DNA of 64,000 nucleotides from Conyzicola lurida (lineage in GTDB: Bacteria; Actinomycetota; Actinomycetes; Actinomycetales; Microbacteriaceae). The translations under genes were made by a program, and so were the position numbers. The stretch covers positions 434,001 through 498,000 of the forward strand of contig NZ_JACHMJ010000001.1 of assembly GCF_014204935.1 (NCBI RefSeq), given 5' to 3'. The notes beneath the pieces are model-generated. The model did no database searches and was not told the origin of the DNA. It saw nothing but the letters and a program-made list of their open reading frames with translations. This document shows positions 1 through 64,000 of the stretch, in pieces; positions within the stretch are counted from its first letter, which is position 1; every line of letters starts with the position of its first letter.

Positions 1-192
1 GCCGTCGTGGTGGCGCTGCGCCATTCGCTCGAGGGGCGTTTCGGCGCGCCATCCGTGCCCGTCGTCTATGGCGGAAGTGCCGGACCCGGGCTGCTCTCGC
101 GCCTGCCCGAGGTCGACGGGCTGTTCCTCGGACGGTTCGCGCACGACCCCGCAAACCTCGCCCTCGTGCTCGAGGAGGCGCGGTCGCGGTAA
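1..192 (+). CDS. Triosephosphate isomerase-like protein, C-terminal end (5' part outside window)
   Basis: This is the last 63 codons of an open frame that enters from the left edge. The residues VYGGSAGPGLL followed by DGLFLGRFAHDPANL match the C-terminal phosphate-binding loop of the TIM barrel (family consensus YGGSV...G.LVG.AS), so the product is a triosephosphate isomerase or a close paralogue. The family interconverts dihydroxyacetone phosphate and glyceraldehyde 3-phosphate in the cytoplasm; some paralogues act on other sugar phosphates such as erythrulose phosphates. Alanine in place of the usual valine and the divergent GRFAHD segment suggest a paralogue rather than the main glycolytic enzyme. 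The catalytic Lys, His and Glu lie outside the window. Confidence 0.7.
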   Translation, partial: AVVVALRHSLEGRFGAPSVPVVYGGSAGPGLLSRLPEVDGLFLGRFAHDPANLALVLEEARSR

Positions 193-202
193 CCCGCTAC
201 TT

Positions 203-223
203 GCAGAGGCGGCCAACCTCTGC
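203..223. terminator. Small hairpin after the TIM-like gene
   Basis: Arms GCAGAGG and CCTCTGC pair perfectly over 7 bp with a 7-nt loop, 11 bases after the stop codon. No T-run follows, so it is at best a weak terminator or an mRNA 3'-end structure. Confidence 0.35.
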
Positions 224-236
224 GATACTCACATCC

Positions 237-254
237 AATATCCCATAGGATATT
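237..254. promoter_or_regulatory. Palindromic operator candidate upstream of the tct operon
   Basis: AATATCC-CATA-GGATATT is a perfect 7-bp inverted repeat with a 4-bp spacer, AT-rich within GC-rich surroundings, 72 bp before tctC. A second, weaker dyad (GAAGC-TTCAG-GCTTC) follows at about 265-279. The size and symmetry suit a dimeric regulator such as a GntR/FCD protein, and tct operons are often substrate-induced. The regulator is not in the window, so the assignment is inferred. Confidence 0.4.
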
Positions 255-325
255 CGATCTGCGACGAAGCTTCAGGCTTCGAAGCGATTACGGCTTCGGC
301 CTGAACAATCAAAGGAGATTAGACA

Positions 326-1297
326 ATGAAGTCCACCACAATCACCCTCGCGGCAGCCGGGTCCGCAGCCCTCCTCCTTCTCACCGGCTGCAGCGGTGCC
401 GGCGGCGGAACCACGGCCGACGGCGAGTTCGCCCCGAACGGCGACGTGCGCATGATCGTCCCCTTCAGCGCCGGCGGCGGCAGCGACACCTCGGGCCGCG
501 CGATCGCCGCGGGCCTCGAGGCCGACACCGGCGTCAACATCAGCGTCGAAAACCGCGAGGGCGGATCCGGCGCCGTCGGGTACTCGCACTTCCTCGCGCA
601 GAACGGCAAGGACAACTATCTGCTCGCCGCCGAGACCGCGCTGCTCGCCCTGCCGCTCACGCAGGACGTGCAGTTCAGCTACGAGAGCTTCACGCCGATC
701 ATGAAGCTCGGCGACGACTTCACCCTGCTCGTCGTGCCGGCCGACTCCGACTACGACACCTGCGTCGACGTGGTCGACGACGCCAAGGACAACCGCGTGG
801 TCGCCGCCGTGTCGGGCGCGACCAGCCTCGACGAGATCGTGTTCACCCTGGTCGAAGACGACCAGGACGTCGAGTTCGACCGCGTGCCGTTCGAGTCCGG
901 CAGCGAAGTGCTGGCCTCGCTGCTCGGCGGCAAGGTCGACATCGCGTCGCTCAACCCGAGCGAAGTACTCGGCCAGATCGAGTCGGGCGACCTGAAGGCG
1001 CTGTGCGCGTTCGCGGACGAGCGCTACGAATTCGAGGCACTCGCCGACATCCCCACCGCCATCGAACAGGGCATCGACGTCTCGTTCGCCCAGTTCCGCG
1101 GTTTCATCGCCCCCGGCGAGATCAGCGACGACGCCAAGGAGTACTGGATCGCGGCCGGCGAAGCGTTCGCCGAGACCGAGGCCTACGACACCTACATCGC
1201 CGACAACCTGCTCCAGCCCAACGCGGTCTACGGCGACGAATTCGTCGAGTACCTCGCGGGCAACACGAGCGACCTCGAGAAAGTGTTCGCAGAATGA
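326..1297 (+). CDS. tctC: Tripartite tricarboxylate transporter substrate-binding lipoprotein (TctC family)
   Basis: A 323-residue extracytoplasmic solute receptor of the tripartite tricarboxylate transporter (Bug) family, which delivers citrate or other carboxylates to the TctA/TctB membrane complex. The N-terminus has a lipoprotein signal with lipobox LLTGC (Cys22). The mature protein starts the family fold with VRMIVPFSAGGGSDTSGRA, the typical ligand loop. The start ATG has a good ribosome site, AGGAG, 9 bases upstream. The stop overlaps the tctB start (ATGA), indicating translational coupling. TctC is normally the most abundant subunit and comes first, as here. The substrate cannot be read from sequence; Bug proteins bind very varied carboxylates. 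Confidence 0.93.
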   Translation: MKSTTITLAAAGSAALLLLTGCSGAGGGTTADGEFAPNGDVRMIVPFSAGGGSDTSGRAIAAGLEADTGVNISVENREGGSGAVGYSHFLAQNGKDNYLLAAETALLALPLTQDVQFSYESFTPIMKLGDDFTLLVVPADSDYDTCVDVVDDAKDNRVVAAVSGATSLDEIVFTLVEDDQDVEFDRVPFESGSEVLASLLGGKVDIASLNPSEVLGQIESGDLKALCAFADERYEFEALADIPTAIEQGIDVSFAQFRGFIAPGEISDDAKEYWIAAGEAFAETEAYDTYIADNLLQPNAVYGDEFVEYLAGNTSDLEKVFAE

Positions 1298-1839
1298 CAG
1301 CCGTTTCCCGTGTCGCCATCGGTACCAGCGTCCTGCTCGCCCTGATCGGAATCGGGGCCGTGATCGGCGGCCTCGGCTACGGGGTCATCGAGGAGGACGG
1401 GCTCATCGGGCCCGGCTTCCTCCCGACCCTGGCCGGCGGCCTGGTGGCGGTCTTCGCCATCGGCGACGTGATCGGACGCCTGCGCGCCAAGCCCACGCTG
1501 AGCGAGGCCGAGATCATCCTCGGCGCCGACGCGGGCGAGGTGCTCGCCGAGGAGAAGGCGGCCGAGTCGGACATCGACATCTTCGGCCGCGACCAGAAGC
1601 AGCGCACGCGCATGCTGGTCGCCGTCCTGGCGATCCTCATCGTCACCCTGCTGCTCGTGCCGGTGCTCGGCTTCATCATCTCGTTCGCGCTCATGCTGCT
1701 CGCGATCGCGATCTTCGTGGAGAAGCGCAAGTGGCTTCCCGCGCTGGCCGTGACCGCGGCCGCCCTCGCGGTGACTTACCTCATCTTCGTCGTGCTGCTG
1801 CGGGTCCCGCTGCCGCAGGGCCTCATCGGAATCATCTAA
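1294..1839 (+). CDS. tctB: Tripartite tricarboxylate transporter small membrane subunit (TctB family)
   Basis: A 181-residue membrane protein that pairs with TctA. It has an N-terminal hydrophobic helix (about residues 5-27), a second short hydrophobic stretch, an acidic cytoplasmic loop (about 60-100), then two or more helices including VAVLAILIVTLLLVPVLGF and the C-terminal VTYLIFVVLLRVPLPQG end typical of TctB. The open frame runs 97 codons further upstream, but that part overlaps tctC in another frame. The ATG at 1294, which overlaps the tctC stop, is the natural start. Small TctB subunits are poorly conserved, so position between tctC and tctA carries much of the assignment. Confidence 0.88.
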   Translation: MTAVSRVAIGTSVLLALIGIGAVIGGLGYGVIEEDGLIGPGFLPTLAGGLVAVFAIGDVIGRLRAKPTLSEAEIILGADAGEVLAEEKAAESDIDIFGRDQKQRTRMLVAVLAILIVTLLLVPVLGFIISFALMLLAIAIFVEKRKWLPALAVTAAALAVTYLIFVVLLRVPLPQGLIGII

Positions 1840-1849
1840 GGAACAGGTC

Positions 1850-3367
1850 ATGTTCGACAATCTCGCACTCGGTTTCGCGACCGCGTTCACGGCGGAGAAC
1901 CTGCTGTGGTGCCTGGTGGGCGTCGTGCTCGGCACCGTGATCGGGCTTCTGCCCGGACTCGGCTCCACCACCGGCGTCGCCATCCTTATCCCGCTCACCC
2001 TCACGCTCGAGCCGGTCACCGCGCTCATCATGCTCGCCGGTATCTACTACGGCGCCCAGTACGGCGGCACCATCACCTCGGTGTTGATCTCGACACCGGG
2101 GGAGGCGGCGAGCGTGGTCACCACGCTCGACGGCTACCAGATGGCGCGCAACGGCAGGGCCGGCTCGGCACTCGCGATCAGCGCGATCGGATCCTTCGTC
2201 GCGGCGATCATCTCGCTCGCGCTGCTGATGACGATAGCCCCGGCACTCGCCGCCCTGGCCCTGAACTTCGGGCCGGTGGAGAACCTGTCGATCATGATCC
2301 TGGGCCTCATCATCGTGGTGAGTTTCGCGGGCGGTTCCCTCGCCCGCGGTCTCATGATGGCGGCCACCGGACTCCTCATCTCCACGGTCGGCGTCGCCAC
2401 CGGCTTCAGCGACGCGCGCTTCACCTTCGGCAGCATCGACCTCCTCGGCGGCATCCCGTTCGTCGAGGTGATGATCGGACTCTTCGCCGTCGGCGAGGTG
2501 CTGCACCAGATCCGCGTCGGAGCAGCGGCCCCCATCCGCACGCGCTTCCGCGACATGGTCATCTCCCGCAAGGAACTGAAGAAGAGCGCCGCGCCGATTC
2601 TCCGGGGTAGCGCGATCGGCTTCGTGCTCGGAATCCTTCCCGGTGCCGGCTCGACCCTCGCCTCGTTTATGGCGTACGGCATCGAGAAGAAGGTCTCGCC
2701 CAACAAGGCGAACTTCGGCAAGGGAGCGATCGAGGGCGTCGCGGCCCCCGAGGCGGCGAACAACTCGGCGGCCAACGCCAACTTCGTGCCGACGCTCGCG
2801 CTCGGTATCCCCGGCGGCGGTACCACCGCGGTGCTGCTCGGCGCGTTCACGATCTACGGTCTACAGCCCGGTCCGCTGCTGTTCGAGACGCAGCCCGCGC
2901 TCATCTGGGGTCTGCTCGTGTCGTTCTTCATCGGCAACGTGATGCTGCTCGTGCTCAACCTGCCGCTCGCGCCGGTGTTCGCGCAGATGCTGCGCATCCC
3001 GTACGGCTACCTGTACCCGATCATCCTGCTGACGAGCTTCGTCGGCGCCTACGCAGTGAGCAACAACATGTTCAGCGTGCTGCTGGTGCTGATCTTCGGC
3101 ATCGTGGGCTGGGTCATGAAGGAGCTCGACCTGCCGATGGCTCCGCTCGTGCTCGGCCTCGTGCTCGGCCCGCTGTTCGAGAAGTCCCTCGTGCAGACGT
3201 CGGCACTCGGCGAGGGTAACTTCGGCATCCTGTTCTCCAGCCCGATCGCGATCACCATACTGTCGTTCGCGGCCATCTTGACGTTCGCGCCGATCATCAC
3301 GCGCCGGGTCGTCGCGGCCCGTCGCACGTCCGAGGCAACCAAGCCGAAGGTGGATGCCGCGAGCTGA
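1850..3367 (+). CDS. tctA: Tripartite tricarboxylate transporter large permease (TctA family)
   Basis: A 505-residue, roughly 12-helix permease, the channel subunit of the TctABC secondary transporter. The family signature GLLPGLGSTTG lies near residues 27-37, and the second half repeats it as LGILPGAGSTLASF near 262-275. The length matches the family (about 500). It starts 10 bases after tctB with AAGGAAC as ribosome site, so tctCBA is one operon. No two-component regulator (tctDE) follows; the operon ends at an inverted repeat (3374-3422). Confidence 0.95.
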   Translation: MFDNLALGFATAFTAENLLWCLVGVVLGTVIGLLPGLGSTTGVAILIPLTLTLEPVTALIMLAGIYYGAQYGGTITSVLISTPGEAASVVTTLDGYQMARNGRAGSALAISAIGSFVAAIISLALLMTIAPALAALALNFGPVENLSIMILGLIIVVSFAGGSLARGLMMAATGLLISTVGVATGFSDARFTFGSIDLLGGIPFVEVMIGLFAVGEVLHQIRVGAAAPIRTRFRDMVISRKELKKSAAPILRGSAIGFVLGILPGAGSTLASFMAYGIEKKVSPNKANFGKGAIEGVAAPEAANNSAANANFVPTLALGIPGGGTTAVLLGAFTIYGLQPGPLLFETQPALIWGLLVSFFIGNVMLLVLNLPLAPVFAQMLRIPYGYLYPIILLTSFVGAYAVSNNMFSVLLVLIFGIVGWVMKELDLPMAPLVLGLVLGPLFEKSLVQTSALGEGNFGILFSSPIAITILSFAAILTFAPIITRRVVAARRTSEATKPKVDAAS

Positions 3368-3373
3368 CGTCCC

Positions 3374-3422
3374 GGTTTCGACAGGCTCAACCCGCCATAG
3401 GCGGATTGAGTCTGTCGAAATC
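3374..3422. repeat. Inverted-repeat element with TTTCGACAGGCTCAA arms
   Basis: Arm TTTCGACAGGCTCAA (3376-3390) faces TTGAGTCTGTCGAAA (3406-3420), one mismatch, and an inner CGCC/GGCG pair extends the stem. It lies between the convergent tctA and siderophore-reductase genes, where it can act as a terminator for both. The same arm sequence recurs at 36969-36989 and, remarkably, inside a gene at 26148-26305, so this is a dispersed REP-like family. Confidence 0.75.
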
Positions 3423-3432
3423 CATTTAGGCC

Positions 3433-4227
3433 TCAGTGCTTCCAGAACCCGCTGAACGTGATGCGGCTCTTCGGCAGGCCGAGGCGGTGCAGGTGGCGTC
3501 GGCCCTCGGTCGCGAGCTTCGACTCGCCGATCACGAAGCCGTAGCCATGGGGGTCGACGTCGGAATGTGCCTTCAGCGCCTCGAGCGCCTTGACCCCGGC
3601 GACGGTGCCGGTGTCCTCGCGCACGATCCAGGAGACGGTGACGCCGGCGGGGCCGACGAGAGTGCGGCGGTCGCCCAGGGTGGGGACCTCCTGGATGACG
3701 CGGCCTACGGCGTGCGCGGGCAGGGAGCGCAGGATGCCCGCGACAGCGGGAAGCCCGCTCTCGTCGGCGACGATGGTGACCTCGGACGCGTCATCCGGCT
3801 GGTCGTAGATGATGCCCTGGTCGAGCACGGCCATCTCGTCGCCGGGCTGCACGGAGCACGCCCAGATAGCGGCCGCACCCTCGAGCTCGCCGGCGGCGTT
3901 GCGGTGCACGACGAATTCGATGTCCATCTCGCGGTCGGCGGGGCGGTAGTCGGCGACCGTGTAGTTGGCGCAGTGCGGGCGCAGGTCTTCGGGGATCGCG
4001 AGCCACTGCTTGTACCACTTGGCGCCGGTCAGGTCGGGGAGGGTGAATAAGGCCTGCCCGGGCTTGCGCATGAACAGGCGGAACCAGTGGTCGTACCCCA
4101 TCCACGGGAAGTCGGCGAGGGAGTCGCCACCGATCGTGACGCGCTGCAGGCTCGGAGTGACGAGTCCGCTGCGGATCACCGTGGCCCGGAAAAGCTGTGG
4201 GTTGTCGGGGGTACGGATTCTGGCCAT
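3433..4227 (-). CDS. Siderophore-interacting protein (FAD-dependent ferric-siderophore reductase)
   Basis: A 264-residue protein of the SIP/ViuB family. Such cytoplasmic flavoproteins reduce ferric siderophores to release iron, using NAD(P)H or ferredoxin. The N-terminal part (about residues 10-120) is the FAD-binding barrel, with PWMGYDHWFRLF and the flavin-contacting YTVADYRP. The C-terminal part (about 120-264) is the SIP NAD(P)H-like domain, with DESGLPAVAGIL and the closing FSGFWKH; the ending YW(K/R).G is typical of the family. An iron box lies 4 bases before the ATG, so expression should rise on iron starvation. No siderophore synthesis or uptake gene is adjacent. The ATG has no separate Shine-Dalgarno sequence because the iron box occupies that position. 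Confidence 0.92.
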   Translation of the reverse strand: MARIRTPDNPQLFRATVIRSGLVTPSLQRVTIGGDSLADFPWMGYDHWFRLFMRKPGQALFTLPDLTGAKWYKQWLAIPEDLRPHCANYTVADYRPADREMDIEFVVHRNAAGELEGAAAIWACSVQPGDEMAVLDQGIIYDQPDDASEVTIVADESGLPAVAGILRSLPAHAVGRVIQEVPTLGDRRTLVGPAGVTVSWIVREDTGTVAGVKALEALKAHSDVDPHGYGFVIGESKLATEGRRHLHRLGLPKSRITFSGFWKH

Positions 4228-4231
4228 TTGA

Positions 4232-4250
4232 GAAGGTTAGCCTAACCTCG
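4232..4250 (-). promoter_or_regulatory. Iron box (IdeR/DtxR operator)
   Basis: On the minus strand the core AGGTTAGGCTAACCT matches all 15 central bases of the IdeR/DtxR consensus TTAGGTTAGGCTAACCTAA. It sits immediately upstream of the siderophore-interacting protein ATG. With Fe2+ bound, the repressor would block this gene. Confidence 0.88.
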
Positions 4251-4434
4251 CCTTGCAGTCACGAGGCAAACTGAGCAATCTGTACCCTCTACGGGGGCTG
4301 GGGTACATCGGGATTTTCGCTACACAATGGTGCGTATAGATTTTCGCGGGGTTCCACAGCATGGAGGCTCCCGAAACCCGCTAGGCGTGTGTACCCGGTC
4401 CATGGTTGCTCAGCGCTCGAACGAATGAGACACC

Positions 4435-7400
4435 ATGAGTACTCCGTCCCTCGGCCTCGGTTCCCGGCTGCGTCGCAGCGTCGCACCCGCCGTCCTCCTC
4501 CGGTCCGTCGCCGGCGCCGTCGTCGCGATCGTCGCGATGCCGGTCGTAGCGGTCCTCGCGCTGTGGGGTCTCAGCGGCATCGCCCCGACCCTGGCGAGCA
4601 CGGGCCCGGGCGCCATCGCGCTCGGCGCGAGCAGCAACGTCGTCCTCTACGGTGTCTCGGCGCTGGGACTCGTCTTCGGCGTCCTCCTGGTCGGATTCGT
4701 CAACGCCCACGCCCAGTCGGAAACCCGTCGCCCGCTGCGTCTCGCGTTCGCGCGGGCTCTCCGGGCGTACCCGCGGCTCCTGCTGGCGTTGCTGCTCGGA
4801 GGCATCGGTGTCGTCGCCGGCATCCTGCTCTGGCCGTTCATCACGGTCGCCATGGTCGTCGTCTCCGTCGTGCTGCTGGCGCGCGCCCGCCGGTTCACAC
4901 CGGCCGCGCGGCGCGCCCTGCTCTGGGCGATTCCGTTCGCGCCAGTCGCCGCACTGATCGCGCTTGTCGTCGCGGCGTTCCCCACGATCCTGTCAGCGCC
5001 GCGATCGTTGCGAGAGTTGCTCGGCCTCGCCCGCACGCAGGTGAGGTCCGGGTACCGCTCCCTCATCGTCTTCGCTCTGATCGCGCTCGCCGCCGGCGTC
5101 GGACTGAGCTTCGGCGGAGCCTTCGCCGCCGCGGCCGTCGATCCCAGCAACTCGGAAGAGATCACCGGCGCGTACCTCGCATCGATCGGCGTGCTCGGCC
5201 TCGCGCTCGTGCTGCTGCAGCTGATCGTAGGCACGGCGATGGCGACAGTGATGATGGATGCCGCTCCGCCGGCACCCGCGCGCGGTGCACGCGCGAGCCT
5301 GCGTTCCATCGGAGCGCTGATGTCCCGCGGTTCCCGCCCCGCAGTCGGGCGCACCGCCATGGTCGTGGTGCTCGCGCTCGTCGCGACCCTCGCGCCGATG
5401 CCCGCGTTTGCCCAGACGCCTCCCGTGGTCACACCGGCGGTGCCGCAGCTGGACCTCACCGTCGACGGCATCGATGCCTCGCCGCTCGTGACCGCGGCGG
5501 TGACCGTGGTCGACGCCAGTCCGGCCGGTACCGTGCAGTTCGTCGACGGGGAGACGCCGCTCGGCACCCCGATGACCCTGGCCGTCGATCCCGCCGACGC
5601 ATCCCGGTTCACCGCGGTGCTCGACCCCCTTCCCGTGCTCGCCGAGGGAAGCCACGAGATCAGCTTCGTCTTCACCCCGGCCGATGCGACCGTCTACTCG
5701 GCGCAGTCGGCCCCGAAGACCTACGTCGTCGGCTCGACCCCCGTCGCGGTGGCGGTCGAGCCCGCTGTCGAGGAGCCCGTCGTCGAACCCGCGCCCGCCG
5801 CAGAAGTGACCGGGCCCGAGACCGCGGCAGGCATCCCCGCTCCCGCGGTCGAGACAGCGGTCCCCGCGGAGGACGTTCCCGCGACCGAAACGCCCGCGGC
5901 AGAAGCAGACCTTCCCGCGGCAGAAGCAGACGTTCCCCCGGCAGTAACGGACGTTCCCGCGGCCGTAACCGACGCTCCCACGGCAGAGACGGAAATTCCC
6001 CCGGCAGTGACAGACGCTCCCGCGGAAGAGACGGAACTTCCCGCGGCAGAGGCGGAAGCTCCCGCGGCGGACGCCAGCGCGCCCGAGGCAGAAGAAAACG
6101 TGCCCGGGTCACCCGCAGACGTGCCCGCGGCACAATCTCCCGCGGCCGAAATCCCCGCGGCAGAAGTTGCCGTTCCCGCGGATGCCGTGCCGGTTCCGGC
6201 GGCAGAAGACGAGTCGCCCGCGACGGACAGCAGTCCCGTCGAAACACCGAGCATCACCGCGCCCTTCGCCCGTGTCGCGGCCGCCGACGACTTCACCTTC
6301 GTGACCGCGGAGATCAAGACCTTCACGCTGGGCAGCGACTTCGAGGTGAGCGTGCAGGTACGCGCGCCCTACGGCGACGACGACGCCGACGCTCCCGGAC
6401 GCGTCAGCGTCTACGCCGACGGCGTGCTCTTCGCCGAGATCGACCAGACACCGACCGGCGAGTACGTCGGACTCTCCACGGCGACGCTGGCGGCCGTGCC
6501 CGCCGAGGTGCAGTTCGTCTACGAGGGCGAGCCGGGCTTCCTGCCATCGCAGCTGACGATGCCGGTCAACCCGGCGCTACCGATCTCGCAGACCTACTTC
6601 ACGAACCACACGTTCTTCCCCACTGACTACGACATGACCTGGGGCGACACCAACACCGTCACCGTCACCGTCGTCTCCGACTACGACGAGCCCCGCGTGC
6701 TCGAAGTGCTGCAGCTGGTGAACGGATACGACCTGGTCCCGTTGTTCAGCGTCCCCTTCACCATCGTCGACGGTACCGCCGTCGTCACTGCGGATCTCAC
6801 CAAGAAGCTCCCGGGCGGCGAGCCGACCTACACGCTGCGCGTCCCCGCGACCGACATCGCCAGCGAGGCGGGAACCGACTACTTCACGAAGAGAATCGCT
6901 GCCGTCGCCACCACCACTACCCTCGCCGCGACGGACGCCGCGGGCGCTCCCACCGCCGGTGCCGTCGGCCAGCCGATCACTCTCACCGCCGCCGTCGCAT
7001 CGCCAGCCTCGGATTCGACTCCGACGGGCGGGTTCGTTCGCTTCACGATCAACGGCCTGCTCGGTGCTCCGGTCGCGGTCGACGCACAGGGAATCGCGAC
7101 GACAACGTACACGCCTACCACCCGGGCGACGGTGGCCGTGACGGCCGACTACCTGCCCGACAACCGGTTCGCCGCCTACCTGGCGTCGTCGGATGCGCTC
7201 AGCCTCAACCCGGGCGGCATCGCCACCCAGGCGCCGACCGCCGTCTGGAGTGGTGCGCTGACCGTGTCCGACACGCGCCTCACCGTGACCTACCCGACCG
7301 GCGACGGAATCGCCTCGCCCACCGGCACGGTCACGATCCTCGACGCCGCGGGCACGCCGGTGCGGATCTCGATCGCGGGCGGGGCGGCACAGACCTCGTT

Positions 7401-10400
7401 CGCCCTCTACGGAGGAACGACCACTCTGCCGATTCCGTCTGCCGGCGGCATCCTTAACTACTCGGTGTCATACTCCGGCGACACGATCTACTCCCCGCGC
7501 ACCGACCGGCTGCCCCCGGTCACCGTGCTCCCGCCGACGGTCGCCCTCACGGCGCCGGCACCCGCGTACTTCACCGAACGCACGCCGTTCACTGTCGCGG
7601 TCGGCAACGTCGACGCGGCGCTCGTGCACGACGTCACGATCTACGCCACCCTCCAGGGTGGTGCGCCCCACAGCCTCGGTACCGTGCGAATCAACTCCGC
7701 CGGCGTCGGCACCACCACGGCCGTGTTCCCCGAATCAGGCGACGTGACGGTGACCGCCGTGGTGAGGTTTACCGCGACGAGCGGCATCGCGGCCGCGACA
7801 TCCGTGCCTCAGATCGTGATCGTGCCCGAGCCGGCCGCACCCACGGTGAGTCTCGAACTCGCGAGCTCGACCATCTTCGGCGTCGGTCGCCGCGACATCG
7901 GGCTGCGCGTCGCCGTCGACTTCGGCCGCGAACCCGCATCGATCACGGGCGGGGCCGTGGCGGTCATCCGCGACGAACTCGGGGTGAAGGTCGGAAGCGT
8001 GACCCTCGACTCCCGGCTCGGCGGCTGGGGAATCGTGAGCCTGAGCCGCGCCAGCACGACGAGCCTCACCGCCACCGTCGTCTACGGCGACGACGGCGAG
8101 ACTGCCTCGAGCACACCGATGATCGTGAGCGTGCCGCCCCGCACGACCAGCACTACCGTCTCGAGCACGCAGTCGCCGACCACGGCCGGCAACACCGTGT
8201 CGATCGAGGTGGCGGCGGAGGTGTCCGGCACCCCGCTCGACTCGACCGCCAGCATCCCCGTCACCGTCGAACTGAACGGCGAGACGCAGACGCTCGAGCT
8301 CGCACGAACCGAGGAAGAGCGCGACTACGGCTGGCTCGGGTCCACCGCCTTCCTCGAGGGCACCGCCGAGTTCGCGATCGCCGACGCGGGGGCGTACACG
8401 CTGCACGTGACCGGCGACGGCAACGGCACCGACGTATCGCCGATCGACTACCGCCGCACGATCACCATCGACCGGCACACCAGCGCGATCGTCGTGCGGG
8501 GCACCGACGCCGTGGTCGGCGGAAAACCGTTCAGTCTCACACCGGTCGTCTCGGCGACCGACGCCGGAGGCCGCGCTCCGACGGGCACGGTCGCGGTGAC
8601 CCTGTACCCGTCGTTCCAGCGTTGCGAGGTGGCGGTCGGCGCCTCGTGCGACTTCCCCGCGGGCGCCGCGGTCAGCGGCACGAACTCTTTCGCCGTCAGC
8701 TACTCGGGCGACGCCGACCACCTGCCGCGTGCGACCTCCGGCGAGTTCAGCGCCGCGGCCCGTACGACCGCGATGACCACGGGCTTCGGCACGGCAACGG
8801 ACAAGTGGGTGGTGGGCGAGCGGGTCACGGCCAACTGGGTCGTCACCACCTCCGGCACCGCGGCACGGGGCTGGGTCTACGTCACCGCTGGCAACCAGCG
8901 ATGCGGCGCCGCCGTCGCCGACGGCCACTGCGATTTCACGGTGCCGGAGAACTCCCTCTCCTTCGAAGACGCCGGACAGACCTATACGTTCGAGTTCGTG
9001 TCCGGCGACGACGCCCCGTCCAAGAAGGTGAGCGGCAGTGCCGTGTGGCGCGACTGCGTCTTCGTCTACGCGTATGTCCCCGTCGATGTCAGCGCCGCCG
9101 AGCCCTGCGTGGCCCGGGGACAGAAGGGAGTCTTCCCGGGCAGCACCGTGTCGTTGACGACCAACCTGATTCCCGACAACTACGTGTTCGACGGCTGGAC
9201 CCTCAACAACAAGCCCGTGACCGGTACGAAAACCGTCGGCCGCACCACGTCGTTCGTGGTGAAGAGCGGCGGCATGTTCACGTACGACACGAAGTGGGCA
9301 CCCGTCTGCTTCACGCTCACGGTCTCGCCGAACAACGTCGCCACCCGGTCCGAAGCCAAGGGGTCGATCACCGTCCTGAACCAGCCCAACTGCGCGAGCC
9401 CGTTCGGACCCACCGCGGAAGAACTGAAAGAGCTCGCCGCCGGCAAGCCGCGGTACGCGAAGGGAACGGTCGTCGACGTTCGGGCGGACCCGCAGACCTA
9501 CAACCCGGCGGGAAACCAGCCGTTCTTGCAGTACACGGTCGTCTCGTTCGACGGCGTCGTGCCCGAGCCGGCCTACCGGGACTTCGGGCGGGTCACGATG
9601 AACGGCGACCGTGCGATCTCGGCAGTATTCGCCGTGCCCGACTGCTCCCCGTTCACCCTGCTCCAGACCCGCGGAGGCACGGCCTCGGTCGTGTCGTCTG
9701 CGCGCCCGGCATCGAGCGGAGCGCTGAAGCCGGCGACCGGCGCGTGCACGACGCCCGACGGCCGGGCAGGATACGTGCCCGGCACCAAGGTCGTCGTGGA
9801 GTCCGTCCCCGATTCCGGCGCGGTGTTCGACAAGCTGGTCACCGCCGGGGCCTTCCCTGCGGTGCGCGACACCTTCCCGAGGGTCACCACAACCCCGCAG
9901 AAGACGGGCGAGCCTGTCCGCACATCCGTCGAGATCGGGCTCCGAGCCGCGACGGTCGCCTGGTCGACATTCTCGTACCGGGACTGCGTGACCGTTGTCG
10001 TCCGCGATACCAGTCCCGCCCAGAGTTCGAGCGGTGCACGTCTCGCCGCCCTCGATCCCGCGCAGATGTGCGCCGCGCCGAAGACCAGCGCGGTCACCAC
10101 GGAGAGTACGTGGCAATCCACCTACCGGACGTGGACCACGACCTATTCGGTGCTTTCGAACGCCACGGTTCGGGCCGTGGCAGACTACCCCGCCGCGAGC
10201 GGTATCAAGCTCTCCTACCTGAGCTGGTCGGTCAGAGTCGGCGCGACAACCCTGAAGTCCGCCGATCGCATGAACTTCATGGACGCGTATCAGGGCGGCA
10301 TACACCCGGCGCTCAACTACGTCGGCCAGGACGGTGAGAAGGAAGGCCCGTATATCGACCTGGCCCTCCTCGGCCCGTCCGAACGGGTCGTGTACGTCGA

Positions 10401-11751
10401 TGGCGTCATCGGGGCATACAACTGCACGAAGCCGTACGTCGAGAACCCCTTCGGCGTCGCATACGGCCAGCGCGCGTTGTACAGCACGATGCAGAAGTGC
10501 AAGGAGGACGGATTCGTGCTGCCGAGCGATCAGGTCGAACTGCGCGCCGCGAAGCCCACGAGCGGCTCCCTGACCCCGGTGTGGTCGTTGTCTGGCGGTT
10601 CGTCGAACGACGGCCGGTACTACTACCCGGGGAGCACGATCCAGGTCGCGGGCAACTCCCGCGTGGCCCTCGAGTACTGCGCCAACCTGCCGCTCACCGT
10701 GCGTCAGCGGGACGACTCGGGCACGTTCTCGGTGCTGAACGCGAGCCAAGCAGCCGCGCTCATCATGGACACCGGCGGGTGCGCCCCGATGCGCACGCGG
10801 CCGGGCGGCACGGTGCAGACCGGGCTCACGGTCGCGGCGGCCTACCAGTACAGCCTCGTCAACCCGGCAGCCGGCATGCCGAAGTTCGTGGTCGACGGAG
10901 CCGGAAATTCTGCCGCTGCCACCCTCGACATCGCCGTGAACTGCGTCACGGTGAACACCGGCGACCGTACCCGTGCCGAGACCCCTGCCAACTGCCCGGG
11001 CGGCGGCAGTAACCGCTATCTCAAGGGCACGGTCATCCAGTTCAACGGCGACGTGCGCGACGACGAAGGACTCGAGGGCTGGACGGGTGTCGACGAGCAG
11101 AACGGCGTCACCGCGTGGGTCATGGCGGAGACCGACCGCTGGGTCGAGGTGGACATCGACTACCCGAGCTTCTGGGAGAAGGTCGGCAACGCGTTCAGCA
11201 ATCTCGCGGGCCGCATCGTCTCGGTGGCGGTCACCATCGCCACCGGCATCGTGCTCGCCAAAGCCATGCTGGTCAAGATGGCGAGTTCGGCGCTGAAGGG
11301 GATCGGCGCGATCGTGATGATCGCCGGCGGCGGCGACGGCATGCTCAACGCGATGACGAAGTTCGACAACGGCGTCTCGGCGATGATCAACTCCGCGCAG
11401 TTGCTCAGCACGTGCCTCAACACGTCGGCGCGGGGCCCGGGCAACCTGACCGACCTGCCGAGCGGCGCACTGGGCTCGGTGGGTGTCGTCGCCGTGAACG
11501 GCGGCATCTCGGCTACCAACGCCGGGCTCGCGAAGTACGGGGAACTCGCGTCGAAGACCCAGGGCATGAGCTCGGCGTTGGGCGATGCCGCGACGGTGCT
11601 GTCCTACGGCCGTACCCTCGTCGACGGATTCGGCAGCAATGTCAACATGTATTCGAGGGACGCGACCGAAGTGTGGACGACCATGGGCAACGACCTGGGC
11701 GGCTGCATGTCGTCGGGGCTCGAGTCGAACTTCAAGCTCGCGACCAGTTGA
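4435..11751 (+). CDS. Giant multi-pass membrane/surface protein with Ig-like repeats (2438 residues)
   Basis: I do not recognise the whole protein. Residues 1-300 contain five or six hydrophobic helices (e.g. VVAIVAMPVVAVLALWGLSG) without an obvious family. At about 305-330 there is a segment that looks like a classical signal peptide, with a hydrophobic core and PAFAQTPP, inside the protein. Then come: an Ig-like Big_3_5 domain (about 335-435, GTVQFVDGETPLGTP), an Ala/Pro/Glu low-complexity stretch (about 445-605), a long series of further Ig-like domains (about 615-1530), Cys-containing modules with YVFDGWTLNN resembling InlB-type repeats (about 1540-2230), and a C-terminal region with two hydrophobic helices (about 2250-2310). 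The role is probably adhesion or envelope structure. No sortase motif is present. The frame is unbroken over 7.3 kb. The start ATG has only a weak ribosome site (GAATGAG). Confidence 0.75.
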   Translation: MSTPSLGLGSRLRRSVAPAVLLRSVAGAVVAIVAMPVVAVLALWGLSGIAPTLASTGPGAIALGASSNVVLYGVSALGLVFGVLLVGFVNAHAQSETRRPLRLAFARALRAYPRLLLALLLGGIGVVAGILLWPFITVAMVVVSVVLLARARRFTPAARRALLWAIPFAPVAALIALVVAAFPTILSAPRSLRELLGLARTQVRSGYRSLIVFALIALAAGVGLSFGGAFAAAAVDPSNSEEITGAYLASIGVLGLALVLLQLIVGTAMATVMMDAAPPAPARGARASLRSIGALMSRGSRPAVGRTAMVVVLALVATLAPMPAFAQTPPVVTPAVPQLDLTVDGIDASPLVTAAVTVVDASPAGTVQFVDGETPLGTPMTLAVDPADASRFTAVLDPLPVLAEGSHEISFVFTPADATVYSAQSAPKTYVVGSTPVAVAVEPAVEEPVVEPAPAAEVTGPETAAGIPAPAVETAVPAEDVPATETPAAEADLPAAEADVPPAVTDVPAAVTDAPTAETEIPPAVTDAPAEETELPAAEAEAPAADASAPEAEENVPGSPADVPAAQSPAAEIPAAEVAVPADAVPVPAAEDESPATDSSPVETPSITAPFARVAAADDFTFVTAEIKTFTLGSDFEVSVQVRAPYGDDDADAPGRVSVYADGVLFAEIDQTPTGEYVGLSTATLAAVPAEVQFVYEGEPGFLPSQLTMPVNPALPISQTYFTNHTFFPTDYDMTWGDTNTVTVTVVSDYDEPRVLEVLQLVNGYDLVPLFSVPFTIVDGTAVVTADLTKKLPGGEPTYTLRVPATDIASEAGTDYFTKRIAAVATTTTLAATDAAGAPTAGAVGQPITLTAAVASPASDSTPTGGFVRFTINGLLGAPVAVDAQGIATTTYTPTTRATVAVTADYLPDNRFAAYLASSDALSLNPGGIATQAPTAVWSGALTVSDTRLTVTYPTGDGIASPTGTVTILDAAGTPVRISIAGGAAQTSFALYGGTTTLPIPSAGGILNYSVSYSGDTIYSPRTDRLPPVTVLPPTVALTAPAPAYFTERTPFTVAVGNVDAALVHDVTIYATLQGGAPHSLGTVRINSAGVGTTTAVFPESGDVTVTAVVRFTATSGIAAATSVPQIVIVPEPAAPTVSLELASSTIFGVGRRDIGLRVAVDFGREPASITGGAVAVIRDELGVKVGSVTLDSRLGGWGIVSLSRASTTSLTATVVYGDDGETASSTPMIVSVPPRTTSTTVSSTQSPTTAGNTVSIEVAAEVSGTPLDSTASIPVTVELNGETQTLELARTEEERDYGWLGSTAFLEGTAEFAIADAGAYTLHVTGDGNGTDVSPIDYRRTITIDRHTSAIVVRGTDAVVGGKPFSLTPVVSATDAGGRAPTGTVAVTLYPSFQRCEVAVGASCDFPAGAAVSGTNSFAVSYSGDADHLPRATSGEFSAAARTTAMTTGFGTATDKWVVGERVTANWVVTTSGTAARGWVYVTAGNQRCGAAVADGHCDFTVPENSLSFEDAGQTYTFEFVSGDDAPSKKVSGSAVWRDCVFVYAYVPVDVSAAEPCVARGQKGVFPGSTVSLTTNLIPDNYVFDGWTLNNKPVTGTKTVGRTTSFVVKSGGMFTYDTKWAPVCFTLTVSPNNVATRSEAKGSITVLNQPNCASPFGPTAEELKELAAGKPRYAKGTVVDVRADPQTYNPAGNQPFLQYTVVSFDGVVPEPAYRDFGRVTMNGDRAISAVFAVPDCSPFTLLQTRGGTASVVSSARPASSGALKPATGACTTPDGRAGYVPGTKVVVESVPDSGAVFDKLVTAGAFPAVRDTFPRVTTTPQKTGEPVRTSVEIGLRAATVAWSTFSYRDCVTVVVRDTSPAQSSSGARLAALDPAQMCAAPKTSAVTTESTWQSTYRTWTTTYSVLSNATVRAVADYPAASGIKLSYLSWSVRVGATTLKSADRMNFMDAYQGGIHPALNYVGQDGEKEGPYIDLALLGPSERVVYVDGVIGAYNCTKPYVENPFGVAYGQRALYSTMQKCKEDGFVLPSDQVELRAAKPTSGSLTPVWSLSGGSSNDGRYYYPGSTIQVAGNSRVALEYCANLPLTVRQRDDSGTFSVLNASQAAALIMDTGGCAPMRTRPGGTVQTGLTVAAAYQYSLVNPAAGMPKFVVDGAGNSAAATLDIAVNCVTVNTGDRTRAETPANCPGGGSNRYLKGTVIQFNGDVRDDEGLEGWTGVDEQNGVTAWVMAETDRWVEVDIDYPSFWEKVGNAFSNLAGRIVSVAVTIATGIVLAKAMLVKMASSALKGIGAIVMIAGGGDGMLNAMTKFDNGVSAMINSAQLLSTCLNTSARGPGNLTDLPSGALGSVGVVAVNGGISATNAGLAKYGELASKTQGMSSALGDAATVLSYGRTLVDGFGSNVNMYSRDATEVWTTMGNDLGGCMSSGLESNFKLATS
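5870..6200 (+). repeat. Low-complexity degenerate repeat inside the giant gene
   Basis: The motif TTCCCGCGGCAGAAG or TTCCCGCGG recurs about every 30 bases in frame. It encodes an Ala/Pro/Glu/Thr/Val-rich linker with units such as LPAAEADVPPAVTD. The likely role is a flexible spacer that carries the Ig stack through the wall. Such repeats are prone to slippage. Confidence 0.7.
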
Positions 11752-11941
11752 GCGCGCGGCGGCGGTTAGGCTCGCGGGAATGAACCCCGTACTGACCGCC
11801 GTCGCCGTGCTCGCCCTCGGCGCGATCGCGGTCGCGGCAGCTGCCGCTTCACGAGGCGTCACGCCGCAGCTAATCGCGGAGCATCCGACTAAAATCGTGC
11901 CGGGCGGCCCCCGGCCCCCACCGACTGGACGGAGAACGCTC

Positions 11942-12418
11942 ATGACCGAGCAGAACGCACCCAAAATGAAGGTCGAATCCTTCAACCTCGACCACCGCGC
12001 TGTCGCGGCCCCCTACATTCGTCTCGCCGACCGCAAAGAGCTGAAGAGCGGGGGAGTCATCACCAAGTACGACATCCGCTTCACGCAGCCGAACGTCGCG
12101 CACCTCGAGTCCGACGCCGTCCACTCCATCGAGCACCTGTTCGCCGAGAACTCGCGCTCGCACTCCGACCGTATCGTCGACTTCTCGCCGATGGGATGCC
12201 GCACCGGCTTCTACCTGATCCTCGACGGTGAGTCCGAGGTCGACGACGTCATGGACCTCGTCGAGGCCACGCTGAACGACATCCTCGCGGCCACCGAGGT
12301 GCCCGCCGCCAACGAGGTGCAGTGCGGATGGGGCGCCCACCACACCCTCGAGGGTGCGAAGTCCGCGATCGAGCCGTTCCTGGCCGCGCGTTCCGAGTGG
12401 TCACGAGTAATGGCGTGA
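11942..12418 (+). CDS. luxS: S-ribosylhomocysteine lyase LuxS
   Basis: A 158-residue LuxS, which cleaves S-ribosylhomocysteine to homocysteine and DPD, the precursor of autoinducer-2. The metal ligands are visible: HSIEH (the HxxEH pair) and the later Cys in QCGWGAHHTLEGAK. The catalytic Cys is in SPMGCRTGFY. The ATG at 11942 is preceded by GGAG at a normal distance. The open frame continues upstream to an ATG at 11780 that would add 54 residues with a hydrophobic segment, but LuxS normally begins at the later ATG. The 3' end overlaps mtnN by 4 bases, so the two SAH-recycling steps are coupled. Confidence 0.95.
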   Translation: MTEQNAPKMKVESFNLDHRAVAAPYIRLADRKELKSGGVITKYDIRFTQPNVAHLESDAVHSIEHLFAENSRSHSDRIVDFSPMGCRTGFYLILDGESEVDDVMDLVEATLNDILAATEVPAANEVQCGWGAHHTLEGAKSAIEPFLAARSEWSRVMA

Positions 12419-13119
12419 CGTCGTCGCGCGCCATCGTCGTCACGGCGATGGCTGACGAGCTCGGCCCGCTGCTCGAGCGCGCCACGGAGGTCGGCGAAGA
12501 GACCGGCATCGCCGGCGGCTTCCGTCGCGACGCCGTGCTCGGCGGCGTGCCCGTCGTGTTCGTGCAGAGCGGTGTCGGCATGGTCAACGGTGCGATCACG
12601 GTCGCGGCCGTGGTCTCCGCCGAGCAGGCCGCCGGTCACACCATCGACCTCGTGGTCAGCGCCGGGACGGCCGGCGGCATCGGCCACGGCATCGTCGTCG
12701 GCGACGTGGTCGTCGCGAGCGAGTGCATCTCCGGTGACGCCGACGCCCGAGCCTTCGGGTACGTGCTCGGCCAGGTGCCGCGCATGCCCGCCACATATCC
12801 GAGCGACCCGCGCGTCCTCGAGATCGCGGTGACCCTGCCGAACGTCATCCCGGGTCTCATTCTCTCGAGCGACACCTTCGTCACGCCCACGCGTGCCGAG
12901 GTGATGCGCCTCAACTTCCCGGGCGCGAGCGGTGTGGACATGGAGTCGGCCGCCATCGCGCAGACCAGCTTCCGCTACGGGCTGCCGTTCGTCTCGGTGC
13001 GCGGCATCTCCGACGGGGCCGACGAGTCCGCGGCATCCAGCTTCAAAGAGAACGTGGTGATCGCCGCCGACCGCTCGGCCGACGTCGTGGTGTCGATTCT
13101 GGAGCGCCTGCTTAGATAG
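12415..13119 (+). CDS. mtnN: 5'-methylthioadenosine/S-adenosylhomocysteine nucleosidase
   Basis: A 234-residue nucleosidase that removes adenine from S-adenosylhomocysteine or methylthioadenosine, making the S-ribosylhomocysteine that LuxS uses. The family landmarks are present: VSAGTAGG near the ribose/phosphate site, DMESAAIA with the ribose-binding Glu, and RGISDGAD with the catalytic Asp. The GTG at 12415 overlaps the luxS stop (GTGA) and gives the usual length; another GTG lies at 12397 and an ATG at 12448. The stop codon is inside the first copy of a 15-bp tandem repeat. Confidence 0.93.
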   Translation: MTSSRAIVVTAMADELGPLLERATEVGEETGIAGGFRRDAVLGGVPVVFVQSGVGMVNGAITVAAVVSAEQAAGHTIDLVVSAGTAGGIGHGIVVGDVVVASECISGDADARAFGYVLGQVPRMPATYPSDPRVLEIAVTLPNVIPGLILSSDTFVTPTRAEVMRLNFPGASGVDMESAAIAQTSFRYGLPFVSVRGISDGADESAASSFKENVVIAADRSADVVVSILERLLR

Positions 13120-13148
13120 CGCCTGCTTAGATAGCGCCTGCTTAGATA
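13104..13148 (+). repeat. 15-bp tandem repeat, three copies, containing the mtnN stop codon
   Basis: GCGCCTGCTTAGATA is repeated three times without mismatch, at 13104-13118, 13119-13133 and 13134-13148. Each copy carries CTT AGA TAG in the same frame, because the unit is a multiple of three. The mtnN stop therefore sits at the end of copy 1, and extra copies leave the protein unchanged. The pstS ATG lies 5 bases after the last copy, so the repeats fill the mtnN-pstS gap. Confidence 0.95.
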
Positions 13149-13153
13149 GACGG

Positions 13154-14236
13154 ATGCGCTCCTCGTTCACCTCTCGTTCACTTTCCGTTCTCACGATCGC
13201 TACGGTGGGCGCGCTGCTCGCCGGGTGCGCGACCAACGAGGCCGGGCAGATCGAGAGCGACCTCGTCGGAACGATCAACGGTGCGGGGTCGTCGGCCCAG
13301 TCGGCGGCGCAGGACGTGTGGATCTCCGACTTCCAGCAGAACAACTCGCGCGTCACGGTGAACTACGAGCCGTCGGGCTCGGGCGCCGGCCGGGAGCAGT
13401 TCATCGCCGGCGGCGTCGCCTTTGCCGGGTCGGATGCCGCTCTGAGCGATGACGAGCTGGCCTCCGGGGAGTTCGCGCGCTGCGTCGACGGAACCCAGGG
13501 GATCAACGTCCCCGTGTACGTGTCGCCCCTCGTGCTCATCTTCAACGTGGAGGGCGTCGAGACCTTGCGCCTCGACGCGGCCGCCATCGCCGGCATCTTC
13601 TCCAACACGATCACGCGCTGGAACGACCCCGCGCTCGTCGCGCTCAACGAGGGCGTCTCGCTGCCCGACGCCGCCATCACGGCGGTGCACCGCTCGGACG
13701 ACTCCGGCACCACGAAGAACTTCACCGACTACCTCTACGCCAACGAGCCCGAGGTCTGGGGCAACGAGGCCGCCGACGGCTTCCCGTTCGACGGCGAAGC
13801 GGCACAGGGCAACGCGGGCATCGTCAACGCGGTCGCCGACGGCGTCAACGCGATCGGCTACGTCGACGCCTCGCGTGCGGGCGACCTCGCGGTCGCGCAA
13901 CTCAAGGTGGGCGACGAGTTCGTGACCTACTCGGCGGATGCCGCGGCGGCCATCCTCGACGAATCACCGCTCGTCACGCGTTCCAACCCCAACGACATCG
14001 TGGTCGCCGTCGACCGCACGAGCACGGCATCGGGCGTGTACCCACTGGTTCTCGTGAGCTATCTCATCGCCTGCCAGCAGTATGACGACGCGGACGAGGC
14101 CGAGCTCGTGCGATCGTACGCCGAGTGGGTCGTCAGCCCCGAGGGGCAGGCGCTCGCCGCCGAGGAAGCCGGATCGGCTCCGCTCTCGGACGAGTTCTCG
14201 GCCACGGTGATCGCGGCGGTGGAGTCGATCTCCTGA
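13154..14236 (+). CDS. pstS: Phosphate-binding lipoprotein (PstS family)
   Basis: A 360-residue phosphate receptor of the Pst ABC importer. It has a lipoprotein signal with lipobox LLAGC (Cys25). Phosphate-contacting loops typical of PstS are present: GAGSSAQSAAQ, EPSGSGAGREQF, FAGSDAALS and HRSDDSGTTKNF. It starts with an ATG directly after the 15-bp repeats, with no clear Shine-Dalgarno sequence. No pstC, pstA or pstB follows; the next genes lie on the other strand, so this copy is either an orphan receptor or works with a Pst permease elsewhere. A strong terminator closes the gene. Confidence 0.93.
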   Translation: MRSSFTSRSLSVLTIATVGALLAGCATNEAGQIESDLVGTINGAGSSAQSAAQDVWISDFQQNNSRVTVNYEPSGSGAGREQFIAGGVAFAGSDAALSDDELASGEFARCVDGTQGINVPVYVSPLVLIFNVEGVETLRLDAAAIAGIFSNTITRWNDPALVALNEGVSLPDAAITAVHRSDDSGTTKNFTDYLYANEPEVWGNEAADGFPFDGEAAQGNAGIVNAVADGVNAIGYVDASRAGDLAVAQLKVGDEFVTYSADAAAAILDESPLVTRSNPNDIVVAVDRTSTASGVYPLVLVSYLIACQQYDDADEAELVRSYAEWVVSPEGQALAAEEAGSAPLSDEFSATVIAAVESIS

Positions 14237-14243
14237 TCTCGTG

Positions 14244-14277
14244 GATGGGCCCGCCTCCCTGCGGAGGCGGGCCCATC
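14244..14277. terminator. Strong hairpin between pstS and the minus-strand small gene
   Basis: A perfect 15-bp stem GATGGGCCCGCCTCC / GGAGGCGGGCCCATC with loop CTGC. It lies between convergent genes and can serve both directions; no long T-run is present, as is common in actinobacteria. Confidence 0.8.
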
Positions 14278-14280
14278 GGT

Positions 14281-14547
14281 TCACAGGATGCGCGAGATGT
14301 TCGCGCGAAGGAGTTCGTACTCCCTCTGGCGTTCGGCCCGGGCCTGGAGGGCCGCGAGACGGACGGCGTGCTGTTCGTGGGACTCGGCCCTGACCGGCCG
14401 GCGTCCCCACTTGATCAGCGCCACGCCGATGTGCAGCGCGGTTCGGTCGAGCAGCCCCACGCGGCGCACTGGGTGCGACTCGGGGGAGCGGACAGTGTGG
14501 GGCGGGTGTTCGGGGCGGACGGGTTGCGTCGCCAGTTGCGTATGCAT
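14281..14547 (-). CDS. Conserved-looking small hypothetical protein (88 residues)
   Basis: A basic protein with an N-terminal Pro/His/Arg-rich part, a weakly hydrophobic middle (TALHIGVALIKWGRR, about residues 37-51) and a charged helical C-terminus (LAALQARAERQREYELL). The start ATG has a good ribosome site (AAGGAAA). Similar short proteins with a GLALI.WGRR-like core are, from memory, common in Microbacteriaceae, but I cannot give a function. It follows the 23-residue peptide gene and two hairpins on the same strand. Confidence 0.65.
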   Translation of the reverse strand: MHTQLATQPVRPEHPPHTVRSPESHPVRRVGLLDRTALHIGVALIKWGRRPVRAESHEQHAVRLAALQARAERQREYELLRANISRIL

Positions 14548-14664
14548 GGTGGTATTTCCTTGAAATCGGGTCGCTGAAAACCAGCGCGGGCCGCGCTCAG
14601 CGTCGAGACGCGGGCGGCGAGGGGGAACGGCGCAGGACGCGCCGCGAACGGGGTGTGACCTCGG

Positions 14665-14719
14665 GGCAGAGTCTCTGCCGGGTCGGGCTTCGTCAGCGTC
14701 ACCACCGTCTGAACGGTGG
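14665..14719 (-). promoter_or_regulatory. Two consecutive hairpins between the 23-residue peptide gene and the 88-residue gene
   Basis: The first structure on the minus strand is a 7-bp stem, CCACCGT/ACGGTGG, with a 4-nt loop (14702-14719). The second is GGCAGAG-A-CTCTGCC (14665-14679). They lie 16 bases after the peptide stop and more than 100 bases before the next ATG. The arrangement of short ORF, hairpins and gene resembles an attenuator, but could equally be a processing site. Confidence 0.45.
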
Positions 14720-14735
14720 CGGAATGGCTACCCGA

Positions 14736-14807
14736 TCAGGAGGTGAAGACGCCGACGAAGCCGGCGATGTTGCGGAATGCTGCTGGTGCAGTTCGTCGGT
14801 CAAACAT
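14736..14807 (-). CDS. Very small ORF (23 residues) with strong ribosome site
   Basis: On the minus strand AAAGGAG stands 7 bases before an ATG that opens a 23-codon frame. The peptide begins MFDRRTAPAAFRNIAG and ends in a hydrophobic GFVGVF stretch. The excellent Shine-Dalgarno spacing is the main support. It could be a leader peptide controlling the 88-residue gene behind it, or a functional small membrane-active protein. No family is recognised. Confidence 0.55.
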   Translation of the reverse strand: MFDRRTAPAAFRNIAGFVGVFTS

Positions 14808-15163
14808 TGGTCGGCTCCTTTCGTCGATTGGCGTGGGTTCACCGTAGCGGTGCGGGCAATCTGAGCGCAACCCTGAATTCTCAGCGGGGTACGTGTATGG
14901 TGTTGGTACTGGGCATCGAGAAATCTGCCCCCGCCGCCTATCTGACACAGGGCCGCACTTCAGATTTCAATCAGAACCGCTATAGACGGCAATCCGCCGT
15001 GAAGCGTGTGACACCCTTCGCCGATACATCGGCTTAATCCTCGAGGCCGCAACGTTCATTCGAATGTTGCCCGGCTCTCTTGAGCGCGACATCTGCTAGC
15101 CGGATTCGCCGCTAACACTATGACTCTGCGAATCAGAGCACCAAACGAAAGCAAGACAGCATC
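14808..15163. other. Intergenic region between the divergent small genes
   Basis: About 356 bases hold no convincing gene. On the minus strand TTGCGC and TACGGT, 18 bases apart (about 14842-14871), could be the promoter of the 23-residue ORF. Towards the right end the sequence is less GC-rich, as expected for the promoter of the 72-residue gene at 15164. An in-frame ATG at 14896 has no ribosome site and is not called. Confidence 0.5.
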
Positions 15164-15382
15164 ATGAACACCACCATTACCCGTAAGAACGTCGAATTCA
15201 TCGTCGGCGGCTACTCGATCCTCGCGACCGACCCCATGTTCTACTCGCGTTCGCGCGAGCTCTCCGCCATCCGCGACAACGCCGCGATCCATGGCATCTA
15301 CGACATCAGCGAGGCCGACTTCGACTTCGCGATCGCCGAGCGTTTCGGCGCCGGTTCCGCCTACGAATTCCCGACCGCGTAA
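15164..15382 (+). CDS. Small hypothetical protein (72 residues)
   Basis: An acidic, soluble small protein: after MNTTITRKNVEFIVGG it has SRSRELSAIRDNAAIHG and a C-terminal YDISEADFDFAIAERFG. Codon use shows the high third-position GC of a real gene. The ATG has a poor ribosome site (AAAGCAAGAC). No function is recognised. It converges with the membrane protein on the other strand, leaving no gap. Confidence 0.65.
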   Translation: MNTTITRKNVEFIVGGYSILATDPMFYSRSRELSAIRDNAAIHGIYDISEADFDFAIAERFGAGSAYEFPTA

Positions 15383-15775
15383 CTAGTCCGTCTGGGCGCG
15401 CTTCTCGTTGAGCTGCGCTTCCAGACGCTTGATGCGGTCCTGTTTCTCGTGGAACTCGATCTCGCGCTCCAACGCCGCCAGCTCCTCCTCGGTCGAGCGC
15501 GGACGGAAGCCGTACTCGGGCCCGGCCTGAGGCTGCTCGTACCGGCGCGGATCGCCGAACGTGCCACGGTCGACCGGCTTGTCGTAGCCGTGGCCCACCG
15601 CGAACCACGCGATGCTGCCGATCACGGGCAGCAGCACCACCAGGATGATCCACACCATCTTGGGCAGGTGCTTCACGCGCGACTCGTCCATGACGACGAT
15701 GTCGATGATCGCACCGAGCACGAGCGCGAAGAACAGCGCCGACAGCAGTATGTACATGAGGATGAGTCTAAACAT
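15383..15775 (-). CDS. PLDc_N domain-containing small membrane protein
   Basis: A 130-residue protein with two transmembrane helices (FRLILMYILLSALFFALVLG, about 2-21, and MVWIILVVLLPVIGSIAWF, about 39-57). The segment WIILVVLLPVIGSIAWFAVG is the phospholipase D N-terminal (PLDc_N) membrane motif, found widely in short actinobacterial proteins that lack the PLD catalytic part. The C-terminus is cytoplasmic and charged, ending in a coiled coil (STEEELAALEREIEFHEKQ). The start at 15775 was chosen because the frame upstream runs through an inverted repeat and codes for nothing membrane-like. Confidence 0.8.
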   Translation of the reverse strand: MFRLILMYILLSALFFALVLGAIIDIVVMDESRVKHLPKMVWIILVVLLPVIGSIAWFAVGHGYDKPVDRGTFGDPRRYEQPQAGPEYGFRPRSTEEELAALEREIEFHEKQDRIKRLEAQLNEKRAQTD

Positions 15776-15813
15776 CGGCGGGTTGCCGACGCTAGAGCGG
15801 GTTGCCGAGCCTC

Positions 15814-15873
15814 TGAGCCGTTCGACAGGATGGCGCGGCCGGCGCCGCTCGATTCGTCCTGTCGATCGGCTCA
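15814..15873. repeat. Inverted repeat with TTCGACAGGA arms
   Basis: TGAGCCGTTCGACAGGA (15814-15830) pairs with TCCTGTCGATCGGCTCA (15857-15873), 16 of 17 bases. The core TTCGACAGG is shared with the dispersed element at 3374. It lies between divergent genes. Confidence 0.6.
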
Positions 15874-15960
15874 TCGGCGCGATCGGTCCTGTCGGACGCG
15901 CGGGTCGATAGACCAGAAGCGGGCTGTCGGCCGCCTTCGCCCCGGGTGTACCCTCGTGCC

Positions 15961-16392
15961 ATGAACCGGCAGGAGCTCGAGAACCTCGCGCACCTCCGGC
16001 GCGCGCGCGACCTCATCGACCGCGACTACGCGCGTCCGCTCGACGTGCCCGAGATGGCTCGGCGGGCGCTGATGTCGCCGGCCCACTTCTCCCGGCAGTT
16101 CCGCGCCGCCTACGGCGAGACGCCCTACAACTACCTGATGACCCGCCGGATCGAGCGCGCCATGGCCCTTCTGCGCGCGGGGGAGACCGTGACTTCGGCC
16201 TGCATGGCCGTCGGGTCGACGTCGCTCGGCTCGTTCAGCTCCCGGTTCACCGAGATCGTCGGCATGACCCCGAGCGCCTACCGTGCGAGCACCCACCACG
16301 CGGTCGCCCTGATGCCCGCGTGTCTCGCCAAGGTGCAGACCCGGCCGAGCCGGATCCGCGAACCGCGGGCGACGGTCGGCGCGGTCGACTAG
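15961..16392 (+). CDS. AraC-family transcriptional regulator (DNA-binding domain only)
   Basis: A 143-residue protein that consists almost only of the AraC/XylS double helix-turn-helix domain. The first HTH is at about 20-55 (LDVPEMARRALMSPAHFSR), then FRAAYGETPYNYLM, then the second HTH with VGSTSLGSFSSRFTEIVGM and the family signature P..YR. No sensor domain is present, so it resembles the short MarA/SoxS type. A GTG 15 bases upstream (15946) is an alternative start. Target genes are unknown; plsC follows 59 bases later on the same strand. Confidence 0.88.
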   Translation: MNRQELENLAHLRRARDLIDRDYARPLDVPEMARRALMSPAHFSRQFRAAYGETPYNYLMTRRIERAMALLRAGETVTSACMAVGSTSLGSFSSRFTEIVGMTPSAYRASTHHAVALMPACLAKVQTRPSRIREPRATVGAVD

Positions 16393-16451
16393 CGAATAAG
16401 TTTCTCGACCGGCGGACCCCGCGCCTCCCAAGACTGGATAGTCTGGGGCTG

Positions 16452-17126
16452 ATGTTCTACTGGTTCATGAAAAACCTCGTTGCGGGGCCGTTGTTACGCA
16501 CGCTGTTCCGTCCCCGCCTCGAGGGGGTCGAGAACATCCCTCGTGACGGTGCCGTGATCCTCGCGAGCAACCACCTGTCGTTCATCGACTCGGTCATCCT
16601 CCCGCTCGTGATCAAGCGGCGCATCTACTTCCTCGCCGCGAGCACCTACTTCACCGGCAAGGGCCTCGGCTCGTGGGCGGTGAAACACTTCCTGCGCGCC
16701 ACCGGCATGATCCCGATCGACCGTTCCGGCGGCAAAGCCTCCGAGGCCTCGCTGCAGGCGGGCATGAGCGTGCTCAGCAAAGGCAATGTGCTGGGCATCT
16801 ACCCCGAGGGCTCGCGCAGTCGCGACGGCAAGATGCACCGCGGTCGCACCGGTGTCGCCCGCATGGTGCTCGAATCCGGCGCCACTGTGATCCCCGTCGC
16901 CATGATCGACACCGACAAGGTCATGCCGAGCGACGGCAAGGGTGTGAAGATCCAGCGCATCGGCATCTCGTTCGGCGAGCCCCTCGACTTCAGCGAATTC
17001 GCGGACCAGACCACCGATCACACCACCTTGCGCATCATCACGGACAGGATCATGGATGCCATCCGTGCGCTGAGCGGACAGGCGTACGTCGACGAATACG
17101 GCGTGCAGAGCAAAAAGAAGAGTTAG
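16452..17126 (+). CDS. plsC: 1-acyl-sn-glycerol-3-phosphate acyltransferase (PlsC family)
   Basis: A 224-residue acyltransferase that adds the second acyl chain to lysophosphatidic acid in phospholipid synthesis, acting at the inner membrane face. The catalytic block NHLSFID (HX4D type) lies near residues 38-44, and the substrate-binding EGSRSRDG near 119-126. The N-terminus MFYWFMKNLVAGPLLR is hydrophobic as usual. The start at 16452 follows a weak GGGGCTG site. The stop overlaps the end of the convergent reductase gene by 4 bases. Confidence 0.92.
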   Translation: MFYWFMKNLVAGPLLRTLFRPRLEGVENIPRDGAVILASNHLSFIDSVILPLVIKRRIYFLAASTYFTGKGLGSWAVKHFLRATGMIPIDRSGGKASEASLQAGMSVLSKGNVLGIYPEGSRSRDGKMHRGRTGVARMVLESGATVIPVAMIDTDKVMPSDGKGVKIQRIGISFGEPLDFSEFADQTTDHTTLRIITDRIMDAIRALSGQAYVDEYGVQSKKKS

Positions 17127-17677
17127 AGCGCTTCGTAGCGCAGGTAGACCACCCCGTTCGGAAACCGCCGTTCGTCGAGCAGCCGCAGCGACGCGAGCGA
17201 GCCGGACGGCAGGAACGGCGTGCCGCCTCCGACGATCACCGGGCTGAGATACAGCGCGTACTCGTCGACCAGTCGGGCGGCGATCGCCTGGGCCGCGATG
17301 TCCGGGCCTCCGATTGAGATGTCGGATGTCGCGACGGACTTGAGTCTGCGCACGGCGTCCGCGTCGAACGCGCGCTCGATGCGGGTGCGGGGTGTCAGCG
17401 GCTCGGCGAGGGTGGTCGAGTACACGACCTTGTCGGCGGCACGCCAGATCTCGGCGTAGTCGCGGACCACCGCGGGCTCGTCGGCGATGTCGAGCGTCTG
17501 CCAGACGTGCATCACGTCGTACATGCGTCGGCCGTAGAGGTAGGTGCCGACCGACCGTTCGAGCGCGTTGACGTGCGCGTGCACCTCCTGGGTCGGGGCA
17601 CTCCAGTCGAATTCCCCGTTTTCGTCGGCGATGTAGCCGTCGAGGGACATGATTCCCGAATAGATGAGCCGCGCCAT
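17123..17677 (-). CDS. Dihydrofolate reductase family protein (RibD C-terminal domain-like)
   Basis: A 184-residue protein of the RibD_C/YyaP type, with the opening LIYSGIMSLDGYIADENG, YGRRMYD in the middle and GGGTPFLPSG near the C-terminus, where the cofactor-binding glycines sit. Relatives are NADPH-dependent reductases of unknown substrate and are not true DHFR. The minus-strand frame extends far upstream of 17677, but only as a shadow of the next gene. Start choice rests on the conserved family N-terminus. Confidence 0.88.
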   Translation of the reverse strand: MARLIYSGIMSLDGYIADENGEFDWSAPTQEVHAHVNALERSVGTYLYGRRMYDVMHVWQTLDIADEPAVVRDYAEIWRAADKVVYSTTLAEPLTPRTRIERAFDADAVRRLKSVATSDISIGGPDIAAQAIAARLVDEYALYLSPVIVGGGTPFLPSGSLASLRLLDERRFPNGVVYLRYEAL

Positions 17678-17842
17678 GGCGACCAGTGTGCGCTGCCGGG
17701 GCGGAGCGGGGCAAGGGGCCGCGGCATCCCGCACCGGCGTGTTGTTTGCCGCACGTTTACCGACGGTTTTCTCTGATACCCAACACTTTCGTGGCACCCG
17801 TTCGGGGCTTCCCCTCACTTTCGCGAAGGCACCCACTTTTCT

Positions 17843-20800
17843 ATGCGCACTTTCCGACGGCCCATCGTGGCCGCCCTCACCGGCCTGGCACTCGTGGTGC
17901 CGCTCTCCGCGGTCGCGGCGCCGGCGCTCGCCGTTCCCGCCCTGCCCACCGTCGCGATCAACGAGATCGAGTCGAACGGCGACGCCACCGACTGGGTCGA
18001 GCTCGTCAACACCGGAACCGACCCGGTCGATATCTCGGGCCTGATCTTCAGCGACAACAAGGACGAGGACAAGGTCGTCATCCCTCCGAACACCGTGCTG
18101 CCCGTCGGCGGGTTCTACGTCATCGACGAACCCGCGCTGACGTTCGGTTTGGGCGGAGGGGACTCGGCACGCCTGTTCACGGCCGACAACCTGACGCTGA
18201 TCGACTCCTACGTGTGGACGGCGCACGCGGCCGTCACGTACGGGCGCTACCCCAACGGCACGGGCGCCTGGATCGCGACGGATGCCGCGACCAAGGGTGC
18301 GCCGAACACGGCGGTCCTGCCGAAGGTCGCGATCAACGAGATCGAGTCGAACGGCGACGCCACCGACTGGGTCGAGCTCGTCAACACCGGAACGACATCG
18401 GTGGACATCTCGGGTCTGATCTTCAGCGACAACAAGGACGAGGACAAGGTCGTCATCCCGGCGAACACCGTGCTGCCCGTCGGCGGGTTCTACGTGATCG
18501 ACGAGCCGGCGCTGACGTTCGGCCTGGGTGGCGGCGACTCCGCGCGCCTCTTCACGGCAGACAACCTGACGCTGATCGACTCCTACGTGTGGACGGCACA
18601 CGCGGCCGTCACGTACGGGCGCTACCCGGACGGCACCGGCGCGTGGACGTCGTCGACCGTCGCGAGCAAAGGTGCGGCCAACCCGTCGGCGGTCGTGGTG
18701 ACCCCGACGCCGACCCCCACGCCGCCGACGACGCTCCCCGCGCTGCGCATCAACGAGGTCGAGTCCAACGGCGGCACGCCCGGCGACTGGGTCGAGCTGT
18801 ACAACTCGGGGTCGACCGCGGTCGATATCTCGGGCTACGTCTTCCGTGACAACTCGTCGGCGGCGGACCACGCGTACCTGATCCCGGCGGGATCCTCCGT
18901 CGCAGCCGGCGGCTACTTCCTGCTCGAGGAGGCGGCGTTCGGGTACGGACTCGGCGCTCCCGACTCCGCCCGCCTGTTCGCGGCCGACGGTGTCACCGTG
19001 GTCGACGAGCGCAGCTGGACGGCACACGCCATCCCCACCCTCGGCGTCTGCGGCACCTCGTTCATCGTCACCACCTCGTCGACGAAGGGCGCGGTCAATG
19101 ACTGCAGCCCGCCCGTACGCATCAACGAAGTCGAGTCGAACGGCGACACCACCGACTGGATCGAACTGAAGAACAACGGGGCAGCCGCGGTCGACCTCGG
19201 CGGCTTCATCCTCAAGGACAACGGCGACAAGGACTCCTACACGTTCCCGACGCCGACGACGCTCGCGGCCGGCGCCTACCTCGTCGTCGAGCCGGTGTTC
19301 GGATTGGGCGGCGGCGACTCCGCGCGCCTGTTCGCCGCCGACGGCACCACGGTGATCGACAGCTACACCTGGACCGCCCACGCGACGACCACCTACGGCC
19401 GCTGCCCCGACGGCACCGGCGAATTCGCCACCACGGCGGCGTCGACCAAGGGCGCGGTCAACGCGTGTGTCGGCGACGTCGTCACGAGCCCGTGGCCCGG
19501 CGCCGAGACGGTGACCGCCGTCGACGCGCAGAATACCTACGCGAGCAACCTCAGCGGACTCGCCTACGAGACCGCCGTTTCGGGCGACGTGCTCTGGGCC
19601 GTGCAGAACGGACCGGGCACGCTGTTCCGACTGACGGAGAACGGATCCACCTGGGCCTCCGATTCCAGCAGCGGCTGGGGGAGCGGCACGGTGCTGCACT
19701 ACCCGAACGGCACCGGCAACGTCGACGCGGAGGGCGTGACCCTCACCGCGGCGGGCGCCGTCGGCGGGTTGTTCGTCTCGAGCGAGCGTGACAACGACGC
19801 GGGCAGCGTGAGCCGCACCTCGGTGCTGCGCTACGACGTCACGACGCCCGCGACCGTGCTGAACGCGACCATGGAGTGGAACCTCACCGCGGACCTGCCG
19901 ACCGTGGGTGCGAACCTCGGCCTCGAGGCGATCGCCTGGGTGCCCGACTCGTTCTTGGTCGGGGAGGGGCTGGTCGACGAGACCACCGGTGCCGCATACA
20001 ACCCGGCGGCCCACGCGAATCACGGTACGGGGCTGTTCTTCGTCGGTCTCGAGGCCGGCGGCGTCTACGCCTACGCGCTCGACCAGGTGACGGGCGGATA
20101 CACCCGCATCGCCACCGTCACGACCGGCCTCGGCGGCGTCATGGACCTCGAGTTCGACGCCGAGAACGGCGCGCTCTGGGCGGTCTGCGACGACACCTGC
20201 AACGGCCGCTCGGCCGTGCTCGAGGTCGGCGCCGACGGACACTTCGCGACCGCGACCGTGTACGAGCGTCCCGCGGGCATGCCGAACCTCAACAACGAGG
20301 GCTTCGCGATCTCCCCGCAGTCCGCCTGCGTCGCCGGAGCGAAGAGCGTGTTCTGGGCCGACGACTCGAGCACCGGTGGCTTCGCCCTGCGAGCCGGCTC
20401 GATCGACTGCACCGTGGTGACGGAGCCGACGCCTGAGCCGACGCCCACGCCGACGCCCACGCCCACGCCGACGCCGACGCCCAAGCCCACCCCGGTCCCG
20501 ACGCCCACCCCGACGCCGGTGCCGACTCCGACTCCGACTCCGACGCCCACCCCGGAGCCCGAGGAGCCGGGAACGACCCCGACGCCCACCCCGGCGCCGA
20601 CCCCGACCCCGGCGCCGACCGTTCCCCCGGTCGATCCGGAAGTTCCCCCGGTCACTCCGACGGTGCCCCCGGTCGAGCCGACACCGGCACCGACGGTTCC
20701 CCCGGTCGATCCTGAGGTTCCCCCGGTCACTCCCACGGTTCCCCCGGTCGATCCGGAGGTACCCCCGGTGGAACCGACTGTTCCCCCGGTCGGTCCGGAA

Positions 20801-21265
20801 ATTCCCCCGGTCGAACCGACTGTTCCCCCGGTCGGTCCGGCGCCGAGCGACGGTGCGCCCGTCCCGGTCTCCGAGACACTGTTCACCGAGGCCGCCCGCG
20901 GTCCCGTCAGCTCCCCGTCCAGCGCGACCGAGGGCGGCAGCATCACGATCACGGTCGGCATCCAGTACGCCGGCGAGACGGTCGACGTCTGGGTGCACTC
21001 GACGCCGGTGCTGCTCGGCACGACGGTCGTGCGCGCCGACGGCACCGTGCGCGTCACCCTGCCGGCGGGCCTCACCGGCGAACACCGCATCGCGGTCGTC
21101 GCCGAGGACGGGACGCTCATCGGCTGGGACAACGTGTCCATCGCCGCGACGGAGACGCTCGCGAGCACGGGCGCGGACCTCGGCGGTCCGATCCGGGCGG
21201 CGCTGATCCTGCTTCTGGCGGGCGCGGGGCTCCTGGTGCTCCGACGTCGGCAGGCAACGGCGTAA
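17843..21265 (+). CDS. Sortase-type wall protein with four lamin-tail domains and a phytase-like domain
   Basis: A 1140-residue secreted protein. Residues 1-32 form a signal peptide ([16 protein letters not shown]). Four lamin-tail (LTD) domains follow at about 33-155, 158-280, 300-425 and 430-555, each opening with INE(I/V)ESNG...DW(V/I)EL. The next region (about 560-850; [28 protein letters not shown]) looks like the esterase-like-of-phytase beta-propeller. A Pro/Thr/Val linker spans about 855-1000. The end carries LASTG (residues 1106-1110), a hydrophobic helix and RRRQATA, which is a sorting signal of the LAXTG type used by class E sortases in actinobacteria. No sortase is in the window. 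LTD domains in bacteria often occur with nucleases or phosphodiesterases; the function here is unknown. No clear Shine-Dalgarno sequence precedes the ATG. Confidence 0.85.
17951..18690 (+). repeat. Tandem duplication of a 375-bp unit encoding the first two lamin-tail domains
   Basis: The sequence starting GTCGCGATCAACGAGATCGA at 17951 recurs at 18326 and stays almost identical through the unit, including synonymous positions. This points to a recent duplication. The third and fourth LTD domains are far more diverged. Confidence 0.85.
20627..20840 (+). repeat. Degenerate Pro-rich codon repeat (TTCCCCCGGTC) in the wall-protein linker
   Basis: GTTCCCCCGGTCGATCCGGA and variants recur about ten times in frame, encoding V-P-P-V-(D/E/T/G)-P units. 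It follows a simple (Pro-Thr)n stretch and forms the wall-spanning linker before the C-terminal domain. Confidence 0.75.
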
Positions 21266-21287
21266 CCCCGGCGTTCCGGGTCGCGGG

Positions 21288-21319
21288 ATCGCTATGCCAC
21301 GTCAGCGTGGCATAGCGAT
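21288..21319. terminator. Hairpin terminator after the wall-protein gene
   Basis: ATCGCTATGCCACG and CGTGGCATAGCGAT pair over 14 bp with loop TCAG, 22 bases after the stop, and TTT follows. Confidence 0.8.
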
Positions 21320-21394
21320 TTCGCGCATCCGTGAGCCGCGCACCGTACCCGCGCAGACGTGAGCTGCGAAGCCGGCCGCGCGAGTTCGCCGCGC

Positions 21395-21444
21395 GTTGCC
21401 ACGAATCGACCGATAGCGCGCGGGTGCGGGTCGATTTGCGGCAT
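21395..21444. repeat. GTTGCC...GGCAAC-type inverted repeat, copy 1
   Basis: GTTGCCACGAATCGACC faces GGGTCGATTTGCGGCA after a short GC-rich spacer. A more perfect copy of the same element is at 25588-25638. It lies in the 221-bp gap between convergent genes, which otherwise holds nothing recognisable. Confidence 0.55.
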
Positions 21445-21486
21445 TCGGGCGGGGCGCCGGCCGCGGCATCCCGAGTCTGTAGTCGG

Positions 21487-22029
21487 TCAGTCGGTCTGCC
21501 AGCCGAGGAAGCGGCGGTCGAGATTGCCGACATCGCGCTGAACGGCGCGCATGCGGGCGGCCCGAGTGTCGGCCTCGGCGGATATCGCGACGAGCATGTC
21601 GAGGCGCGCGTCCAGCACGGCGCCGATCTCGGTCCACGCGTCGGCGCGGGCGTCCTCGGCGACGGAGGAGACTAACTGGGCGTCGTCACGGAGCCGCAGC
21701 AGCTCGGCGGCGAGGGCGCGGTAGATGTCCGCGCGCTGGCGGAGAGTCTGCAGGTCGGCGGGGCGGTAGTCGTGCTGATGGCGCAGCGCCCCGAACGCCT
21801 GCGCGGCGGCGCCCTCCTCGACCTCCATGCGCTCGGCGGAGGCGGACTGCTCGTCGGCCAGGCGGCGCAGCTCGTCGCGGACGAAGCCGGGGAGGTCGAG
21901 CGACGCGAGGGACTCGTCGCGGCGCAGCGTGCCGACGATCAGGTGGTTCTTCGCCATCAGCGTCAGCGCCGACCGGGCGATCAGCACGCCTTCGTCGATG
22001 GCGCGGGCGGAGTGCTGCGCCGGGATCAT
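21487..22029 (-). CDS. Hypothetical alpha-helical protein (180 residues)
   Basis: A soluble protein with long amphipathic helices, e.g. FVRDELRRLADEQSASAERM, LRQRADIYRALAAELLRLRD and a C-terminal AEADTRAARMRAVQRDVGNLD. It is probably a coiled-coil bundle. No cysteine, signal peptide or known motif is visible. The ATG at 22029 gives MIPAQHSARAIDEG; the frame runs 12 codons further but without a better start. Function unknown. Confidence 0.7.
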   Translation of the reverse strand: MIPAQHSARAIDEGVLIARSALTLMAKNHLIVGTLRRDESLASLDLPGFVRDELRRLADEQSASAERMEVEEGAAAQAFGALRHQHDYRPADLQTLRQRADIYRALAAELLRLRDDAQLVSSVAEDARADAWTEIGAVLDARLDMLVAISAEADTRAARMRAVQRDVGNLDRRFLGWQTD

Positions 22030-22121
22030 GCGCTCAGTCTGGGACCGGAACGGGTGCCGCGGCAAGGCCGGGTGAGGGTTCCGCTATCGTCGGCCGCGTC
22101 ATCCTCTGCATAGTTGTCGAC

Positions 22122-22472
22122 ATGGCTGAAAAATTCGCGACCATCGACGAATACCTCGCGGCCCTCGACCCGGATAGCCGCGCGATCATCGAGCGCGTCC
22201 GCGAAACGATCCTCGCGGCGGTGCCGGGCGGCGAAGAGAAGTTCCGCTACCAGATGCCCGCCGTGATGCTGGACGGTCGGTATGCGATCCACTACGCGGC
22301 GTGGAAGAAGCACGTGGGGCTGTATCCGGTGCCGGTGCTGGAGGGCGAGCTCGAGGAGGAGCTGGCTCCGTACCGTTCGGGCAAGGACTCGGTGAACTTC
22401 GTGCTCGAGAAACCGATCCCGTACGACCTGATCGGGCGGGTGGCGGCGGCGATCGTGGCGCTGCGGCGGTAG
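22122..22472 (+). CDS. DUF1801/YdhG-family protein
   Basis: A 116-residue protein of the YdhG/YoiA family (DUF1801). It has the family features ATIDEYLAALDP, IIERVRETI, EEKFRYQMPAV and KHVGLYPVPVLE. Members fold like frataxin; Bacillus FraA (YdhG) has been described as an iron chaperone, but most members are uncharacterised. Length is normal. It converges on the chitinase gene, with a shared terminator between them. Confidence 0.85.
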   Translation: MAEKFATIDEYLAALDPDSRAIIERVRETILAAVPGGEEKFRYQMPAVMLDGRYAIHYAAWKKHVGLYPVPVLEGELEEELAPYRSGKDSVNFVLEKPIPYDLIGRVAAAIVALRR

Positions 22473-22485
22473 CGGGCGGACACGA

Positions 22486-22521
22486 CGACGGCCCCGGTTC
22501 GCGGAAGAACCGGGGCCGTCG
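22486..22521. terminator. Bidirectional terminator between DUF1801 and chitinase genes
   Basis: CGACGGCCCCGGTTC and GAACCGGGGCCGTCG pair perfectly over 15 bp with a 6-nt loop, between convergent genes. Confidence 0.85.
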
Positions 22522-22535
22522 CTGTCACGCGGGTG

Positions 22536-24395
22536 TTACGGGGTCACTCCCCACGGACCGTACTGGACCGCGCCGGGGACGTCGCCCTTGGTCCACCACT
22601 TGGCGGTGTACGAGACGCCGTTGTACGTGGTCTTCGTTCCCACCGTGTAGATCGTCGTCGACGACCAGGCGGCGATCGGCAGGGGTGCCCCCGAGCAGGT
22701 GTTCACGAACTGCCACGGGTCGGACGTGCCGGGCTTGTCACCCTTGGTCCACCACTTGGCCTTGTAGATGCTGCCGTTGATCGACGCCTCGATGCCGACC
22801 GTGTAGACCTTCGACGCATCCCAGGCCGCCACCGTGCAGGTGCCGGGGGTCGGGGTGGGCGTCGGGGTCGGCGTGACCGTCGGGGTAGGCGTCGGCGTCG
22901 GCGTAGGCGTGACCGTCGGCGTCGGCGTCGGAACCGGGGTCGGCGTAGGCGTCGGAACCGGGGTCGGAACCGGGGTCGGCGTAGGCGTCGGCGTCGGCGT
23001 CGGGGTCGGGGTCGGCGTCACCACCGGCCCGCTCGACCCGGCCAGACCCGCGGCCAGGGCGTTGATCAGCGTGCCGTCGCGGTTGCCCGAGAGGTCCCAC
23101 CACATCGCGCCGCCGAGGCCGTTGGCGACGATGTACTTCGCCTTGTTCGCGACCGACTGGGCGTTGTCGTAGCTCCACCACTGGTCGCCGTTGCTGCGCC
23201 AGGCCGATCCGCTGATCGCGTCGTAGTACTCGGTGCCGAGCGTCTTGATGTCGTCGTAGTTCGACATGCCCCAGCCGTTGGTGCCGGCCGCTGCGCCCGT
23301 GGCGACTCCCCACGGCTTGCTCGAGGGAGCACCCTGCCAGCCGAGGCCGTACATCGGGATGCCCATGCCCAGTTGGGCGGGATCGACGCCGGCCTTCGTG
23401 TACTCCTTGATCGAGGCATCCACACTGAACCGGTCGGCGACGTTACGCGTGTCGGTCGGGTCGGCGTAGAGGTTGCTCTGGTGCCCGGTCTTGGTCGACG
23501 CCCATGCGCCGTAGAGGTCGTAGCCCTGCACGTTGGCGTAGTCGAGGTACTCGAAGATCTCGGGGTTGTTCCAGCCGCCGGCCTTGATGGCGACCGGGTT
23601 CGCCGGTACGAACGCGCTCAGCGTGTAGTCCTTGCCGGTGATCGCGCCGTAAGCGTCGAGCTGGGTGCGGAACTCCTTGAGCAGCAGGCGCAGGTTGTTC
23701 GCGTCGTTGACGGTGTCGACGCCGTTGCCCGCGAGGCCGGTGTTGGTGCCGGGCCACTCCCAGTCGATGTCGATGCCCTCGAAGATGCCGGCGGCAGCGC
23801 CGACGCCGCCGCGGCCGTCGATCACGGGCAGATTCCCCTTGATGTACAGGTCGATGCACGAGGAGACGAGCTTCTTGCGCGAGGCGTCGGTCTTGGCGGC
23901 GGCCGAGAAGTTCTTCGACCAGGTCCAGCCGCCGAGCGAGATGACCGGCTTGAGGTTCGGGTTGAGCGTCTTCAGCTTCTTCAGCTGGTTGAACGAGCCG
24001 GCGAGCGGGGCGTTCCAGACGTCGGCGACCCCGTCGATCGAGGTGGCGGCCGTGTAGCTCTGCCCGTAGTCGGCGAACGCGTCGCCCTGGCCGCTGGTGT
24101 TGCTCTCGAAACAGCTCAGCGTGTCGGCGCTGATGTTGCCGAACGCGTAGTTGAGGGCCGTCAGATTGGCCGCGACCCCCGAGGTCTGGAGGTCCTTCAT
24201 CCTGTAGTTCAGTCCGTACACGCCCCACTGGGCGAAGTATCCGACGTTGCGGTAGCCGTTGAGGCCGGTCGCCGACACGGCGGTCGCGGTCGTGGGTGCA
24301 GCCACGGCCGTTCCTACGGTCAGCGTCGAAGCGATCAACGCTCCGCAGGTGATTGCGGCGGCGCCCAGAACGCGCCACGTTTTTTTAGATGTCAA
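22536..24395 (-). CDS. Secreted GH18 chitinase with two C-terminal CBM5/12-type modules
   Basis: A 619-residue endochitinase-like enzyme that cleaves chitin outside the cell. The signal peptide spans residues 1-33 (ends VGTAVAAP). The GH18 barrel covers about 45-440 with SLGGWTWS and the catalytic strand [10 protein letters not shown]; the proton-donor Glu is present, while the first Asp of the usual DGxDxDxE motif is Glu here. A (Pro-Thr)n linker (about 455-515) is followed by two chitin-binding modules, each with AW...YTVG...I/Y..KWWTKGD (about 520-565 and 575-619). The start is a TTG preceded by GGGGGAC. The upstream gap (24396-24572) contains a GTAGGCA/TGCCTAC dyad that could be a regulatory site shared with the divergent yeiH gene. 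Confidence 0.94.
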
Positions 24396-24572
24396 TTACA
24401 GTCCCCCGTCATTCGTCAGTAGGCATCGGGTGGGCGGGGACGCCACTGCCTACGGCTCAACCTAAGCCATTCGCAACACAAAGTCGTGGTCGGGTGACAG
24501 ACCCTCACCTGAAGTGGGGGTGTGCGTCGGCTGTGTGCCCGCTGCACACCGAGGGTCGTCTACGGTCGAACC

Positions 24573-25568
24573 ATGCGACTTCTCCCCGGTATCGCCGTCG
24601 CGGCCGGCGGGCTCGCCCTCGCGTATCTCGCGCACCTGCTGCTTCCGGCCGTGCCGATCCTGACGTTCTGCGTGCTGTTCGGTCTCATCCTCGGCCAGAT
24701 TCCCGCGGCGAAGCCTGCTCTGGATGCCGCTCTGAAGCCCGGTCTCGCGCTCGCCGCGCGCCGCTTGCTGCGCATCGGGATCGTGCTGCTCGGCCTGAGC
24801 CTCAGCCTCGTCGACATCGTCGACCTCGGTGCGCCCACCCTGATCGCCGTGGTCGTCGTGGTGGCGCTCACCTTCTTCGGCACGCTCGCCCTCGGCCGAC
24901 TCGCCCGCCTGCCGGGCGACCAGCCGTTGCTCATCGCCGCCGGCTTCTCGATCTGCGGCATCTCGGCGATCGGCGCCATGTCGGCGGTGACCCGCAGCAA
25001 GCCCAGCGACATCGCCGTACCCGCCGCGCTCGTCACACTCTGCGGCAGTCTCGCGATCGCCGTGCTCCCGCTGCTGCAGGCGCCGCTCGGGTTCAGCAAC
25101 CTGCAGTTCGGCGCGTGGGCCGGGGCCAGCGTGCACGACGTCGGACAGGTCGTCGCCGTCGCGCAGACCGCCGGGGCCTCCGCGCTCGCCCTTGCCATCG
25201 CCGTCAAGCTGACCCGCGTCATCCTGCTCGCACCCCTCGTGGCCGGAGTGGGCCTGTACCGCCGTCGTACGGAGAGCGGCGGGCCTGATGCGGCCGTCGC
25301 CGCGCGGCCGCCGGTCGTGCCGCTGTTCGTGGCCGGATTCCTGGCGGCGATGCTCGCGCGCACGGTGCTGCCGGTGCCCGAGATCGCGCTCCAGACCGCG
25401 AGCGTCGTGCAGACCGTGCTCTTCGGGCTCGCGCTCGTGGCGCTCGGGTCGTCGATCCGGATCGGCTCGCTCGTGCGCACCAGCGGGCGCTCGCTGCTCG
25501 TCGGCCTCGCGTCGTGGGTGCTCGTCGCGGCGCTGGCCTGGGTCGCGGTGGTCCTGACCACCGCGTAG
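24573..25568 (+). CDS. YeiH-family putative sulfate/anion exporter (UPF0324)
   Basis: A 331-residue polytopic membrane protein with about ten helices. Family landmarks are FGLILGQIP, the inner repeat AARRLLRIGIVLLG, FSICGISAIGAMSAV and GASVHDVGQVVAVA. YeiH proteins are annotated as sulfate or anion exporters on limited evidence. The ATG at 24573 was preferred to an upstream in-frame ATG, since it begins directly before the first helix. It is divergent from the chitinase gene. Confidence 0.9.
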   Translation: MRLLPGIAVAAGGLALAYLAHLLLPAVPILTFCVLFGLILGQIPAAKPALDAALKPGLALAARRLLRIGIVLLGLSLSLVDIVDLGAPTLIAVVVVVALTFFGTLALGRLARLPGDQPLLIAAGFSICGISAIGAMSAVTRSKPSDIAVPAALVTLCGSLAIAVLPLLQAPLGFSNLQFGAWAGASVHDVGQVVAVAQTAGASALALAIAVKLTRVILLAPLVAGVGLYRRRTESGGPDAAVAARPPVVPLFVAGFLAAMLARTVLPVPEIALQTASVVQTVLFGLALVALGSSIRIGSLVRTSGRSLLVGLASWVLVAALAWVAVVLTTA

Positions 25569-25587
25569 GCCGCCTCTCGGGCCGCGA

Positions 25588-25638
25588 GTTGCCGCGAATC
25601 GACCCGTCGGTGGTGGCTATCGGTCGATGAGCGGCAAC
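25588..25638. repeat. GTTGCC...GGCAAC-type inverted repeat, copy 2
   Basis: GTTGCCGCGAATCGACC faces GGTCGATGAGCGGCAAC, 15 of 17 paired bases. It is the same family as 21395-21444 and may terminate yeiH. Confidence 0.65.
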
Positions 25639-25758
25639 GCGGTGGATGGACGGCGGGGCACGGCGTGACACAGCCCCGGCCGGCCTCGTTTGCCGCCCGT
25701 TCACCTCGCCTCGCTACACTCGCGGGATTCGTCGTCAGCACAGCCCCGAGGAGCTTTC

Positions 25759-28700
25759 GTGACCACCCCGAACGCCCAGGGCATGCTCGCCGGGTCCGCC
25801 CGAACCACCCCCGAGCGCACGCTCATCGACGTGTTCCGCGCGTCGGTCGTCGACTTTCCCGACGCCGTGGCGCTCGAAGACGCGCAGGGCGGCATCAGCT
25901 ACCGCCGGCTGGAGAAGCTCGTGGCGGCGCAGGCGGCCGAGCTCGGGCGGGCGGGCGTACGACGCGGCGACCGCGTCGGGATCCGCATCGCGTCGGGGAC
26001 CCGCGAGCTCTACGTGTCGATCCTCGCCGTGATGGCCGCGGGCGCCGCCTACGTTCCCGTCGACGCCGACGACCCGGAGGAGCGCGCGCAGCTCGTGTTC
26101 GGCGAGGCCCGCGTGGCCGGCGTCGTCGGCGCAGGGGGAGTGTTCGAGCCGTCGGTCGCTGAGCCTGTCGACGCGGCGCCAGAAGCACCGGCGCCCGACG
26201 ACCTGAACCCGCTGTTCCTCGAGCCGACGGTCGCTGAGCCTGTCGAAGCGACGGTCGTGGGGGACGAGACCGGGGACGAGCCCTTCGACAGGCTCAGGGA
26301 CCCCGAGTCTGCGACCCCGACCCCCGACGACGACGCCTGGATCATCTTCACCTCGGGTTCGACGGGCGTGCCGAAGGGCGTCGCCGTCAGCCACCGCTCG
26401 GCGGCCGCGTTCGTCGACGCCGAGGCGCGGCTCTTTCTGCAGAAGACCCCGATCGCGCCGGGCGACCGCGTGCTCGCGGGCCTGTCGGTCGCGTTCGACG
26501 CCTCCTGCGAGGAGATGTGGCTGGCCTGGCGAAACGGCGGCTGCCTCGTGCCCGCACCGCGCTCGCTCGTGCGCTCGGGCGTCGACCTCGGCCCGTGGCT
26601 GATCGCCCACGGCATCACGGTCGTATCGACCGTGCCGACGCTCGCCGCGCTCTGGCCGGAAGAGTCGCTCGAGCAGGTGCGCCTCCTCATCTTCGGCGGC
26701 GAAGCCTGCCCGCCCGAACTCGTCGCCCGTCTCGCCGCCCCCGGCCGCGAACTCTGGAACACCTACGGCCCGACCGAGGCGACCGTCGTCGCGTGCGGCG
26801 CCCTGCTCGGCGGCCCCGGCCCCGTGCGCATCGGCCTGCCGCTCGACGGCTGGGACCTCGCCGTCGTCGACGCCGCGGGCGACCGCGTGGCCGAGGGCGA
26901 GACCGGCGAGCTGATCATCGGCGGCGTCGGCCTCGCGCGCTACCTCGACCCGGCGAAGGACGCGGAGAAGTACGCCCCGTTCGAGTCGCTCGGCTGGCAG
27001 CGCGCCTACCGCAGCGGCGACCTCGTGCGGTTCGACGCGGAGGGTCTCGTCTTCGTCGGACGTGCCGACGACCAGGTCAAGCTCGGCGGGCGCCGCATCG
27101 AGCTCGGCGAAATCGATGCCGCGTTACAGGCGCTCGAGGGAGTTGCCGGAGCGGCATCCGTCGTTCAGACCACGCCCGCGGGCAACCACGTGCTCGTCGG
27201 CTACCTCGCCCTCGTCGACGGTGTCGACTTCGACCGGAACGCTGCCAACGAACGCCTCCGCGAGGAACTGCCGGCGGCCCTCGTGCCGCTGCTCGCCGTG
27301 GTCGACTCGCTGCCCACCCGCACGTCGGGCAAGGTCGACCGGGCGGCACTGCCGTGGCCGTTGCCGGCATCGGATGTCGCGGCCGACCTCTCGCCGACGA
27401 CCCAGTGGCTCGCGGGAATCTGGTCGAGCATCCTCGGGGCGAGCGTCGGTGACGCCGACGACGACTTCTTCGCGCTCGGCGGGGGATCGCTCTCGGCCGC
27501 CCAGCTGGTCTCGGCGATCCGCGAGCGCTACCCGCGCACCCTCGTCTCCGACATCTACGACTACCCGCGCATCGGCTCGCTCGCGGACGAGCTCGACGGC
27601 CGCGAACCCCCGGTCGAGACCGTGGCGCGCGACGTGCGGCCCACACCGCTGCGCAGCCAGGTCGCGATGACGCTGCTCGGTATCCCGCTGCAGGTGCTCG
27701 CCGGCATGCGCTGGCTGGTCTACCTCGGGGTGGCGAGCAACCTGCTGCCCTTCCTGCCCGACGTGTCGTGGTGGTGGATCGCCGCGGGATTCGTGCTCTT
27801 CGTCACGCCTCCGGGCAAGATGCTCGTCTCGGTCATCGCCGCCCGCCTGTTGCTCGCCGGTGTGAAGCCGGGCAACTACCCGCGCGGCGGTTCGGTGCAC
27901 ATCCGGCTCTGGCTGGCCGAACAGGTCGCGCTGCTCGTCGGCGCCGCCTCGCTCGCCGGTGCCCCGTGGATCAGCTACTACGCCCGCGCGCTCGGCGCGA
28001 AGATCGGCCCCGGCGTCGACCTGCACGCCCTGCCGCCGGTCACCGGGATGCTCACCATCAGCGAGCGCGCCGCCGTGGAGCCCGAGGTCGACCTCGCCGG
28101 GTACTGGATCGACGGCGACGTGCTGCGCCTCGGTGCCGTGCACATCGGCGCGGGCGCGCGCATCGGCTCGCGCAGCACCCTGCTCGGCGGCGCCAGCGTC
28201 GGCCGCGGGGCGATCGTCGAGTCGGGATCCGCCGTCTCGGGCCGCGTCCCCGCCGGCGAACGCTGGGCCGGCTCGCCCGCCGCCCGTGTCGGCGCCGCCC
28301 GTCCTACCTGGCCGATCGAACGCCCGCCGCGCGCCACCCGTTGGCTCGTCGCCTACTCCGTCGGATCGCTCGTGATGTCGGCGATCCCCGCCGCGGCGGT
28401 CGTGCTCGGCGCGCTCGTGGTCGGCGCCGCCGTCGCGGGAGCGCCCGATCTCGGGTCCGCGCTGCTGCCCGCCGCGGCATCCGTGCCCCTCGCCGTGATC
28501 GTGGCCGGTCTCGCCTACGCGGCCCTGGTCGTGGCATCCGTGCGCCTGCTCTCTATCGGTCTGCGCGAGGGCCACTACCCGGTGCGCAGCCGGGTGGGCT
28601 GGCAGGTCTGGGCGACCGAGCGTATCCTCGACGCGGCCCGCACGCTGCTGTTCCCGCTGTACGCGAGCCTCATCACGCCGGTCTGGCTGAGGATGCTCGG

Positions 28701-29736
28701 GGCCAAGGTGGGCAAGAACGTCGAGATCTCGACGGTGCTTCTGGTGCCCTCGCTCACCACGATCGCGCAGGGCGCGTTCCTCGCCGACGACACGATGGTC
28801 GCCACCTACGAGCTCGGCGGCGGCTGGGTGCGCATCGGCCGGGCCAAGGTCGGGCGGCGGGCGTTCCTCGGCAACAGCGGAATCACCGGCCCCGGCCGCA
28901 CCGTGCCGCGCAACGGTCTGGTCGCCGTGCTCTCGGCCACGCCGAACAAGGCGAAGCGCGGCTCGTCGTGGCTCGGCAACCCGCCGGTGCGGCTGCGGCG
29001 CACGGTGACCGACTTCGAAGAGGGCCGCACGTTCCTGCCCGCCACCCGCCTGCGGTTCGCGCGCGCCGGCTGGGAGATCCTCCGCATCGTGCCGGTGATC
29101 GTCACGGCGTGGATCGCGCTCGGCGTTCTCGTGTCGCTCGCCGCGCTGTCGCTCGCGCTGAGCCCGCTCTGGGCCGTCGCGCTGTCCGGCGTCGTGCTGC
29201 TCGCCGCCGGAGCGGTCGCCGCCGGCGTCACCACCGCCGCCAAGTGGGTACTCGTCGGGCGCATCGACGGCTCCGAACACCCGCTCTGGTCGTCGTTCAT
29301 CTGGCGCAACGAGGTGGCAGACACCTTCGTCGAGATGGTCGCCCGCCCGTGGTTCGCCTCCAACGCCGCGGGCACCCCGGCGCTCGCGGTCTGGCTCCGC
29401 ACGCTGGGCGCCTCGGTCGGCAGGGGCGTCTGGTGCGAGAGCTATTGGCTGCCCGAGGCCGATCTCGTGACCCTCGGCGACGGCGCCACGATCAACCGCG
29501 GCTGCGTCGTGCAGACACACCTGTTCCACGACCGGGTGATGCAGCTCGACACCGTCGCGCTCGCCGCGGGCGCGACTCTCGGCCCGAACAGCGTGATCCT
29601 GCCCGCGGCATCCATCGACCAGGCGGCCACGGTCGGCCCCGGCTCGCTCGTAATGCGCGGCGAGCGGGTGCCCACTAGCACGATCTGGTCCGGAAACCCG
29701 ATCGCTCCGTGGAAATCCCCACCGTGGAATACTTGA
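25759..29736 (+). CDS. Pls/PosA-family non-ribosomal peptide synthetase (poly-amino-acid synthetase-like)
   Basis: A 1325-residue single-module NRPS with the architecture of epsilon-poly-lysine synthetase. The adenylation domain (about 1-550) has the core motifs IIFTSGSTGVPKGVA (195-209), FDAS (246-249), NTYGPTE, YRSGDL, GRADDQVKLGGRRIE and TSGKVDR (catalytic Lys525). The carrier domain has DDFFALGGGSLS with the pantetheine Ser577. It ends not with a condensation or thioesterase domain but with three left-handed-helix (hexapeptide-like) domains at about 743-840, 979-1065 and 1215-1318, each flanked by pairs of transmembrane helices (about 635-685, 860-930, 1110-1165). In the family this membrane part joins activated monomers into a homopolymer. 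The specificity code reads DAESIGTVVK, close to the lysine code DAESIGSVCK. The GTG at 25759 follows GAGGAG. The A-domain linker (128-190) holds repeat-derived sequence. The M1 peptidase follows within 10 bases. Confidence 0.9.
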   Translation: MTTPNAQGMLAGSARTTPERTLIDVFRASVVDFPDAVALEDAQGGISYRRLEKLVAAQAAELGRAGVRRGDRVGIRIASGTRELYVSILAVMAAGAAYVPVDADDPEERAQLVFGEARVAGVVGAGGVFEPSVAEPVDAAPEAPAPDDLNPLFLEPTVAEPVEATVVGDETGDEPFDRLRDPESATPTPDDDAWIIFTSGSTGVPKGVAVSHRSAAAFVDAEARLFLQKTPIAPGDRVLAGLSVAFDASCEEMWLAWRNGGCLVPAPRSLVRSGVDLGPWLIAHGITVVSTVPTLAALWPEESLEQVRLLIFGGEACPPELVARLAAPGRELWNTYGPTEATVVACGALLGGPGPVRIGLPLDGWDLAVVDAAGDRVAEGETGELIIGGVGLARYLDPAKDAEKYAPFESLGWQRAYRSGDLVRFDAEGLVFVGRADDQVKLGGRRIELGEIDAALQALEGVAGAASVVQTTPAGNHVLVGYLALVDGVDFDRNAANERLREELPAALVPLLAVVDSLPTRTSGKVDRAALPWPLPASDVAADLSPTTQWLAGIWSSILGASVGDADDDFFALGGGSLSAAQLVSAIRERYPRTLVSDIYDYPRIGSLADELDGREPPVETVARDVRPTPLRSQVAMTLLGIPLQVLAGMRWLVYLGVASNLLPFLPDVSWWWIAAGFVLFVTPPGKMLVSVIAARLLLAGVKPGNYPRGGSVHIRLWLAEQVALLVGAASLAGAPWISYYARALGAKIGPGVDLHALPPVTGMLTISERAAVEPEVDLAGYWIDGDVLRLGAVHIGAGARIGSRSTLLGGASVGRGAIVESGSAVSGRVPAGERWAGSPAARVGAARPTWPIERPPRATRWLVAYSVGSLVMSAIPAAAVVLGALVVGAAVAGAPDLGSALLPAAASVPLAVIVAGLAYAALVVASVRLLSIGLREGHYPVRSRVGWQVWATERILDAARTLLFPLYASLITPVWLRMLGAKVGKNVEISTVLLVPSLTTIAQGAFLADDTMVATYELGGGWVRIGRAKVGRRAFLGNSGITGPGRTVPRNGLVAVLSATPNKAKRGSSWLGNPPVRLRRTVTDFEEGRTFLPATRLRFARAGWEILRIVPVIVTAWIALGVLVSLAALSLALSPLWAVALSGVVLLAAGAVAAGVTTAAKWVLVGRIDGSEHPLWSSFIWRNEVADTFVEMVARPWFASNAAGTPALAVWLRTLGASVGRGVWCESYWLPEADLVTLGDGATINRGCVVQTHLFHDRVMQLDTVALAAGATLGPNSVILPAASIDQAATVGPGSLVMRGERVPTSTIWSGNPIAPWKSPPWNT
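26148..26305. repeat. Dispersed repeat sequence incorporated in frame in the NRPS adenylation domain
   Basis: Three partial copies of the genomic inverted repeat lie within coding sequence: around 26151-26175, 26222-26250 and 26279-26305. The second and third are opposed, and TGAGCCTGTCGAAG (26234-26247) pairs perfectly with CTTCGACAGGCTCA (26283-26296). They encode SVAEPVDA, TVAEPVEA and EPFDRLRD, a non-conserved insert of about 60 residues just before the ATP-binding FTSGSTG loop. Confidence 0.8.
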
Positions 29737-29744
29737 GCGCACAC

Positions 29745-31079
29745 ATGCCTCATAACCCGCAGCCGTCCCATGGTTCCGCCTCGGCGGGCGATCCCTACCT
29801 TCCGACGAGCGGCAACGGCGGCTACACGGTCGCGCACTACGACCTCGAGCTGACCTACCGGGTCGAAACCAACCAGCTGCGCGCCGTCGCCACCATCAGC
29901 GCGATCGCCACGATGGACCTGGAGAAATTCAGCCTCGACCTCGCCGGGCTCAGCGTCGAGAAGCTCACCGTCGACGGTGACCGCCCGCGCAAGTCGAACC
30001 AGGCCGCGCGCAAGATCAACGTCACCCCGGTCGCGCTCATCCCGGCCGGCGACCCGTTCGAGATCGTCGTCCGCTACGGCGGATCCCCGCACCCCGTGCG
30101 CAGCCCGTGGGGCGACGTCGGCTGGGAGGAACTCGCCGACGGCGTCATCGTCGCGAGCCAGCCCTCCGGTGCGGCATCCTGGTTCCCCTGCAACGACCAC
30201 CCGAGCAGCAAGGCCACGTACCGCATCTCGGTGAGCTGCGAGGCGCCGTACACGGTCGTCGCCAACGGCACGCTGAGCGGCAAGAGCACGCGCTCGGGCC
30301 GCACCACCTGGGTGTACGACATGAAGCAGCCGATGGCCACGTACCTCGCGACCGTGCAGATCGGGCGCTACACGAAGCGCGACCTGCACCAGGGCGTGCT
30401 GGCGCGCCAGCTCTACTACCCGCCGGAGATCGCCGGCAACGTCTCCACCGACTTCGGCCGCCTCGACGACATGATCGCGGTCTTCGTCGAGAAGTTCGGC
30501 CCGTACCCGTTCGACTCGTACAGCGTCGTCGTCACGCCCGACGAGCTCGAGATCCCGCTCGAGGCCCAGGGCCTCGGCATCTTCGGCCGCAACCACGTCG
30601 ACGGCGCGCACGGCAGCGACCGGCTCATCGCCCACGAGCTCGCGCACCAGTGGTTCGGCAACAGCCTCACGGTCGAGAGCTGGCGCGACATCTGGCTGCA
30701 CGAGGGCTTCGCCTGCTACGCCGAGTGGATCTGGTCCGAGGGCAGCGGCGGCCAGTCGGCGCACGACAACGCCGTCGCCTACCGCGCCCGGGTGAAGGCC
30801 GCGCCCAAGGACTCGCTCATCGTCGGCGACCCCGGCGCGAAGGACATGTTCGACGACCGGGTCTACAAGCGCGGGGCCCTCGCCCTGCACGCGATCCGCC
30901 TCTCCGTCGGCGACACGGCGTTCTTCGCCGCGCTCCGGGCGTGGGCGCGTGTCTACCGCCACGGCAGCGTCACGACCGCCGACTTCGTGGAGTTCTTCTC
31001 CAACCACACCGGCAGCGAAGAGATCGACGGGATCGTCGACCGCTGGATCTACAAGGCCGCGGTCCCCGACCTCAGCTGA
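29745..31079 (+). CDS. M1-family zinc metallopeptidase
   Basis: A 444-residue gluzincin peptidase. The zinc site HELAHQ (about residues 297-302) is followed 18 residues later by the third ligand in LHEGFACY. The N-terminal beta domain (about 15-200) includes AASWFPCNDHPSSKATY, typical of M1. The substrate loop reads EAQGLGIFG in place of the GAMEN of classical aminopeptidases. No signal peptide is seen, so it acts in the cytoplasm or leaves by another route. It starts 8 bases after the NRPS stop; GTG codons at 29709 and 29724 are alternative starts overlapping the NRPS. A location directly behind a Pls-like synthetase suggests cleavage of the polymer, as inferred for peptidases next to other poly-amino-acid synthetases. 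The 3' end overlaps the convergent PPTase gene by 31 bases. Confidence 0.9.
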   Translation: MPHNPQPSHGSASAGDPYLPTSGNGGYTVAHYDLELTYRVETNQLRAVATISAIATMDLEKFSLDLAGLSVEKLTVDGDRPRKSNQAARKINVTPVALIPAGDPFEIVVRYGGSPHPVRSPWGDVGWEELADGVIVASQPSGAASWFPCNDHPSSKATYRISVSCEAPYTVVANGTLSGKSTRSGRTTWVYDMKQPMATYLATVQIGRYTKRDLHQGVLARQLYYPPEIAGNVSTDFGRLDDMIAVFVEKFGPYPFDSYSVVVTPDELEIPLEAQGLGIFGRNHVDGAHGSDRLIAHELAHQWFGNSLTVESWRDIWLHEGFACYAEWIWSEGSGGQSAHDNAVAYRARVKAAPKDSLIVGDPGAKDMFDDRVYKRGALALHAIRLSVGDTAFFAALRAWARVYRHGSVTTADFVEFFSNHTGSEEIDGIVDRWIYKAAVPDLS

Positions 31080-31588
31080 GCGACGACCCCGACGAGATCC
31101 GGGCCGGCGTCGAACAGACGAATGGATGCCGCGGCCGACGCCAGCGCGCCCTCGGCGTCGACCGTGACCTCGACCTCCCGCGGATCCCGTCGTAACCCGC
31201 GCCCCTCGGCTTTCAGCAGCGCCTCTTTAGCCGCCCAGAGCCTCGCGCGGTCCTCGGCGCCACGCAGCCCGGCCCGCTCGCGCGCGGTGAAGGCCACGTC
31301 GTCGAAGCCCGCGCTCGCGACCCGCTCCACCGACTCGATGTCGACGCCGACGGGTGCGGTCAGCGATCCCGCGACCGCCACCCGTCCGCCGGCGCGGCTG
31401 AGGCTGAGGAACACCCGGCCGGGGGCAGTCGCTTCCGGCTGCCCGTGGTCGGTGCCGCCGCAGTGCGCGCAACGGTGCTCGACCGTGACGTCGCCCGGGT
31501 CCACCCCGAGCAGGCGCGCCGCCACCTCCGCGAGCAGACCGCGGTCGTCGTGGCCGCTGTCCCGCAGCAGGACCGTCGCGTCATCCAT
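31049..31588 (-). CDS. 4'-phosphopantetheinyl transferase (Sfp/HetI-like)
   Basis: A 179-residue enzyme that moves phosphopantetheine from CoA to a carrier-domain serine. The signature motifs are present: VGVDIES (about 80-86, Mg2+-binding Asp) and LWAAKEALLKAEG (about 116-128, with the WxxKEAxxK pattern). It lies tail-to-tail with the NRPS-M1 pair and is the obvious candidate to activate Ser577 of that synthetase. The Cys/His-containing stretch HRCAHCGGTDHG before the first motif is common in this enzyme group. The convergent overlap with the peptidase gene may couple their expression through antisense pairing. Confidence 0.9.
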   Translation of the reverse strand: MDDATVLLRDSGHDDRGLLAEVAARLLGVDPGDVTVEHRCAHCGGTDHGQPEATAPGRVFLSLSRAGGRVAVAGSLTAPVGVDIESVERVASAGFDDVAFTARERAGLRGAEDRARLWAAKEALLKAEGRGLRRDPREVEVTVDAEGALASAAASIRLFDAGPDLVGVVAQLRSGTAAL

Positions 31589-31593
31589 GCCGG

Positions 31594-32928
31594 CTAGCGG
31601 TGCATCGCGTCGTACTGCGCGAGCGCGTCGCCGTCGCGCGCGTGGGTGACCGCGCGGCGGGCGGCGTCGAGCGCCTCCACGGGGTCGGCCTCCGCCTCGG
31701 CGAGCATCAGCTGGCGCTCCGCCTCCGACAGCCGGGTGCGCGCCTCGGCGCCGACGCGCCGTCCGCCGCCGTCGATCCGCTGGCGCAGCGACGAGATCTG
31801 GCTGTTCGCCGACACGAGCGTGCCGACGAGCGCGGCGCGCGCGTGCTCGAGCCGCTGCGACTGGTTGCGGGCGCTCGCGAGCGCGGTGTCGAGGGTGGCC
31901 ACCGCGGAGGAGAGCTCGTCGAGCCCGGCGACCGGGTTGCGCTGCCCCGTGCCGACGACCGACGACCGCGCCGCCTCTACGTCGGCGATCGCGGCGATGA
32001 TCGCGGCCCCCGTGTCGGCGTCGGGCGCGGCCTCGCGCTGCACGCGCGCCTCGGCGAGGTCGGCCTGCGCCGAGACGACGAGGGCGTCGAGGGCGGATGC
32101 CGCGGCGTCGAGTTCGGCGGCGCGGGACTCCACCCCGTCGATCACGGTGATGGCGCGGCGCAGTGCGTTCTCGCTGTCTTCGAGCAGGCCCGCTACCGTG
32201 TTCACCCCCGAGGGCGAGATGCGGGTGGTGGCATCGTCGATGCTCTCCTGGGCGTCATCCAGAGCACTGGTCGCGGTATCGACCGCGGTGCTCTGCGACG
32301 CGACGAGCTCGGGCGCGTAGTCCCGGCCGAGCCTCTCGACCGTCGACGCGGCGGGCGCGAGGCGGCTGCGCGCGGCGATGATGCGGGCCTCGAGGGCGGC
32401 GATCAGGGCGGGGGAGTCCGCCTCGGTGCCGCGCAGACTGGTGAAATCGCGGTCCTGGCCGGAGACCGCGGCGATCGCGGCCTCGCACAGGGCGGTGATC
32501 TGCAGCGTCCACTCGCGCTTCTTCTGGGCCGACTCCGGCACCGAGTCGTCAAGCGCCTGCTGCAGCCGGAACGCCTCGGCGAGCTTCGCCCGGGCCGTCG
32601 CCATCGTCTCGGCGAACGGAGCCGTACGGGTGTCGCCGAACTGGGCCTGCGCGAAGCCGAGCTCGTTCTCGCCGGCCTTCACCGCCTCGTCGGCACGCAC
32701 CAGCAGGATGTTCGCCCGGGTGCGCAGGGCGGGCAATCCGCTCGCGCTGGAGGGGAGCGCTCCTGAGCGTCGGCGGAAGAGCAGCACGATGCCGCCGGCG
32801 AGCAGCAGGGTAACGATCACGGCGACGGTCACCACCGCGACCACGGCACCCCGGGCCACGTCGTCGCCGGAGATCGAGGCCGAGATCAGCGTGTGGGGGA
32901 GGGCAGCGTGAGCATTCGGGAGGGACAC
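31594..32928 (-). CDS. Membrane-anchored coiled-coil protein, like the C-terminal part of actinobacterial TPM proteins
   Basis: A 444-residue protein with one transmembrane helix near the N-terminus (VVAVVTVAVIVTLLLAGGIV, about 29-48), then RRR and a long helical cytoplasmic part rich in Ala, Glu and Arg. The sequence ALRTRANILLVRADEAVKAGENELGFAQAQFG and later coiled coils match what follows the membrane segment in actinobacterial TPM-domain (phosphatase-like) proteins. The TPM domain itself is absent: only about 28 residues precede the helix. The start is a GTG. Five bases separate it from the PPTase start on the same strand, so the two could be co-transcribed. Function unknown. Confidence 0.7.
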   Translation of the reverse strand: MSLPNAHAALPHTLISASISGDDVARGAVVAVVTVAVIVTLLLAGGIVLLFRRRSGALPSSASGLPALRTRANILLVRADEAVKAGENELGFAQAQFGDTRTAPFAETMATARAKLAEAFRLQQALDDSVPESAQKKREWTLQITALCEAAIAAVSGQDRDFTSLRGTEADSPALIAALEARIIAARSRLAPAASTVERLGRDYAPELVASQSTAVDTATSALDDAQESIDDATTRISPSGVNTVAGLLEDSENALRRAITVIDGVESRAAELDAAASALDALVVSAQADLAEARVQREAAPDADTGAAIIAAIADVEAARSSVVGTGQRNPVAGLDELSSAVATLDTALASARNQSQRLEHARAALVGTLVSANSQISSLRQRIDGGGRRVGAEARTRLSEAERQLMLAEAEADPVEALDAARRAVTHARDGDALAQYDAMHR

Positions 32929-33010
32929 GCGAGCATTTTACGGCCGACAGACTGGAAGAAACCGGCGTATCCTCCCCACTTTTTGCGGTAACCGCGCTTA
33001 AGGTTGCCCT

Positions 33011-36000
33011 GTGTGGCGTGCCGAGAGAACTGAAACAGACTTCCCAGGAGAAGACGAGCTGGGTGCTGCCCACGCTCGCCGCCAAGTCACGGCGCCTCAC
33101 GCGCTGAGTCTGGGGGACCCCAGCTTCGAGGCGGGAAACGTGGCCGAACCGGTCTGGACCGCCTGGCGCGGTGAACTGGCGAGCGTCGGCGGCCGGTCGC
33201 CGCTGCTGCACTTCGTCGACTCGCCCCGCACCCGGATCGAGCTCAGCACCACGCACCCCGGCGGTCTCGCCCAGTTCATCACCGGCAAGACCACCCTGCT
33301 CTCCAGCCTGATCCGCGACGACCTCGCCCTGCGCAGCGCCAAGGTCGCCGCCGGCCTCATCGCCTCCAAGGGGCTCGAGCTCGCGACCGCCCGCGGCATC
33401 GACTCCGTACACCTCGGCATCGGTATCGCCGAATGGCAGTTCGAGGGCACCGAGTTCCGCGCCCCCGTTCTGCTGCGTCCGCTCGCGATCCGCCGCCACG
33501 GCCGCGACTTCGAGGTCAAGCTCAAGGGCCCGGCGTTCCTCAACCCCGAACTCGCCCGCGCCCTCGAAGCCCAATTCGGCCTCGGCCTCGACGCCCAGGC
33601 GTTCGTCGCGCTCACCGACGACGACGGCACCTTCAAGCCCAACCCCGTGATCGACCGCCTGCGCGGACTCACCAGCCACCTCGAGTGGTTCAACGTCAGC
33701 CCGCGTCTCGTCGTGTCGTCCTTCGTGGATGTCGCGACCACCATGGTCGCGGACGCCGCCGACCTCGAGCACCCCGTGCTCGACGCCATCGCCGGCAACC
33801 CCGCCGCCAAGTGGAGCGTGCAGGAGTCGTTCGTCGCCGTCGAGGCCCAGAGCGCCGACGTGCGGTCGCCGCAGACCGACACGCTGCTGCTCGACGCCGA
33901 CGCCGAGCAGGAGAACGTGATCGCCCAGATCGCCGCGGGCAACTCCCTCGTCGTGAAGACCCTGCCGGGAACCGGCGGCACGCAGACGATCGTCAACGCC
34001 ATCGGCAGCCTCGTCTCGCAGAACAAGCGCGTCCTCGTGGTCAGCGCCCGTCGCGCCTCGCTGCACGGCATCGCCCAGCGTCTCGCCGACATCGGGCTGC
34101 CCGGCGTCGCCGTCGCGCCGCGCACGCTCCGTCGCGACATCATCCGGTCCATCTCGCGCAACGAGAAGTCCAAGGCCCCCAAGGTCGAAGAGGTGGATGA
34201 CGCCCTGGTGCGCCTGCGCAAGGTGCTGCTCGACTACCGCGGGGCACTCGGCAAGCCCGACCCCGTGCTCGGCATCTCGGTGTTGGAGTGCGTGACCGAG
34301 CTGTCGCGCCTCGCCCTGCTGCCCAACCCGCCGGCCACCACGGCCCGCCTCTCGCGCTCCTCGGTCGAGTCGCTCGCCCACGACCGCCAGCGCGCCGCCG
34401 AGACCATGGTGTCGGCCGCGCAGCTCGGCGAGTTCCGCTACGGCCCGGGCGACTCGCCCTGGTACGGCGCGCAGTTCCCGACCAGCGACGACGCCGTGCG
34501 CGCCCACGAGCTCGCGAAGAAGCTGTCGAACGACACGCTGCCCCGCCTGCTCGAGCGTGCCAACGCTGTCATCAGCTCGACCCACATGCGCCCGTACGCC
34601 ACGATCCACGAGCTCGGCGTCTACCTGCGGCTCCTCACCGACCTACGCGACACGCTCGACAAGTTCTTGCCCGTGGTGTTCGACCGCCCCATCGGGGAAC
34701 TGGTCACCGCGACATCCGCCCGCAAAGACAGCCCGAACATGTCGGGTGCCAACCGCCGCCGCCTGAAGAAGCTCGCCCGCGAGTATGTGCGCCCCGGCGT
34801 GCACGTGAGCGACATGAACGAGGCGCTCCTGCGCATCCAGCAGCAACGTGTGCTCTGGCAGCGTTTTGTGACCGAGGGTGTCTCGCCCGAGGTGCCCGTG
34901 GGCATCGCCGACGTGCGCGTCGCGCTGCAGCAGGTCGAGCAGGATCTCTCCACGCTCGACGAGCCGCTCGGCTTCGACACGCGCGAGACCGCTCTCTCGA
35001 ACCAGCCGATCACGGCGCTGCTCGACGACCTGCGCGAGCTCGCCGCCGACTCCGACGTGCTGCACAACCTGCAGGAGCGCACGACGCTCATGAAGACGCT
35101 GGCCGCTCTCGAGCTCGACCCCCTGATCACCGACCTGGCCCAGCGCCACGTGCCGGAGGAGCAGGTGGGCGCCGAGCTCGAGCTCGCCTGGTGGCAGTCC
35201 GCGCTCGAGTCGCTGCTCGCCGCCGACCGTGCCCTGCTCGGTGCGAATACCCCCGTGCTCGACCGTCTCGAGGCGGACTTCCGTCTCGTCGACGAGGCGC
35301 ACGCCTCGGGCAGCGCGCAGCTGCTCGCGTGGCAGCTCGCCGAGAACTGGAAGATCGGGCTTGTCGACTGGCCCGACGAGGGCAGCCTGCTGAAGAAGCT
35401 TCTGCTGCGCCCGTCGCTCGACGCGTTCGACCTGCAGACCACCGCGCCCCACCTGTCGCGCACCGTCGCGCCCGTGTGGCTCGCCTCGCCGTACGAGGTG
35501 TCGACGATCGCCGACTCCCTGCCGTTCGACACCGTGATCCTCGTCGACGCCGGCGCCACGACCATCGCCGAGAACGCCGGAGCGATCCGCCGCGCCAAGC
35601 AGGTCGTCGCGTTCGGCGACCCGGTCACGCAGACACCCGCCGCCTTCACCGTGGCGATCGACGAGCACCAGGACCCTTCGAAGCCCGCCGACGAAGAAGC
35701 GCTCGACGCCCTGCACGAGCAGTCGGCGTTGTCGCGGCTCGGCAACCTGCTGCCGACGTTCTCGCTCACGCGTAGCTACCGTCCCGGCGGCGAAGACCTC
35801 GCCGAGCTGGTGAACCGCCGCTTCTACGGCGGCCGCATCCAGTCGCTGCCGTGGGCCGGAAGCTTCCTCGGCCACGGCTCGCTCGCGATGGACTTCGTGG
35901 TCGACGGCCACGGCCTCCCCGACAGCTACACGGGCGCCGTCGAGAGTGTCGACGCCGAGGTGAACCGGGTCGTCGAACTCGTGCTCGCCCACGCCGCCGA

Positions 36001-36760
36001 GCGCTCCCGCGAGTCGCTCATGGTCATCACCGCGAGCCCGCTCCACGCCGTGCGCGTGCAGCAGGCAGTGCTCACGGCCGTCACGACGCGCCCCGAGCTC
36101 AACGACTTCATCATCGGCGACCGCCCCGAACCATTCGCCGTCATGACGATCGACCAGGCCGTCGCCGAGAGTCGCGACCGCGTCATCTTCTCGATCGGCT
36201 TCGGCCGCACTCCGCACGGTCGCGTGCTGTCGAACTTCGGCGTGCTCGGCCAGCCCGGCGGAGAGCGCCTGCTCGCCGTCGCGATGACCCGCGCCCGCCG
36301 CTCGATGGTCATCGTCACCTGCTTCGAGCCAGCCGACATCGACGACTCGCGCATGAGCCACGGTGCGATCGCCCTCGCGGAGATCCTCGCCGAGGTCGAC
36401 GCGCGTCTCGCCGACGTGCCGCTGCCCGACGACAGCGACCCGATGCTCGTCGACCTGGCCCGCCGCCTCGAGAACCACGGCGTCAACGTGGCCCTCGGAC
36501 ACCGCGGCAAGCTCGGCCTCGTCGCCTCCCACGGCGGCATCTGCGTCTCGGTGGAGACCGACGCGATCCTCGGCCAGAGCACGCTACGCGAGTCGCTGCG
36601 CCTGCGCCCCGAGCTGCTGCGCCGCCTCGGCTGGCACTACCTGCGCGTGCACGCCTTCGAACTGTTCAGCGACCCCGACGCGGTCGCGGGCCACGTGTGC
36701 CACATGCTCGGTATCGACACGAGCCCGCACACCGAGCCGATCACGATCATCCAGCAGTAG
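33011..36760 (+). CDS. SF1 helicase-like protein with C-terminal MTES_1575-type nuclease fold and degenerate ATPase motifs
   Basis: A large protein (up to 1249 residues) of the Upf1/Dna2-like superfamily-1 group. The Walker A region reads LPGTGGTQTI (about 318-327): the invariant Lys of GTGKT is Gly. The Walker B region reads VILVDAGAT (about 842-850): the catalytic Glu is Ala. Motif III (GDPVTQTP) and motif VI (AMTRARRSMVIVT) remain. The C-terminus (about 1150-1249, GVNVALGHRGKLGL...VSVETDA...LGWHYLRVHAFELF) resembles the PD-(D/E)xK-like MTES_1575 domain. I predict nucleic-acid binding with doubtful ATPase activity. The start is uncertain: GTG at 33011 gives the longest form, while GTG at 33140 has GAGGCGGG before it and begins near the conserved region. 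The tiny gene behind it overlaps by one base. Confidence 0.8.
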   Translation: MWRAERTETDFPGEDELGAAHARRQVTAPHALSLGDPSFEAGNVAEPVWTAWRGELASVGGRSPLLHFVDSPRTRIELSTTHPGGLAQFITGKTTLLSSLIRDDLALRSAKVAAGLIASKGLELATARGIDSVHLGIGIAEWQFEGTEFRAPVLLRPLAIRRHGRDFEVKLKGPAFLNPELARALEAQFGLGLDAQAFVALTDDDGTFKPNPVIDRLRGLTSHLEWFNVSPRLVVSSFVDVATTMVADAADLEHPVLDAIAGNPAAKWSVQESFVAVEAQSADVRSPQTDTLLLDADAEQENVIAQIAAGNSLVVKTLPGTGGTQTIVNAIGSLVSQNKRVLVVSARRASLHGIAQRLADIGLPGVAVAPRTLRRDIIRSISRNEKSKAPKVEEVDDALVRLRKVLLDYRGALGKPDPVLGISVLECVTELSRLALLPNPPATTARLSRSSVESLAHDRQRAAETMVSAAQLGEFRYGPGDSPWYGAQFPTSDDAVRAHELAKKLSNDTLPRLLERANAVISSTHMRPYATIHELGVYLRLLTDLRDTLDKFLPVVFDRPIGELVTATSARKDSPNMSGANRRRLKKLAREYVRPGVHVSDMNEALLRIQQQRVLWQRFVTEGVSPEVPVGIADVRVALQQVEQDLSTLDEPLGFDTRETALSNQPITALLDDLRELAADSDVLHNLQERTTLMKTLAALELDPLITDLAQRHVPEEQVGAELELAWWQSALESLLAADRALLGANTPVLDRLEADFRLVDEAHASGSAQLLAWQLAENWKIGLVDWPDEGSLLKKLLLRPSLDAFDLQTTAPHLSRTVAPVWLASPYEVSTIADSLPFDTVILVDAGATTIAENAGAIRRAKQVVAFGDPVTQTPAAFTVAIDEHQDPSKPADEEALDALHEQSALSRLGNLLPTFSLTRSYRPGGEDLAELVNRRFYGGRIQSLPWAGSFLGHGSLAMDFVVDGHGLPDSYTGAVESVDAEVNRVVELVLAHAAERSRESLMVITASPLHAVRVQQAVLTAVTTRPELNDFIIGDRPEPFAVMTIDQAVAESRDRVIFSIGFGRTPHGRVLSNFGVLGQPGGERLLAVAMTRARRSMVIVTCFEPADIDDSRMSHGAIALAEILAEVDARLADVPLPDDSDPMLVDLARRLENHGVNVALGHRGKLGLVASHGGICVSVETDAILGQSTLRESLRLRPELLRRLGWHYLRVHAFELFSDPDAVAGHVCHMLGIDTSPHTEPITIIQQ

Positions 36761-36921
36761 TGTCCCCGAACGACGAACAGAAGCCGCGCCCCAAGCGCCG
36801 CCGGGTCACGACCGAACCCCCGCCCGGAAGCGACCCGCACCCGCAGCCCGAGGAGCCCCGTTCCTCCGGCACGGAGAACGACGCCCGCCTCAAGGCCGAC
36901 AAGCCGCCCCACTGGGGCTAG
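36760..36921 (+). CDS. Small conserved hydrophilic protein (53 residues)
   Basis: A Pro/Arg/Glu-rich, probably disordered protein starting at a GTG that overlaps the last base of the preceding stop codon. The C-terminus ENDARLKADKPPHWG resembles a tail (E-N-D-x-R-L-x-x-D-x-P-P-H-W) that I know from short actinobacterial proteins, and this supports it as a real gene despite its size. Function unknown. Translational coupling to the helicase-like protein suggests a shared role. Confidence 0.7.
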   Translation: MSPNDEQKPRPKRRRVTTEPPPGSDPHPQPEEPRSSGTENDARLKADKPPHWG

Positions 36922-36968
36922 CCGCGCCTCGCGTCGGCGGGTCTCGCTTCAGCGGGCCCCGCGTCAGC

Positions 36969-36989
36969 GGGTTGAGCCTGTCGAAACCC
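36969..36989. repeat. Dispersed repeat copy (GGTTGAGCCTGTCGAAACC)
   Basis: This is a single arm of the element seen as a full hairpin at 3374-3422, in the opposite orientation. Confidence 0.65.
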
Positions 36990-37275
36990 CAACCGTGGTC
37001 GCCCTACGTGATCGCGTGCGTTGTACGGCGCTGAGCGACGTCGCGATCGCGGAGGTTTGTGCGGGGCGCGCTGCGATTTGTCGAGCGCGCGGCCGCACGA
37101 CCGGGCGCGCGCGCGACAAACCTGCGCGAGGCTGTGGGGTCACGCCGCGGGCGCGCGTCCGCGTGCGACCGGCCCCGCGTCCCGCCGGGTGCGATGCACC
37201 CCCGCGTCACGTCGGCCCCGATGCGCCCCGAACGTGCCGTCGGCCGCGCCATCCCGAGCCCAGTCTCGCTGCCTT

Positions 37276-37317
37276 AAATGACTATCGCGCCCGAAAGTTC
37301 GGGCGCGATAGTCATTT
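37276..37317. terminator. Near-perfect 20-bp stem downstream of mscL
   Basis: AAATGACTATCGCGCCCGAA pairs with TTCGGGCGCGATAGTCATTT with a 2-base centre, and the T-rich flank is on both strands. It lies 35 bases after the mscL stop on the minus strand and can terminate it. Confidence 0.85.
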
Positions 37318-37352
37318 CACGGCGCGGAAGCCGCGGGGCAGTGCGGGCAGGG

Positions 37353-37826
37353 CTAGCCGACGACGTCGCTGTGCTTGCCCTTGGGATCGGAGATCGCCGA
37401 CGAGGACGCCGAACCGGAAGCGATCAGGTTCCTGATCTCGATCAGCAGCTCGACCTCGCTCGGCTCCTTGGCGGGGTCTTCGACGCCGGCCGCGATCTCT
37501 TCCTTCTTCTTCTGGAAGGACAGCTTCTTCAGGTAGTTGATCGGGATGATCAGCGCGAAGTACACGACCGCGGCGACCAGGACGAACTGGATCACGGCGG
37601 CGATGACGACACCGAACTTGATGATGGCCTCGCCGCCGTTGGTGGTGGGGATGGCGACGTCGAGCGCGTCGTTGAGGCTCTCGGCGTTGAACAGCGCGCC
37701 GATCGCGGGGTTGAAGACACTGTTTACGATCGCGTTGACGATCGCGGTGAATGCGGCGCCGATGACGACCGCGACGGCCAGATCGATCACGTTTCCGCGG
37801 AGGATGAACTCCTTGAAACCCTTCAT
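37353..37826 (-). CDS. mscL: Large-conductance mechanosensitive channel MscL
   Basis: A 157-residue channel that opens under high membrane tension to release solutes during hypo-osmotic shock; it works as a pentamer in the cell membrane. MscL landmarks are the N-terminal MKGFKEFILRGNVIDLAVAV with the first pore helix, AAFTAIVNAIV, and the second helix FGVVIAAVIQFVLVAAVVYF before a charged cytoplasmic tail. The C-terminus is about 20 residues longer than in E. coli and Ser/Asp-rich. AAGGAG precedes the ATG. Confidence 0.97.
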   Translation of the reverse strand: MKGFKEFILRGNVIDLAVAVVIGAAFTAIVNAIVNSVFNPAIGALFNAESLNDALDVAIPTTNGGEAIIKFGVVIAAVIQFVLVAAVVYFALIIPINYLKKLSFQKKKEEIAAGVEDPAKEPSEVELLIEIRNLIASGSASSSAISDPKGKHSDVVG

Positions 37827-37881
37827 ACGAAAACTCCTTCTGCGGGGTAAAGAGCGAGTGGCGCTCGTTACCTAGTCTCGC

Positions 37882-38214
37882 CTACGCGGCGGGTTTTGCA
37901 GAAGGCGCGCTCGAGGGAGCACTCGCGGCGGGGGCCGCGGCCGGCGCTGCCGCCGGGGCTGGTGCCGGAGTCGACGCCGGGGCGGAGGAGTCGGCGGACG
38001 TCGTCTTTTTGCCCGGGGCGTCCGAGGTCTTGCTCTCGGAGCGGGAGTCGTTGCGGTAGAAGCCGCTGCCCGAGAAGCTCACGCCGATCGGCGAGAAGAC
38101 CTTGCGCACCGGGCGGCCGTCGGTCGGCGAGACCGTGAGGTCGGACTCGGTGAACGACTGGTAGACGTCGAAGGTCTCGTCGCTGTCGAGGTACTTGTAG
38201 GTATAGGTAGGCAC
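37882..38214 (-). CDS. FmdB-family protein lacking the zinc-ribbon cysteines
   Basis: A 110-residue protein. Its first 55 residues follow the FmdB/zinc-ribbon family pattern (PTYTYKY...F.VYQSF.E..L..SP..G.PVRKVFSPIGVSFSGSGFYRNDSR), but the four cysteines of the usual CxxC pairs are all absent, so no zinc ribbon can form. The C-terminus is an Ala/Pro/Ser tail, common in actinobacterial members. The GTG at 38214 has a strong AGGAG site and matches the family start (M/V-P-T-Y). It lies between mscL and the 5-formyl-THF ligase gene, as in other actinobacteria. Function unknown. Confidence 0.85.
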   Translation of the reverse strand: MPTYTYKYLDSDETFDVYQSFTESDLTVSPTDGRPVRKVFSPIGVSFSGSGFYRNDSRSESKTSDAPGKKTTSADSSAPASTPAPAPAAAPAAAPAASAPSSAPSAKPAA

Positions 38215-38242
38215 GAAAAAGCTCCTGGGAAAGAGGGCGACT

Positions 38243-38821
38243 CTAGAAGGTGGTGATGCCGCCTGGCGTGACAACGCCGTTGACTCGCTGATCGTGCACT
38301 TCGCTGGGCACGCTGTCGACAAGTTCATTGTCGAAGATCACAGCATAGACCGGAGGGCAGCGTTCCATGCTGCCGAGAGTCTTGTCGAAGTACCCGCGTC
38401 CCCAGCCCATGCGCATTCCCGTGCGGTCGACGGTGGCCGCCGGCACGATGATGAGGTCGACGTCGTTGATGGCGATCGGGCCCAGGACCTCGGTCGTCGG
38501 CGTCGGCATGCCGAACACGTCCTCGTCCTCGTCCTTGCCGTCATAGGGCGCCCAGTCGAGCAGCCCGTCTTCGCGCGAGATGGGGAGGAGCACACGAATG
38601 CCCTGATCACAGGCCCAGTGCAGGAACTCGCGGGTGCTCGGTTCGTCGGGCGTCGACAGGTACGCGGCGACCGAGGTGACGCCCATGCCGGTCGTCAGCG
38701 ATTCGAGATGGCGGGTAACGGCCTCGGTCGCGCGTTCGCGTTCGACGGACGTCACGGTGCGGCGTCGCTCTCGCAACTCGGCACGCAGTGCCCGCTTTTC
38801 ATGGGTGATGTCATCGGACAT
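38243..38821 (-). CDS. 5-formyltetrahydrofolate cyclo-ligase
   Basis: A 192-residue enzyme that converts 5-formyl-THF to 5,10-methenyl-THF with ATP, a folate salvage step. The family motifs are KRALRAELRERRR at the N-terminus and the nucleotide-binding GMRMGWGRGYFDKTL near residue 135. It is divergent from galU, with 38 bases between the start codons, as in mycobacteria (Rv0992c/Rv0993). It is followed by the fmdB-like gene on the same strand. Confidence 0.94.
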   Translation of the reverse strand: MSDDITHEKRALRAELRERRRTVTSVERERATEAVTRHLESLTTGMGVTSVAAYLSTPDEPSTREFLHWACDQGIRVLLPISREDGLLDWAPYDGKDEDEDVFGMPTPTTEVLGPIAINDVDLIIVPAATVDRTGMRMGWGRGYFDKTLGSMERCPPVYAVIFDNELVDSVPSEVHDQRVNGVVTPGGITTF

Positions 38822-38859
38822 TCTGCAATCCTACGAGGTTGCCCGGTAGCCTAGGCCGT

Positions 38860-39750
38860 ATGGCATCCAGAATCACAAAAGCAGTCATTCCCGCGGCCGG
38901 ACTAGGAACGCGATTCCTTCCCGCCACCAAAGCTATGCCGAAGGAGATGCTCCCGGTCGTCGACAAGCCGGCCATCCAGTACGTGGTGGAAGAAGCAGTA
39001 GCTGCGGGACTCACCGACGTTCTACTCATCACCGGCCGCAACAAGACGGCCCTCGAGAACCACTTCGACCGCGCGACCGAGCTCGAGGCGAACCTCGAGA
39101 AGAAGGGCGACGTCGACCGCCTGCACAAGGTCGAGTTCTCGAACGACCTCGCCGACATGCACTACGTGCGTCAGGGCGACCCCCGCGGTCTCGGCCACGC
39201 GGTGCTGCGTTCGCGCATGCACGTGGGCAACCAGCCGTTCGCCGTGCTGCTCGGCGACGACCTGATCGACGAGCGCGACGTGCTGCTGTCGCGCATGATC
39301 GAGGAGCAGAACAAGCGCGATGCCACGATCATCGCGCTCATGGAGGTCGACCCCGAGGTCGCCCACATGTACGGCGTCGCCACGATCGAGGCCACCGGCA
39401 GCCCCGACGTCGTGCGCGTCACCGACCTCGTCGAGAAGCCTGCCCAGGGCACCGCCCCGTCGAACTACGCCATCATCGGCCGTTACGTTCTGCAGCCCGA
39501 CATCTTCGACATCCTCGACAACACCGAGCCCGGCAAGGGCAACGAGATCCAGCTGACCGACGCGCTCCGCACCCAGGCGAAGAACAACGTCGCGGGCGGC
39601 GTGTACGGCGTCGTCTTCCGCGGACGCCGGTACGACACGGGCGACCGGCTCGACTACATCAAGGCGATTGTGCAGCTCGCGGTCGAGCGCGAGGACCTCG
39701 GCCCCGAGCTTCGTCCGTGGCTGAAGGAATTCTCAGCCACACTGGAATAA
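38860..39750 (+). CDS. galU: UTP-glucose-1-phosphate uridylyltransferase
   Basis: A 296-residue enzyme making UDP-glucose from UTP and glucose 1-phosphate for wall polymers and glycans. The signature IPAAGLGTRFLPATKAMPKE is at residues 9-28, followed by KPAIQYVVEEA and VLLGDDLI, then VEKP near 190 and GRYVLQPDIF. The start at 38860 (MASRITKAV) fits GalU; an in-frame upstream codon at 38839 is less likely. The next gene begins 2 bases after the stop. Confidence 0.96.
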   Translation: MASRITKAVIPAAGLGTRFLPATKAMPKEMLPVVDKPAIQYVVEEAVAAGLTDVLLITGRNKTALENHFDRATELEANLEKKGDVDRLHKVEFSNDLADMHYVRQGDPRGLGHAVLRSRMHVGNQPFAVLLGDDLIDERDVLLSRMIEEQNKRDATIIALMEVDPEVAHMYGVATIEATGSPDVVRVTDLVEKPAQGTAPSNYAIIGRYVLQPDIFDILDNTEPGKGNEIQLTDALRTQAKNNVAGGVYGVVFRGRRYDTGDRLDYIKAIVQLAVEREDLGPELRPWLKEFSATLE

Positions 39751-39752
39751 CA

Positions 39753-40406
39753 ATGCCGACACTCATCCCCACCCTGCGCGACGGGGACATCACGATTCGC
39801 CCGATCCGTCTTCGAGATGCCAAGGCGCTCGAACGCGAACTTCTCGAGAACCGTGCTTGGCTGCGCAAGTGGGAGGCGACCAACCCGGTTGGTCCGATGA
39901 GTTTCGACGTGCGGGCGAGCATCCGCCACCTGCAGTCCAACGCGCGAGCCGGGCTCGGTCTGCCGTTCGTGATCGAGTACCAGGGCGAGCTGGCCGGGCA
40001 GCTCAACGTCTCGTCGATCAGCTACGGCTCGGTGTCGATGGCGACGATCGGCTACTGGGTCTCCGAGCGGTTCGCCGGCAAGGGGCTCACCCCCACCGCC
40101 GTCGCGCTCGCGACCGACCACTGTTTCTACACGGTCGGCCTGCACCGCATGGAGATCTGCATCCGGCCCGAGAACGAACCCTCCCTGCGCGTCGTCGAGA
40201 AGCTCGGCTTCCGTTACGAGGGACTGCGTCGCCGCTTCATCCACATCAACGGGGATTGGCGCGACCATTTCTGCTTCGCCCTCACCGTCGAAGAGGTGCC
40301 GAGCGGCGTCCTCCGTCGCTGGCGTGACGGCCGGGTTCCCGCCGAGAACGCCGTGGTGCCGAGCGACGACCGGGTCAAGGCGCAGCGCCCGCTCGTCACC
40401 GGCTGA
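39753..40406 (+). CDS. GNAT acetyltransferase (RimJ-like)
   Basis: A 217-residue acetyltransferase of the RimJ/RimL type, which transfers acetyl from CoA to an N-terminal amine. The CoA-binding region IGYWVSERFAGKGLTPTAVAL and the later NEPSLRVVEKLGFRYEG are clear GNAT motifs. It starts 2 bases after galU, so it is co-translated. In mycobacteria and corynebacteria a MoeA/Glp gene lies between galU and this gene; it is absent here. Confidence 0.92.
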   Translation: MPTLIPTLRDGDITIRPIRLRDAKALERELLENRAWLRKWEATNPVGPMSFDVRASIRHLQSNARAGLGLPFVIEYQGELAGQLNVSSISYGSVSMATIGYWVSERFAGKGLTPTAVALATDHCFYTVGLHRMEICIRPENEPSLRVVEKLGFRYEGLRRRFIHINGDWRDHFCFALTVEEVPSGVLRRWRDGRVPAENAVVPSDDRVKAQRPLVTG

Positions 40407-40482
40407 AGCTAATTCGGCGATTCCTTGCGAACACGCCCCGCGGCATTCGTCGAATCCACCCCCGCACTCGTACCGTAGGCAC

Positions 40483-41403
40483 ATGAACGTATCGGGTGGA
40501 CTCAGCAGCGGCGTGATGCTCGCGCTCGCGGCCGGGCTCTGGCTCGTCTACCTGATCCCGACCTGGCTCAAACGCCGCGAGTACCTCGCGACCGAGCGCA
40601 ACGCGGTGCGGCTGCAGCAGACCCTGCGCATCCTCGCCGAGAGCGCCGAAACCCCGGTCGAGGTGCGCGCCGAGACGTCGGCCCGCAGCGTCGCCGCATT
40701 CCAGCGCAGCCTGCTGCAGCAAGAGCAGCTGGCTCTCGCCGTCGAAAAGGCTCGGGATGCCGCGACGGCACGCACCGCGACCCGCCAACTCGCGCAGGCA
40801 CAGCCCGCCCTCGCGGCCGTCGTCGCCTCTCGCTCCGTGGCCGCGCAGCGCCTCCGCCGTACCCGCGTCGCAACCTCCGGCGTGCTGCTGTTGTCGCTCG
40901 TCGGTCTCGTGGTGCAGCTCGTCTTCGTGGTGACCACGGGTATGGGCGCCGCCGCCCCCGCCGTGCTCGCCTTCGCCGGCGTCGGCGCGATCACCTCGTT
41001 CGCGATGCTCGGACGCCTCTCGGCGGTCAGCCGCGCCCGCGCCGCCGCGCTCGTACAGCCCGTCGCCCGGGTCGAGCGCCGCACCGCCCCCGTCGTGCGC
41101 CAGCGCGTCGCCCAGCCCGTAGCGCCGAAAGCCTGGACGCCGGTTCCCGTGCCCAAGCCGCTCTACCTCTCGAAGCCCGCCGTCGAACCGGTGGTCATCG
41201 TCGCCGACGAGGTCGCCGCGGAACTCCGCGAGGCCGCGGCCGCCGCCGAGCGTGCCCGCCGCGCCGCCGAAGCCGCACCCGTGGTCGAACCGATCCCGAT
41301 CACGCGTCCCAGCCGGTTCGCATCGATGGGCATCGTCGACGAGCCGACGGGTGCCGCGCCGGACCTCGACGCCGTGCTGCGCCGCCGTCGCACCGCGAGC
41401 TAG
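40483..41403 (+). CDS. Membrane protein in the galU-rimJ cluster (GlpR/Rv0996-like position)
   Basis: A 306-residue protein. A first helix (VMLALAAGLWLVYLIPTWL, about 11-29) is followed by KRREYLATERNAVRLQQTLRIL, a charged stretch, then two helices (about 130-175) and a long Ala/Pro/Arg cytoplasmic tail. The N-terminal pattern (hydrophobic helix ending W-L-x-x-R-E-x-L-A-T-x-R) and the place after galU and rimJ match the transmembrane gene called glpR in Corynebacterium, whose product anchors the divisome protein Glp. The identification is by position and weak similarity; the tail is not conserved enough to be sure. Confidence 0.65.
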   Translation: MNVSGGLSSGVMLALAAGLWLVYLIPTWLKRREYLATERNAVRLQQTLRILAESAETPVEVRAETSARSVAAFQRSLLQQEQLALAVEKARDAATARTATRQLAQAQPALAAVVASRSVAAQRLRRTRVATSGVLLLSLVGLVVQLVFVVTTGMGAAAPAVLAFAGVGAITSFAMLGRLSAVSRARAAALVQPVARVERRTAPVVRQRVAQPVAPKAWTPVPVPKPLYLSKPAVEPVVIVADEVAAELREAAAAAERARRAAEAAPVVEPIPITRPSRFASMGIVDEPTGAAPDLDAVLRRRRTAS

Positions 41404-41453
41404 CGTTCGGATCGAATCCGCCCCGCGGTCGTGATAACGTAGCTACGCAACAC

Positions 41454-41526
41454 GGGCCCTTGGCGCAGTTGGTAGCGCGCCTCGTTCGCATCGAGGAGGT
41501 CAGGAGTTCAAATCTCCTAGGGTCCA
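41454..41526 (+). tRNA. tRNA-Ala (anticodon CGC)
   Basis: A 73-nt cloverleaf. The acceptor GGGCCCT (41454-41460) pairs with AGGGTCC (41519-41525) including one G-U, and A41526 is the discriminator. The anticodon stem CCTCG/CGAGG encloses loop TTCGCAT with anticodon CGC at 41487-41489, reading GCG. The T-arm has GTTCAAATC. The CCA end is not encoded. Confidence 0.96.
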
Positions 41527-41536
41527 CAGGTTGTAG

Positions 41537-41566
41537 AAAAGCCCCGCCGGCAACGGCGGGGCTTTT
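41537..41566 (+). terminator. Terminator after tRNA-Ala
   Basis: AAAAGCCCCGCCG and CGGCGGGGCTTTT pair over 13 bp with loop GCAA, and the T-run is on the plus strand. It also faces the end of the convergent DUF4349 gene. Confidence 0.9.
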
Positions 41567-41578
41567 CGCTTGTTCCGG

Positions 41579-42487
41579 TCAGATCGCCGCGTCGATACCC
41601 GGGATCTCGTCCTTCGCCGCGTCGGATCGGGCGACGGCCCGGCGGCGCTGGCGGCGTAGCACCAGCAGCACCACGAGGACGGCGACGCCCGCGACGACGG
41701 CCCACGGCAGCAGGACGCCGAGGGCGACGAGCAGGAAGCCGACGAAGTCGACGAACGCCGTCCACCCGGTCTCCAGTCCGCTCCAGAACGTGTCCGGCGA
41801 ATCGACCGGGGCGTCCGCCTCGGAAATGAGATTGAGGTCGAGCGTCGACATGCTGACCTGGTCGGCGAGCCCGCGACGCTGCGCCTCCATCGACTCGAGC
41901 TCGCCCTGCCGCTCGCTGATCGCGGTCTCGAGCTTGATGAGCACCTCGGTGTCGGTGGCCGTCGCCAGCAGCGCGGTCAGCCGGTCGACCGACGCCCGGC
42001 TCGCCGTGATGCGCGCGTCGAGGTCCTGCGTCTGGGTGGTCACGTCGACGGAGCTCAGCGACACCTGCTCGGTCTCGCCGAGCGTCTTCAGCTCGTCGAG
42101 GGTAGCGGTGAGTTTCGCCGACGGTATGCGCAGCGTGAGCGTCGCCGACCCGCGGTCGCCCGGCGTGGGGGCCGTCTCGTTCCTCGCGTCGACGCGTCCG
42201 CCGGCCGCCTCCACGATTCTGACGGCGTCGGATGCCGCATCGAGGGGTTCCTCTGCCGTGACGGTGACGAACCCCGTCGTGACGATCTGCCGGTCCTCGT
42301 CGCGCGCGCCGACGAAGCCGGAGCTGTCGGAGCCCGCCTCGCCCTCCGCGGGCGCGGGCGCCGGCTCGACGACGGACTGGTCGGACGACGACTGGCCCGA
42401 CGACTCGTCGGACGCCGACATGCCGGTGCTGCAGCCGGCGAGCGACAGGGTGAGCAGCAGCAGTGCTGTGGGAATGATGCGCCTCAT
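41579..42487 (-). CDS. DUF4349 lipoprotein
   Basis: A 302-residue protein with a lipoprotein signal (lipobox LSLAGC, Cys19). The region about 70-235 is DUF4349, with ATLTLRIPSAKLTATLDELKTLG-like features, the coiled coil DLDARITASRASVDRL and ETAISERQGELESMEAQRR, and the closing STLDLNL. A transmembrane helix (about 255-285) and an Arg-rich cytoplasmic end follow. Such proteins are anchored at both ends in the envelope; their function is unknown. Confidence 0.88.
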   Translation of the reverse strand: MRRIIPTALLLLTLSLAGCSTGMSASDESSGQSSSDQSVVEPAPAPAEGEAGSDSSGFVGARDEDRQIVTTGFVTVTAEEPLDAASDAVRIVEAAGGRVDARNETAPTPGDRGSATLTLRIPSAKLTATLDELKTLGETEQVSLSSVDVTTQTQDLDARITASRASVDRLTALLATATDTEVLIKLETAISERQGELESMEAQRRGLADQVSMSTLDLNLISEADAPVDSPDTFWSGLETGWTAFVDFVGFLLVALGVLLPWAVVAGVAVLVVLLVLRRQRRRAVARSDAAKDEIPGIDAAI

Positions 42488-42656
42488 GATGCGACCGTAA
42501 CGACGCCGAAGCGCGCACCGCTACCCAACGTTCGTCACGATTCGTACGTCACTCGGCGGCGGCGCTGAGAGTTTGCCAGTTTCTGCTGTCAAGGTCTGGA
42601 GCCCGTTCTGCGCCCGTCCTAGTGTCGTTCTCGACGGCTCGATCAAGGGAGAAATC

Positions 42657-42872
42657 ATGGGCGTGTTCGACAACGCGAAAGACGCGGCCGAGGCAACCGG
42701 CAAGAAGATCGGCGAGTGGGCTGACGACACGAAGGAGCGCATCAGCGACAAGGTCGACGAAGTCCAGGCCGATGCCGAGGTGAAGAAGGCCGAGGGCGAC
42801 GTGCGCAAGGCGGAGGCCGAGCGCGACGCCACCGAGGCGAAGAACGAGTACAAAGAAAAGCTGCGCGACTAG
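42657..42872 (+). CDS. Small highly charged helical protein (71 residues)
   Basis: A Lys/Glu/Ala/Asp-rich protein (VFDNAKDAAEATGKKIGEW... EVKKAEGDVRKAEAERDATE) with amphipathic 11-residue-like repeats, resembling CsbD-like and LEA-type stress proteins of actinobacteria. A good ribosome site (AAGGGAG) precedes the ATG. No enzyme motif is visible. It is flanked by a terminator, so it is probably expressed alone, perhaps under stress control. Confidence 0.75.
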   Translation: MGVFDNAKDAAEATGKKIGEWADDTKERISDKVDEVQADAEVKKAEGDVRKAEAERDATEAKNEYKEKLRD

Positions 42873-42882
42873 GGCGTCTGCG

Positions 42883-42914
42883 CAATGGGATCGGCCCGAA
42901 TGGGCCGATCCCAT
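42883..42914 (+). terminator. Terminator after the small charged protein
   Basis: AATGGGATCGGCCC and GGGCCGATCCCATT pair over 14 bp with loop GAAT, followed by TTCTTT. Confidence 0.9.
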
Positions 42915-42935
42915 TTCTTTGCCTAAGCTCGCCCC

Positions 42936-43922
42936 ATGGACACTCGCAACGTAGCGCGCATCGGCAGAGACCTCTCGGTCATCGGACTCGGCACCTGGCA
43001 ACTCGGTGCCGACTGGGGAGACGTGTCGGAAACCGACGCGCGGGCGGTGCTCGACGCCTCGGTCGAGGCCGGGGTGACGGTGTTCGACACCGCCGACGTG
43101 TACGGCGACGGCCGCAGCGAACAGATCATCGGCGGGTACCTCGCCGAGAACCCCGGGCACGACATCTTCGTCGCCACGAAGATGGGGCGCCGGGAAGAGC
43201 AGGACCCCGCCAACTTCACGCTCGCCAAGTTCCGCGAGTGGACCGACCGTTCGCGCACCAACCTCCACGTCGACACCCTCGACCTCGTGCAACTGCACTG
43301 CCCGCCCACCCCGGTGTTCTCGACCGACGCGGTCTACGACGCCCTCGACACCCTCGTGGCCGACGGTGCCATCGCGCGCTACGGCGTCAGCGTCGAGACG
43401 GTCGACGAGGCCCTCGCCGCGATCGCGCACCCCGGTCTCTCCAGCGTGCAGATCATCGTCAACGCCTTCCGACTCAAGCCGCTCGAGCGCGTGCTGCCCG
43501 CCGCGGCCGACGCCGGCATCGCCGTGATCACCCGTGTGCCGCTCGCCTCCGGCCTGCTCAGCGGCAAGTACACCGCCGAGACCACCTTCGCCGCGAACGA
43601 CCACCGCACGTACAACCGGCACGGCGAGTCCTTCGACGTGGGGGAGACCTTCTCCGGCGTGGACTTCGAGACCGGTGTCGCGGCCGCCCGCGAGTTCTCC
43701 GCGCTGGCGGATGCTGCCGGCCTCGCCCCGGCGGTCGCCGCGCTCGCCTGGCTCGCCCAGCTCGACGGCGTCACCACCGTCATCCCCGGCGCCCGCAACG
43801 TCGAGCAGGCCAGGGGTAACGCATCGGCCGGTTCGGTGCCGCCGCTCGACCCGTCCTTCTCGGCGGGCGTCACCGACATCTACGACCGTTACTTCCGCGA
43901 GGCGGTGCACGGGCGCTGGTAG
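42936..43922 (+). CDS. Aldo/keto reductase
   Basis: A 328-residue NADPH-dependent oxidoreductase with the (beta/alpha)8 AKR fold. The catalytic tetrad residues are visible: Asp and Tyr in FDTADVYGDGRSE, Lys in FVATKMG, and the His position in DLVQLHCPP. The C-terminal cofactor motif VTTVIPGARNVEQARGN is typical. Relatives reduce aldehydes or ketones of sugars and xenobiotics; the substrate is unknown. It stands alone, with its own terminator upstream. Confidence 0.92.
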   Translation: MDTRNVARIGRDLSVIGLGTWQLGADWGDVSETDARAVLDASVEAGVTVFDTADVYGDGRSEQIIGGYLAENPGHDIFVATKMGRREEQDPANFTLAKFREWTDRSRTNLHVDTLDLVQLHCPPTPVFSTDAVYDALDTLVADGAIARYGVSVETVDEALAAIAHPGLSSVQIIVNAFRLKPLERVLPAAADAGIAVITRVPLASGLLSGKYTAETTFAANDHRTYNRHGESFDVGETFSGVDFETGVAAAREFSALADAAGLAPAVAALAWLAQLDGVTTVIPGARNVEQARGNASAGSVPPLDPSFSAGVTDIYDRYFREAVHGRW

Positions 43923-43940
43923 CGGTCGGCGACTGCACGG

Positions 43941-45449
43941 TCACTCCTCGATCCGGTAGCCCGAGACGCTGTCCACCCCGTCGACGATGAACCAGCCGTC
44001 TCCCGCGTCGATGCCCGCCATCTCCACGGCGCCGACAGTGAACGCGTCGTCGTCGAGCGGTCGCGCATGACCGTCGCAGGCGGAGGTGCCGGCCCCGGCG
44101 CTGAACTCGTGGAGTTCGCCGGGGTCGTCGCTGCCGGGCACCCGGGCCCGGAACGGTTCGCGGTCGGTCTCGCACGCGACCCGGGCGCGAGCCGGCGCCG
44201 TCGTGGTCTCGCCGCTCAGGACGTCGACCATCGTGAGCGTTCCGTCGATGCTCACCGGCTGCCTGGCGAGGGTGCTGCGGAACTCCGACGTGTCGACGGG
44301 GTAGATCGAGTCGTCGCTGCCGAGGGGTAGAGTCCAGCGTTCGGCACCGGTCTCGGGGTCGACGCCGAGCAGGGTCGCGTCGACGCCGTGCACCGTTGCG
44401 GTGACGTCATCCGGGTCGCTGCGGTCGACGGTGAAGCTGCCGGCGTCATACCGGCACAGCGGCAGCGTCTGGTGGATGAGGTCCGACGAGACACCGGCGG
44501 GCCCGCACCACGGGTCGGCCGCGGGCATCCTCCACACGGTCGTGCCGTCGGCGCGCCGCAGTGCGACGGTGACCGAATCGGTGAGCGGGTACTCGGCGAC
44601 CGGGAGCGCGTCTACCTCCGGCCGGCTCGGCGAACCCACGCCGATGACCACGTCGAGTCCGGGCCGGTCGATCCACTGCCAGCCGCCGTCGACGCTGTAT
44701 CCGGCACCGAAGACGTCGGCGTATGCGCGTTGCCAGCTGATGGCGCCGTCCACCGCGTAGCCCACCTGTTCGGGGTCGTCCGCGGTGCGGCCGCCCGCCG
44801 AGAATACGTGTGTGGCGATGTACCAGGCGCCGGCCGGCAGCCCGGCGGCGGAAGGGTCGCGCGCGAGACGCCCGGAGTCGGGGTCGAGGCGGTAGGTGTG
44901 CCGCGGCCCCTCCGTGTCGTCGTCGAGCCAGCCCTCGACGCAAATGTCGGCGCCGTCGGCACACTGCGCGGGCGAGCCGCGGGCCTGCACGACCGGATTC
45001 TCGATAGCGAGGTGTTGTCCGGTGCGCGGCTCGGCGACGACGAGCCGCTGCCACCACCCGGTCGGGTCGGTCTCGTCGTCTTGCAGGTAGCCGACGAGTT
45101 CGTCGTCGCCCGCGCTGGCGGTGGCGACGTTCAGCCAGTCGTAGCGGTGCCCCTGGATCGCCACCCCGTCGCGCCAGAGCTCGACACCGGTCGCGACATC
45201 CCACGCCACGATCTCGAGCCGGTCGTCGCCGGAGTTCACGTACGACAGCACCACGTCGTCGACCACCGCGGCGGAACCGACCAGATCGACCCGGTTCGAC
45301 CAGACCGGCTGTGCGGGCGTTACAAGATCGGAGCGAACGTCGCCGCACGCCGTCAGCCCGAGGAGAATCCCGGAGAACAGCGCGATCAGCAGCACACCCA
45401 GCGCCGTCCGACCACCGCCCATTCGCACAGCCCCGCTCCCGTCGCCCAC
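43941..45449 (-). CDS. Lipoprotein with PQQ-like beta-propeller features
   Basis: A 502-residue protein. The lipobox LGLTAC ends the signal near residue 35; the ATG at 45422 would give a more typical, shorter signal. The mature part has repeated blades ending in G.ELWRDG, GTTVWRMP and GAERWTLP, as in PQQ-like/quinoprotein-type propellers, and several Cys pairs. No PQQ-binding site is evident, so it is probably a structural or binding protein outside the membrane. It converges with the aldo/keto reductase gene. Function unknown. Confidence 0.75.
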   Translation of the reverse strand: MGDGSGAVRMGGGRTALGVLLIALFSGILLGLTACGDVRSDLVTPAQPVWSNRVDLVGSAAVVDDVVLSYVNSGDDRLEIVAWDVATGVELWRDGVAIQGHRYDWLNVATASAGDDELVGYLQDDETDPTGWWQRLVVAEPRTGQHLAIENPVVQARGSPAQCADGADICVEGWLDDDTEGPRHTYRLDPDSGRLARDPSAAGLPAGAWYIATHVFSAGGRTADDPEQVGYAVDGAISWQRAYADVFGAGYSVDGGWQWIDRPGLDVVIGVGSPSRPEVDALPVAEYPLTDSVTVALRRADGTTVWRMPAADPWCGPAGVSSDLIHQTLPLCRYDAGSFTVDRSDPDDVTATVHGVDATLLGVDPETGAERWTLPLGSDDSIYPVDTSEFRSTLARQPVSIDGTLTMVDVLSGETTTAPARARVACETDREPFRARVPGSDDPGELHEFSAGAGTSACDGHARPLDDDAFTVGAVEMAGIDAGDGWFIVDGVDSVSGYRIEE

Positions 45450-45544
45450 GCGGCCGGATGGCCGCCGGACGAGTGTGACGGGAACTAGGGTCCGCGAACG
45501 CCGCGCGAGCCGATCTGTGCAGAACTACAACCTGTGGAGAACCG

Positions 45545-46276
45545 TCAGTGCGCGGCGAGCCACTCGCGCAGCAGGCTGAGAGTCTCGTCGGGACGGTCGC
45601 GGTGCGGGGAATGGCCGGCGCCCGGGACGACCCGGTAGGCGATGTGCGCGTTGGCGGCCACCAGGGCATCCGCCGTCTCGGTCGGGAGCATGCTGTACAC
45701 GGCGTGGTCGCCGCCGACGATGAGCGTGGGCACGGTGATCTCGACCGTCTCGTCGAGCACGTTCCACGGGGTGTTGTCGGCGACCGTGCGCTCCACCATG
45801 TGGGCGGTCGCCTTGCTCACGGCGTCGGACTTGTGGGCGACGTCGACCGGGTCCCACGTGGGGCGCAGCTTTTCGAAGCCCTCCAGGTCGAGGGTCAGCT
45901 CGGCGAGCTCGCCGTTCAGCAGCTCGGGCAGTTCCGACGAGTCGAGCGCGAGCGCCGGGTCGATCAGCACGATCCGCTTCGCGAACCCGGGGCGGGCGGC
46001 CGCGACCACGGCCACGGCGCCGCCGAGGGAGTGGCCGATCACGACGTCCCAACCGCGTCCTGGGAGGTCGGCCGCGTAGTCGGCGAACCGGTAGCTGGTC
46101 GCGACCGGGCCGTCGCCGTTTCCGCGGAGGTCGACGGCGGTGACGAACCAGCCGTCGCTCGCGAGCGCCTCGCCGACGCGCCACCAGGTCGCGCCGCTCG
46201 AGGTCAGGCCGTGCAGGAGGAGCGCGCTGCGCTCGGACGACGGATCGCCCCAGTGAGTCGTGGGAAGGTCGAGCAT
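45545..46276 (-). CDS. Alpha/beta hydrolase
   Basis: A 243-residue alpha/beta-fold hydrolase. The oxyanion segment LLLHGLTSSGATWWRVG, the nucleophile elbow IGHSLGGAV (Ser near 85) and the catalytic His in GAGHSPHRDRP (near 225) are clear, with an acid candidate in VGGDHAVYS. The substrate is unknown. It lies upstream, on the same strand, of the lipoprotein gene with a 95-bp gap. Confidence 0.9.
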   Translation of the reverse strand: MLDLPTTHWGDPSSERSALLLHGLTSSGATWWRVGEALASDGWFVTAVDLRGNGDGPVATSYRFADYAADLPGRGWDVVIGHSLGGAVAVVAAARPGFAKRIVLIDPALALDSSELPELLNGELAELTLDLEGFEKLRPTWDPVDVAHKSDAVSKATAHMVERTVADNTPWNVLDETVEITVPTLIVGGDHAVYSMLPTETADALVAANAHIAYRVVPGAGHSPHRDRPDETLSLLREWLAAH

Positions 46277-46404
46277 CCCGCTACGCTACCGTCGGCCGCG
46301 CCATCCACTCGTCACTATTGCCTAGCGTGGCAGGAAGTCGGCGAGGGCCGTCAGATACGCGGGCCCGTCGTTGGAGCCGGTGGCGGCGTAGCGCGCTCCC
46401 GCAC

Positions 46405-46486
46405 GGTGGTTGAGTAGGCTGCCCGCGGCCGTATCGACACCCGGTTTCGATATGCGGACTCCTTCGTCGCTCGCTATCGACCACCG
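46405..46486. repeat. 82-bp intergenic inverted-repeat element (GGTGGTTGAGTAG...CGACCACC)
   Basis: The ends GGTGGTTGAGTAG and CTATCGACCACC are imperfect inverted arms, with internal GTATCGACACC opposite GGTTTCGATAT. The layout is that of a small palindromic element I know as frequent in Microbacteriaceae intergenic regions. It lies just downstream of the rpiR gene, on its 3' side. Confidence 0.6.
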
Positions 46487-46487
46487 C

Positions 46488-47405
46488 CTACGTGGTGCGG
46501 GGCCGCCGCAGTTCTTCGAGCGAGTCCATGCGCTCGAGCGCGGGGGAGCCGAGGCGCTGCGCGACCGCGGGCACCAGCGACTCGACGGCCGCGAACAGGC
46601 CGGTCATGCTATCGAACAGCGCGGCCTCGACGGCCAGGGGGATGACGACGTCGGCCAGCTGTGAGACGGGCGAGAGCCACACGTCGGTGAACAGCACGAT
46701 CGCGCAACCTCGCTTCTTCGCGAACTCGGCGAGTGTCAACGCGAGCGGGTCGTAGCGGCGGAAGTCCATGATGACCACGACGTCGCCCTTGCGTGCGTCG
46801 AGGATGTATCCGACATCGAGGCGCAGCGCGTCGTCGACGAAGTACGTTCGCGGGCGCAGGTGGCGCAACTGCAGCTGCAGGTAGCGCGCGGCGAGATGGC
46901 TGAACTTGCCGCCGGAGAACAGGAGCGTGCGCGCCGGGTCGGCGAGCAGTGCGACCGCGCGGTCGAACTCCGCCGTGGGCACCGTCTCCCGTACCCGCCG
47001 TACGAGATCGGCGCGGAGGTCGAGCGCGGACCCGACACCGTCGGAGCCGTCGGAGGGCGCCCACTCGTCGTGGTGTGCGCGGCTGGCCGGACTCGCGTGC
47101 CGGGAGGTCAATTCCGCGCGGAGGCGTACCTGCAGATCGCTGTATCCGGCGAAACCGAGGTGGGTGCAGAAGCGCACCACTGTCGCGGTGCTCGTGCTGG
47201 CCCGCGCGGCCAGGTCGCTCACCGTGGACAGGCCGGCGCTTGGGTAGTCCGAGCGCAGTACCCGGGCGATCCGCAGCTCCGACGGGCTCAGGTCGGGCAT
47301 CTTCGCCGCGATCGTCTCGGCGACGGTGGGGTTCTCGGGTGCGGGCACGCAGCGGTCCTCGGAGGGGCTCGGGTCGGGACACAGCGAACGCTGTGTTTCT
47401 CTCAC
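46488..47405 (-). CDS. MurR/RpiR-family transcriptional regulator
   Basis: A 305-residue regulator. The N-terminal HTH_6 domain (about 25-100) has LSTVSDLAARASTSTATVVR and CTHLGFAGYSDLQVRLR. The C-terminal SIS sugar-isomerase-like domain (about 135-285) includes LLFSGGKFSHLAARYL and GDVVVIMDFRRYDP. SIS domains in this family bind phosphosugars or related effectors. It is divergent from the isoaspartyl peptidase-to-Dpp gene run and is the likely regulator of it. A GTG at codon 20 is an alternative start. Confidence 0.92.
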   Translation of the reverse strand: MRETQRSLCPDPSPSEDRCVPAPENPTVAETIAAKMPDLSPSELRIARVLRSDYPSAGLSTVSDLAARASTSTATVVRFCTHLGFAGYSDLQVRLRAELTSRHASPASRAHHDEWAPSDGSDGVGSALDLRADLVRRVRETVPTAEFDRAVALLADPARTLLFSGGKFSHLAARYLQLQLRHLRPRTYFVDDALRLDVGYILDARKGDVVVIMDFRRYDPLALTLAEFAKKRGCAIVLFTDVWLSPVSQLADVVIPLAVEAALFDSMTGLFAAVESLVPAVAQRLGSPALERMDSLEELRRPRTT

Positions 47406-47532
47406 CGTACCCGCCTTCGAGCGCGGCGAATGTGAAATAGATGTTACATAAACCTGTGAACGACATCAGCGCGCAGGTTTTGTGCCATTGTGTTTAACAA
47501 CACCCGTTGTATTTGTCGATCGAAAGACCACA
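47406..47532. promoter_or_regulatory. Divergent promoter region between rpiR-type regulator and peptide operon
   Basis: A clearly AT-richer stretch (47435-47515) of 127 bp between the two start codons. It contains GTGAAATAGATGTTACAT (about 47440-47457) and TTGTGTTTAACAA (about 47489-47501), both partly dyad-symmetric. The second resembles ATTGTAAACAAT upstream of the aminotransferase gene (about 52657-52668), so these are candidate operators for the RpiR protein. This is inferred from symmetry and position only. Confidence 0.4.
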
Positions 47533-48444
47533 GTGACCACCATCTGGGCGCCCGTCGCCACCTCCTCTAGCTCGCTCGCCATCCACGGCGGAGCGGGAGC
47601 CCGACCCAGTCTCCTCAACGACGACGAGAAGGTCGAATACCACCAGGCGCTCGAGCGGTCGCTCCTCGCGGGCAAGGCGGTACTCGACGCCGGCGGCTCC
47701 GCGATCGACGCCGTCTGCGCCTCCGTCATGGTCATGGAGGACTCGCCGCTATTCAACTCGGCGCACGGTGCGGCGCTCAACGCGGACGGGCTCGCCGAGC
47801 TCGACGCCTCGGTCATGCTCGGCTCCGGCGAGGCCGGCGCGATCACGGGTTCGACGATCGCCCGCAACCCCGTGCTCGCCGCCCGCGCCGTGATGGAGCG
47901 CACGAGCCACGTGCTGCTGATCGACCCCGACGAGCGACGTCTCGCCGAGTGGGGCATCGAGACCGTCGAGCGCGACTACTTCATCACCCCAGCCCGGGTC
48001 GCACAGCTCGCGCGCCTGCAGGCCGAGAAGTCGACCGGTCCGAAGCACGGCACCGTCGGCGCCGTCGCCCGCGACATCCACGGCAACCTCGCCGCCGCCA
48101 CCTCGACCGGGGGCACCGCGAACCAGTTCGTCGGCCGCGTCGGCGACACCCCCGTGATCGGCGCCGGCACCTGGGCCGACAGCGACGTGGTTGCCATCTC
48201 GTGCACCGGCCAGGGCGAGTACTTCCTGCGCCAGGCCACAGCGCACGATATCCACGCCCGCATGACCTACGGCGGCGCGGACCTGCGCACCGCTGTCGCC
48301 GACACCATGGGGGCGCTCGGCGACCGCGGCGGACTCGGCGGCCTCATCGCGCTCGACGCCGCGGGCGACGCGGTGCTCGTCTTCAACACCGAGGGCATGT
48401 TCTGCGGCCACCTCGACAACGGAGAGGTCCGCACCAATGTCTGA
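47533..48444 (+). CDS. Isoaspartyl peptidase/L-asparaginase (plant-type, Ntn hydrolase)
   Basis: A 303-residue precursor of the Ntn-hydrolase asparaginase family. These enzymes cleave themselves and then hydrolyse beta-aspartyl dipeptides or asparagine. AIHGGAGARPS opens the domain, and KHGTVGAVARD carries the autocleavage site before the nucleophile Thr; STGGTANQFVGRVGDTP and the C-terminal GEYFLR are typical. The GTG at 47533 is taken as start; the frame extends 17 codons upstream without a better codon. It is the first gene of the run controlled by the divergent RpiR-type gene and overlaps a possible early start of the SDR gene. Confidence 0.92.
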   Translation: MTTIWAPVATSSSSLAIHGGAGARPSLLNDDEKVEYHQALERSLLAGKAVLDAGGSAIDAVCASVMVMEDSPLFNSAHGAALNADGLAELDASVMLGSGEAGAITGSTIARNPVLAARAVMERTSHVLLIDPDERRLAEWGIETVERDYFITPARVAQLARLQAEKSTGPKHGTVGAVARDIHGNLAAATSTGGTANQFVGRVGDTPVIGAGTWADSDVVAISCTGQGEYFLRQATAHDIHARMTYGGADLRTAVADTMGALGDRGGLGGLIALDAAGDAVLVFNTEGMFCGHLDNGEVRTNV

Positions 48445-48466
48445 CACAACCAAGGGAGTTACCAGC

Positions 48467-49285
48467 ATGAGCCACGTAGTCATCACCGGAGGCGCCGGCG
48501 GAATCGGCCAGGGCATCGCCCGCGTCTATGCCCGTGCGGGCTGGGCCGTCACTCTCGTCGACTTCCGTGAAGACGCCGTCGCCGCCGCGGCCGACGCCCT
48601 GCGTGCGGAGCCGGGCGCCAGCGACGTCTGGCACACCACGGCCGACCTCACCTCGGCGACCGACCCCGGCGACGCGATCGCCGCCGCCTGGGCGAACGCC
48701 CCCGTCGACGTCGTCGTGAACGCCGCGGGCATCTACCCCTCGACGCCGCTCCTCGACCTCACGGCCGACATCTGGGACGCGATCCAGGATGTCAACGTGC
48801 GCTCCGCCGTGCTCACCACCGTGGCCTTCGCGCGCACCGCGGTCTCCGCGGGCCGCAGCGGCAGCGTCGTCAACATCACCTCGGGTGCCGCCCTGCGTGC
48901 CCGCCGTGCCGCAGCGCCGTACTCCACCTCCAAGGCCGCGCTCGAGATGTTCACCAAGGCGAGCGCGCTCGAACTCGGCGAGCACAACATCCGCGTCAAC
49001 GCGGTGTCGCCCGGCTTCGTCGGCGTCGACAGCCCCGTCAACCCGTACCTCAAGGAATACCGCGCGCAGGCCGACGTCAACCCGCTTGGCCGCGCGGGCG
49101 AAGCCGAGGACATCGGCGAGGCGGTGTTCTGGGTCGCCGGGGAGAAGGCGAGCTGGGTCACCGGCACCATCATCCGCGTCGACGGCGGCTCGAGCACGGG
49201 CAACAGCAACCTTCCCCGCTCCTGGCCGACCATGTCGCTCGGCTCCAAGGGCGAGGTCGCCGCGGGAGACGCCGTCGGTGTCTGA
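48467..49285 (+). CDS. Short-chain dehydrogenase/reductase
   Basis: A 272-residue NAD(P)-dependent oxidoreductase. The Rossmann motif TGGAGGIGQG is at residues 6-15, NAAG near 87, the catalytic Ser in VVNITSGA and YSTSK (Tyr and Lys) near 155, and the C-terminal GTIIRVDGG. The ATG at 48467 follows AAGGGAG and puts the Rossmann strand at the normal place. An ATG at 48437, also with a ribosome site (GGAGAGG), would add ten residues and overlap the peptidase stop. The substrate is probably a hydroxy or keto intermediate of the peptide-degradation pathway. Confidence 0.9.
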   Translation: MSHVVITGGAGGIGQGIARVYARAGWAVTLVDFREDAVAAAADALRAEPGASDVWHTTADLTSATDPGDAIAAAWANAPVDVVVNAAGIYPSTPLLDLTADIWDAIQDVNVRSAVLTTVAFARTAVSAGRSGSVVNITSGAALRARRAAAPYSTSKAALEMFTKASALELGEHNIRVNAVSPGFVGVDSPVNPYLKEYRAQADVNPLGRAGEAEDIGEAVFWVAGEKASWVTGTIIRVDGGSSTGNSNLPRSWPTMSLGSKGEVAAGDAVGV

Positions 49286-50384
49286 TCTCCACTACGCCGC
49301 GGGGCGCGACCGCCTGACCCGTCCGCTCCCCGCACTCGAGCCCGCGCTCGCCGAGCGCGCGGCCCGACTTCTCGCCGGCACCGTCGGCTCGCTGCACGAC
49401 CACCCGGTCCGCTTCCCCGACCCGCTCACCGCCGACACCTGGGCGCGCCACATGGCGGCCGGCGTCGACGTGCTCGCGGTCGAGGAGCTGACGGCGTCCG
49501 GCCTCGGCACGGTTGTCGCGAACTGCTTCTCGCAGCCCGACCTCGGTTTCGTGCGCGGCTGGGCCGCGTCGATGCGCGGGCAGCTCGCCGCGGCATCCGG
49601 CCTTCGTCTGGTTCTCGAGATCGGCGATCTCGGTAACGGCGCCACCGGCGTGCTGCTGGGGCTCGAAGACCTCGGACCCGTCAGCACGCTCGACGACATC
49701 GACAGGCTCTTCGCCGACGGCATCCGCGTGGCGGGCGTCGCCTACAACTCCGGGTCGTCGCTCGGCTGCGGGCTGGCGCAGGACGACACCGGGCTGACCG
49801 ACTTCGGCCGCGCCGCCGTGGCGCGCGCGAACGAGCTCGGCATCCTGCTCGACGTCTCGCACGCCGGCGACCGCACCTCGCTCGAGGCCATCGCCGCCAG
49901 CGGGCGCCCCGTCGTCATCAGCCACGCCGGCGCGCAAGGCGTCTGGAACTCGTCGCGCATGATCCCCGACTCGGTGATCCGGGCGTCCGCGGCCAGCGGC
50001 GGCATGATCGGCATCGAGGCCGCACCCGGATCGACCCGCGTCGACCCCGCCCGCCCCGACCACACGCTCGACGACGTCGTGCGGCACATCGAGTACTGCG
50101 CCGACCTCGTCGGCATCGACCACGTCGGCCTCGGCGCCGACACCTTCTACGGCGACCACGTCGGCCTCTACCGTGCGCTGGGTTCCAGGGGCGCGGCATT
50201 GCCCGACGGTGCCGTCGCCTTCGACGGCGACCTCGTCGCGGGCGCCGAGAACCCCACCGAGTTCGCCCCGCAGGTCTGCAGCGCGCTGCTGCTCGCGGGG
50301 TGGAATGACGCCGACATCGCCAAGGTGCTCGGCGAGAACCTCGACCGCGTGCTGCGCGCGACCCTGCCCGGAGCCGCCGCGTGA
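49278..50384 (+). CDS. Membrane dipeptidase (peptidase M19 family)
   Basis: A 368-residue zinc dipeptidase of the renal dipeptidase family, which cleaves dipeptides, often with D-amino acids at the C-terminus. Features are HDHPVRFP near 40 (metal-binding HxD type), GVAYNSGSSLGCGL, LLDVSHAGDRTSLEAI, VVISHAG and GIDHVGLGADTFYG. The GTG start at 49278 overlaps the SDR end by 8 bases, and the stop overlaps the next start (GTGA), so translation is coupled. No signal peptide is seen, so the bacterial enzyme is likely cytoplasmic. Confidence 0.9.
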   Translation: MSDLHYAAGRDRLTRPLPALEPALAERAARLLAGTVGSLHDHPVRFPDPLTADTWARHMAAGVDVLAVEELTASGLGTVVANCFSQPDLGFVRGWAASMRGQLAAASGLRLVLEIGDLGNGATGVLLGLEDLGPVSTLDDIDRLFADGIRVAGVAYNSGSSLGCGLAQDDTGLTDFGRAAVARANELGILLDVSHAGDRTSLEAIAASGRPVVISHAGAQGVWNSSRMIPDSVIRASAASGGMIGIEAAPGSTRVDPARPDHTLDDVVRHIEYCADLVGIDHVGLGADTFYGDHVGLYRALGSRGAALPDGAVAFDGDLVAGAENPTEFAPQVCSALLLAGWNDADIAKVLGENLDRVLRATLPGAAA

Positions 50385-51568
50385 TCGCCTACGACGCCGT
50401 CGCGTTCCGGCGTGAGCTGCACTCCGCGCCCGAGGTGGGACTCGACCTGCCGCGCACCCGCCGCCGCGTTCTCGAAGCGCTCTACGGACTCGGCCTCGAG
50501 ATCACCGAGGGGCGCGACTCCAGCTCGATTGTCGCGGTTCTCCGGGGCGGGACGAACTCCGGCCGGCGCAGCGTGCTGCTCCGCGCCGACATGGACGCAC
50601 TACCGGTCGAGGAGCGCAGCGCCCTGCCGTGGGCGTCGCGCAACGGCGCGATGCACGCGTGCGGGCACGACCTGCACACCGCGATGCTCATCGGCGCGGC
50701 CCACGCCCTCGCCGCACGCCGTTCCGAGCTGGGCGGCGACGTGGTCTTCGCGTTCCAGGCCGGTGAAGAGGCGCTCAACGGCGCCCGCATCATGATCGCC
50801 GAGGGTGCGCTCGACGCCGCCGGCCCGCTCCCGATCGCGGCTCTCGGCCTCCACGTGCGCGCCGACGCGCTGCCCGGCGGCGTCTTCGGCTTCCGCGACG
50901 GCGTCGTCACCGGCACGGGCACTTCGGTGCGTGCCGACTTCTTCGGCCGGGGCGGTCACGGCTCGGCTCCGCACACCGCGGTCGACCCGATCCCCGCCCT
51001 GCTCGAGGGCCTGACCGCCGTGCAGGTTGCCCTCGCCCGCGAGATCGACGCGTTCGACTCCGTCGTGTTCACCCCGGGGTCCGTTCACGCGGGTACCCGC
51101 CGCAACGTCATCCCCGACGCCGCCCACTTCGAAGCGACCCTGCGCACCTTCGACGAGAGCGTGCGGCAGGACGCCGTGCGCATCATCGGACGCGTGCTCG
51201 CGGGCGTCGCCGCGGCACACAACACACGGGTCGAGGTGCTCATCGAAGACGGCTACCCGTCGGTGGTCAACGACACCTCCGAGACGACTTTTGCCAGCGG
51301 CATCCTCACCCGGCTTTTCGGTTCCGAATCACACGAACGGATGCCGCACGCCGAAGCCATGACGGAGGACTTCTCCCGCTTCGCTCAGCGCATCCCCGCG
51401 TTCTTCGCGTTCCTCGGGGCGTGCCCGCCCAAGGTCGACTGGCGTACCGCGCCCTCCAACCATTCCTCCGAGGCGGTTTTCGACGACGCGGTGCTCAGCC
51501 GCGGAATCGCGTTCGAGACCGAGTGGGCCGTCGCCCGCCTCGCCGACCAGACAGAAGCGACCCCATGA
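50381..51568 (+). CDS. M20-family amidohydrolase/peptidase
   Basis: A 395-residue metallo-hydrolase of the M20D aminoacylase/carboxypeptidase group. Metal-binding motifs are visible: RADMDALPVEE (about 68-78), MHACGHDLHTAML (about 91-103) and FQAGEEALNGA (about 126-136); GHGSAPHTAVDPI marks the dimerisation domain. Relatives remove acyl groups or cleave N-terminal peptide bonds (hippurate, indole-acetyl-amino acids, N-acetyl amino acids). Starts and stops overlap both neighbours by 4 bases. Confidence 0.92.
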   Translation: MIAYDAVAFRRELHSAPEVGLDLPRTRRRVLEALYGLGLEITEGRDSSSIVAVLRGGTNSGRRSVLLRADMDALPVEERSALPWASRNGAMHACGHDLHTAMLIGAAHALAARRSELGGDVVFAFQAGEEALNGARIMIAEGALDAAGPLPIAALGLHVRADALPGGVFGFRDGVVTGTGTSVRADFFGRGGHGSAPHTAVDPIPALLEGLTAVQVALAREIDAFDSVVFTPGSVHAGTRRNVIPDAAHFEATLRTFDESVRQDAVRIIGRVLAGVAAAHNTRVEVLIEDGYPSVVNDTSETTFASGILTRLFGSESHERMPHAEAMTEDFSRFAQRIPAFFAFLGACPPKVDWRTAPSNHSSEAVFDDAVLSRGIAFETEWAVARLADQTEATP

Positions 51569-52596
51569 CTGACACCACCGCGTTCCCCTATACCGTCGTC
51601 GGCGGCGGCGCGATCGGCGGCATGCTCGCCGCAGCCCTGCTCGACAACGGCGTGCCCGTGCAGATCGTCGACGCGGACCCGGCGCACGTCGCCGCGATCC
51701 GCGCGGGCGGGTTGCGCGTGGTGTCGGCTGAGGGCACACGCACTGCCTGGGTGCCGGCTTTCGGGCTGGATGACGCACCCGCCGTCTTCGGACCGGTACT
51801 GCTCGCGGTCAAGGGCCAGGCCACCGGATCCGCGATGGCCTTCATCGCGCCGAGACTCGCGGCCGACGGCTTCGTCGTTTCGATGCAGAACGGGCTGAAC
51901 GAGGACGAGATCGCGTCGGTCGTCGGCGCCGAGCGCACCGTCGCCGCGTTCGTCGACCTGTTCGCCGACGTGATGGAGCCCGGCGTCGTGAAGGACGGGG
52001 GACCGGGAGCGATGTCGCTCGGCGAGCACGCGGGCCGCTTCGACAGCGCGCGCGTCCTGAAGCTGCGCGACGACCTGCGCCTCGCCGGCCACGCGGTCGT
52101 CACCCCCAACGTGCTCGGATACCTCTGGTCGAAGCTCGCCTTCGGCACGATGTCGTCGGTCACGGCACTCGTCGACGCCGACATGTACGACGCCGTCGAC
52201 CGTCACCGGCCGACGATGCACGGGCTCGCCGCCGAGGTTATCGAGGTCGCCGACGCGCTGGGCATCCCGCTCGAGGACTTTGACGCCTTCATCGTCGCCG
52301 CCTACCGCCGCGGCACCGACCCGGCAGTGACCGACGCGACCACCGACGGAGTCGTGGCCTGGTTGGCGTCGCAGCCCAAGCTGCGGTCGGGAGTGTGGCG
52401 CGACGTGGCGGTGCGCCGCCGCAAGACCGAGGTCGTCGCGCACTTCGCGCCGGTGATCGCCCACGCGGCGGACCTCGGCATCGAGGTGCCGCTGCTGCAC
52501 GAGCTGCTGCGGCTGATCGCCGCCATCGAGAACGGCGAGATCGTCCACGACGACGCCCATCTCTCGGCGCTCGACGCCCTCGTTACCGGATCGTGA
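51565..52596 (+). CDS. Ketopantoate reductase-like oxidoreductase (ApbA/PanE family)
   Basis: A 343-residue NADPH-dependent 2-keto-acid reductase. The dinucleotide-binding motif VVGGGAIGGMLAAAL is at residues 11-25; VSMQNGLNEDE and the C-terminal helical domain with WSKLAFGTMSS (catalytic Lys) and GIPL follow. Members other than true PanE reduce various 2-oxoacids. In this cluster it may reduce, or reversibly oxidise, the acid from peptide breakdown, so a pantothenate role is not assumed. The ATG overlaps the previous stop. Confidence 0.88.
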   Translation: MTDTTAFPYTVVGGGAIGGMLAAALLDNGVPVQIVDADPAHVAAIRAGGLRVVSAEGTRTAWVPAFGLDDAPAVFGPVLLAVKGQATGSAMAFIAPRLAADGFVVSMQNGLNEDEIASVVGAERTVAAFVDLFADVMEPGVVKDGGPGAMSLGEHAGRFDSARVLKLRDDLRLAGHAVVTPNVLGYLWSKLAFGTMSSVTALVDADMYDAVDRHRPTMHGLAAEVIEVADALGIPLEDFDAFIVAAYRRGTDPAVTDATTDGVVAWLASQPKLRSGVWRDVAVRRRKTEVVAHFAPVIAHAADLGIEVPLLHELLRLIAAIENGEIVHDDAHLSALDALVTGS

Positions 52597-52696
52597 AACG
52601 GATGCAGGTTCCCGACACGTCGCCGAAACAATCGGATGGTAAACATATTACAAGTCGATTGTAAACAATAAGCAAAACCCAAGAACAGGTCCCATC
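52597..52696. promoter_or_regulatory. AT-rich region with operator candidate before the aminotransferase gene
   Basis: The 100-bp gap is unusually AT-rich and contains ATTGTAAACAAT (about 52657-52668), a 5-bp palindrome with a 2-base centre, and a related half-site TGGTAAACATATTAC just upstream. This suggests a second, possibly regulated, promoter for the aminotransferase-RidA-Dpp genes. Confidence 0.45.
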
Positions 52697-53956
52697 GTGA
52701 CAGACAGCACCACCAGCACCACGGCAACGCCGGTCCGCCCGGCCGAGAGCGCGCGCCTGCGCCGCATGCACATGCCCGAGCGCGCCGCCGTCATCGGCAC
52801 CTCCGTGCGCGAAGCCGACCGCGCCCTCAACCTCAACGGCGGCGGCGGGGGACTCCTCGACACCACCCACTTCGACACCGTCCGCTTCCCGCCGCCCGCG
52901 TGGGCAAAGGACGTCATCAACTCCGTCATCGAGGACGGCGAGAAGGCGTATACCCCCTACCGCGGCAACCCCGAGGTGCTCGCCTCGCTGACCGCCCCCG
53001 TCTCCGAGTTCCTCGGCACCGACGTCACGGTCGCCAACCTCGCGCTCACCCCCGGCACCCAGGCCGGCCTGTTCACCACCCTCTCCGCGATCATCGACGA
53101 GGGCGATCTCGTTATGCTCGCCGACCCCGAGTACGTATTCGCCGAGCGCATGCTCGCTTTCCTCGGGGCCCGCGTCGTGCGGATCCCGCTGACCTTCCAC
53201 GACGCGGAGCCGACCTTCGACCTCGACGCCGTCGAGGCGCTGCTGCCCGAGAAGCCCGTGCTGTTCATGTACTCGAACCCGAACAACCCCACCGGGTCGG
53301 TCTTCACCGAGGCGACGATCGAACGCCTCGCCGAACTGTCGCAGCGCGGCGGGTTCCGCGTGCTCGCCGACGAGCTGTACTCGCGTCTCGTCTACGAGGA
53401 CGTCACGTTCACCCACATGCTGTCGATCCCCGGCATGAGCGACCGCTGCATCACCATGCTCGGCCCGTCCAAGACGGAGTCGCTCAGCGGCTACCGCCTC
53501 GGCGTCGTCGTCGGCCCGCCCGACGTGATGGAGGCCGTCGAGCAGACGCTCGCCGCCACCTCGCTGCGCGCACCCGCCTACGCCCAGCACCTGCTGAGCC
53601 ACTGGCTCGTCGAGGACGAGGAGTTCGTCGCCGATCGCATCCTCGACCTGGCCGCGCTCCGCGACCTCACCCTCGAGAAGCTGCGCACCGTTCCCGGCCT
53701 CACCATGACCCCGCAGGGCGGCACCGCCTATCTGTTCGTCGACACGAGCGCGCTCGGCGTCAGCGACCAGGAGGTCGCCAAGGCCCTGCAGCAGGAGGCC
53801 GGCGTCATCGTCTCGCCCGGCTACCAGTTCGGTCCCACCGGAGTCGGCCACTTCCGCGTCTGCTACGCCCGCGACGAGGCCGAATGGGCTCTCGCGCTCG
53901 ACCGCATGGTCGCCAGCCTCTCCGCGATCGCGGAGCGACAGGGCGTGACCGCGTGA
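52697..53956 (+). CDS. Pyridoxal-phosphate-dependent aminotransferase (class I/II)
   Basis: A 419-residue fold-type I aminotransferase. It has YRGNPEVLASL, ALTPGTQAGLF (PLP phosphate loop), YSNPNNPTGSV, VLADELYSRLVYED (Asp that holds the pyridine N) and GPSKTESLSGYRLG, whose Lys forms the Schiff base. It transfers the amino group of an amino acid to a 2-oxoacid; the substrate is unknown. The N-terminal 45 residues are variable and Thr/Arg-rich. The GTG at 52697 overlaps nothing upstream; the 3' end overlaps ridA (GTGA). Confidence 0.92.
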   Translation: MTDSTTSTTATPVRPAESARLRRMHMPERAAVIGTSVREADRALNLNGGGGGLLDTTHFDTVRFPPPAWAKDVINSVIEDGEKAYTPYRGNPEVLASLTAPVSEFLGTDVTVANLALTPGTQAGLFTTLSAIIDEGDLVMLADPEYVFAERMLAFLGARVVRIPLTFHDAEPTFDLDAVEALLPEKPVLFMYSNPNNPTGSVFTEATIERLAELSQRGGFRVLADELYSRLVYEDVTFTHMLSIPGMSDRCITMLGPSKTESLSGYRLGVVVGPPDVMEAVEQTLAATSLRAPAYAQHLLSHWLVEDEEFVADRILDLAALRDLTLEKLRTVPGLTMTPQGGTAYLFVDTSALGVSDQEVAKALQQEAGVIVSPGYQFGPTGVGHFRVCYARDEAEWALALDRMVASLSAIAERQGVTA

Positions 53957-54333
53957 GCGGCGCGACCCCGGTGGTCACGACGCAGGCTCCCGCCCCGGCC
54001 GGCCCGTACAGCCAAGCGATCCTCGCCGGCGGCTTCGTGTTCATCGCCGGCCAGACGCCCAAGCTGCTCGACGGCACGCGGCTCCTCGACCGCCCGTTCG
54101 ACGAGCAGGTGCGCCAGACGATGGAGAACCTCAGAGCCGTCGCCGTCGCGTCGGGCGGAACTCTCGCCGACGCCGTCAAGGTCAACGTCTTCCTCCGCCC
54201 CGGCTGCGACGTCGCCGCCTTCAACGCGATCTACGAGACGTACGTCTCGCACCCGCTTCCGGCCCGCATCACGACGATCTCCGACCTCGCCGTGGGCGAC
54301 GTCGAGATCGACGCCGTGCTCTGGCTCGGCTGA
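53953..54333 (+). CDS. RidA/YjgF-family enamine deaminase
   Basis: A 126-residue protein of the RidA family, which hydrolyses reactive enamines and imines released by PLP enzymes, giving 2-oxoacids and ammonia. Characteristic segments are PAGPYSQAILAGGFVFIAGQ, FDEQVRQTMENL, VKVNVFL and the closing PARITTIS. The Arg at PARIT corresponds to the catalytic Arg of active members. It is translationally coupled to the aminotransferase, which is the expected partner. Confidence 0.93.
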   Translation: MSGATPVVTTQAPAPAGPYSQAILAGGFVFIAGQTPKLLDGTRLLDRPFDEQVRQTMENLRAVAVASGGTLADAVKVNVFLRPGCDVAAFNAIYETYVSHPLPARITTISDLAVGDVEIDAVLWLG

Positions 54334-54386
54334 TCCCCACGATTTCCACCCGCACCACACCCTTCCACCCAACTAGGAGCACACAG

Positions 54387-55964
54387 ATGAAATTCAGGAC
54401 CCGGTTGGCTAGCGTCGCGCTCGTCGCGACCGCAAGCCTCCTGCTCGCCGCATGCGCGCCGAGTGACTCCAGCACGTCCGGCGACAGCGAGACCCCCGTC
54501 GCGGGAGGCACGCTCAGCTACGCGATCGCCGCCCAGCCCGGCACCGGCGGACTCGACCCGATCGTGGCGTCGAACGCCGCGAGCAACGGCTACCTCTCGC
54601 AGATCTACGAAACCCTCCTCGTGAAGAACGACGAGGGCGAGATCGAGCCCGGCCTCGCCGAGAGCTACGAGCAGCTCGACGACCTGAACTACACCTTCAC
54701 CCTGCGTGACGGCGTCGAGTTCAGCGACGGCACCCCGCTCACCGTCCAGGACGTCGTCTACAGCTTCAACACCTGGCTCGCGTCGACCAGCACCCGCAAG
54801 CAGTTCCTCGCCGGCGTCGACACGATCACCGCCATCGACGACAAGACGGTGCAGTTCACCTTCTCGACCGTCAACGCCACGTTCCTCAACGCCGTCTCCA
54901 GCCGCACCACGTTCTACATCCTGAACGAGGCGTGGTACTCGGCTCTCACCCCCGACGAGCGCCAGCGCCAGGCGCTCGGCACCGGAGCCTTCGCGCTCGA
55001 CAGCTGGACCGACAACGTGTCGCTCAGCCTCGTCAAGAACGAGAACTACTGGCAGGAAGGCCTGCCCTACCTCGACGGAATCGACTTCCAGATCGTTCCC
55101 GACGAGACCGCCCGTCTCGCGCTCACGCAGCAGGGCTCGACGGATGTCGCATCCTTCACCGATGCGGCAGTGGCCAACCAGGCCGCCGACGCCGGGTACA
55201 CCGTGGGAGACGCTAGCTACACCCGCAAGATCAGCATCTACATCAACCCGACGACCGGCCCGCTCGCCGACCTGAACGTGCGTCGCGCGCTGTCGCTCTC
55301 GCTCGACCGCGACCAGATCGTCGACCTCGCAGCCGGCGGCAGCGGAGCTGTCTCCCTCACCGTCGTCGTCGGCGACCCGGCGTCCACGACGCCCGACGCC
55401 GACACCCCGTACTACACGCGGGACATCGACGCGGCGAAGGAACTCCTCGAAGAGGCCGGACAGCCGAACCCGACGATCCAACTCTCCTACCCCAGCGACT
55501 ACACCCCCGAGGACATTCCCGTCTTCGAGGTCATGAAGGAGCAGGCGGCCGAGGCCGGCATCAACATCGAGCTCGTCGCCACCCCGTGGGCCGACATCTC
55601 GCGCATCTTCACCTACGGCGAGAGCTGGACCGACATGGTCGCCATCTGGAACGTCGTGAACGTCGACCCGGCCGGCTACTTCAACCAGTTCCTGCTCGAC
55701 GAGGGCCAGATGGCCTACTTCGACGGGAACCCGGACGCCGACGAGGCCCGCGCCCTCCACCAGGAACTGCAGACCACGACCGACCCCGAGACCCGCGCCG
55801 AGCTCACGGTGGCCCTGGACAACGAGGTGGCCGACAAGGTCATCAAGCTGATCCCGCTCGCCAAGGCGCAGCTCATCGAGGTCTGGGACGACACGAAGAT
55901 CGGCGGCTACTCCACCGATCCGTACAGCTCCCGCTGGAAGCTCAAAGAGCTCTACCTCAAGTAG
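54387..55964 (+). CDS. Peptide-type ABC transporter substrate-binding lipoprotein
   Basis: A 525-residue SBP_bac_5 (DppA/OppA-like) receptor. The lipobox LLLAAC gives Cys23. The mature protein shows FTLRDGVEFSDGTPLTVQDVVYS and the later NVRRALSLSLDRDQIV, both family signatures. It delivers oligopeptides or similar amides to the permease encoded next. The AGGAG site is 9 bases before the ATG. A 12-bp hairpin behind the gene (55990-56018) probably raises its mRNA level relative to the permease genes. Confidence 0.94.
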   Translation: MKFRTRLASVALVATASLLLAACAPSDSSTSGDSETPVAGGTLSYAIAAQPGTGGLDPIVASNAASNGYLSQIYETLLVKNDEGEIEPGLAESYEQLDDLNYTFTLRDGVEFSDGTPLTVQDVVYSFNTWLASTSTRKQFLAGVDTITAIDDKTVQFTFSTVNATFLNAVSSRTTFYILNEAWYSALTPDERQRQALGTGAFALDSWTDNVSLSLVKNENYWQEGLPYLDGIDFQIVPDETARLALTQQGSTDVASFTDAAVANQAADAGYTVGDASYTRKISIYINPTTGPLADLNVRRALSLSLDRDQIVDLAAGGSGAVSLTVVVGDPASTTPDADTPYYTRDIDAAKELLEEAGQPNPTIQLSYPSDYTPEDIPVFEVMKEQAAEAGINIELVATPWADISRIFTYGESWTDMVAIWNVVNVDPAGYFNQFLLDEGQMAYFDGNPDADEARALHQELQTTTDPETRAELTVALDNEVADKVIKLIPLAKAQLIEVWDDTKIGGYSTDPYSSRWKLKELYLK

Positions 55965-55989
55965 CAATACCCCGCAGTAACCGCGCAAC

Positions 55990-56018
55990 GTGGCCGGGAG
56001 ACATCCTCTCCCGGCCAC
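55990..56018 (+). terminator. Intra-operon hairpin between receptor and permease genes
   Basis: GTGGCCGGGAGA and TCTCCCGGCCAC pair perfectly over 12 bp with a 5-nt loop, 25 bases after the receptor stop and 55 bases before the permease start. No T-run follows, which suggests partial termination or mRNA stabilisation. Confidence 0.7.
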
Positions 56019-56073
56019 GGTGCGTATCCACAATCAACCAGTCGACAACGACGCAAGTTCTCAGGAGACGACC

Positions 56074-57024
56074 ATGGTGAGATATATCGCCAGACGCATC
56101 GGAGAAGCGGTCTTCGTGCTCTTCGTACTGTCCGTGCTCGTCTTCCTGATGGTGCGGATCATGCCGGGAGACCCGGCAGCCGCCTTCATGGACCCGAGCA
56201 ACCCCGACCCCTCGGTGCGGGCGGAGATCTACGCGCAGCTCGGCCTCGACCGGCCGTGGTTCGTGCAGTACTTCAGCTGGATCGGCGGCATCTTCACCGG
56301 CGACTTCGGCCGATCTCTCACCCAGCCGTACACGGTGGGCGAGCAACTCGCCACGCGCTTCCCGGTCAGCCTCGAGCTCGGCGTGATGGCGACCATCATC
56401 GGCGTCGCCCTCGGAATCCCGATCGGCATCGCCTCGGCCGTGCGCCGCGGCAAGCTCGTCGACAACGGCTCGCGCATCCTCACGTTCCTCCTCCTCTCGG
56501 TGCCGCCCTTCCTCGTCGGAACCGTTCTGCTGCTGATCAACTCGCGCACCACCAAGTTCCGCCTGCTCGGGTTCGTCACGTTCGAAGACGACCCGGTCGG
56601 CCACTTCACCAAGCTCCTGCTCCCGGCGCTGCTGCTCAGCCTCGGACTGCTGGCGCTCGTCGCCCGGTACACCCGCGGCATGCTGCTCGACACGTTCAGC
56701 CAGGACTACATCCGCACCGCGCGCGCCAAGGGCGTGCTCGGCAACGGCATCGTCACCGGCCACGCCCTGCGCAACGCGATGGCGCCCGTTATGACGGTGG
56801 TTGGCGTGCAGCTCGCGTCGCTCATCGGCGGCACGGTGATCATGGAGAACGTCTTCGCCCTGCCCGGCATGGGCAGCCTGCTCATCAACGCCGTGAACAC
56901 GAGCGACTACACGACCATCCAGGCCTGCGTGCTCATCATCGGCGCCCTCTACGTCGCGATCAGCCTGATCGTCGACCTCCTCTATCCGCTTGTCGACCCG
57001 AGAATCCGCGTGGTGCGCTCATGA
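56074..57024 (+). CDS. Peptide-type ABC transporter permease (DppB-like)
   Basis: A 316-residue permease with six helices. It starts MVRYIARRIGEAVFVLF, has MPGDPAAAFMD and GDFGRSLT near the N-terminus, typical of DppB/OppB, and the cytoplasmic coupling loop YIRTARAKGVLGNGIVTGHALRNA (EAA motif) near 215-240. AGGAG precedes the ATG. It pairs with the DppC-like protein encoded next; start and stop overlap by 4 bases. Confidence 0.95.
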   Translation: MVRYIARRIGEAVFVLFVLSVLVFLMVRIMPGDPAAAFMDPSNPDPSVRAEIYAQLGLDRPWFVQYFSWIGGIFTGDFGRSLTQPYTVGEQLATRFPVSLELGVMATIIGVALGIPIGIASAVRRGKLVDNGSRILTFLLLSVPPFLVGTVLLLINSRTTKFRLLGFVTFEDDPVGHFTKLLLPALLLSLGLLALVARYTRGMLLDTFSQDYIRTARAKGVLGNGIVTGHALRNAMAPVMTVVGVQLASLIGGTVIMENVFALPGMGSLLINAVNTSDYTTIQACVLIIGALYVAISLIVDLLYPLVDPRIRVVRS

Positions 57025-57979
57025 CCGTGACAGTGAAGCAGAAGTCCCCGCGCGCGGGGCGCACGAAGGTGGCCACCGAGCTCAAGCTCGGTCTCGGCAT
57101 CCTCGTGTTCATTTTCGTCGCGTCGGTCGTGGCCGCCGCGTTCCCGCCGTTCTCTCCCACCGCGATCGGCGACGACCCGTTCGCCCTTCCGGGCGGAGAG
57201 CACCTGCTCGGCACCGACAACCTCGGGCGCGACACCTTCACGCGCCTGTTCATCGCGGCGGGCACGACGCTGATGATCTCGGCCGCGGCGACGCTCATCT
57301 CCGCGGTCTGCGGAACGGCGCTCGGCCTGATCGCGGGCTACCGGGGCGGCATCGTCGATTCGATCATCATGCGCGGCTCGGACGTGCTGCTCGCCATCCC
57401 CGCCATCCTCATGGCACTCATCGTGCGCGTCATCATCGGGCCGGGCATCATCCCGCTCATCATCGCCATGGGCATCATCTACACGCCCACCTTCGCGAGG
57501 GTCATGCGCGCGCCGGTGCTCGCCATGCGCGACCGCGACTTCATCGTCGCCGCCCAGCTCGCCGGGACCCCGGCGCCGATCATCGCGATCAAGCACATGC
57601 TGCCGAACGCGCTCACCCCGCTCATGGTGCAGGCCGCCGTCACGGCGTCCGAGGCCGTGCTGCTCGAGGCCGGACTGAGCTACCTCGGCCAAGGCGTGCA
57701 GCCGCCGAACCCCTCGGTCGGCATGATGATCAGCGAGTTCCAGAAGTACGTGCAGGACAGCCCGCTGCTCGTCATCCTGCCGGGCATCGTCATCGTGGCG
57801 ATCGCTGCCGGCTGGAACCTCATCGCCGACGGCCTGCAGCGCACGTTCTCGCCGCGTCAGCGCGACACGTTCGAGTTCCTCCTCCCGCGCCAGCCGATCT
57901 GGCGCCGCATGCTCAACCCGTTCATCGGAGCGGGCCGGCCGGCGAAGAACGGCCTGGTCGACACCAAGAAGGGCCTGAA

Positions 57980-57983
<4 letters not shown>
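57021..57983 (+). CDS. Peptide-type ABC transporter permease (DppC-like)
   Basis: A 320-residue permease. The N-terminal helix (LGLGILVFIFVASVVAAAF) is followed by the DppC signature HLLGTDNLGRDTFTRLFIAA, and the EAA coupling loop is FIVAAQLAGTPAPIIAIKHMLPNALTP. C-terminal SYLGQGVQPPNPSVGMMI is also typical. It forms the channel with the DppB-like subunit. ATGA overlaps on both sides. Confidence 0.95.
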
Positions 57984-59659
<1,676 letters not shown>

Positions 59660-59673
59660 ACCGCAGCGCGACG

Positions 59674-59704
59674 AAGGGCCCCGGAGCTGTGTCCGGGGCC
59701 CTTT
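59674..59704. terminator. Terminator after the peptide-import operon
   Basis: AAGGGCCCCGGA and TCCGGGGCCCTT pair perfectly with loop GCTGTG, followed by T. It lies between convergent operons. Confidence 0.85.
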
Positions 59705-59751
59705 GGCGTGCGCGTCGCGCGGCCGTTCACGGCTCGCAAGCCATGACGTGC

Positions 59752-59897
59752 GCCGGCTGGCCAGTTCGGCACGGCGCGTCGCGCGCGCATGCCGCACCAA
59801 CTGGCCAGCTGGCATGCGAGGCCGCACCTCACCCCCGCCGGCTGGCCGGTTGGGCACGGTCGGGTCGCCAGCCGGTCGCGCGAACCGGCCAGCTGGC
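59752..59897. repeat. Two tandem copies of a ~62-bp inverted-repeat element
   Basis: Copy 1 (59752-59813) has arms GCCGGCTGGCCAGTT and AACTGGCCAGCTGGC; copy 2 (59837-59897) has GCCGGCTGGCCGGTT and GAACCGGCCAGCTGGC. The arms changed together (A/G with T/C), so pairing is kept in both copies. They fill the 256-bp space between the convergent operons, which holds no gene. Confidence 0.8.
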
Positions 59898-59915
59898 AAT
59901 TACCCCGTCGAGGGC

Positions 59916-61352
59916 CTAGAAGGGGCGCGCCGAAACCGGGATCGCGCCCTGTGCCTCGAGCGCGAGAGCCAGCCGCAGAGCGAGGTCGTCGGTGTCGGCG
60001 GCGGTGATCACCTGCAACCCGATGGGAGCACCGTTGGCGCCGATACCGACGGGCACGGTGACGGATGGCGCACCCGCCAGGTTCGCGATGCGGGTCAGTG
60101 GCGCGACCGCGGCCACCCCTTCGTACACCTGTCCCTGTACCTTCGTGGGCGGCGGTCCCTCGGCGGGGATCTCGGTGGTGGAGAGCGTCGGAGCGATGAC
60201 CACGTCGACGCGCTCGAACCACTCGGCGATCTCCCTGCGCAGCTGGCGGCGACGCTGCTGGAAGCGGCCGTACTCCTGCATGGTGATCGCGCCGGTCTTC
60301 TGCAGGCGGGCGGTGAAGTAGTCGCTGAAGATCTCGGCGTTGGCCTCGGTGTCGCCGAATTCGAACAGCGACCACGGGTCGGCCGAGCCCGCGCCGACGA
60401 AGATCTCGTTCGCGCCCGCGTCGAGTTCGATCACGTCGTCGAGTTCGACCAGTCCCTCGTCGGCCACGAGACGGTCGACGGCGGCGCGGCAGGCCGCTGC
60501 GACCTCGTCGGTGGCACCGGCGTTGTCGAGGTAGGGCACGTAGGTCACGCGCAGGCCACGTAGATCGATGGCGGGCAGTGCGGGCTCGAGCTTGCGCTGG
60601 GGCACCGCGGCCGAGAACTGGTCGCCCGCGATCGGGCCCGACATGATGTCGACGAGGCGCACAGTGTCGAGCACGTCCCAGGTGAGCACGCCGACCGTCG
60701 AGGTCTGTGAGAGCGCGCGGTCGCGTTCCGGCACCACGCCGAAGGTGGTCTTGTAGCCGATCAGCCCGGTGATCGACGCGGGGATGCGGATCGACCCGCC
60801 GCCGTCCGAACCGGTGGCGAACGGGACCATTCCGCTCGCGACCGCCGACGCGGATCCGCCACTCGAACCTCCGGGGGTGATGCCGGTGTTCCACGGGTTG
60901 CGCGTGGTGCCGGTCGCGTCGCTCTCGGTGAGCAGGCCGCTCGCGAACTCGGGGGTCGCCGTCTTGCCGATCGGGATGGCGCCGGCAGCGCGCAGCCGCG
61001 CGACGTAGGGTTCGTCGCGCGCTGCGGCCGCGGCATCCTTGTGAAGGAGGCTGCCGTATCTGGTGGGCATGCCGGCGCAGTCCTGGGTGTCTTTGACGGC
61101 GAACGGGACGCCGGCGAGCGGGCCGAGCTCCTCGCCCCGTGCGACGGCGGCGTCGACGGCCCGGGCCGCGGCCTCGGCCGAGTCCCAGTCGAGGTAGACG
61201 AAGGCGACGAGTTCGTCGTTCAGCGCTTCGACCCGACGGCGGCTGACCGCGAGCAGGTCGACCGCGGAGATGCGGCCCGCGCGGATGTCGGCGGCCAGGT
61301 CGAAGGTGGTCGTGCGTTGGATCAGGTCGTCGGCGAGTGCCACGGTGCTCAT
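59916..61352 (-). CDS. Amidase-signature family hydrolase
   Basis: A 478-residue amidase with the Ser-cisSer-Lys triad: Lys in [11 protein letters not shown] (about 86), cis-Ser in [11 protein letters not shown] (about 166) and nucleophile Ser in [13 protein letters not shown] (about 190). The family cleaves amide bonds of varied small molecules or acts in GatCAB; this protein stands outside a gat operon, so a catabolic amidase is likely. It is the last gene of the leftward operon headed by the GntR regulator, 21 bases after the dehydrogenase gene. Confidence 0.93.
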
Positions 61353-61373
61353 TTCAGGGAGGTTGTGCGGTGA

Positions 61374-62411
61374 TCAGTAGCCTGCGGTGCGCTCGTAGAC
61401 GTGGGCGAGCTCCGCCCCGTCGAGGTAGCGGCGCAGGTTGTCGACGAAGATGTCGGTGATGAGGCCGTTCTCCGCGTCGACGGTGGAGGCGGAGTGCGGG
61501 GAGACGATGACGTTGTCGAGTTCCCAGAAGGGCGAGTCGGCGGGCAGCGGTTCGGTGGCGAACACGTCGAGCGCGGCACCGCCGAGGCGGCCGGACTGCA
61601 GAGCCTCGAGCATGGCCGGCTCGTCGATGACACCGCCGCGGGCGATGTTGACGAGGATGGCGCCCTCGGGAAGCAGGCCGATGCGCTCCCGGGTGATCAT
61701 GCCGTTGGTCTCGTCGGTCAGCGGCATGCAGAGAACGATCGCGTCGACCGTAGGCAGCAGCGCGTCCATGTCCGCGACGCTGGCGAGGGTCCCGGCTTCG
61801 GGCAGGTCGTAGCTGCGCCCGTCGCGGCCGATGGCGACGGTGTCGACGCCGAGGGCGGTGAGGCTGCCCACGGTGCGCTTGCCCACGTGGCCGAGCCCCA
61901 CGACCATGACGCGCTTCCCCGCGAGCTGGCGCGTGGTGTAGCGCTGCCAGTGGTGCCTCGCCTTGGTGGCGGTCAGCAGCGGTACCTCTTTGATGAAGTG
62001 CAGGATGCCGGTGAGGGCGAATTCCGCGAGCGGGATCTCGTGCACGCCGGACGCCGTGGTGAACACGATGTCGCTGGTCCCGAGGTCTGTCTTGGTGACG
62101 AACTGCCCGATGCCCGAGCTGGTGCCCTGCACCCACTTCAGGTTCGGGGCGTTCTGGGGGAGCTTGGCCGGTTCGAACCAGTCGAAGTCGAAGGCGACTT
62201 CGGCCTGCGCCAACATCGCGCGCCAGCGGGCCTCGCCGTCGGCGTCGAGAACCGGGTGGCGGCCCTTGTGGTCGGCGACGTACTGCGACGCGGGGATGAG
62301 TGCGGGGTCGTGCAGCACACGCACCCGCGGGTCGACGGCCGCGATGCGCTGCACGTGTTCCGGCTCGAGGGGCGAGGCGATGAGGACATTGACGGGGTCG
62401 GGCGAGGTCAC
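61374..62411 (-). CDS. D-2-hydroxyacid dehydrogenase
   Basis: A 345-residue NAD(P)-dependent dehydrogenase. The Rossmann motif VVGLGHVGKRTV (about 170-181) is present, with the catalytic residues Arg in NIARGGVIDE, Glu in VFATEPLP and His in VSPHSAS. The family reduces 2-oxoacids to D-2-hydroxyacids or the reverse. In this operon it may handle the oxoacid formed by the aminotransferase and RidA encoded by the facing operon. It lies 29 bases after the amidohydrolase gene. Confidence 0.93.
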   Translation of the reverse strand: MTSPDPVNVLIASPLEPEHVQRIAAVDPRVRVLHDPALIPASQYVADHKGRHPVLDADGEARWRAMLAQAEVAFDFDWFEPAKLPQNAPNLKWVQGTSSGIGQFVTKTDLGTSDIVFTTASGVHEIPLAEFALTGILHFIKEVPLLTATKARHHWQRYTTRQLAGKRVMVVGLGHVGKRTVGSLTALGVDTVAIGRDGRSYDLPEAGTLASVADMDALLPTVDAIVLCMPLTDETNGMITRERIGLLPEGAILVNIARGGVIDEPAMLEALQSGRLGGAALDVFATEPLPADSPFWELDNVIVSPHSASTVDAENGLITDIFVDNLRRYLDGAELAHVYERTAGY

Positions 62412-62440
62412 GGTGGTTCCTTGGGGCTCGAGGTGCGGTG

Positions 62441-63676
62441 CTAGCGGGCGGGAGTGTGGAGCGTGCCGCCCGACATGACCAGCCGGATGTTGCGCAGGCT
62501 GCGCAGGTCGGTCAGGGGGTCACCGTCGACGGCGATCAGGTCGGCGGAGAGACCGGCCCGAACCCTGCCCGTCTGGTCGCCGAGACCGTGGTGGTCGGCG
62601 GCGCGGCTCGTGGCGGAGAGGATCGTGTCCATGGCGGAGGGGCCGCACTCCGAGATGAGGGCCATCTCTTCGGCGATGCCGTCGAACGGGGTGCGGTGCC
62701 AGCCGGCGTCGGTACCGGTGACGAAGTTGACGCCGGCGAGCTGCAGGCGGCGGAACTGTTCCATGCCGTTGTCGAACTTGCGCTGCCAGCCCGCGATCGC
62801 GTCGGCCGGGCCGCCCGTGTCGACGAGGTGGTCGAGGATGAACTTGCGCACGGAAACCGTCGGGCTCACGTAGATGCCCGAGCGCGCCATCCGGTCTGCC
62901 ATCTCTTCGTCGAATTCGCTGGCACCTCGGCCGTCTTTCGCGAAGCCCGCGTGTTCGATCTGGTCGGCGCCGGCGGTGATCGCCATGCCGATCGCGACCG
63001 AGCTGAGGCAGTGCACGGTGACCTTGCGCTCGCGGGAGTGCGCTTCGTCGACAATCGCGTTCAGTTCGTCCTGCGAGTAGGCGGGCATCCACGGCCGCGT
63101 GTTCGGGGTGCCGCCGCCGGTGCCCATGACCTTGATCCAGTCCGCGCCGGCCTTGACGAGCTCGCGCACGCGGCGGCGCACGCCGTCGACGCCGTCGGCT
63201 TCGCCACCGAAGAACCAGCAGTGCCCGCCGGTGATCGTGACGGGAGGGCCGCAGAGCAGCATGCGCGGGCCGGACGCCCAGCCGCGCTCGACCGCGCGTC
63301 GCAGGTCGAACGCGGTGTCGCGGTACGAGCCGGTGTCGCGCACGGTGGTGATTCCGCCGGAGAGAGCGATGCTCGCGGCGCTCGCCGAAGCGGCGACGAG
63401 CGCGCCGGCCGGCTCGAGCACGGCCTGCTCGGCGGGGGTCGCGTCGGCGGCGAGGTTGAGGTGCACGTGCGAGTCGATGAGCCCTGGAAGCACGGTGTGC
63501 GCGCGGTGGTCGAGCACGGTCGTCGCCGACTCGATGGCACGGGCCGCCGCATCGCCGGTCAGCACACTCTCGATGCGGCCGCCGCGCACGACGACGGTCG
63601 CATCGGCCAGTGGCGCGTCGCCCGAGCCGTCGATCAGCCGGCCGGCGCGGACGACGGTCAGGTCTGCGGCGCTCAT
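62441..63676 (-). CDS. Amidohydrolase (imidazolonepropionase/prolidase-like)
   Basis: A 411-residue metal-dependent hydrolase of the amidohydrolase superfamily. Metal-site motifs are DSHVHLN (about 68-74), a Lys in DWIKVMGTGG, VHCLSS, IEHAGFA and the final Asp in GTDAGWHRTP. The closest functional neighbours in memory are Xaa-Pro/Xaa-Arg dipeptidases and imidazolonepropionases, which hydrolyse amide bonds. Its start overlaps the stop of the upstream GntR gene (ATGA), so regulator and enzyme are translated together. Confidence 0.9.
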   Translation of the reverse strand: MSAADLTVVRAGRLIDGSGDAPLADATVVVRGGRIESVLTGDAAARAIESATTVLDHRAHTVLPGLIDSHVHLNLAADATPAEQAVLEPAGALVAASASAASIALSGGITTVRDTGSYRDTAFDLRRAVERGWASGPRMLLCGPPVTITGGHCWFFGGEADGVDGVRRRVRELVKAGADWIKVMGTGGGTPNTRPWMPAYSQDELNAIVDEAHSRERKVTVHCLSSVAIGMAITAGADQIEHAGFAKDGRGASEFDEEMADRMARSGIYVSPTVSVRKFILDHLVDTGGPADAIAGWQRKFDNGMEQFRRLQLAGVNFVTGTDAGWHRTPFDGIAEEMALISECGPSAMDTILSATSRAADHHGLGDQTGRVRAGLSADLIAVDGDPLTDLRSLRNIRLVMSGGTLHTPAR

Positions 63677-64000
63677 TGGGCGGGGGAGGAGGGGGCGGTC
63701 TCGTCGGTGAGAGTCGGGAAGTTGGCGCGGTCGGCGATCGGGTAGGTGAGCACGAGGCGGTCGTATGCGCCCGAGGCGTGGGCACGGATCTCGGCCACCG
63801 CTTTCGCGACGTCGCCGGAACGGATGTACTCGAGCAGCTGCGTGTGCTCGGCCACGGCGATCGTCAGGTAGTCGCGGTTCGCCGCCGCGCGGGTGAGCAA
63901 AAACAGGAGCATCTGCGAGCGGATGGTGTTCCAGGCGTTGGTGAGGCGGTCGTGCTTGGCGGCCTGGTAGATGCCGTCGTGGAACTTGATGTCGAGCTGG
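63673..64000 (-). CDS. GntR/FCD-family transcriptional regulator, C-terminal part (5' end outside window)
   Basis: The visible 108 codons encode the end of an FCD (FadR C-terminal) ligand-binding domain. DIKFHDGIYQAAKHDRLTNAW carries the metal-binding Asp and His pattern of the domain; the later VAEHTQLLEYIRSGD is the second conserved helix with a His ligand, and ends in a disordered tail. The winged-helix DNA-binding domain lies beyond the window. As first visible gene of the leftward operon, it probably represses amidohydrolase, dehydrogenase and amidase until a carboxylate effector binds. Confidence 0.88.
   Translation of the reverse strand, partial: QLDIKFHDGIYQAAKHDRLTNAWNTIRSQMLLFLLTRAAANRDYLTIAVAEHTQLLEYIRSGDVAKAVAEIRAHASGAYDRLVLTYPIADRANFPTLTDETAPSSPAQ

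Follow-up and report, generated by a model that had tools for sequence, protein, structure and literature searches.

A polytopic membrane domain, an internal signal-peptide-like segment and a giant repeat stalk encoded by one open reading frame of Conyzicola lurida

One described system that resembles the protein reported here is LtaS of Staphylococcus aureus, in which SpsB (signal peptidase I) cleaves between A217 and S218, behind a polytopic N-terminal domain, and releases the extracellular part (PMC10865820); that a signal peptidase site can follow a polytopic domain is thus already known. In a 64,000-nucleotide window of the Conyzicola lurida genome (the whole stretch of DNA analyzed here), a giant protein repeats this order as a sequence pattern, i.e., a polytopic N-terminal domain, an A-x-A-type site and a putatively extracellular part. 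In contrast to LtaS, it carries no sulfatase-type catalytic domain (Big_3_5 was the only domain above the cut-off in a Pfam scan of the whole protein), its extracellular part would be a repeat stalk of ~2100 residues, and its cleavage is predicted, whereas that of LtaS is proven. Other systems share single parts of the layout. Gram-positive surface proteins and adhesins with Big_3_5 Ig repeats have these repeats, great length and a Pro-rich linker in common with the giant protein, which differs from them in beginning with a polytopic domain instead of an N-terminal signal peptide and in having no LPxTG motif; sortase-anchored surface proteins differ from it in the same two respects, the LPxTG motif being C-terminal. 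Proteins with divergent InlB B-repeats (Flg_new_2, PF18998) resemble its C-terminal half in their repeat signature, but the repeats of the giant protein mostly contain a conserved cysteine pair and mostly score under the Pfam cut-off. CysZ (EI24 family), which is built of two long transmembrane helices and two hemi-penetrating hairpins (PMC5967866), has a hydrophobic pattern comparable to that of the N-terminal domain and ranks at the top in structural comparisons with its model, but it shows no sequence match and is a permease that stands alone, with no extracellular stalk attached. The original prediction stated that no family with this layout was known, and the libraries searched agree, although LtaS is a partial precedent; neither the fused layout nor the two terminal domains were found in these libraries, and no description was found in the open-licence literature.

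The gene occupies positions 4435..11751, stop codon included, of the forward strand, on which all features of the giant protein given below also lie; it starts with ATG and encodes 2438 amino acids without interruption. Coding codon usage extends along the whole frame (GC by codon position, 0.65/0.55/0.88). Since the genome is complete and consists of a single contig of 3.64 Mb, an assembly join is unlikely, and the fusion of all parts in seven of seven orthologues together with the single-contig genome rules out a fusion or frameshift artefact. Matches indicating plasmid carriage were sought for the gene, and none was found. From the N-terminus onward, the protein comprises six hydrophobic segments and the signal-peptide-like segment, followed by Ig repeats of the Big_3_5 type, InlB-B-like repeats rich in cysteine, and a helical domain at the C-terminus. 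The predicted open frame with a multi-pass N-terminal domain is thus borne out, being coding throughout and having all six hydrophobic segments within residues 1-300.

Six further full-length orthologues (G005, G081, G868, G1109, G1045 and G1126; 2312, 2777, 2180, 2284, 2409 and, as the longest ORF, up to 2286 aa) repeat this layout, each as one uninterrupted protein, and the layout is therefore more than chance. They are spread over two families of one order, G081 representing the other family, and G005 belongs to the same genus as the window (metagenome-assembled genome Microbacteriaceae RYN_93, contig JAODMO010000030.1). When 99 relatives were searched separately with residues 1-308 and with the last 283 residues, both queries returned the identical two ORFs, those of G005 and G081; a profile search with the C-terminal half added G868, G1109 and G1045, and a genus-level search added G1126. 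The N-terminal domain alone, run against genome contigs, gave nothing, and a second contig scan gave only the G005 assembly. Identity to the window protein is 28-53% in the N-terminal domain and 21-71% in the C-terminal domain (G1126 left out). In a sample of 398 genomes of the family, the C-terminal half and strong N-terminal matches occurred in the same 5 genomes, and neither part was found without the other at a strong score. Weaker N-terminal matches in G237, G128 and ~15 other genomes, short and mostly at E 1e-4 to 1e-2, were judged to be due to chance, as was one in G512, which contains internal stops. The original prediction had offered a membrane anchor carrying a stalk and cleavage releasing that stalk as the two options, and had named homologues with two separate genes, or ribosome profiling that places the start near 5359, as outcomes that would overturn it; fusion in seven of seven orthologues and the protein-level conservation of residues 1-300 answer these doubts, and the two options are still the right ones to weigh.

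The giant protein belongs to a family that is rare and conserved, yet has diverged deeply, and whose members would be giant surface proteins. Its distribution is patchy: the gene is present in 2 of 6 genomes of the window's genus and in 2 of 16 genomes of another genus, in which one additional genome (G1129) holds a remnant. This remnant (L031, 9848-9970) retains the last 41 residues amid rearranged flanking DNA and broken synteny, indicating that the giant gene can be lost. Neighboring genes vary among the orthologue loci and form no conserved neighborhood or cluster; G1109 and G1126, whose DNA is near-identical, have neighbors in common.

The N-terminal polytopic domain (residues 1-300; 4435..5334) contains hydrophobic segments at residues 25-43 (4507..4563), 69-87 (4639..4695), 115-149 (4777..4881; 35 uncharged residues), 161-189 (4915..5001; with a WAIPFAP kink), 209-235 (5059..5139) and 243-266 (5161..5232), and hydropathy places six such segments ahead of the signal-like segment in the orthologues too, the starts of which were set by alignment for the comparison of hydropathy and charge. 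Counts of lysine and arginine in all orthologues suggest that the N-terminus is inside. Loops rich in these residues precede segments 1, 3, 4, 5 and 7, and few or none follow segments 1 and 5; the charged loops before segments 1, 3, 5 and 7 and the K/R-poor stretches after 1 and 5 would therefore make segment 7 cross from inside to outside in each orthologue. Segments 3 and 4, both flanked by positive loops on either side, are ambiguous under charge rules and could be re-entrant or hairpins. The simplest reading would thus pair segments 1 and 2 as well as 5 and 6, make 3 and 4 re-entrant or hairpins, and let 7 lead outside. Between the window and G005, residues 1-300 differ at 115/76/177 sites in codon positions 1/2/3 (51% amino-acid identity), and this excess at the third position shows that they are translated; G1109 and G1126 do not differ in any of the N-terminal 300 residues, their DNA showing two silent changes there. 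Invariant residues across six orthologues include R23, P113, R159, R160, P167, P170 and R193. Translation starting only near 5359 is ruled out by this protein-level conservation. No match was found for the N-terminal 308 residues in NCBIfam, and none that was convincing for the domain in Pfam, NCBIfam or PDB sequences.

No N-terminal signal peptide is present in any orthologue, the polytopic domain preceding the signal-like segment in all of them. This segment, correctly foreseen in the original prediction, spans residues 296-326 (5320..5412), reads MSRGSRPAVGRTAMVVVLALVATLAPMPAFA and ends in PAFA before QTPP, so that the proposed signal peptidase I site falls between A326 and Q327 (between 5412 and 5413). 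In all seven orthologues segment 7 ends with a proline followed by alanine at -1, alanine or valine at -3 and a free -2 position (F, S or R), with the variants PAFA/Q, PASA/Q, PASA/A, PVFA/D, SASA/A and AARA/A (the slash marking the proposed cut), and a short hydrophobic core is found in the segment in each of them. A-x-A motifs occur frequently in chains as rich in alanine as these, and the background chance of [AV]xA per 12-residue window of these domains is 0.34-0.53 per protein; single occurrences would accordingly mean little, and the product over six proteins, ~0.006, is too favorable a figure, the proteins being relatives of one another. After the segment, lysine and arginine are sparse (1-5 per 100 residues). 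Inspection by eye showed no typical twin-arginine motif, of the kind used in Tat export, ahead of it. Taken together, the segment looks like a cleavable signal peptide.

The putative stalk contains a Pro/Ala/Glu-rich linker (residues 431-621; 5725..6297), and 5 of 7 orthologues have a Pro-rich linker shortly after either the signal segment or the first of the Ig-like domains. The Ig repeats that had been predicted for the stalk are present at about residues 640-1500 (6352..8934), where Big_3_5 (PF16640) matches in 4 stretches with 66.5 bits against a gathering score of 35.5 (E 3.3e-18; best stretch 838-917); scores above the cut-off also came from the five further orthologues that were scanned (all but G1126), and each of the six proteins thus covered has 4-7 stretches. 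They do not fill the stalk, the region of about residues 1541-2240 (9055..11154) consisting instead of cysteine-paired InlB-B-like repeats, for which Flg_new_2 (PF18998) gave 19.7 bits in the C-terminal half of the window protein (cut-off 23.6; E 8e-4) and 25.5 bits, above the cut-off, in G1109. Cysteine is absent from the window protein ahead of residue 1397, and from there on 20 conserved cysteines form ten likely pairs; 16 of these columns show no variation across the seven proteins, and the other four differ in G081 only, where neighboring cysteines were left unmatched by the aligner. About 60% of the proteins that Actinobacteria export have an even cysteine count (PMC9974433). The even, paired cysteines suggest ten disulfides and an extracytoplasmic C-terminal half. 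Judging from its repeat content, the stalk may have an adhesive or structural role. The G081 orthologue (L008, 3760-12090) carries an additional insert with cysteines, which by eye is CSLREA/beta-helix-like, after the signal-like segment and ahead of the Ig repeats.

The conserved C-terminal domain (residues 2245-2438; 11167..11748) had been described as unfamiliar, and in a separate search it indeed gave no convincing match in Pfam, PDB sequences or the other family libraries searched. Of the two additional hydrophobic segments predicted here, hydropathy rates only the one at residues 2261-2279 as strong. Conserved cysteine pairs flank the strong segment (2170/2187 before it, 2327/2424, the final pair, after it), and a single crossing would therefore make the pair 2327/2424 cytoplasmic; the segment more probably forms a hairpin or is a hydrophobic helix buried in the domain's fold, implying that the C-terminus may lie outside. 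The AlphaFold model of the domain reached a pLDDT of 37. A PHROG tape-measure match (E 0.013) was judged to reflect hydrophobic-helix resemblance. With respect to sortase signals, no LPxTG occurs at the C-terminus of any orthologue, and one loose LPGSA string occurs in G868.

From these features we propose that the N-terminal domain would enter the membrane, probably co-translationally and with its N-terminus inside, so that the chain would again be inside after segment 6. The seventh, signal-peptide-like segment would then cross from inside to outside and start Sec export of ~2100 residues, comprising the Ig repeats, the disulfide-paired InlB-B-like repeats and the C-terminal helical cap. Signal peptidase I would most likely cleave behind the A-x-A motif, yielding a separate stalk and an N-terminal domain that stays in the membrane, as in staphylococcal LtaS. 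The joint reading of an inserted N-terminal domain, an exported stalk and signal peptidase cleavage is, on balance, a probable one. If cleavage occurs, there would be no obvious means of retaining the stalk except perhaps the C-terminal hydrophobic segment.

Possible, if rather unlikely, is that segment 7 stays uncleaved and forms a permanent integral membrane anchor, the N-terminal domain replacing a sortase or lipid anchor and the giant stalk passing through the wall. The lack of LPxTG or any other wall anchor and the fusion of N-terminal domain and stalk in every case are consistent with such an anchor, and the Pro/Ala-rich linker that 5 of 7 orthologues have close to the membrane, and that resembles a wall-spanning one, fits an attached stalk no less well than a released stalk; the conserved (-3,-1) pattern, the free -2 position, the preceding proline and the short core in all orthologues, however, resemble a signal peptidase site more than an uncleaved helix. 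A bolder reading, which we regard as doubtful, is a self-splitting protein whose membrane domain would deliver its own 2100-residue stalk and then release it or hold it non-covalently, while the C-terminal hydrophobic domain would re-insert and leave the stalk tied at its far end or looped.

It is quite improbable that the N-terminal domain is a working transporter, channel or sensor, possibly CysZ-like, with the stalk as a sensory or docking arm. Its charge pattern is similar to the CysZ arrangement of two long helices and two hairpins (PMC5967866), and in a VIA-align comparison of its AlphaFold model (built from six sequences) with 386 chains, two CysZ structures ranked first and second, with Z 8.9 (rmsd 4.8 over 192/227 residues) and Z 8.5 (rmsd 5.3 over 188/213), values obtained with a low-confidence helical model. 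That model is all-helical with a mean pLDDT of only 59.5, however, and Foldseek found nothing for it at E<=0.001 (best E 0.19). VIA-align Z scores under about 13 are common for helical bundles. Moreover, the Pfam EI24 profile of the CysZ family matched the N-terminal domain of none of 6 orthologues up to E 10, and the gene has no conserved partner. Given the quality of the helical model, a CysZ-like fold may be taken as a lead rather than a finding. An internal start at M296, from which a conventional secreted stalk would be made in addition to, or in place of, the full-length protein, is highly improbable, since the GGAG a few bases upstream of the residue-296 ATG in the window (CGGAGCGCTG-ATG) has no Shine-Dalgarno-like counterpart in the other five orthologues checked, several of which lack an ATG there, and residues 1-300 show protein-level conservation and are fused to the rest in all seven.

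If insertion, export and cleavage proceed as proposed, the family would represent a layout for surface anchoring or release beyond the sortase, lipoprotein and S-layer routes, in which a very large protein could be exported by fusion to a co-translationally inserted membrane domain and one gene may yield both an anchor and a releasable stalk. The layout offers a clean test case for signal peptidase I cutting behind a polytopic domain in Actinobacteria, and the N- and C-terminal ends define protein families now missed by annotation.

Several other features of the window were observed around the giant gene. A palindrome at 4234-4248 (AGGTTAGCCTAACCT), ~190 bases upstream of it, resembles a DtxR/IdeR iron box by eye and adjoins the start of a siderophore-interacting-protein-like gene (3433-4227, minus strand). 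Directly downstream (11800-13119) lie genes that by eye are LuxS-like and MTA/SAH-nucleosidase-like, a pair recognized next to none of the other orthologues. Further along, 17843-21265 encodes a secreted protein of 1140 aa with four lamin-tail domains and a phytase-like esterase domain, followed by a long Pro/Thr/Val repeat and an anchor-like C-terminal end. Finally, at 25690-31588 a 1348-aa AMP-binding/carrier/hexapeptide synthetase is found together with a phosphopantetheinyl transferase and a peptidase of the M1 type, an arrangement that we take to resemble the polylysine-synthetase (Pls) layout.

Follow-up and report, generated by a model that had tools for sequence, protein, structure and literature searches.

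A Lys-less helicase-nuclease-like core protein of Microbacteriaceae as a probable nucleic-acid clamp or scaffold

Known helicase-nucleases and the Conyzicola lurida locus

Several described systems resemble parts of the locus reported here. MTES_1575 of Microbacterium testaceum, of the same family type and from the same bacterial family, is the source of the Pfam nuclease model; it is described as an active SF-I helicase of about 2100 residues with a Vsr REase, two wHTH, HEPN fusions and extra domains (PMC3710099). In P. aeruginosa, a large DUF4011 core gene flanking core defence hotspot 1 lies beside a conserved small hypothetical gene in every isolate searched (PMC10250203). RecC and AddB, which combine an inactivated SF1 helicase with nuclease-like or nuclease domains, offer a precedent for SF1 helicase folds which, deprived of their motifs, read single-stranded DNA (PMC4824097), and a dead nuclease domain threading DNA also has its precedent (PMC1185551). 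By profile, the closest families are ProA (NF058533, 289 bits over residues 607-1230 of the large protein) and PADLOC PDC-S37 (300 bits, residues 631-1226), the DUF4011 anti-phage protein Hhe (NF042953) giving a weaker match of 109 bits against a cut-off of 2000 bits. We recognised no paper describing the present protein family in the open-licence literature.

The window, a stretch of 64,000 nucleotides of C. lurida DNA, carries a large gene with a small ORF directly downstream (Table 1). Canonical relatives of the large protein share with ProA the order of DUF4011-like region, SF1 halves and MTES_1575-type nuclease. The large protein itself scores far below the ProA equivalog cut-off of 1500 bits, whereas a paralogue in the same genome (L141) passes it with 1668 bits. 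With some 650 residues fewer than the 1903-position ProA model, the large protein differs from ProA in having lost the P-loop Lys, the Walker B Asp and a nuclease Asp, and in being core and syntenic rather than sporadic. Its missing active-site residues also set it apart from Hhe, and compared with MTES_1575 it is short and without the catalytic residues. As UvrD-type (SF1A) subunits, RecC and AddB belong to complexes containing an active motor, whereas the large protein is of the Upf1 type and apparently inactivated separately; no motor gene was seen next to it among the window neighbours. The P. aeruginosa layout of large and small genes is similar, but belongs to a different phylum and is likened here by its description only.

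Table 1. Features of the locus (window positions)
Feature	Position	Strand	Remark or basis
Helicase-nuclease-like ORF	33011..36760	+	1249 aa, GTG start, single uninterrupted frame; orthologues found
N-terminal stretch, DUF4011-like, residues 125-173	33383..33529	+	Pfam 17.8 bits, below cut-off 22.2
P-loop LPGTGGTQT	33962..33988	+	Gly codon 33977-33979 at Lys position
Box II: V845 (Walker B Asp position), D846 (catalytic Glu position)	35543..35548	+	spacing
Motif III-like GDPVTQTP	35615..35638	+	alignment
Motif IV-like SYR, R924	35774..35782	+	R924 invariant, 56 Microbacteriaceae rows
Motif VI TRAR	36287..36298	+	alignment
Vsr/MTES_1575-like nuclease-like domain, residues 1143-1231	36437..36703	+	Pfam and alignment
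First nuclease Asp replaced by Gly 1169	36515-36517	+	alignment
E1182 and D1184 retained	36554-36562	+	alignment
TAGTG, overlapping stop/start	36758..36762	+	sequence
Small ORF, 53 aa, basic N-terminus, tail GTENDARLKADKPPHWG (PPHWG)	36760..36921	+	no Pfam match
mscL, convergent conserved neighbour, outside the unit	37353..37826	-	Pfam MscL, synteny
5-formyltetrahydrofolate cyclo-ligase-like gene, conserved neighbour	38243..38821	-	named by eye; synteny

In the AF2 model (pLDDT 89.1, pTM 0.78), the predicted architecture is an N-terminal barrel/stalk, two RecA-like domains with a long helical insert between them, and a C-terminal Vsr-like nuclease fold. Structure comparison, which covered PDB chains ranked by Foldseek, gave IGHMBP2-RNA as the best match (4b3g_B, VIA-align Z 20.6, 507 aligned residues, rmsd 3.9), followed by Dna2-DNA (5ean_A, Z 20.2), 2xzp (Z 19.0), 8rao_O (Z 18.7) and 4pj3 (Z 18.1). 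UvrD chains reach Z 17-18 across a shorter stretch than these Upf1-like matches. The Z scores of 18-20 to Dna2, UPF1, Sen1 and Aquarius place the modelled protein in the Superfamily 1 Upf1-like fold. These relatives came from structure comparison only, a phmmer search of the PDB sequences having found nothing at E up to 1; IGHMBP2, UPF1, Dna2, Senataxin/Sen1 and Aquarius are alike in fold, with just 14-18% sequence identity to the large protein. Unlike the large protein, they are known to keep their ATPase residues. Foldseek matches of a relative fused to the small ORF include AddAB chains (4cej_A, E 1.3e-6). The preliminary description had proposed an SF1 Upf1-like protein with an MTES_1575 tail: the Upf1-like fold stands, but the protein is not simply MTES_1575-like and belongs to an order-wide core family.

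The nucleotide site and the nuclease-like tail

An intact frame of 3.7 kb, a P-loop GTGGTQ with Gly in place of Lys, the preservation of motifs III and VI and the loss of one acidic residue from the nuclease-like tail had all been noted beforehand, and were recovered in our analysis. Box II turned out differently. VDAG had been taken for a DE box with Glu changed to Ala, but 159 of 160 rows share a distance of 30 residues between the invariant D840 and D870 of motif III, so that the register is gapless: the Walker B Asp has become Val, and the catalytic Glu has become Asp. This spacing excludes the Glu to Ala reading. Where active SF1 proteins have a P-loop Lys and a box II DE, the large protein has Gly and V-D. 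Near motif III, a Gln stands at 874, one past the canonical Gln column 873, which is Thr or Ile in family rows.

The P-loop of congeners G001-G005 is identical, except for Ser in G003. The Lys is present in none of 63 Microbacteriaceae rows and in none of 80 named relatives, which have Gly (72), Ala (6) or Ser (2). Since congeners, family rows and named relatives agree, the Lys-less P-loop is more than chance, and local mutation or sequencing error is ruled out. In 56 Microbacteriaceae rows with a median column entropy of 0.96, entropy is zero at L318-G322, T324-T326, D846, R924 and T1093-R1096, and the Walker B Asp position is Val, Ala, Leu or Ile in all 56. Because the rest of the P-loop and the motif IV and VI residues are near-invariant, the site looks rebuilt in Microbacteriaceae rather than rotting, as judged from these alignments. 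Across the protein family, the Lys position is occupied by 13 other residues, and some sister lineages are also without the P-loop glycines and motif III.

The C-terminal domain retains the GW and scores 20.2 bits with REase_MTES_1575, against a gathering score of 38.2 that canonical relatives L079 (70.7) and L137 (121.5) pass; these two also pass the DUF4011 cut-off. The acidic trio (columns 1169, 1182 and 1184) reads G-E-D here. It is complete in 11/11 rows with the P-loop Lys versus 27/144 Lys-less rows, column 1184 being Asp in 155/155.

Conservation, ancestry and the adjacent small gene

The large gene was found in 197 of 199 Microbacteriaceae genomes, and its locus is syntenic across relatives. 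It is retained in reduced genomes of 0.8-1.5 Mb, and its frames are intact in the listed genomes with few exceptions. By a simple NG86 estimate at GC3 0.93, dN/dS is 0.145, 0.165, 0.227 and 0.167 against congeners L004-L007 and 0.377 against the more distant L008; mscL gives about the same range (0.159-0.436) for the same pairs. The sequences thus indicate that the gene is under purifying selection, as had been supposed, and its presence in nearly all genomes together with the low dN/dS rules out a pseudogene.

Only 11 of 155 distinct rows have the Lys, all with DE, and DE occurs in none of the 144 Lys-less rows. Fragments and paralogues were left out of these counts (L002, L003, L007, L009, L099, L107, L139, L141, L143, L234 and L246-L254), as were the duplicates L227-L231, which are included in the 160-row spacing count; the named loci L145-L224 were counted separately. 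In a rooted tree of 85 ingroup and 8 outgroup rows, the outgroup is entirely canonical (Lys and DE), canonical forms are basal, and at least four changes are needed for Lys and likewise at least four for DE. The P-loop Lys is accordingly placed by the tree as lost on at least four separate occasions from Lys and DE ancestors, the deep branches being provisional because the search was a quick LG+G4 one. The homologue survey proposed in the preliminary description therefore came out with a family-wide Lys-less P-loop, canonical outgroups and no canonical close homologue. Its suggestion of a scaffold or a non-standard ATPase instead of a pseudogene agrees with such an intact, selected gene.

The small ORF is an additional observation, absent from the preliminary description. 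TAGTG suggests translational coupling with the large gene. Excluding contig-edge loci, the small ORF is adjacent to or fused with the large gene in 211 of 227 loci. Fusions were seen at 21 loci. It is also class-wide, its product being present in 129 of 246 genomes, 12 of them listed without a large-gene match, which rules out that it exists only for the large gene. Since many Actinomycetes have the small ORF at the mscL locus without the large gene, the adjacency may have begun by chance. Docking of the PPHW tail on the body finds no support in the AF2 model of a fused natural relative, where the tail remains at pLDDT 56-66. A promoter scan of the locus found none, and a terminator scan found 2 sites versus a mean of 1.7 in shuffles.

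Possible roles of the large protein

As the residues for ATP hydrolysis and DNA cleavage are lost, yet selection is strong beside a tiny partner gene, the large protein is probably a nucleic-acid clamp or scaffold and not a motor. We lean towards regarding it as the form taken in Microbacteriaceae by a core protein that is passed on vertically within the order. This protein would derive from a canonical ATPase-nuclease, have lost catalysis and act as a non-hydrolysing nucleic-acid clamp. Unwinding and cutting would both have been abandoned, and the helicase fold would clamp single-stranded nucleic acid, in the way that AddB and RecC use their dead helicase domains. The small ORF product, with its PPH[W/Y] tail, would bind the large protein or recruit something to it. 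The near-invariance of the P-loop remainder and of the motif IV and VI Arg in Microbacteriaceae suggests that the nucleotide site still holds a ligand, either a nucleotide that escapes turnover or a backbone phosphate, whose part would be structural or that of a switch.

A more specific and distinctly tentative version would be a nucleotide-gated clamp, a Upf1-like fold whose rebuilt, Lys-less P-loop holds a nucleotide or backbone phosphate without turning it over, and which closes on ssDNA or RNA. With Gly, Ser or Ala in place of Lys, a hydrophobic residue in place of the Walker B Asp, Asp in place of Glu and all else frozen, this clamp and its PPH[W/Y]-tailed partner would present single-stranded DNA or RNA to another machine. 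The protein would then be a tamed anti-phage helicase-nuclease at the mscL locus, disarmed repeatedly and independently and now a core housekeeping component in the order.

To our knowledge, RecC and AddB are the main examples of dead helicases turned DNA readers. The present family would add to them another SF1 branch, unrelated to theirs, which was disarmed at least four times within one bacterial order and is still a near-universal core gene. Active, half-dead and dead forms make a natural series, with living canonical relatives, in which a retained non-catalytic function can be parted from ATPase and nuclease. It would also be a clear added case of a defence-type gene turned housekeeping, and it draws attention to a small protein with a PPHW or PPHH tail that occurs across the class.

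A clamp has to be weighed against a protein that still works as ATPase or translocase, an Arg or main-chain contact replacing the Lys and Asp 846 acting for the Glu. The invariance of Q874, along with that of the P-loop remainder, D846, R924 and TRAR in the 56 rows, is what one would expect of such a site, and the exchange of Glu for Asp, a conservative one, is shared by 100 of 144 Lys-less rows without the Walker B Asp. We nevertheless consider it unlikely given the variety of residues at the Lys position, the uniformly hydrophobic Walker B position and the sister lineages devoid of P-loop glycines and motif III. At the other extreme, a remnant of a domesticated defence gene, functionless and in slow decay, could account for the loss of most motifs in several lineages and for the greater root distance of Lys-less rows (median 1.84 changes per column versus 1.03 for Lys rows). 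The mostly intact frames, dN/dS well below 1, the invariant residues and retention in reduced genomes have largely refuted this already, and we give it very little credence.

Defence might also be retained by other means, the protein acting against phages like its paralogue ProA by binding and not cutting, or regulating an active ProA paralogue. ProA and PDC-S37 are its best family matches, and a ProA paralogue that exceeds the curated cut-off is encoded in the same genome. But a near-universal, syntenic gene contrasts with most defence genes, retention in reduced genomes of 0.8-1.5 Mb also speaks against this reading, and a second match of any kind occurs in no more than 33 of the 199 family genomes (by eye), so the large gene appears independent of the paralogue; we find this role improbable. 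Finally, the small PPH-tailed protein could be the active player and the large gene mainly its platform for expression or localisation, in line with the wider spread of the former and its frequent coupling or fusion. A 1200-residue fold with dN/dS of about 0.15 and conserved core motifs exceeds what a platform needs, and this seems quite improbable to us, though less so than a relic. In the tail itself, Y and F also occur in place of W; the tail counts span 242 loci, some being probably one species from two sources.

Motifs and fold of the large protein

The helicase-nuclease-like protein (coordinates in the table) carries glycine at the motif I lysine position, as the preliminary description had read it, and, where it proposed that motifs III and VI are kept, a motif III-like GDPVTQTP and a motif VI TRAR are seen. 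Its reading of box II did not hold. It had taken VDAG as a change of Glu to Ala, which is ruled out by spacing: between invariant D840 and motif III D870 there are 30 residues in 159 of 160 aligned rows, canonical ones included, and 28 in the remaining row. V845 thus stands in the column of the Walker B Asp and D846 in that of the catalytic Glu, so that Asp has become Val and Glu has become Asp.

Features of the large gene and its downstream partner (window positions)
Feature	Position	Strand	Basis
Large ORF, 1249 aa, GTG start	33011-36760	+	single open frame
P-loop LPGTGGTQT, motif I Lys position = Gly	33977-33979 (Gly codon)	+	sequence
Small ORF, 53 aa, GTG start, ends KPPHWG	36760-36921	+	sequence

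The helicase halves resemble AAA_11 and AAA_12 and the N-terminus DUF4011, all under Pfam cut-offs, and the C-terminal domain matches REase_MTES_1575 weakly (20.2 bits vs a cut-off of 38.2). The nearest whole-protein profiles are the anti-phage families ProA (289 bits, cut-off 1500) and Hhe (109), together with PADLOC PDC-S37 (300). A sequence search of the protein against the PDB gave zero matches. According to AF2 models of residues 46-1240 (pLDDT 89.1, pTM 0.78) and of a reduced-genome relative (87.6 and 0.77), a DNA/RNA-binding SF1 fold is retained though nearly invisible to sequence profiles, since the models are Upf1-like by VIA-align (Z of 20.6 for IGHMBP2-RNA, 20.2 for Dna2-DNA, 19.0 for UPF1, 18.7 for Sen1 and 18.1 for Aquarius).

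Repeated losses and a frozen site

The large gene is matched in 197 of 199 Microbacteriaceae genomes (177 of 178 high-quality ones), the two others being 82% and 94% complete. Wider searches found it in 292/297 genomes of the order, paralogues counted in, and in 78/246 of the class. Full-length matches stronger than 1e-80 beyond the order fall in three families (f25, f38, f45). Among named relatives, Microbacteriaceae MAGs, Salinibacterium, Glaciihabitans, Rhodoglobus, Galbitalea, Curtobacterium and Cryobacterium come closest. A gene arrangement running from the helicase-like gene through the small ORF and mscL to fthC (plus galU) is widespread in the order and also present in f38, fthC and galU having been named by eye.

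Lysine occupies position 323 in 11 of 155 distinct aligned rows, all 11 with DE, and DE occurs in none of the 144 Lys-less rows. The latter have Gly (47), Ala (24), Arg (13), Gln (12), Val (12), Ser (11) and, more rarely, Thr (8), Tyr (5), Leu (4), Pro (4), Ile (2), Asn (1) or His (1). Columns 1169, 1182 and 1184 are all acidic in 11/11 Lys rows vs 27/144 Lys-less rows; Asp 1184 (window 36560-36562) is invariant in 155/155, even with the other acidic residues of the nuclease-like site gone. The comparison with outgroups suggested in the preliminary description gave Lys at 323 in 0/63 Microbacteriaceae rows and 0/80 named loci, and GPPGTGKS and DEAS kept in eight longer canonical paralogues. 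Among these is the source genome's own L141 (1939 aa), which exceeds the ProA cut-off of 1500 with 1668 bits; this canonical anti-phage protein, which retains Lys and DE along with the remaining motifs, lies at G000:C1 about 1438808-1444624 (L141:1309-7125).

In a quick maximum-likelihood tree, built with the motif columns left out and rooted on eight canonical paralogues, rows with Lys and DE stand at the base (L137; L076-L080, L082, L084, L085, L120, L140). These living canonical relatives of the same core gene would be of use as active controls. Lys versus non-Lys requires at least four changes, and DE versus non-DE likewise at least four, which we read as losses because the outgroup is canonical. 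The non-Lys groups are the f25/f38 clade, L081 with L119, the L138/L086/L083/L118 clade, and a 62-row clade with all Microbacteriaceae. Median root distance is 1.84 for Lys-less rows vs 1.03 for Lys rows, so release of the catalytic core was accompanied by faster change. In L125-L136 (f25, f38) the separate loss took Lys to Arg (Thr in L136), and most rows have Walker B E-D for D-E.

The gene had been described as intact and under selection, and this stands: along with the open frame, dN/dS (NG86) is 0.145, 0.165, 0.227 and 0.167 against L004 to L007, rising to 0.377 for L008, which is more distant; mscL gives, for comparison, 0.204 (L004), 0.159 (L005) and 0.436 (L008). Across 56 non-reduced Microbacteriaceae rows, entropy is zero at P-loop L318-G322 and T324-T326 (median column 0.96), position 323 holds Gly (45), Ser (5), Ala (4), Leu (2) and nothing else, and D846, G869, D870, Q874, R924, R1055, D1056 and T1093-R1096 are invariant. 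The same columns drifted much more in the 81 other Lys-less rows. The Microbacteriaceae site is thus not decaying but fixed in a form that lacks the two residues on which hydrolysis depends most. Seven reduced-genome rows diverge further at 323 (Tyr in 5, Val, Ile). The smallest family genome sampled (G020, 0.9 Mb) keeps the gene (L226) with a degraded P-loop (TTPGAQVTQA) and one TGA within the match; a search for the tail there found none.

Possible roles of the large protein

Judged from its sequence, the window protein is a well conserved variant of an inactivated SF1 helicase-nuclease; fold, losses, selection and coupling to the small gene being established, its function is what we infer. 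The retained helicase cleft would bind single-stranded nucleic acid and the protein would not translocate; in Microbacteriaceae, the preservation of R924, of TRAR and of the shell of the P-loop may denote a held ligand. AddB and RecC offer a precedent for the nucleic-acid-reading use of dead helicase domains proposed here: their inactivated helicase domains recognise Chi where a helicase would track ssDNA (PMC4824097), and the dead nuclease domain of RecC forms a hoop for ssDNA (PMC1185551). The window protein differs in origin, coming from the Upf1-like branch, and so would parallel their case.

Next to this binding role, a non-standard ATPase, set beside a kept P-loop shell and a missing lysine and DE, appears unlikely, and we give no better chance to a defence factor acting by binding alone, to be read beside the sub-cut-off ProA similarity. 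That the large gene is a platform for the small protein, itself also encoded where the large gene is absent, seems more doubtful again, and a relic, beside the frozen site, is very improbable. In the open-licence part of PubMed Central, no literature on this family or its tail was recognised. Papers there present MTES_1575 of Microbacterium testaceum as a multi-domain SF-I helicase/Vsr protein (PMC3710099) and, in P. aeruginosa, a DUF4011 core gene that flanks a defence hotspot and adjoins a small hypothetical gene (PMC10250203).

The earlier reading of an intact, selected Lys-less gene is kept, with its box II register replaced; the partner ORF that it overlooked and the rooted history of repeated loss are added.

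The small downstream gene

Within TAGTG (36758-36762), the first base of the small-ORF GTG (36760) is common with the TAG stop of the large gene. In its window form the small protein has no Pfam match. Of 120 Microbacteriaceae genomes, 114 are matched by a profile of such tails, almost without exception in a single copy adjoining the large gene. Over 242 loci, the PPH[W/Y/F] tail is a separate downstream ORF in 190, a C-terminal fusion to the large protein in 21 and absent in 16, the other 15 being untestable at a contig edge. The start codon lies -15 to +30 from the large-gene stop in 163 of the 190 separate cases, and fusion versus separation changed at least eight times on the tree. Adjacency, coupling distance and repeated fusion thus tie the two products together.

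The small protein is broader than the large one (129/246 class genomes), and twelve genomes have it without a listed large-gene match (G490, G494, G495, G497-G499, G502, G504, G506-G508, G510). Among 19 neighbourhoods without the large gene, with gene names assigned by eye, an MscL-like gene lies just downstream on the opposite strand in 9 and an FmdB-like zinc ribbon is present in 11; two further ones were set aside, one for a 10-base slip, the other from a genome with the large gene. Given this breadth and the MscL-like locus, the small gene is the older resident; the large gene was most likely placed before it later, then coupled and sometimes fused.

Class-wide, the small protein (window 36760-36921; loci L270-L289) has an acidic/GWGE stretch and a PPHW, PPHY or PPHH tail, and is found at the mscL/FmdB locus with the large gene present or absent. 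The sequence GGTTGAGCCTGTCGAAACC has two exact copies in the window (0.01 expected by shuffling), at 3374-3392 (-) and, shortly after the small ORF, at 36970-36988 (+).
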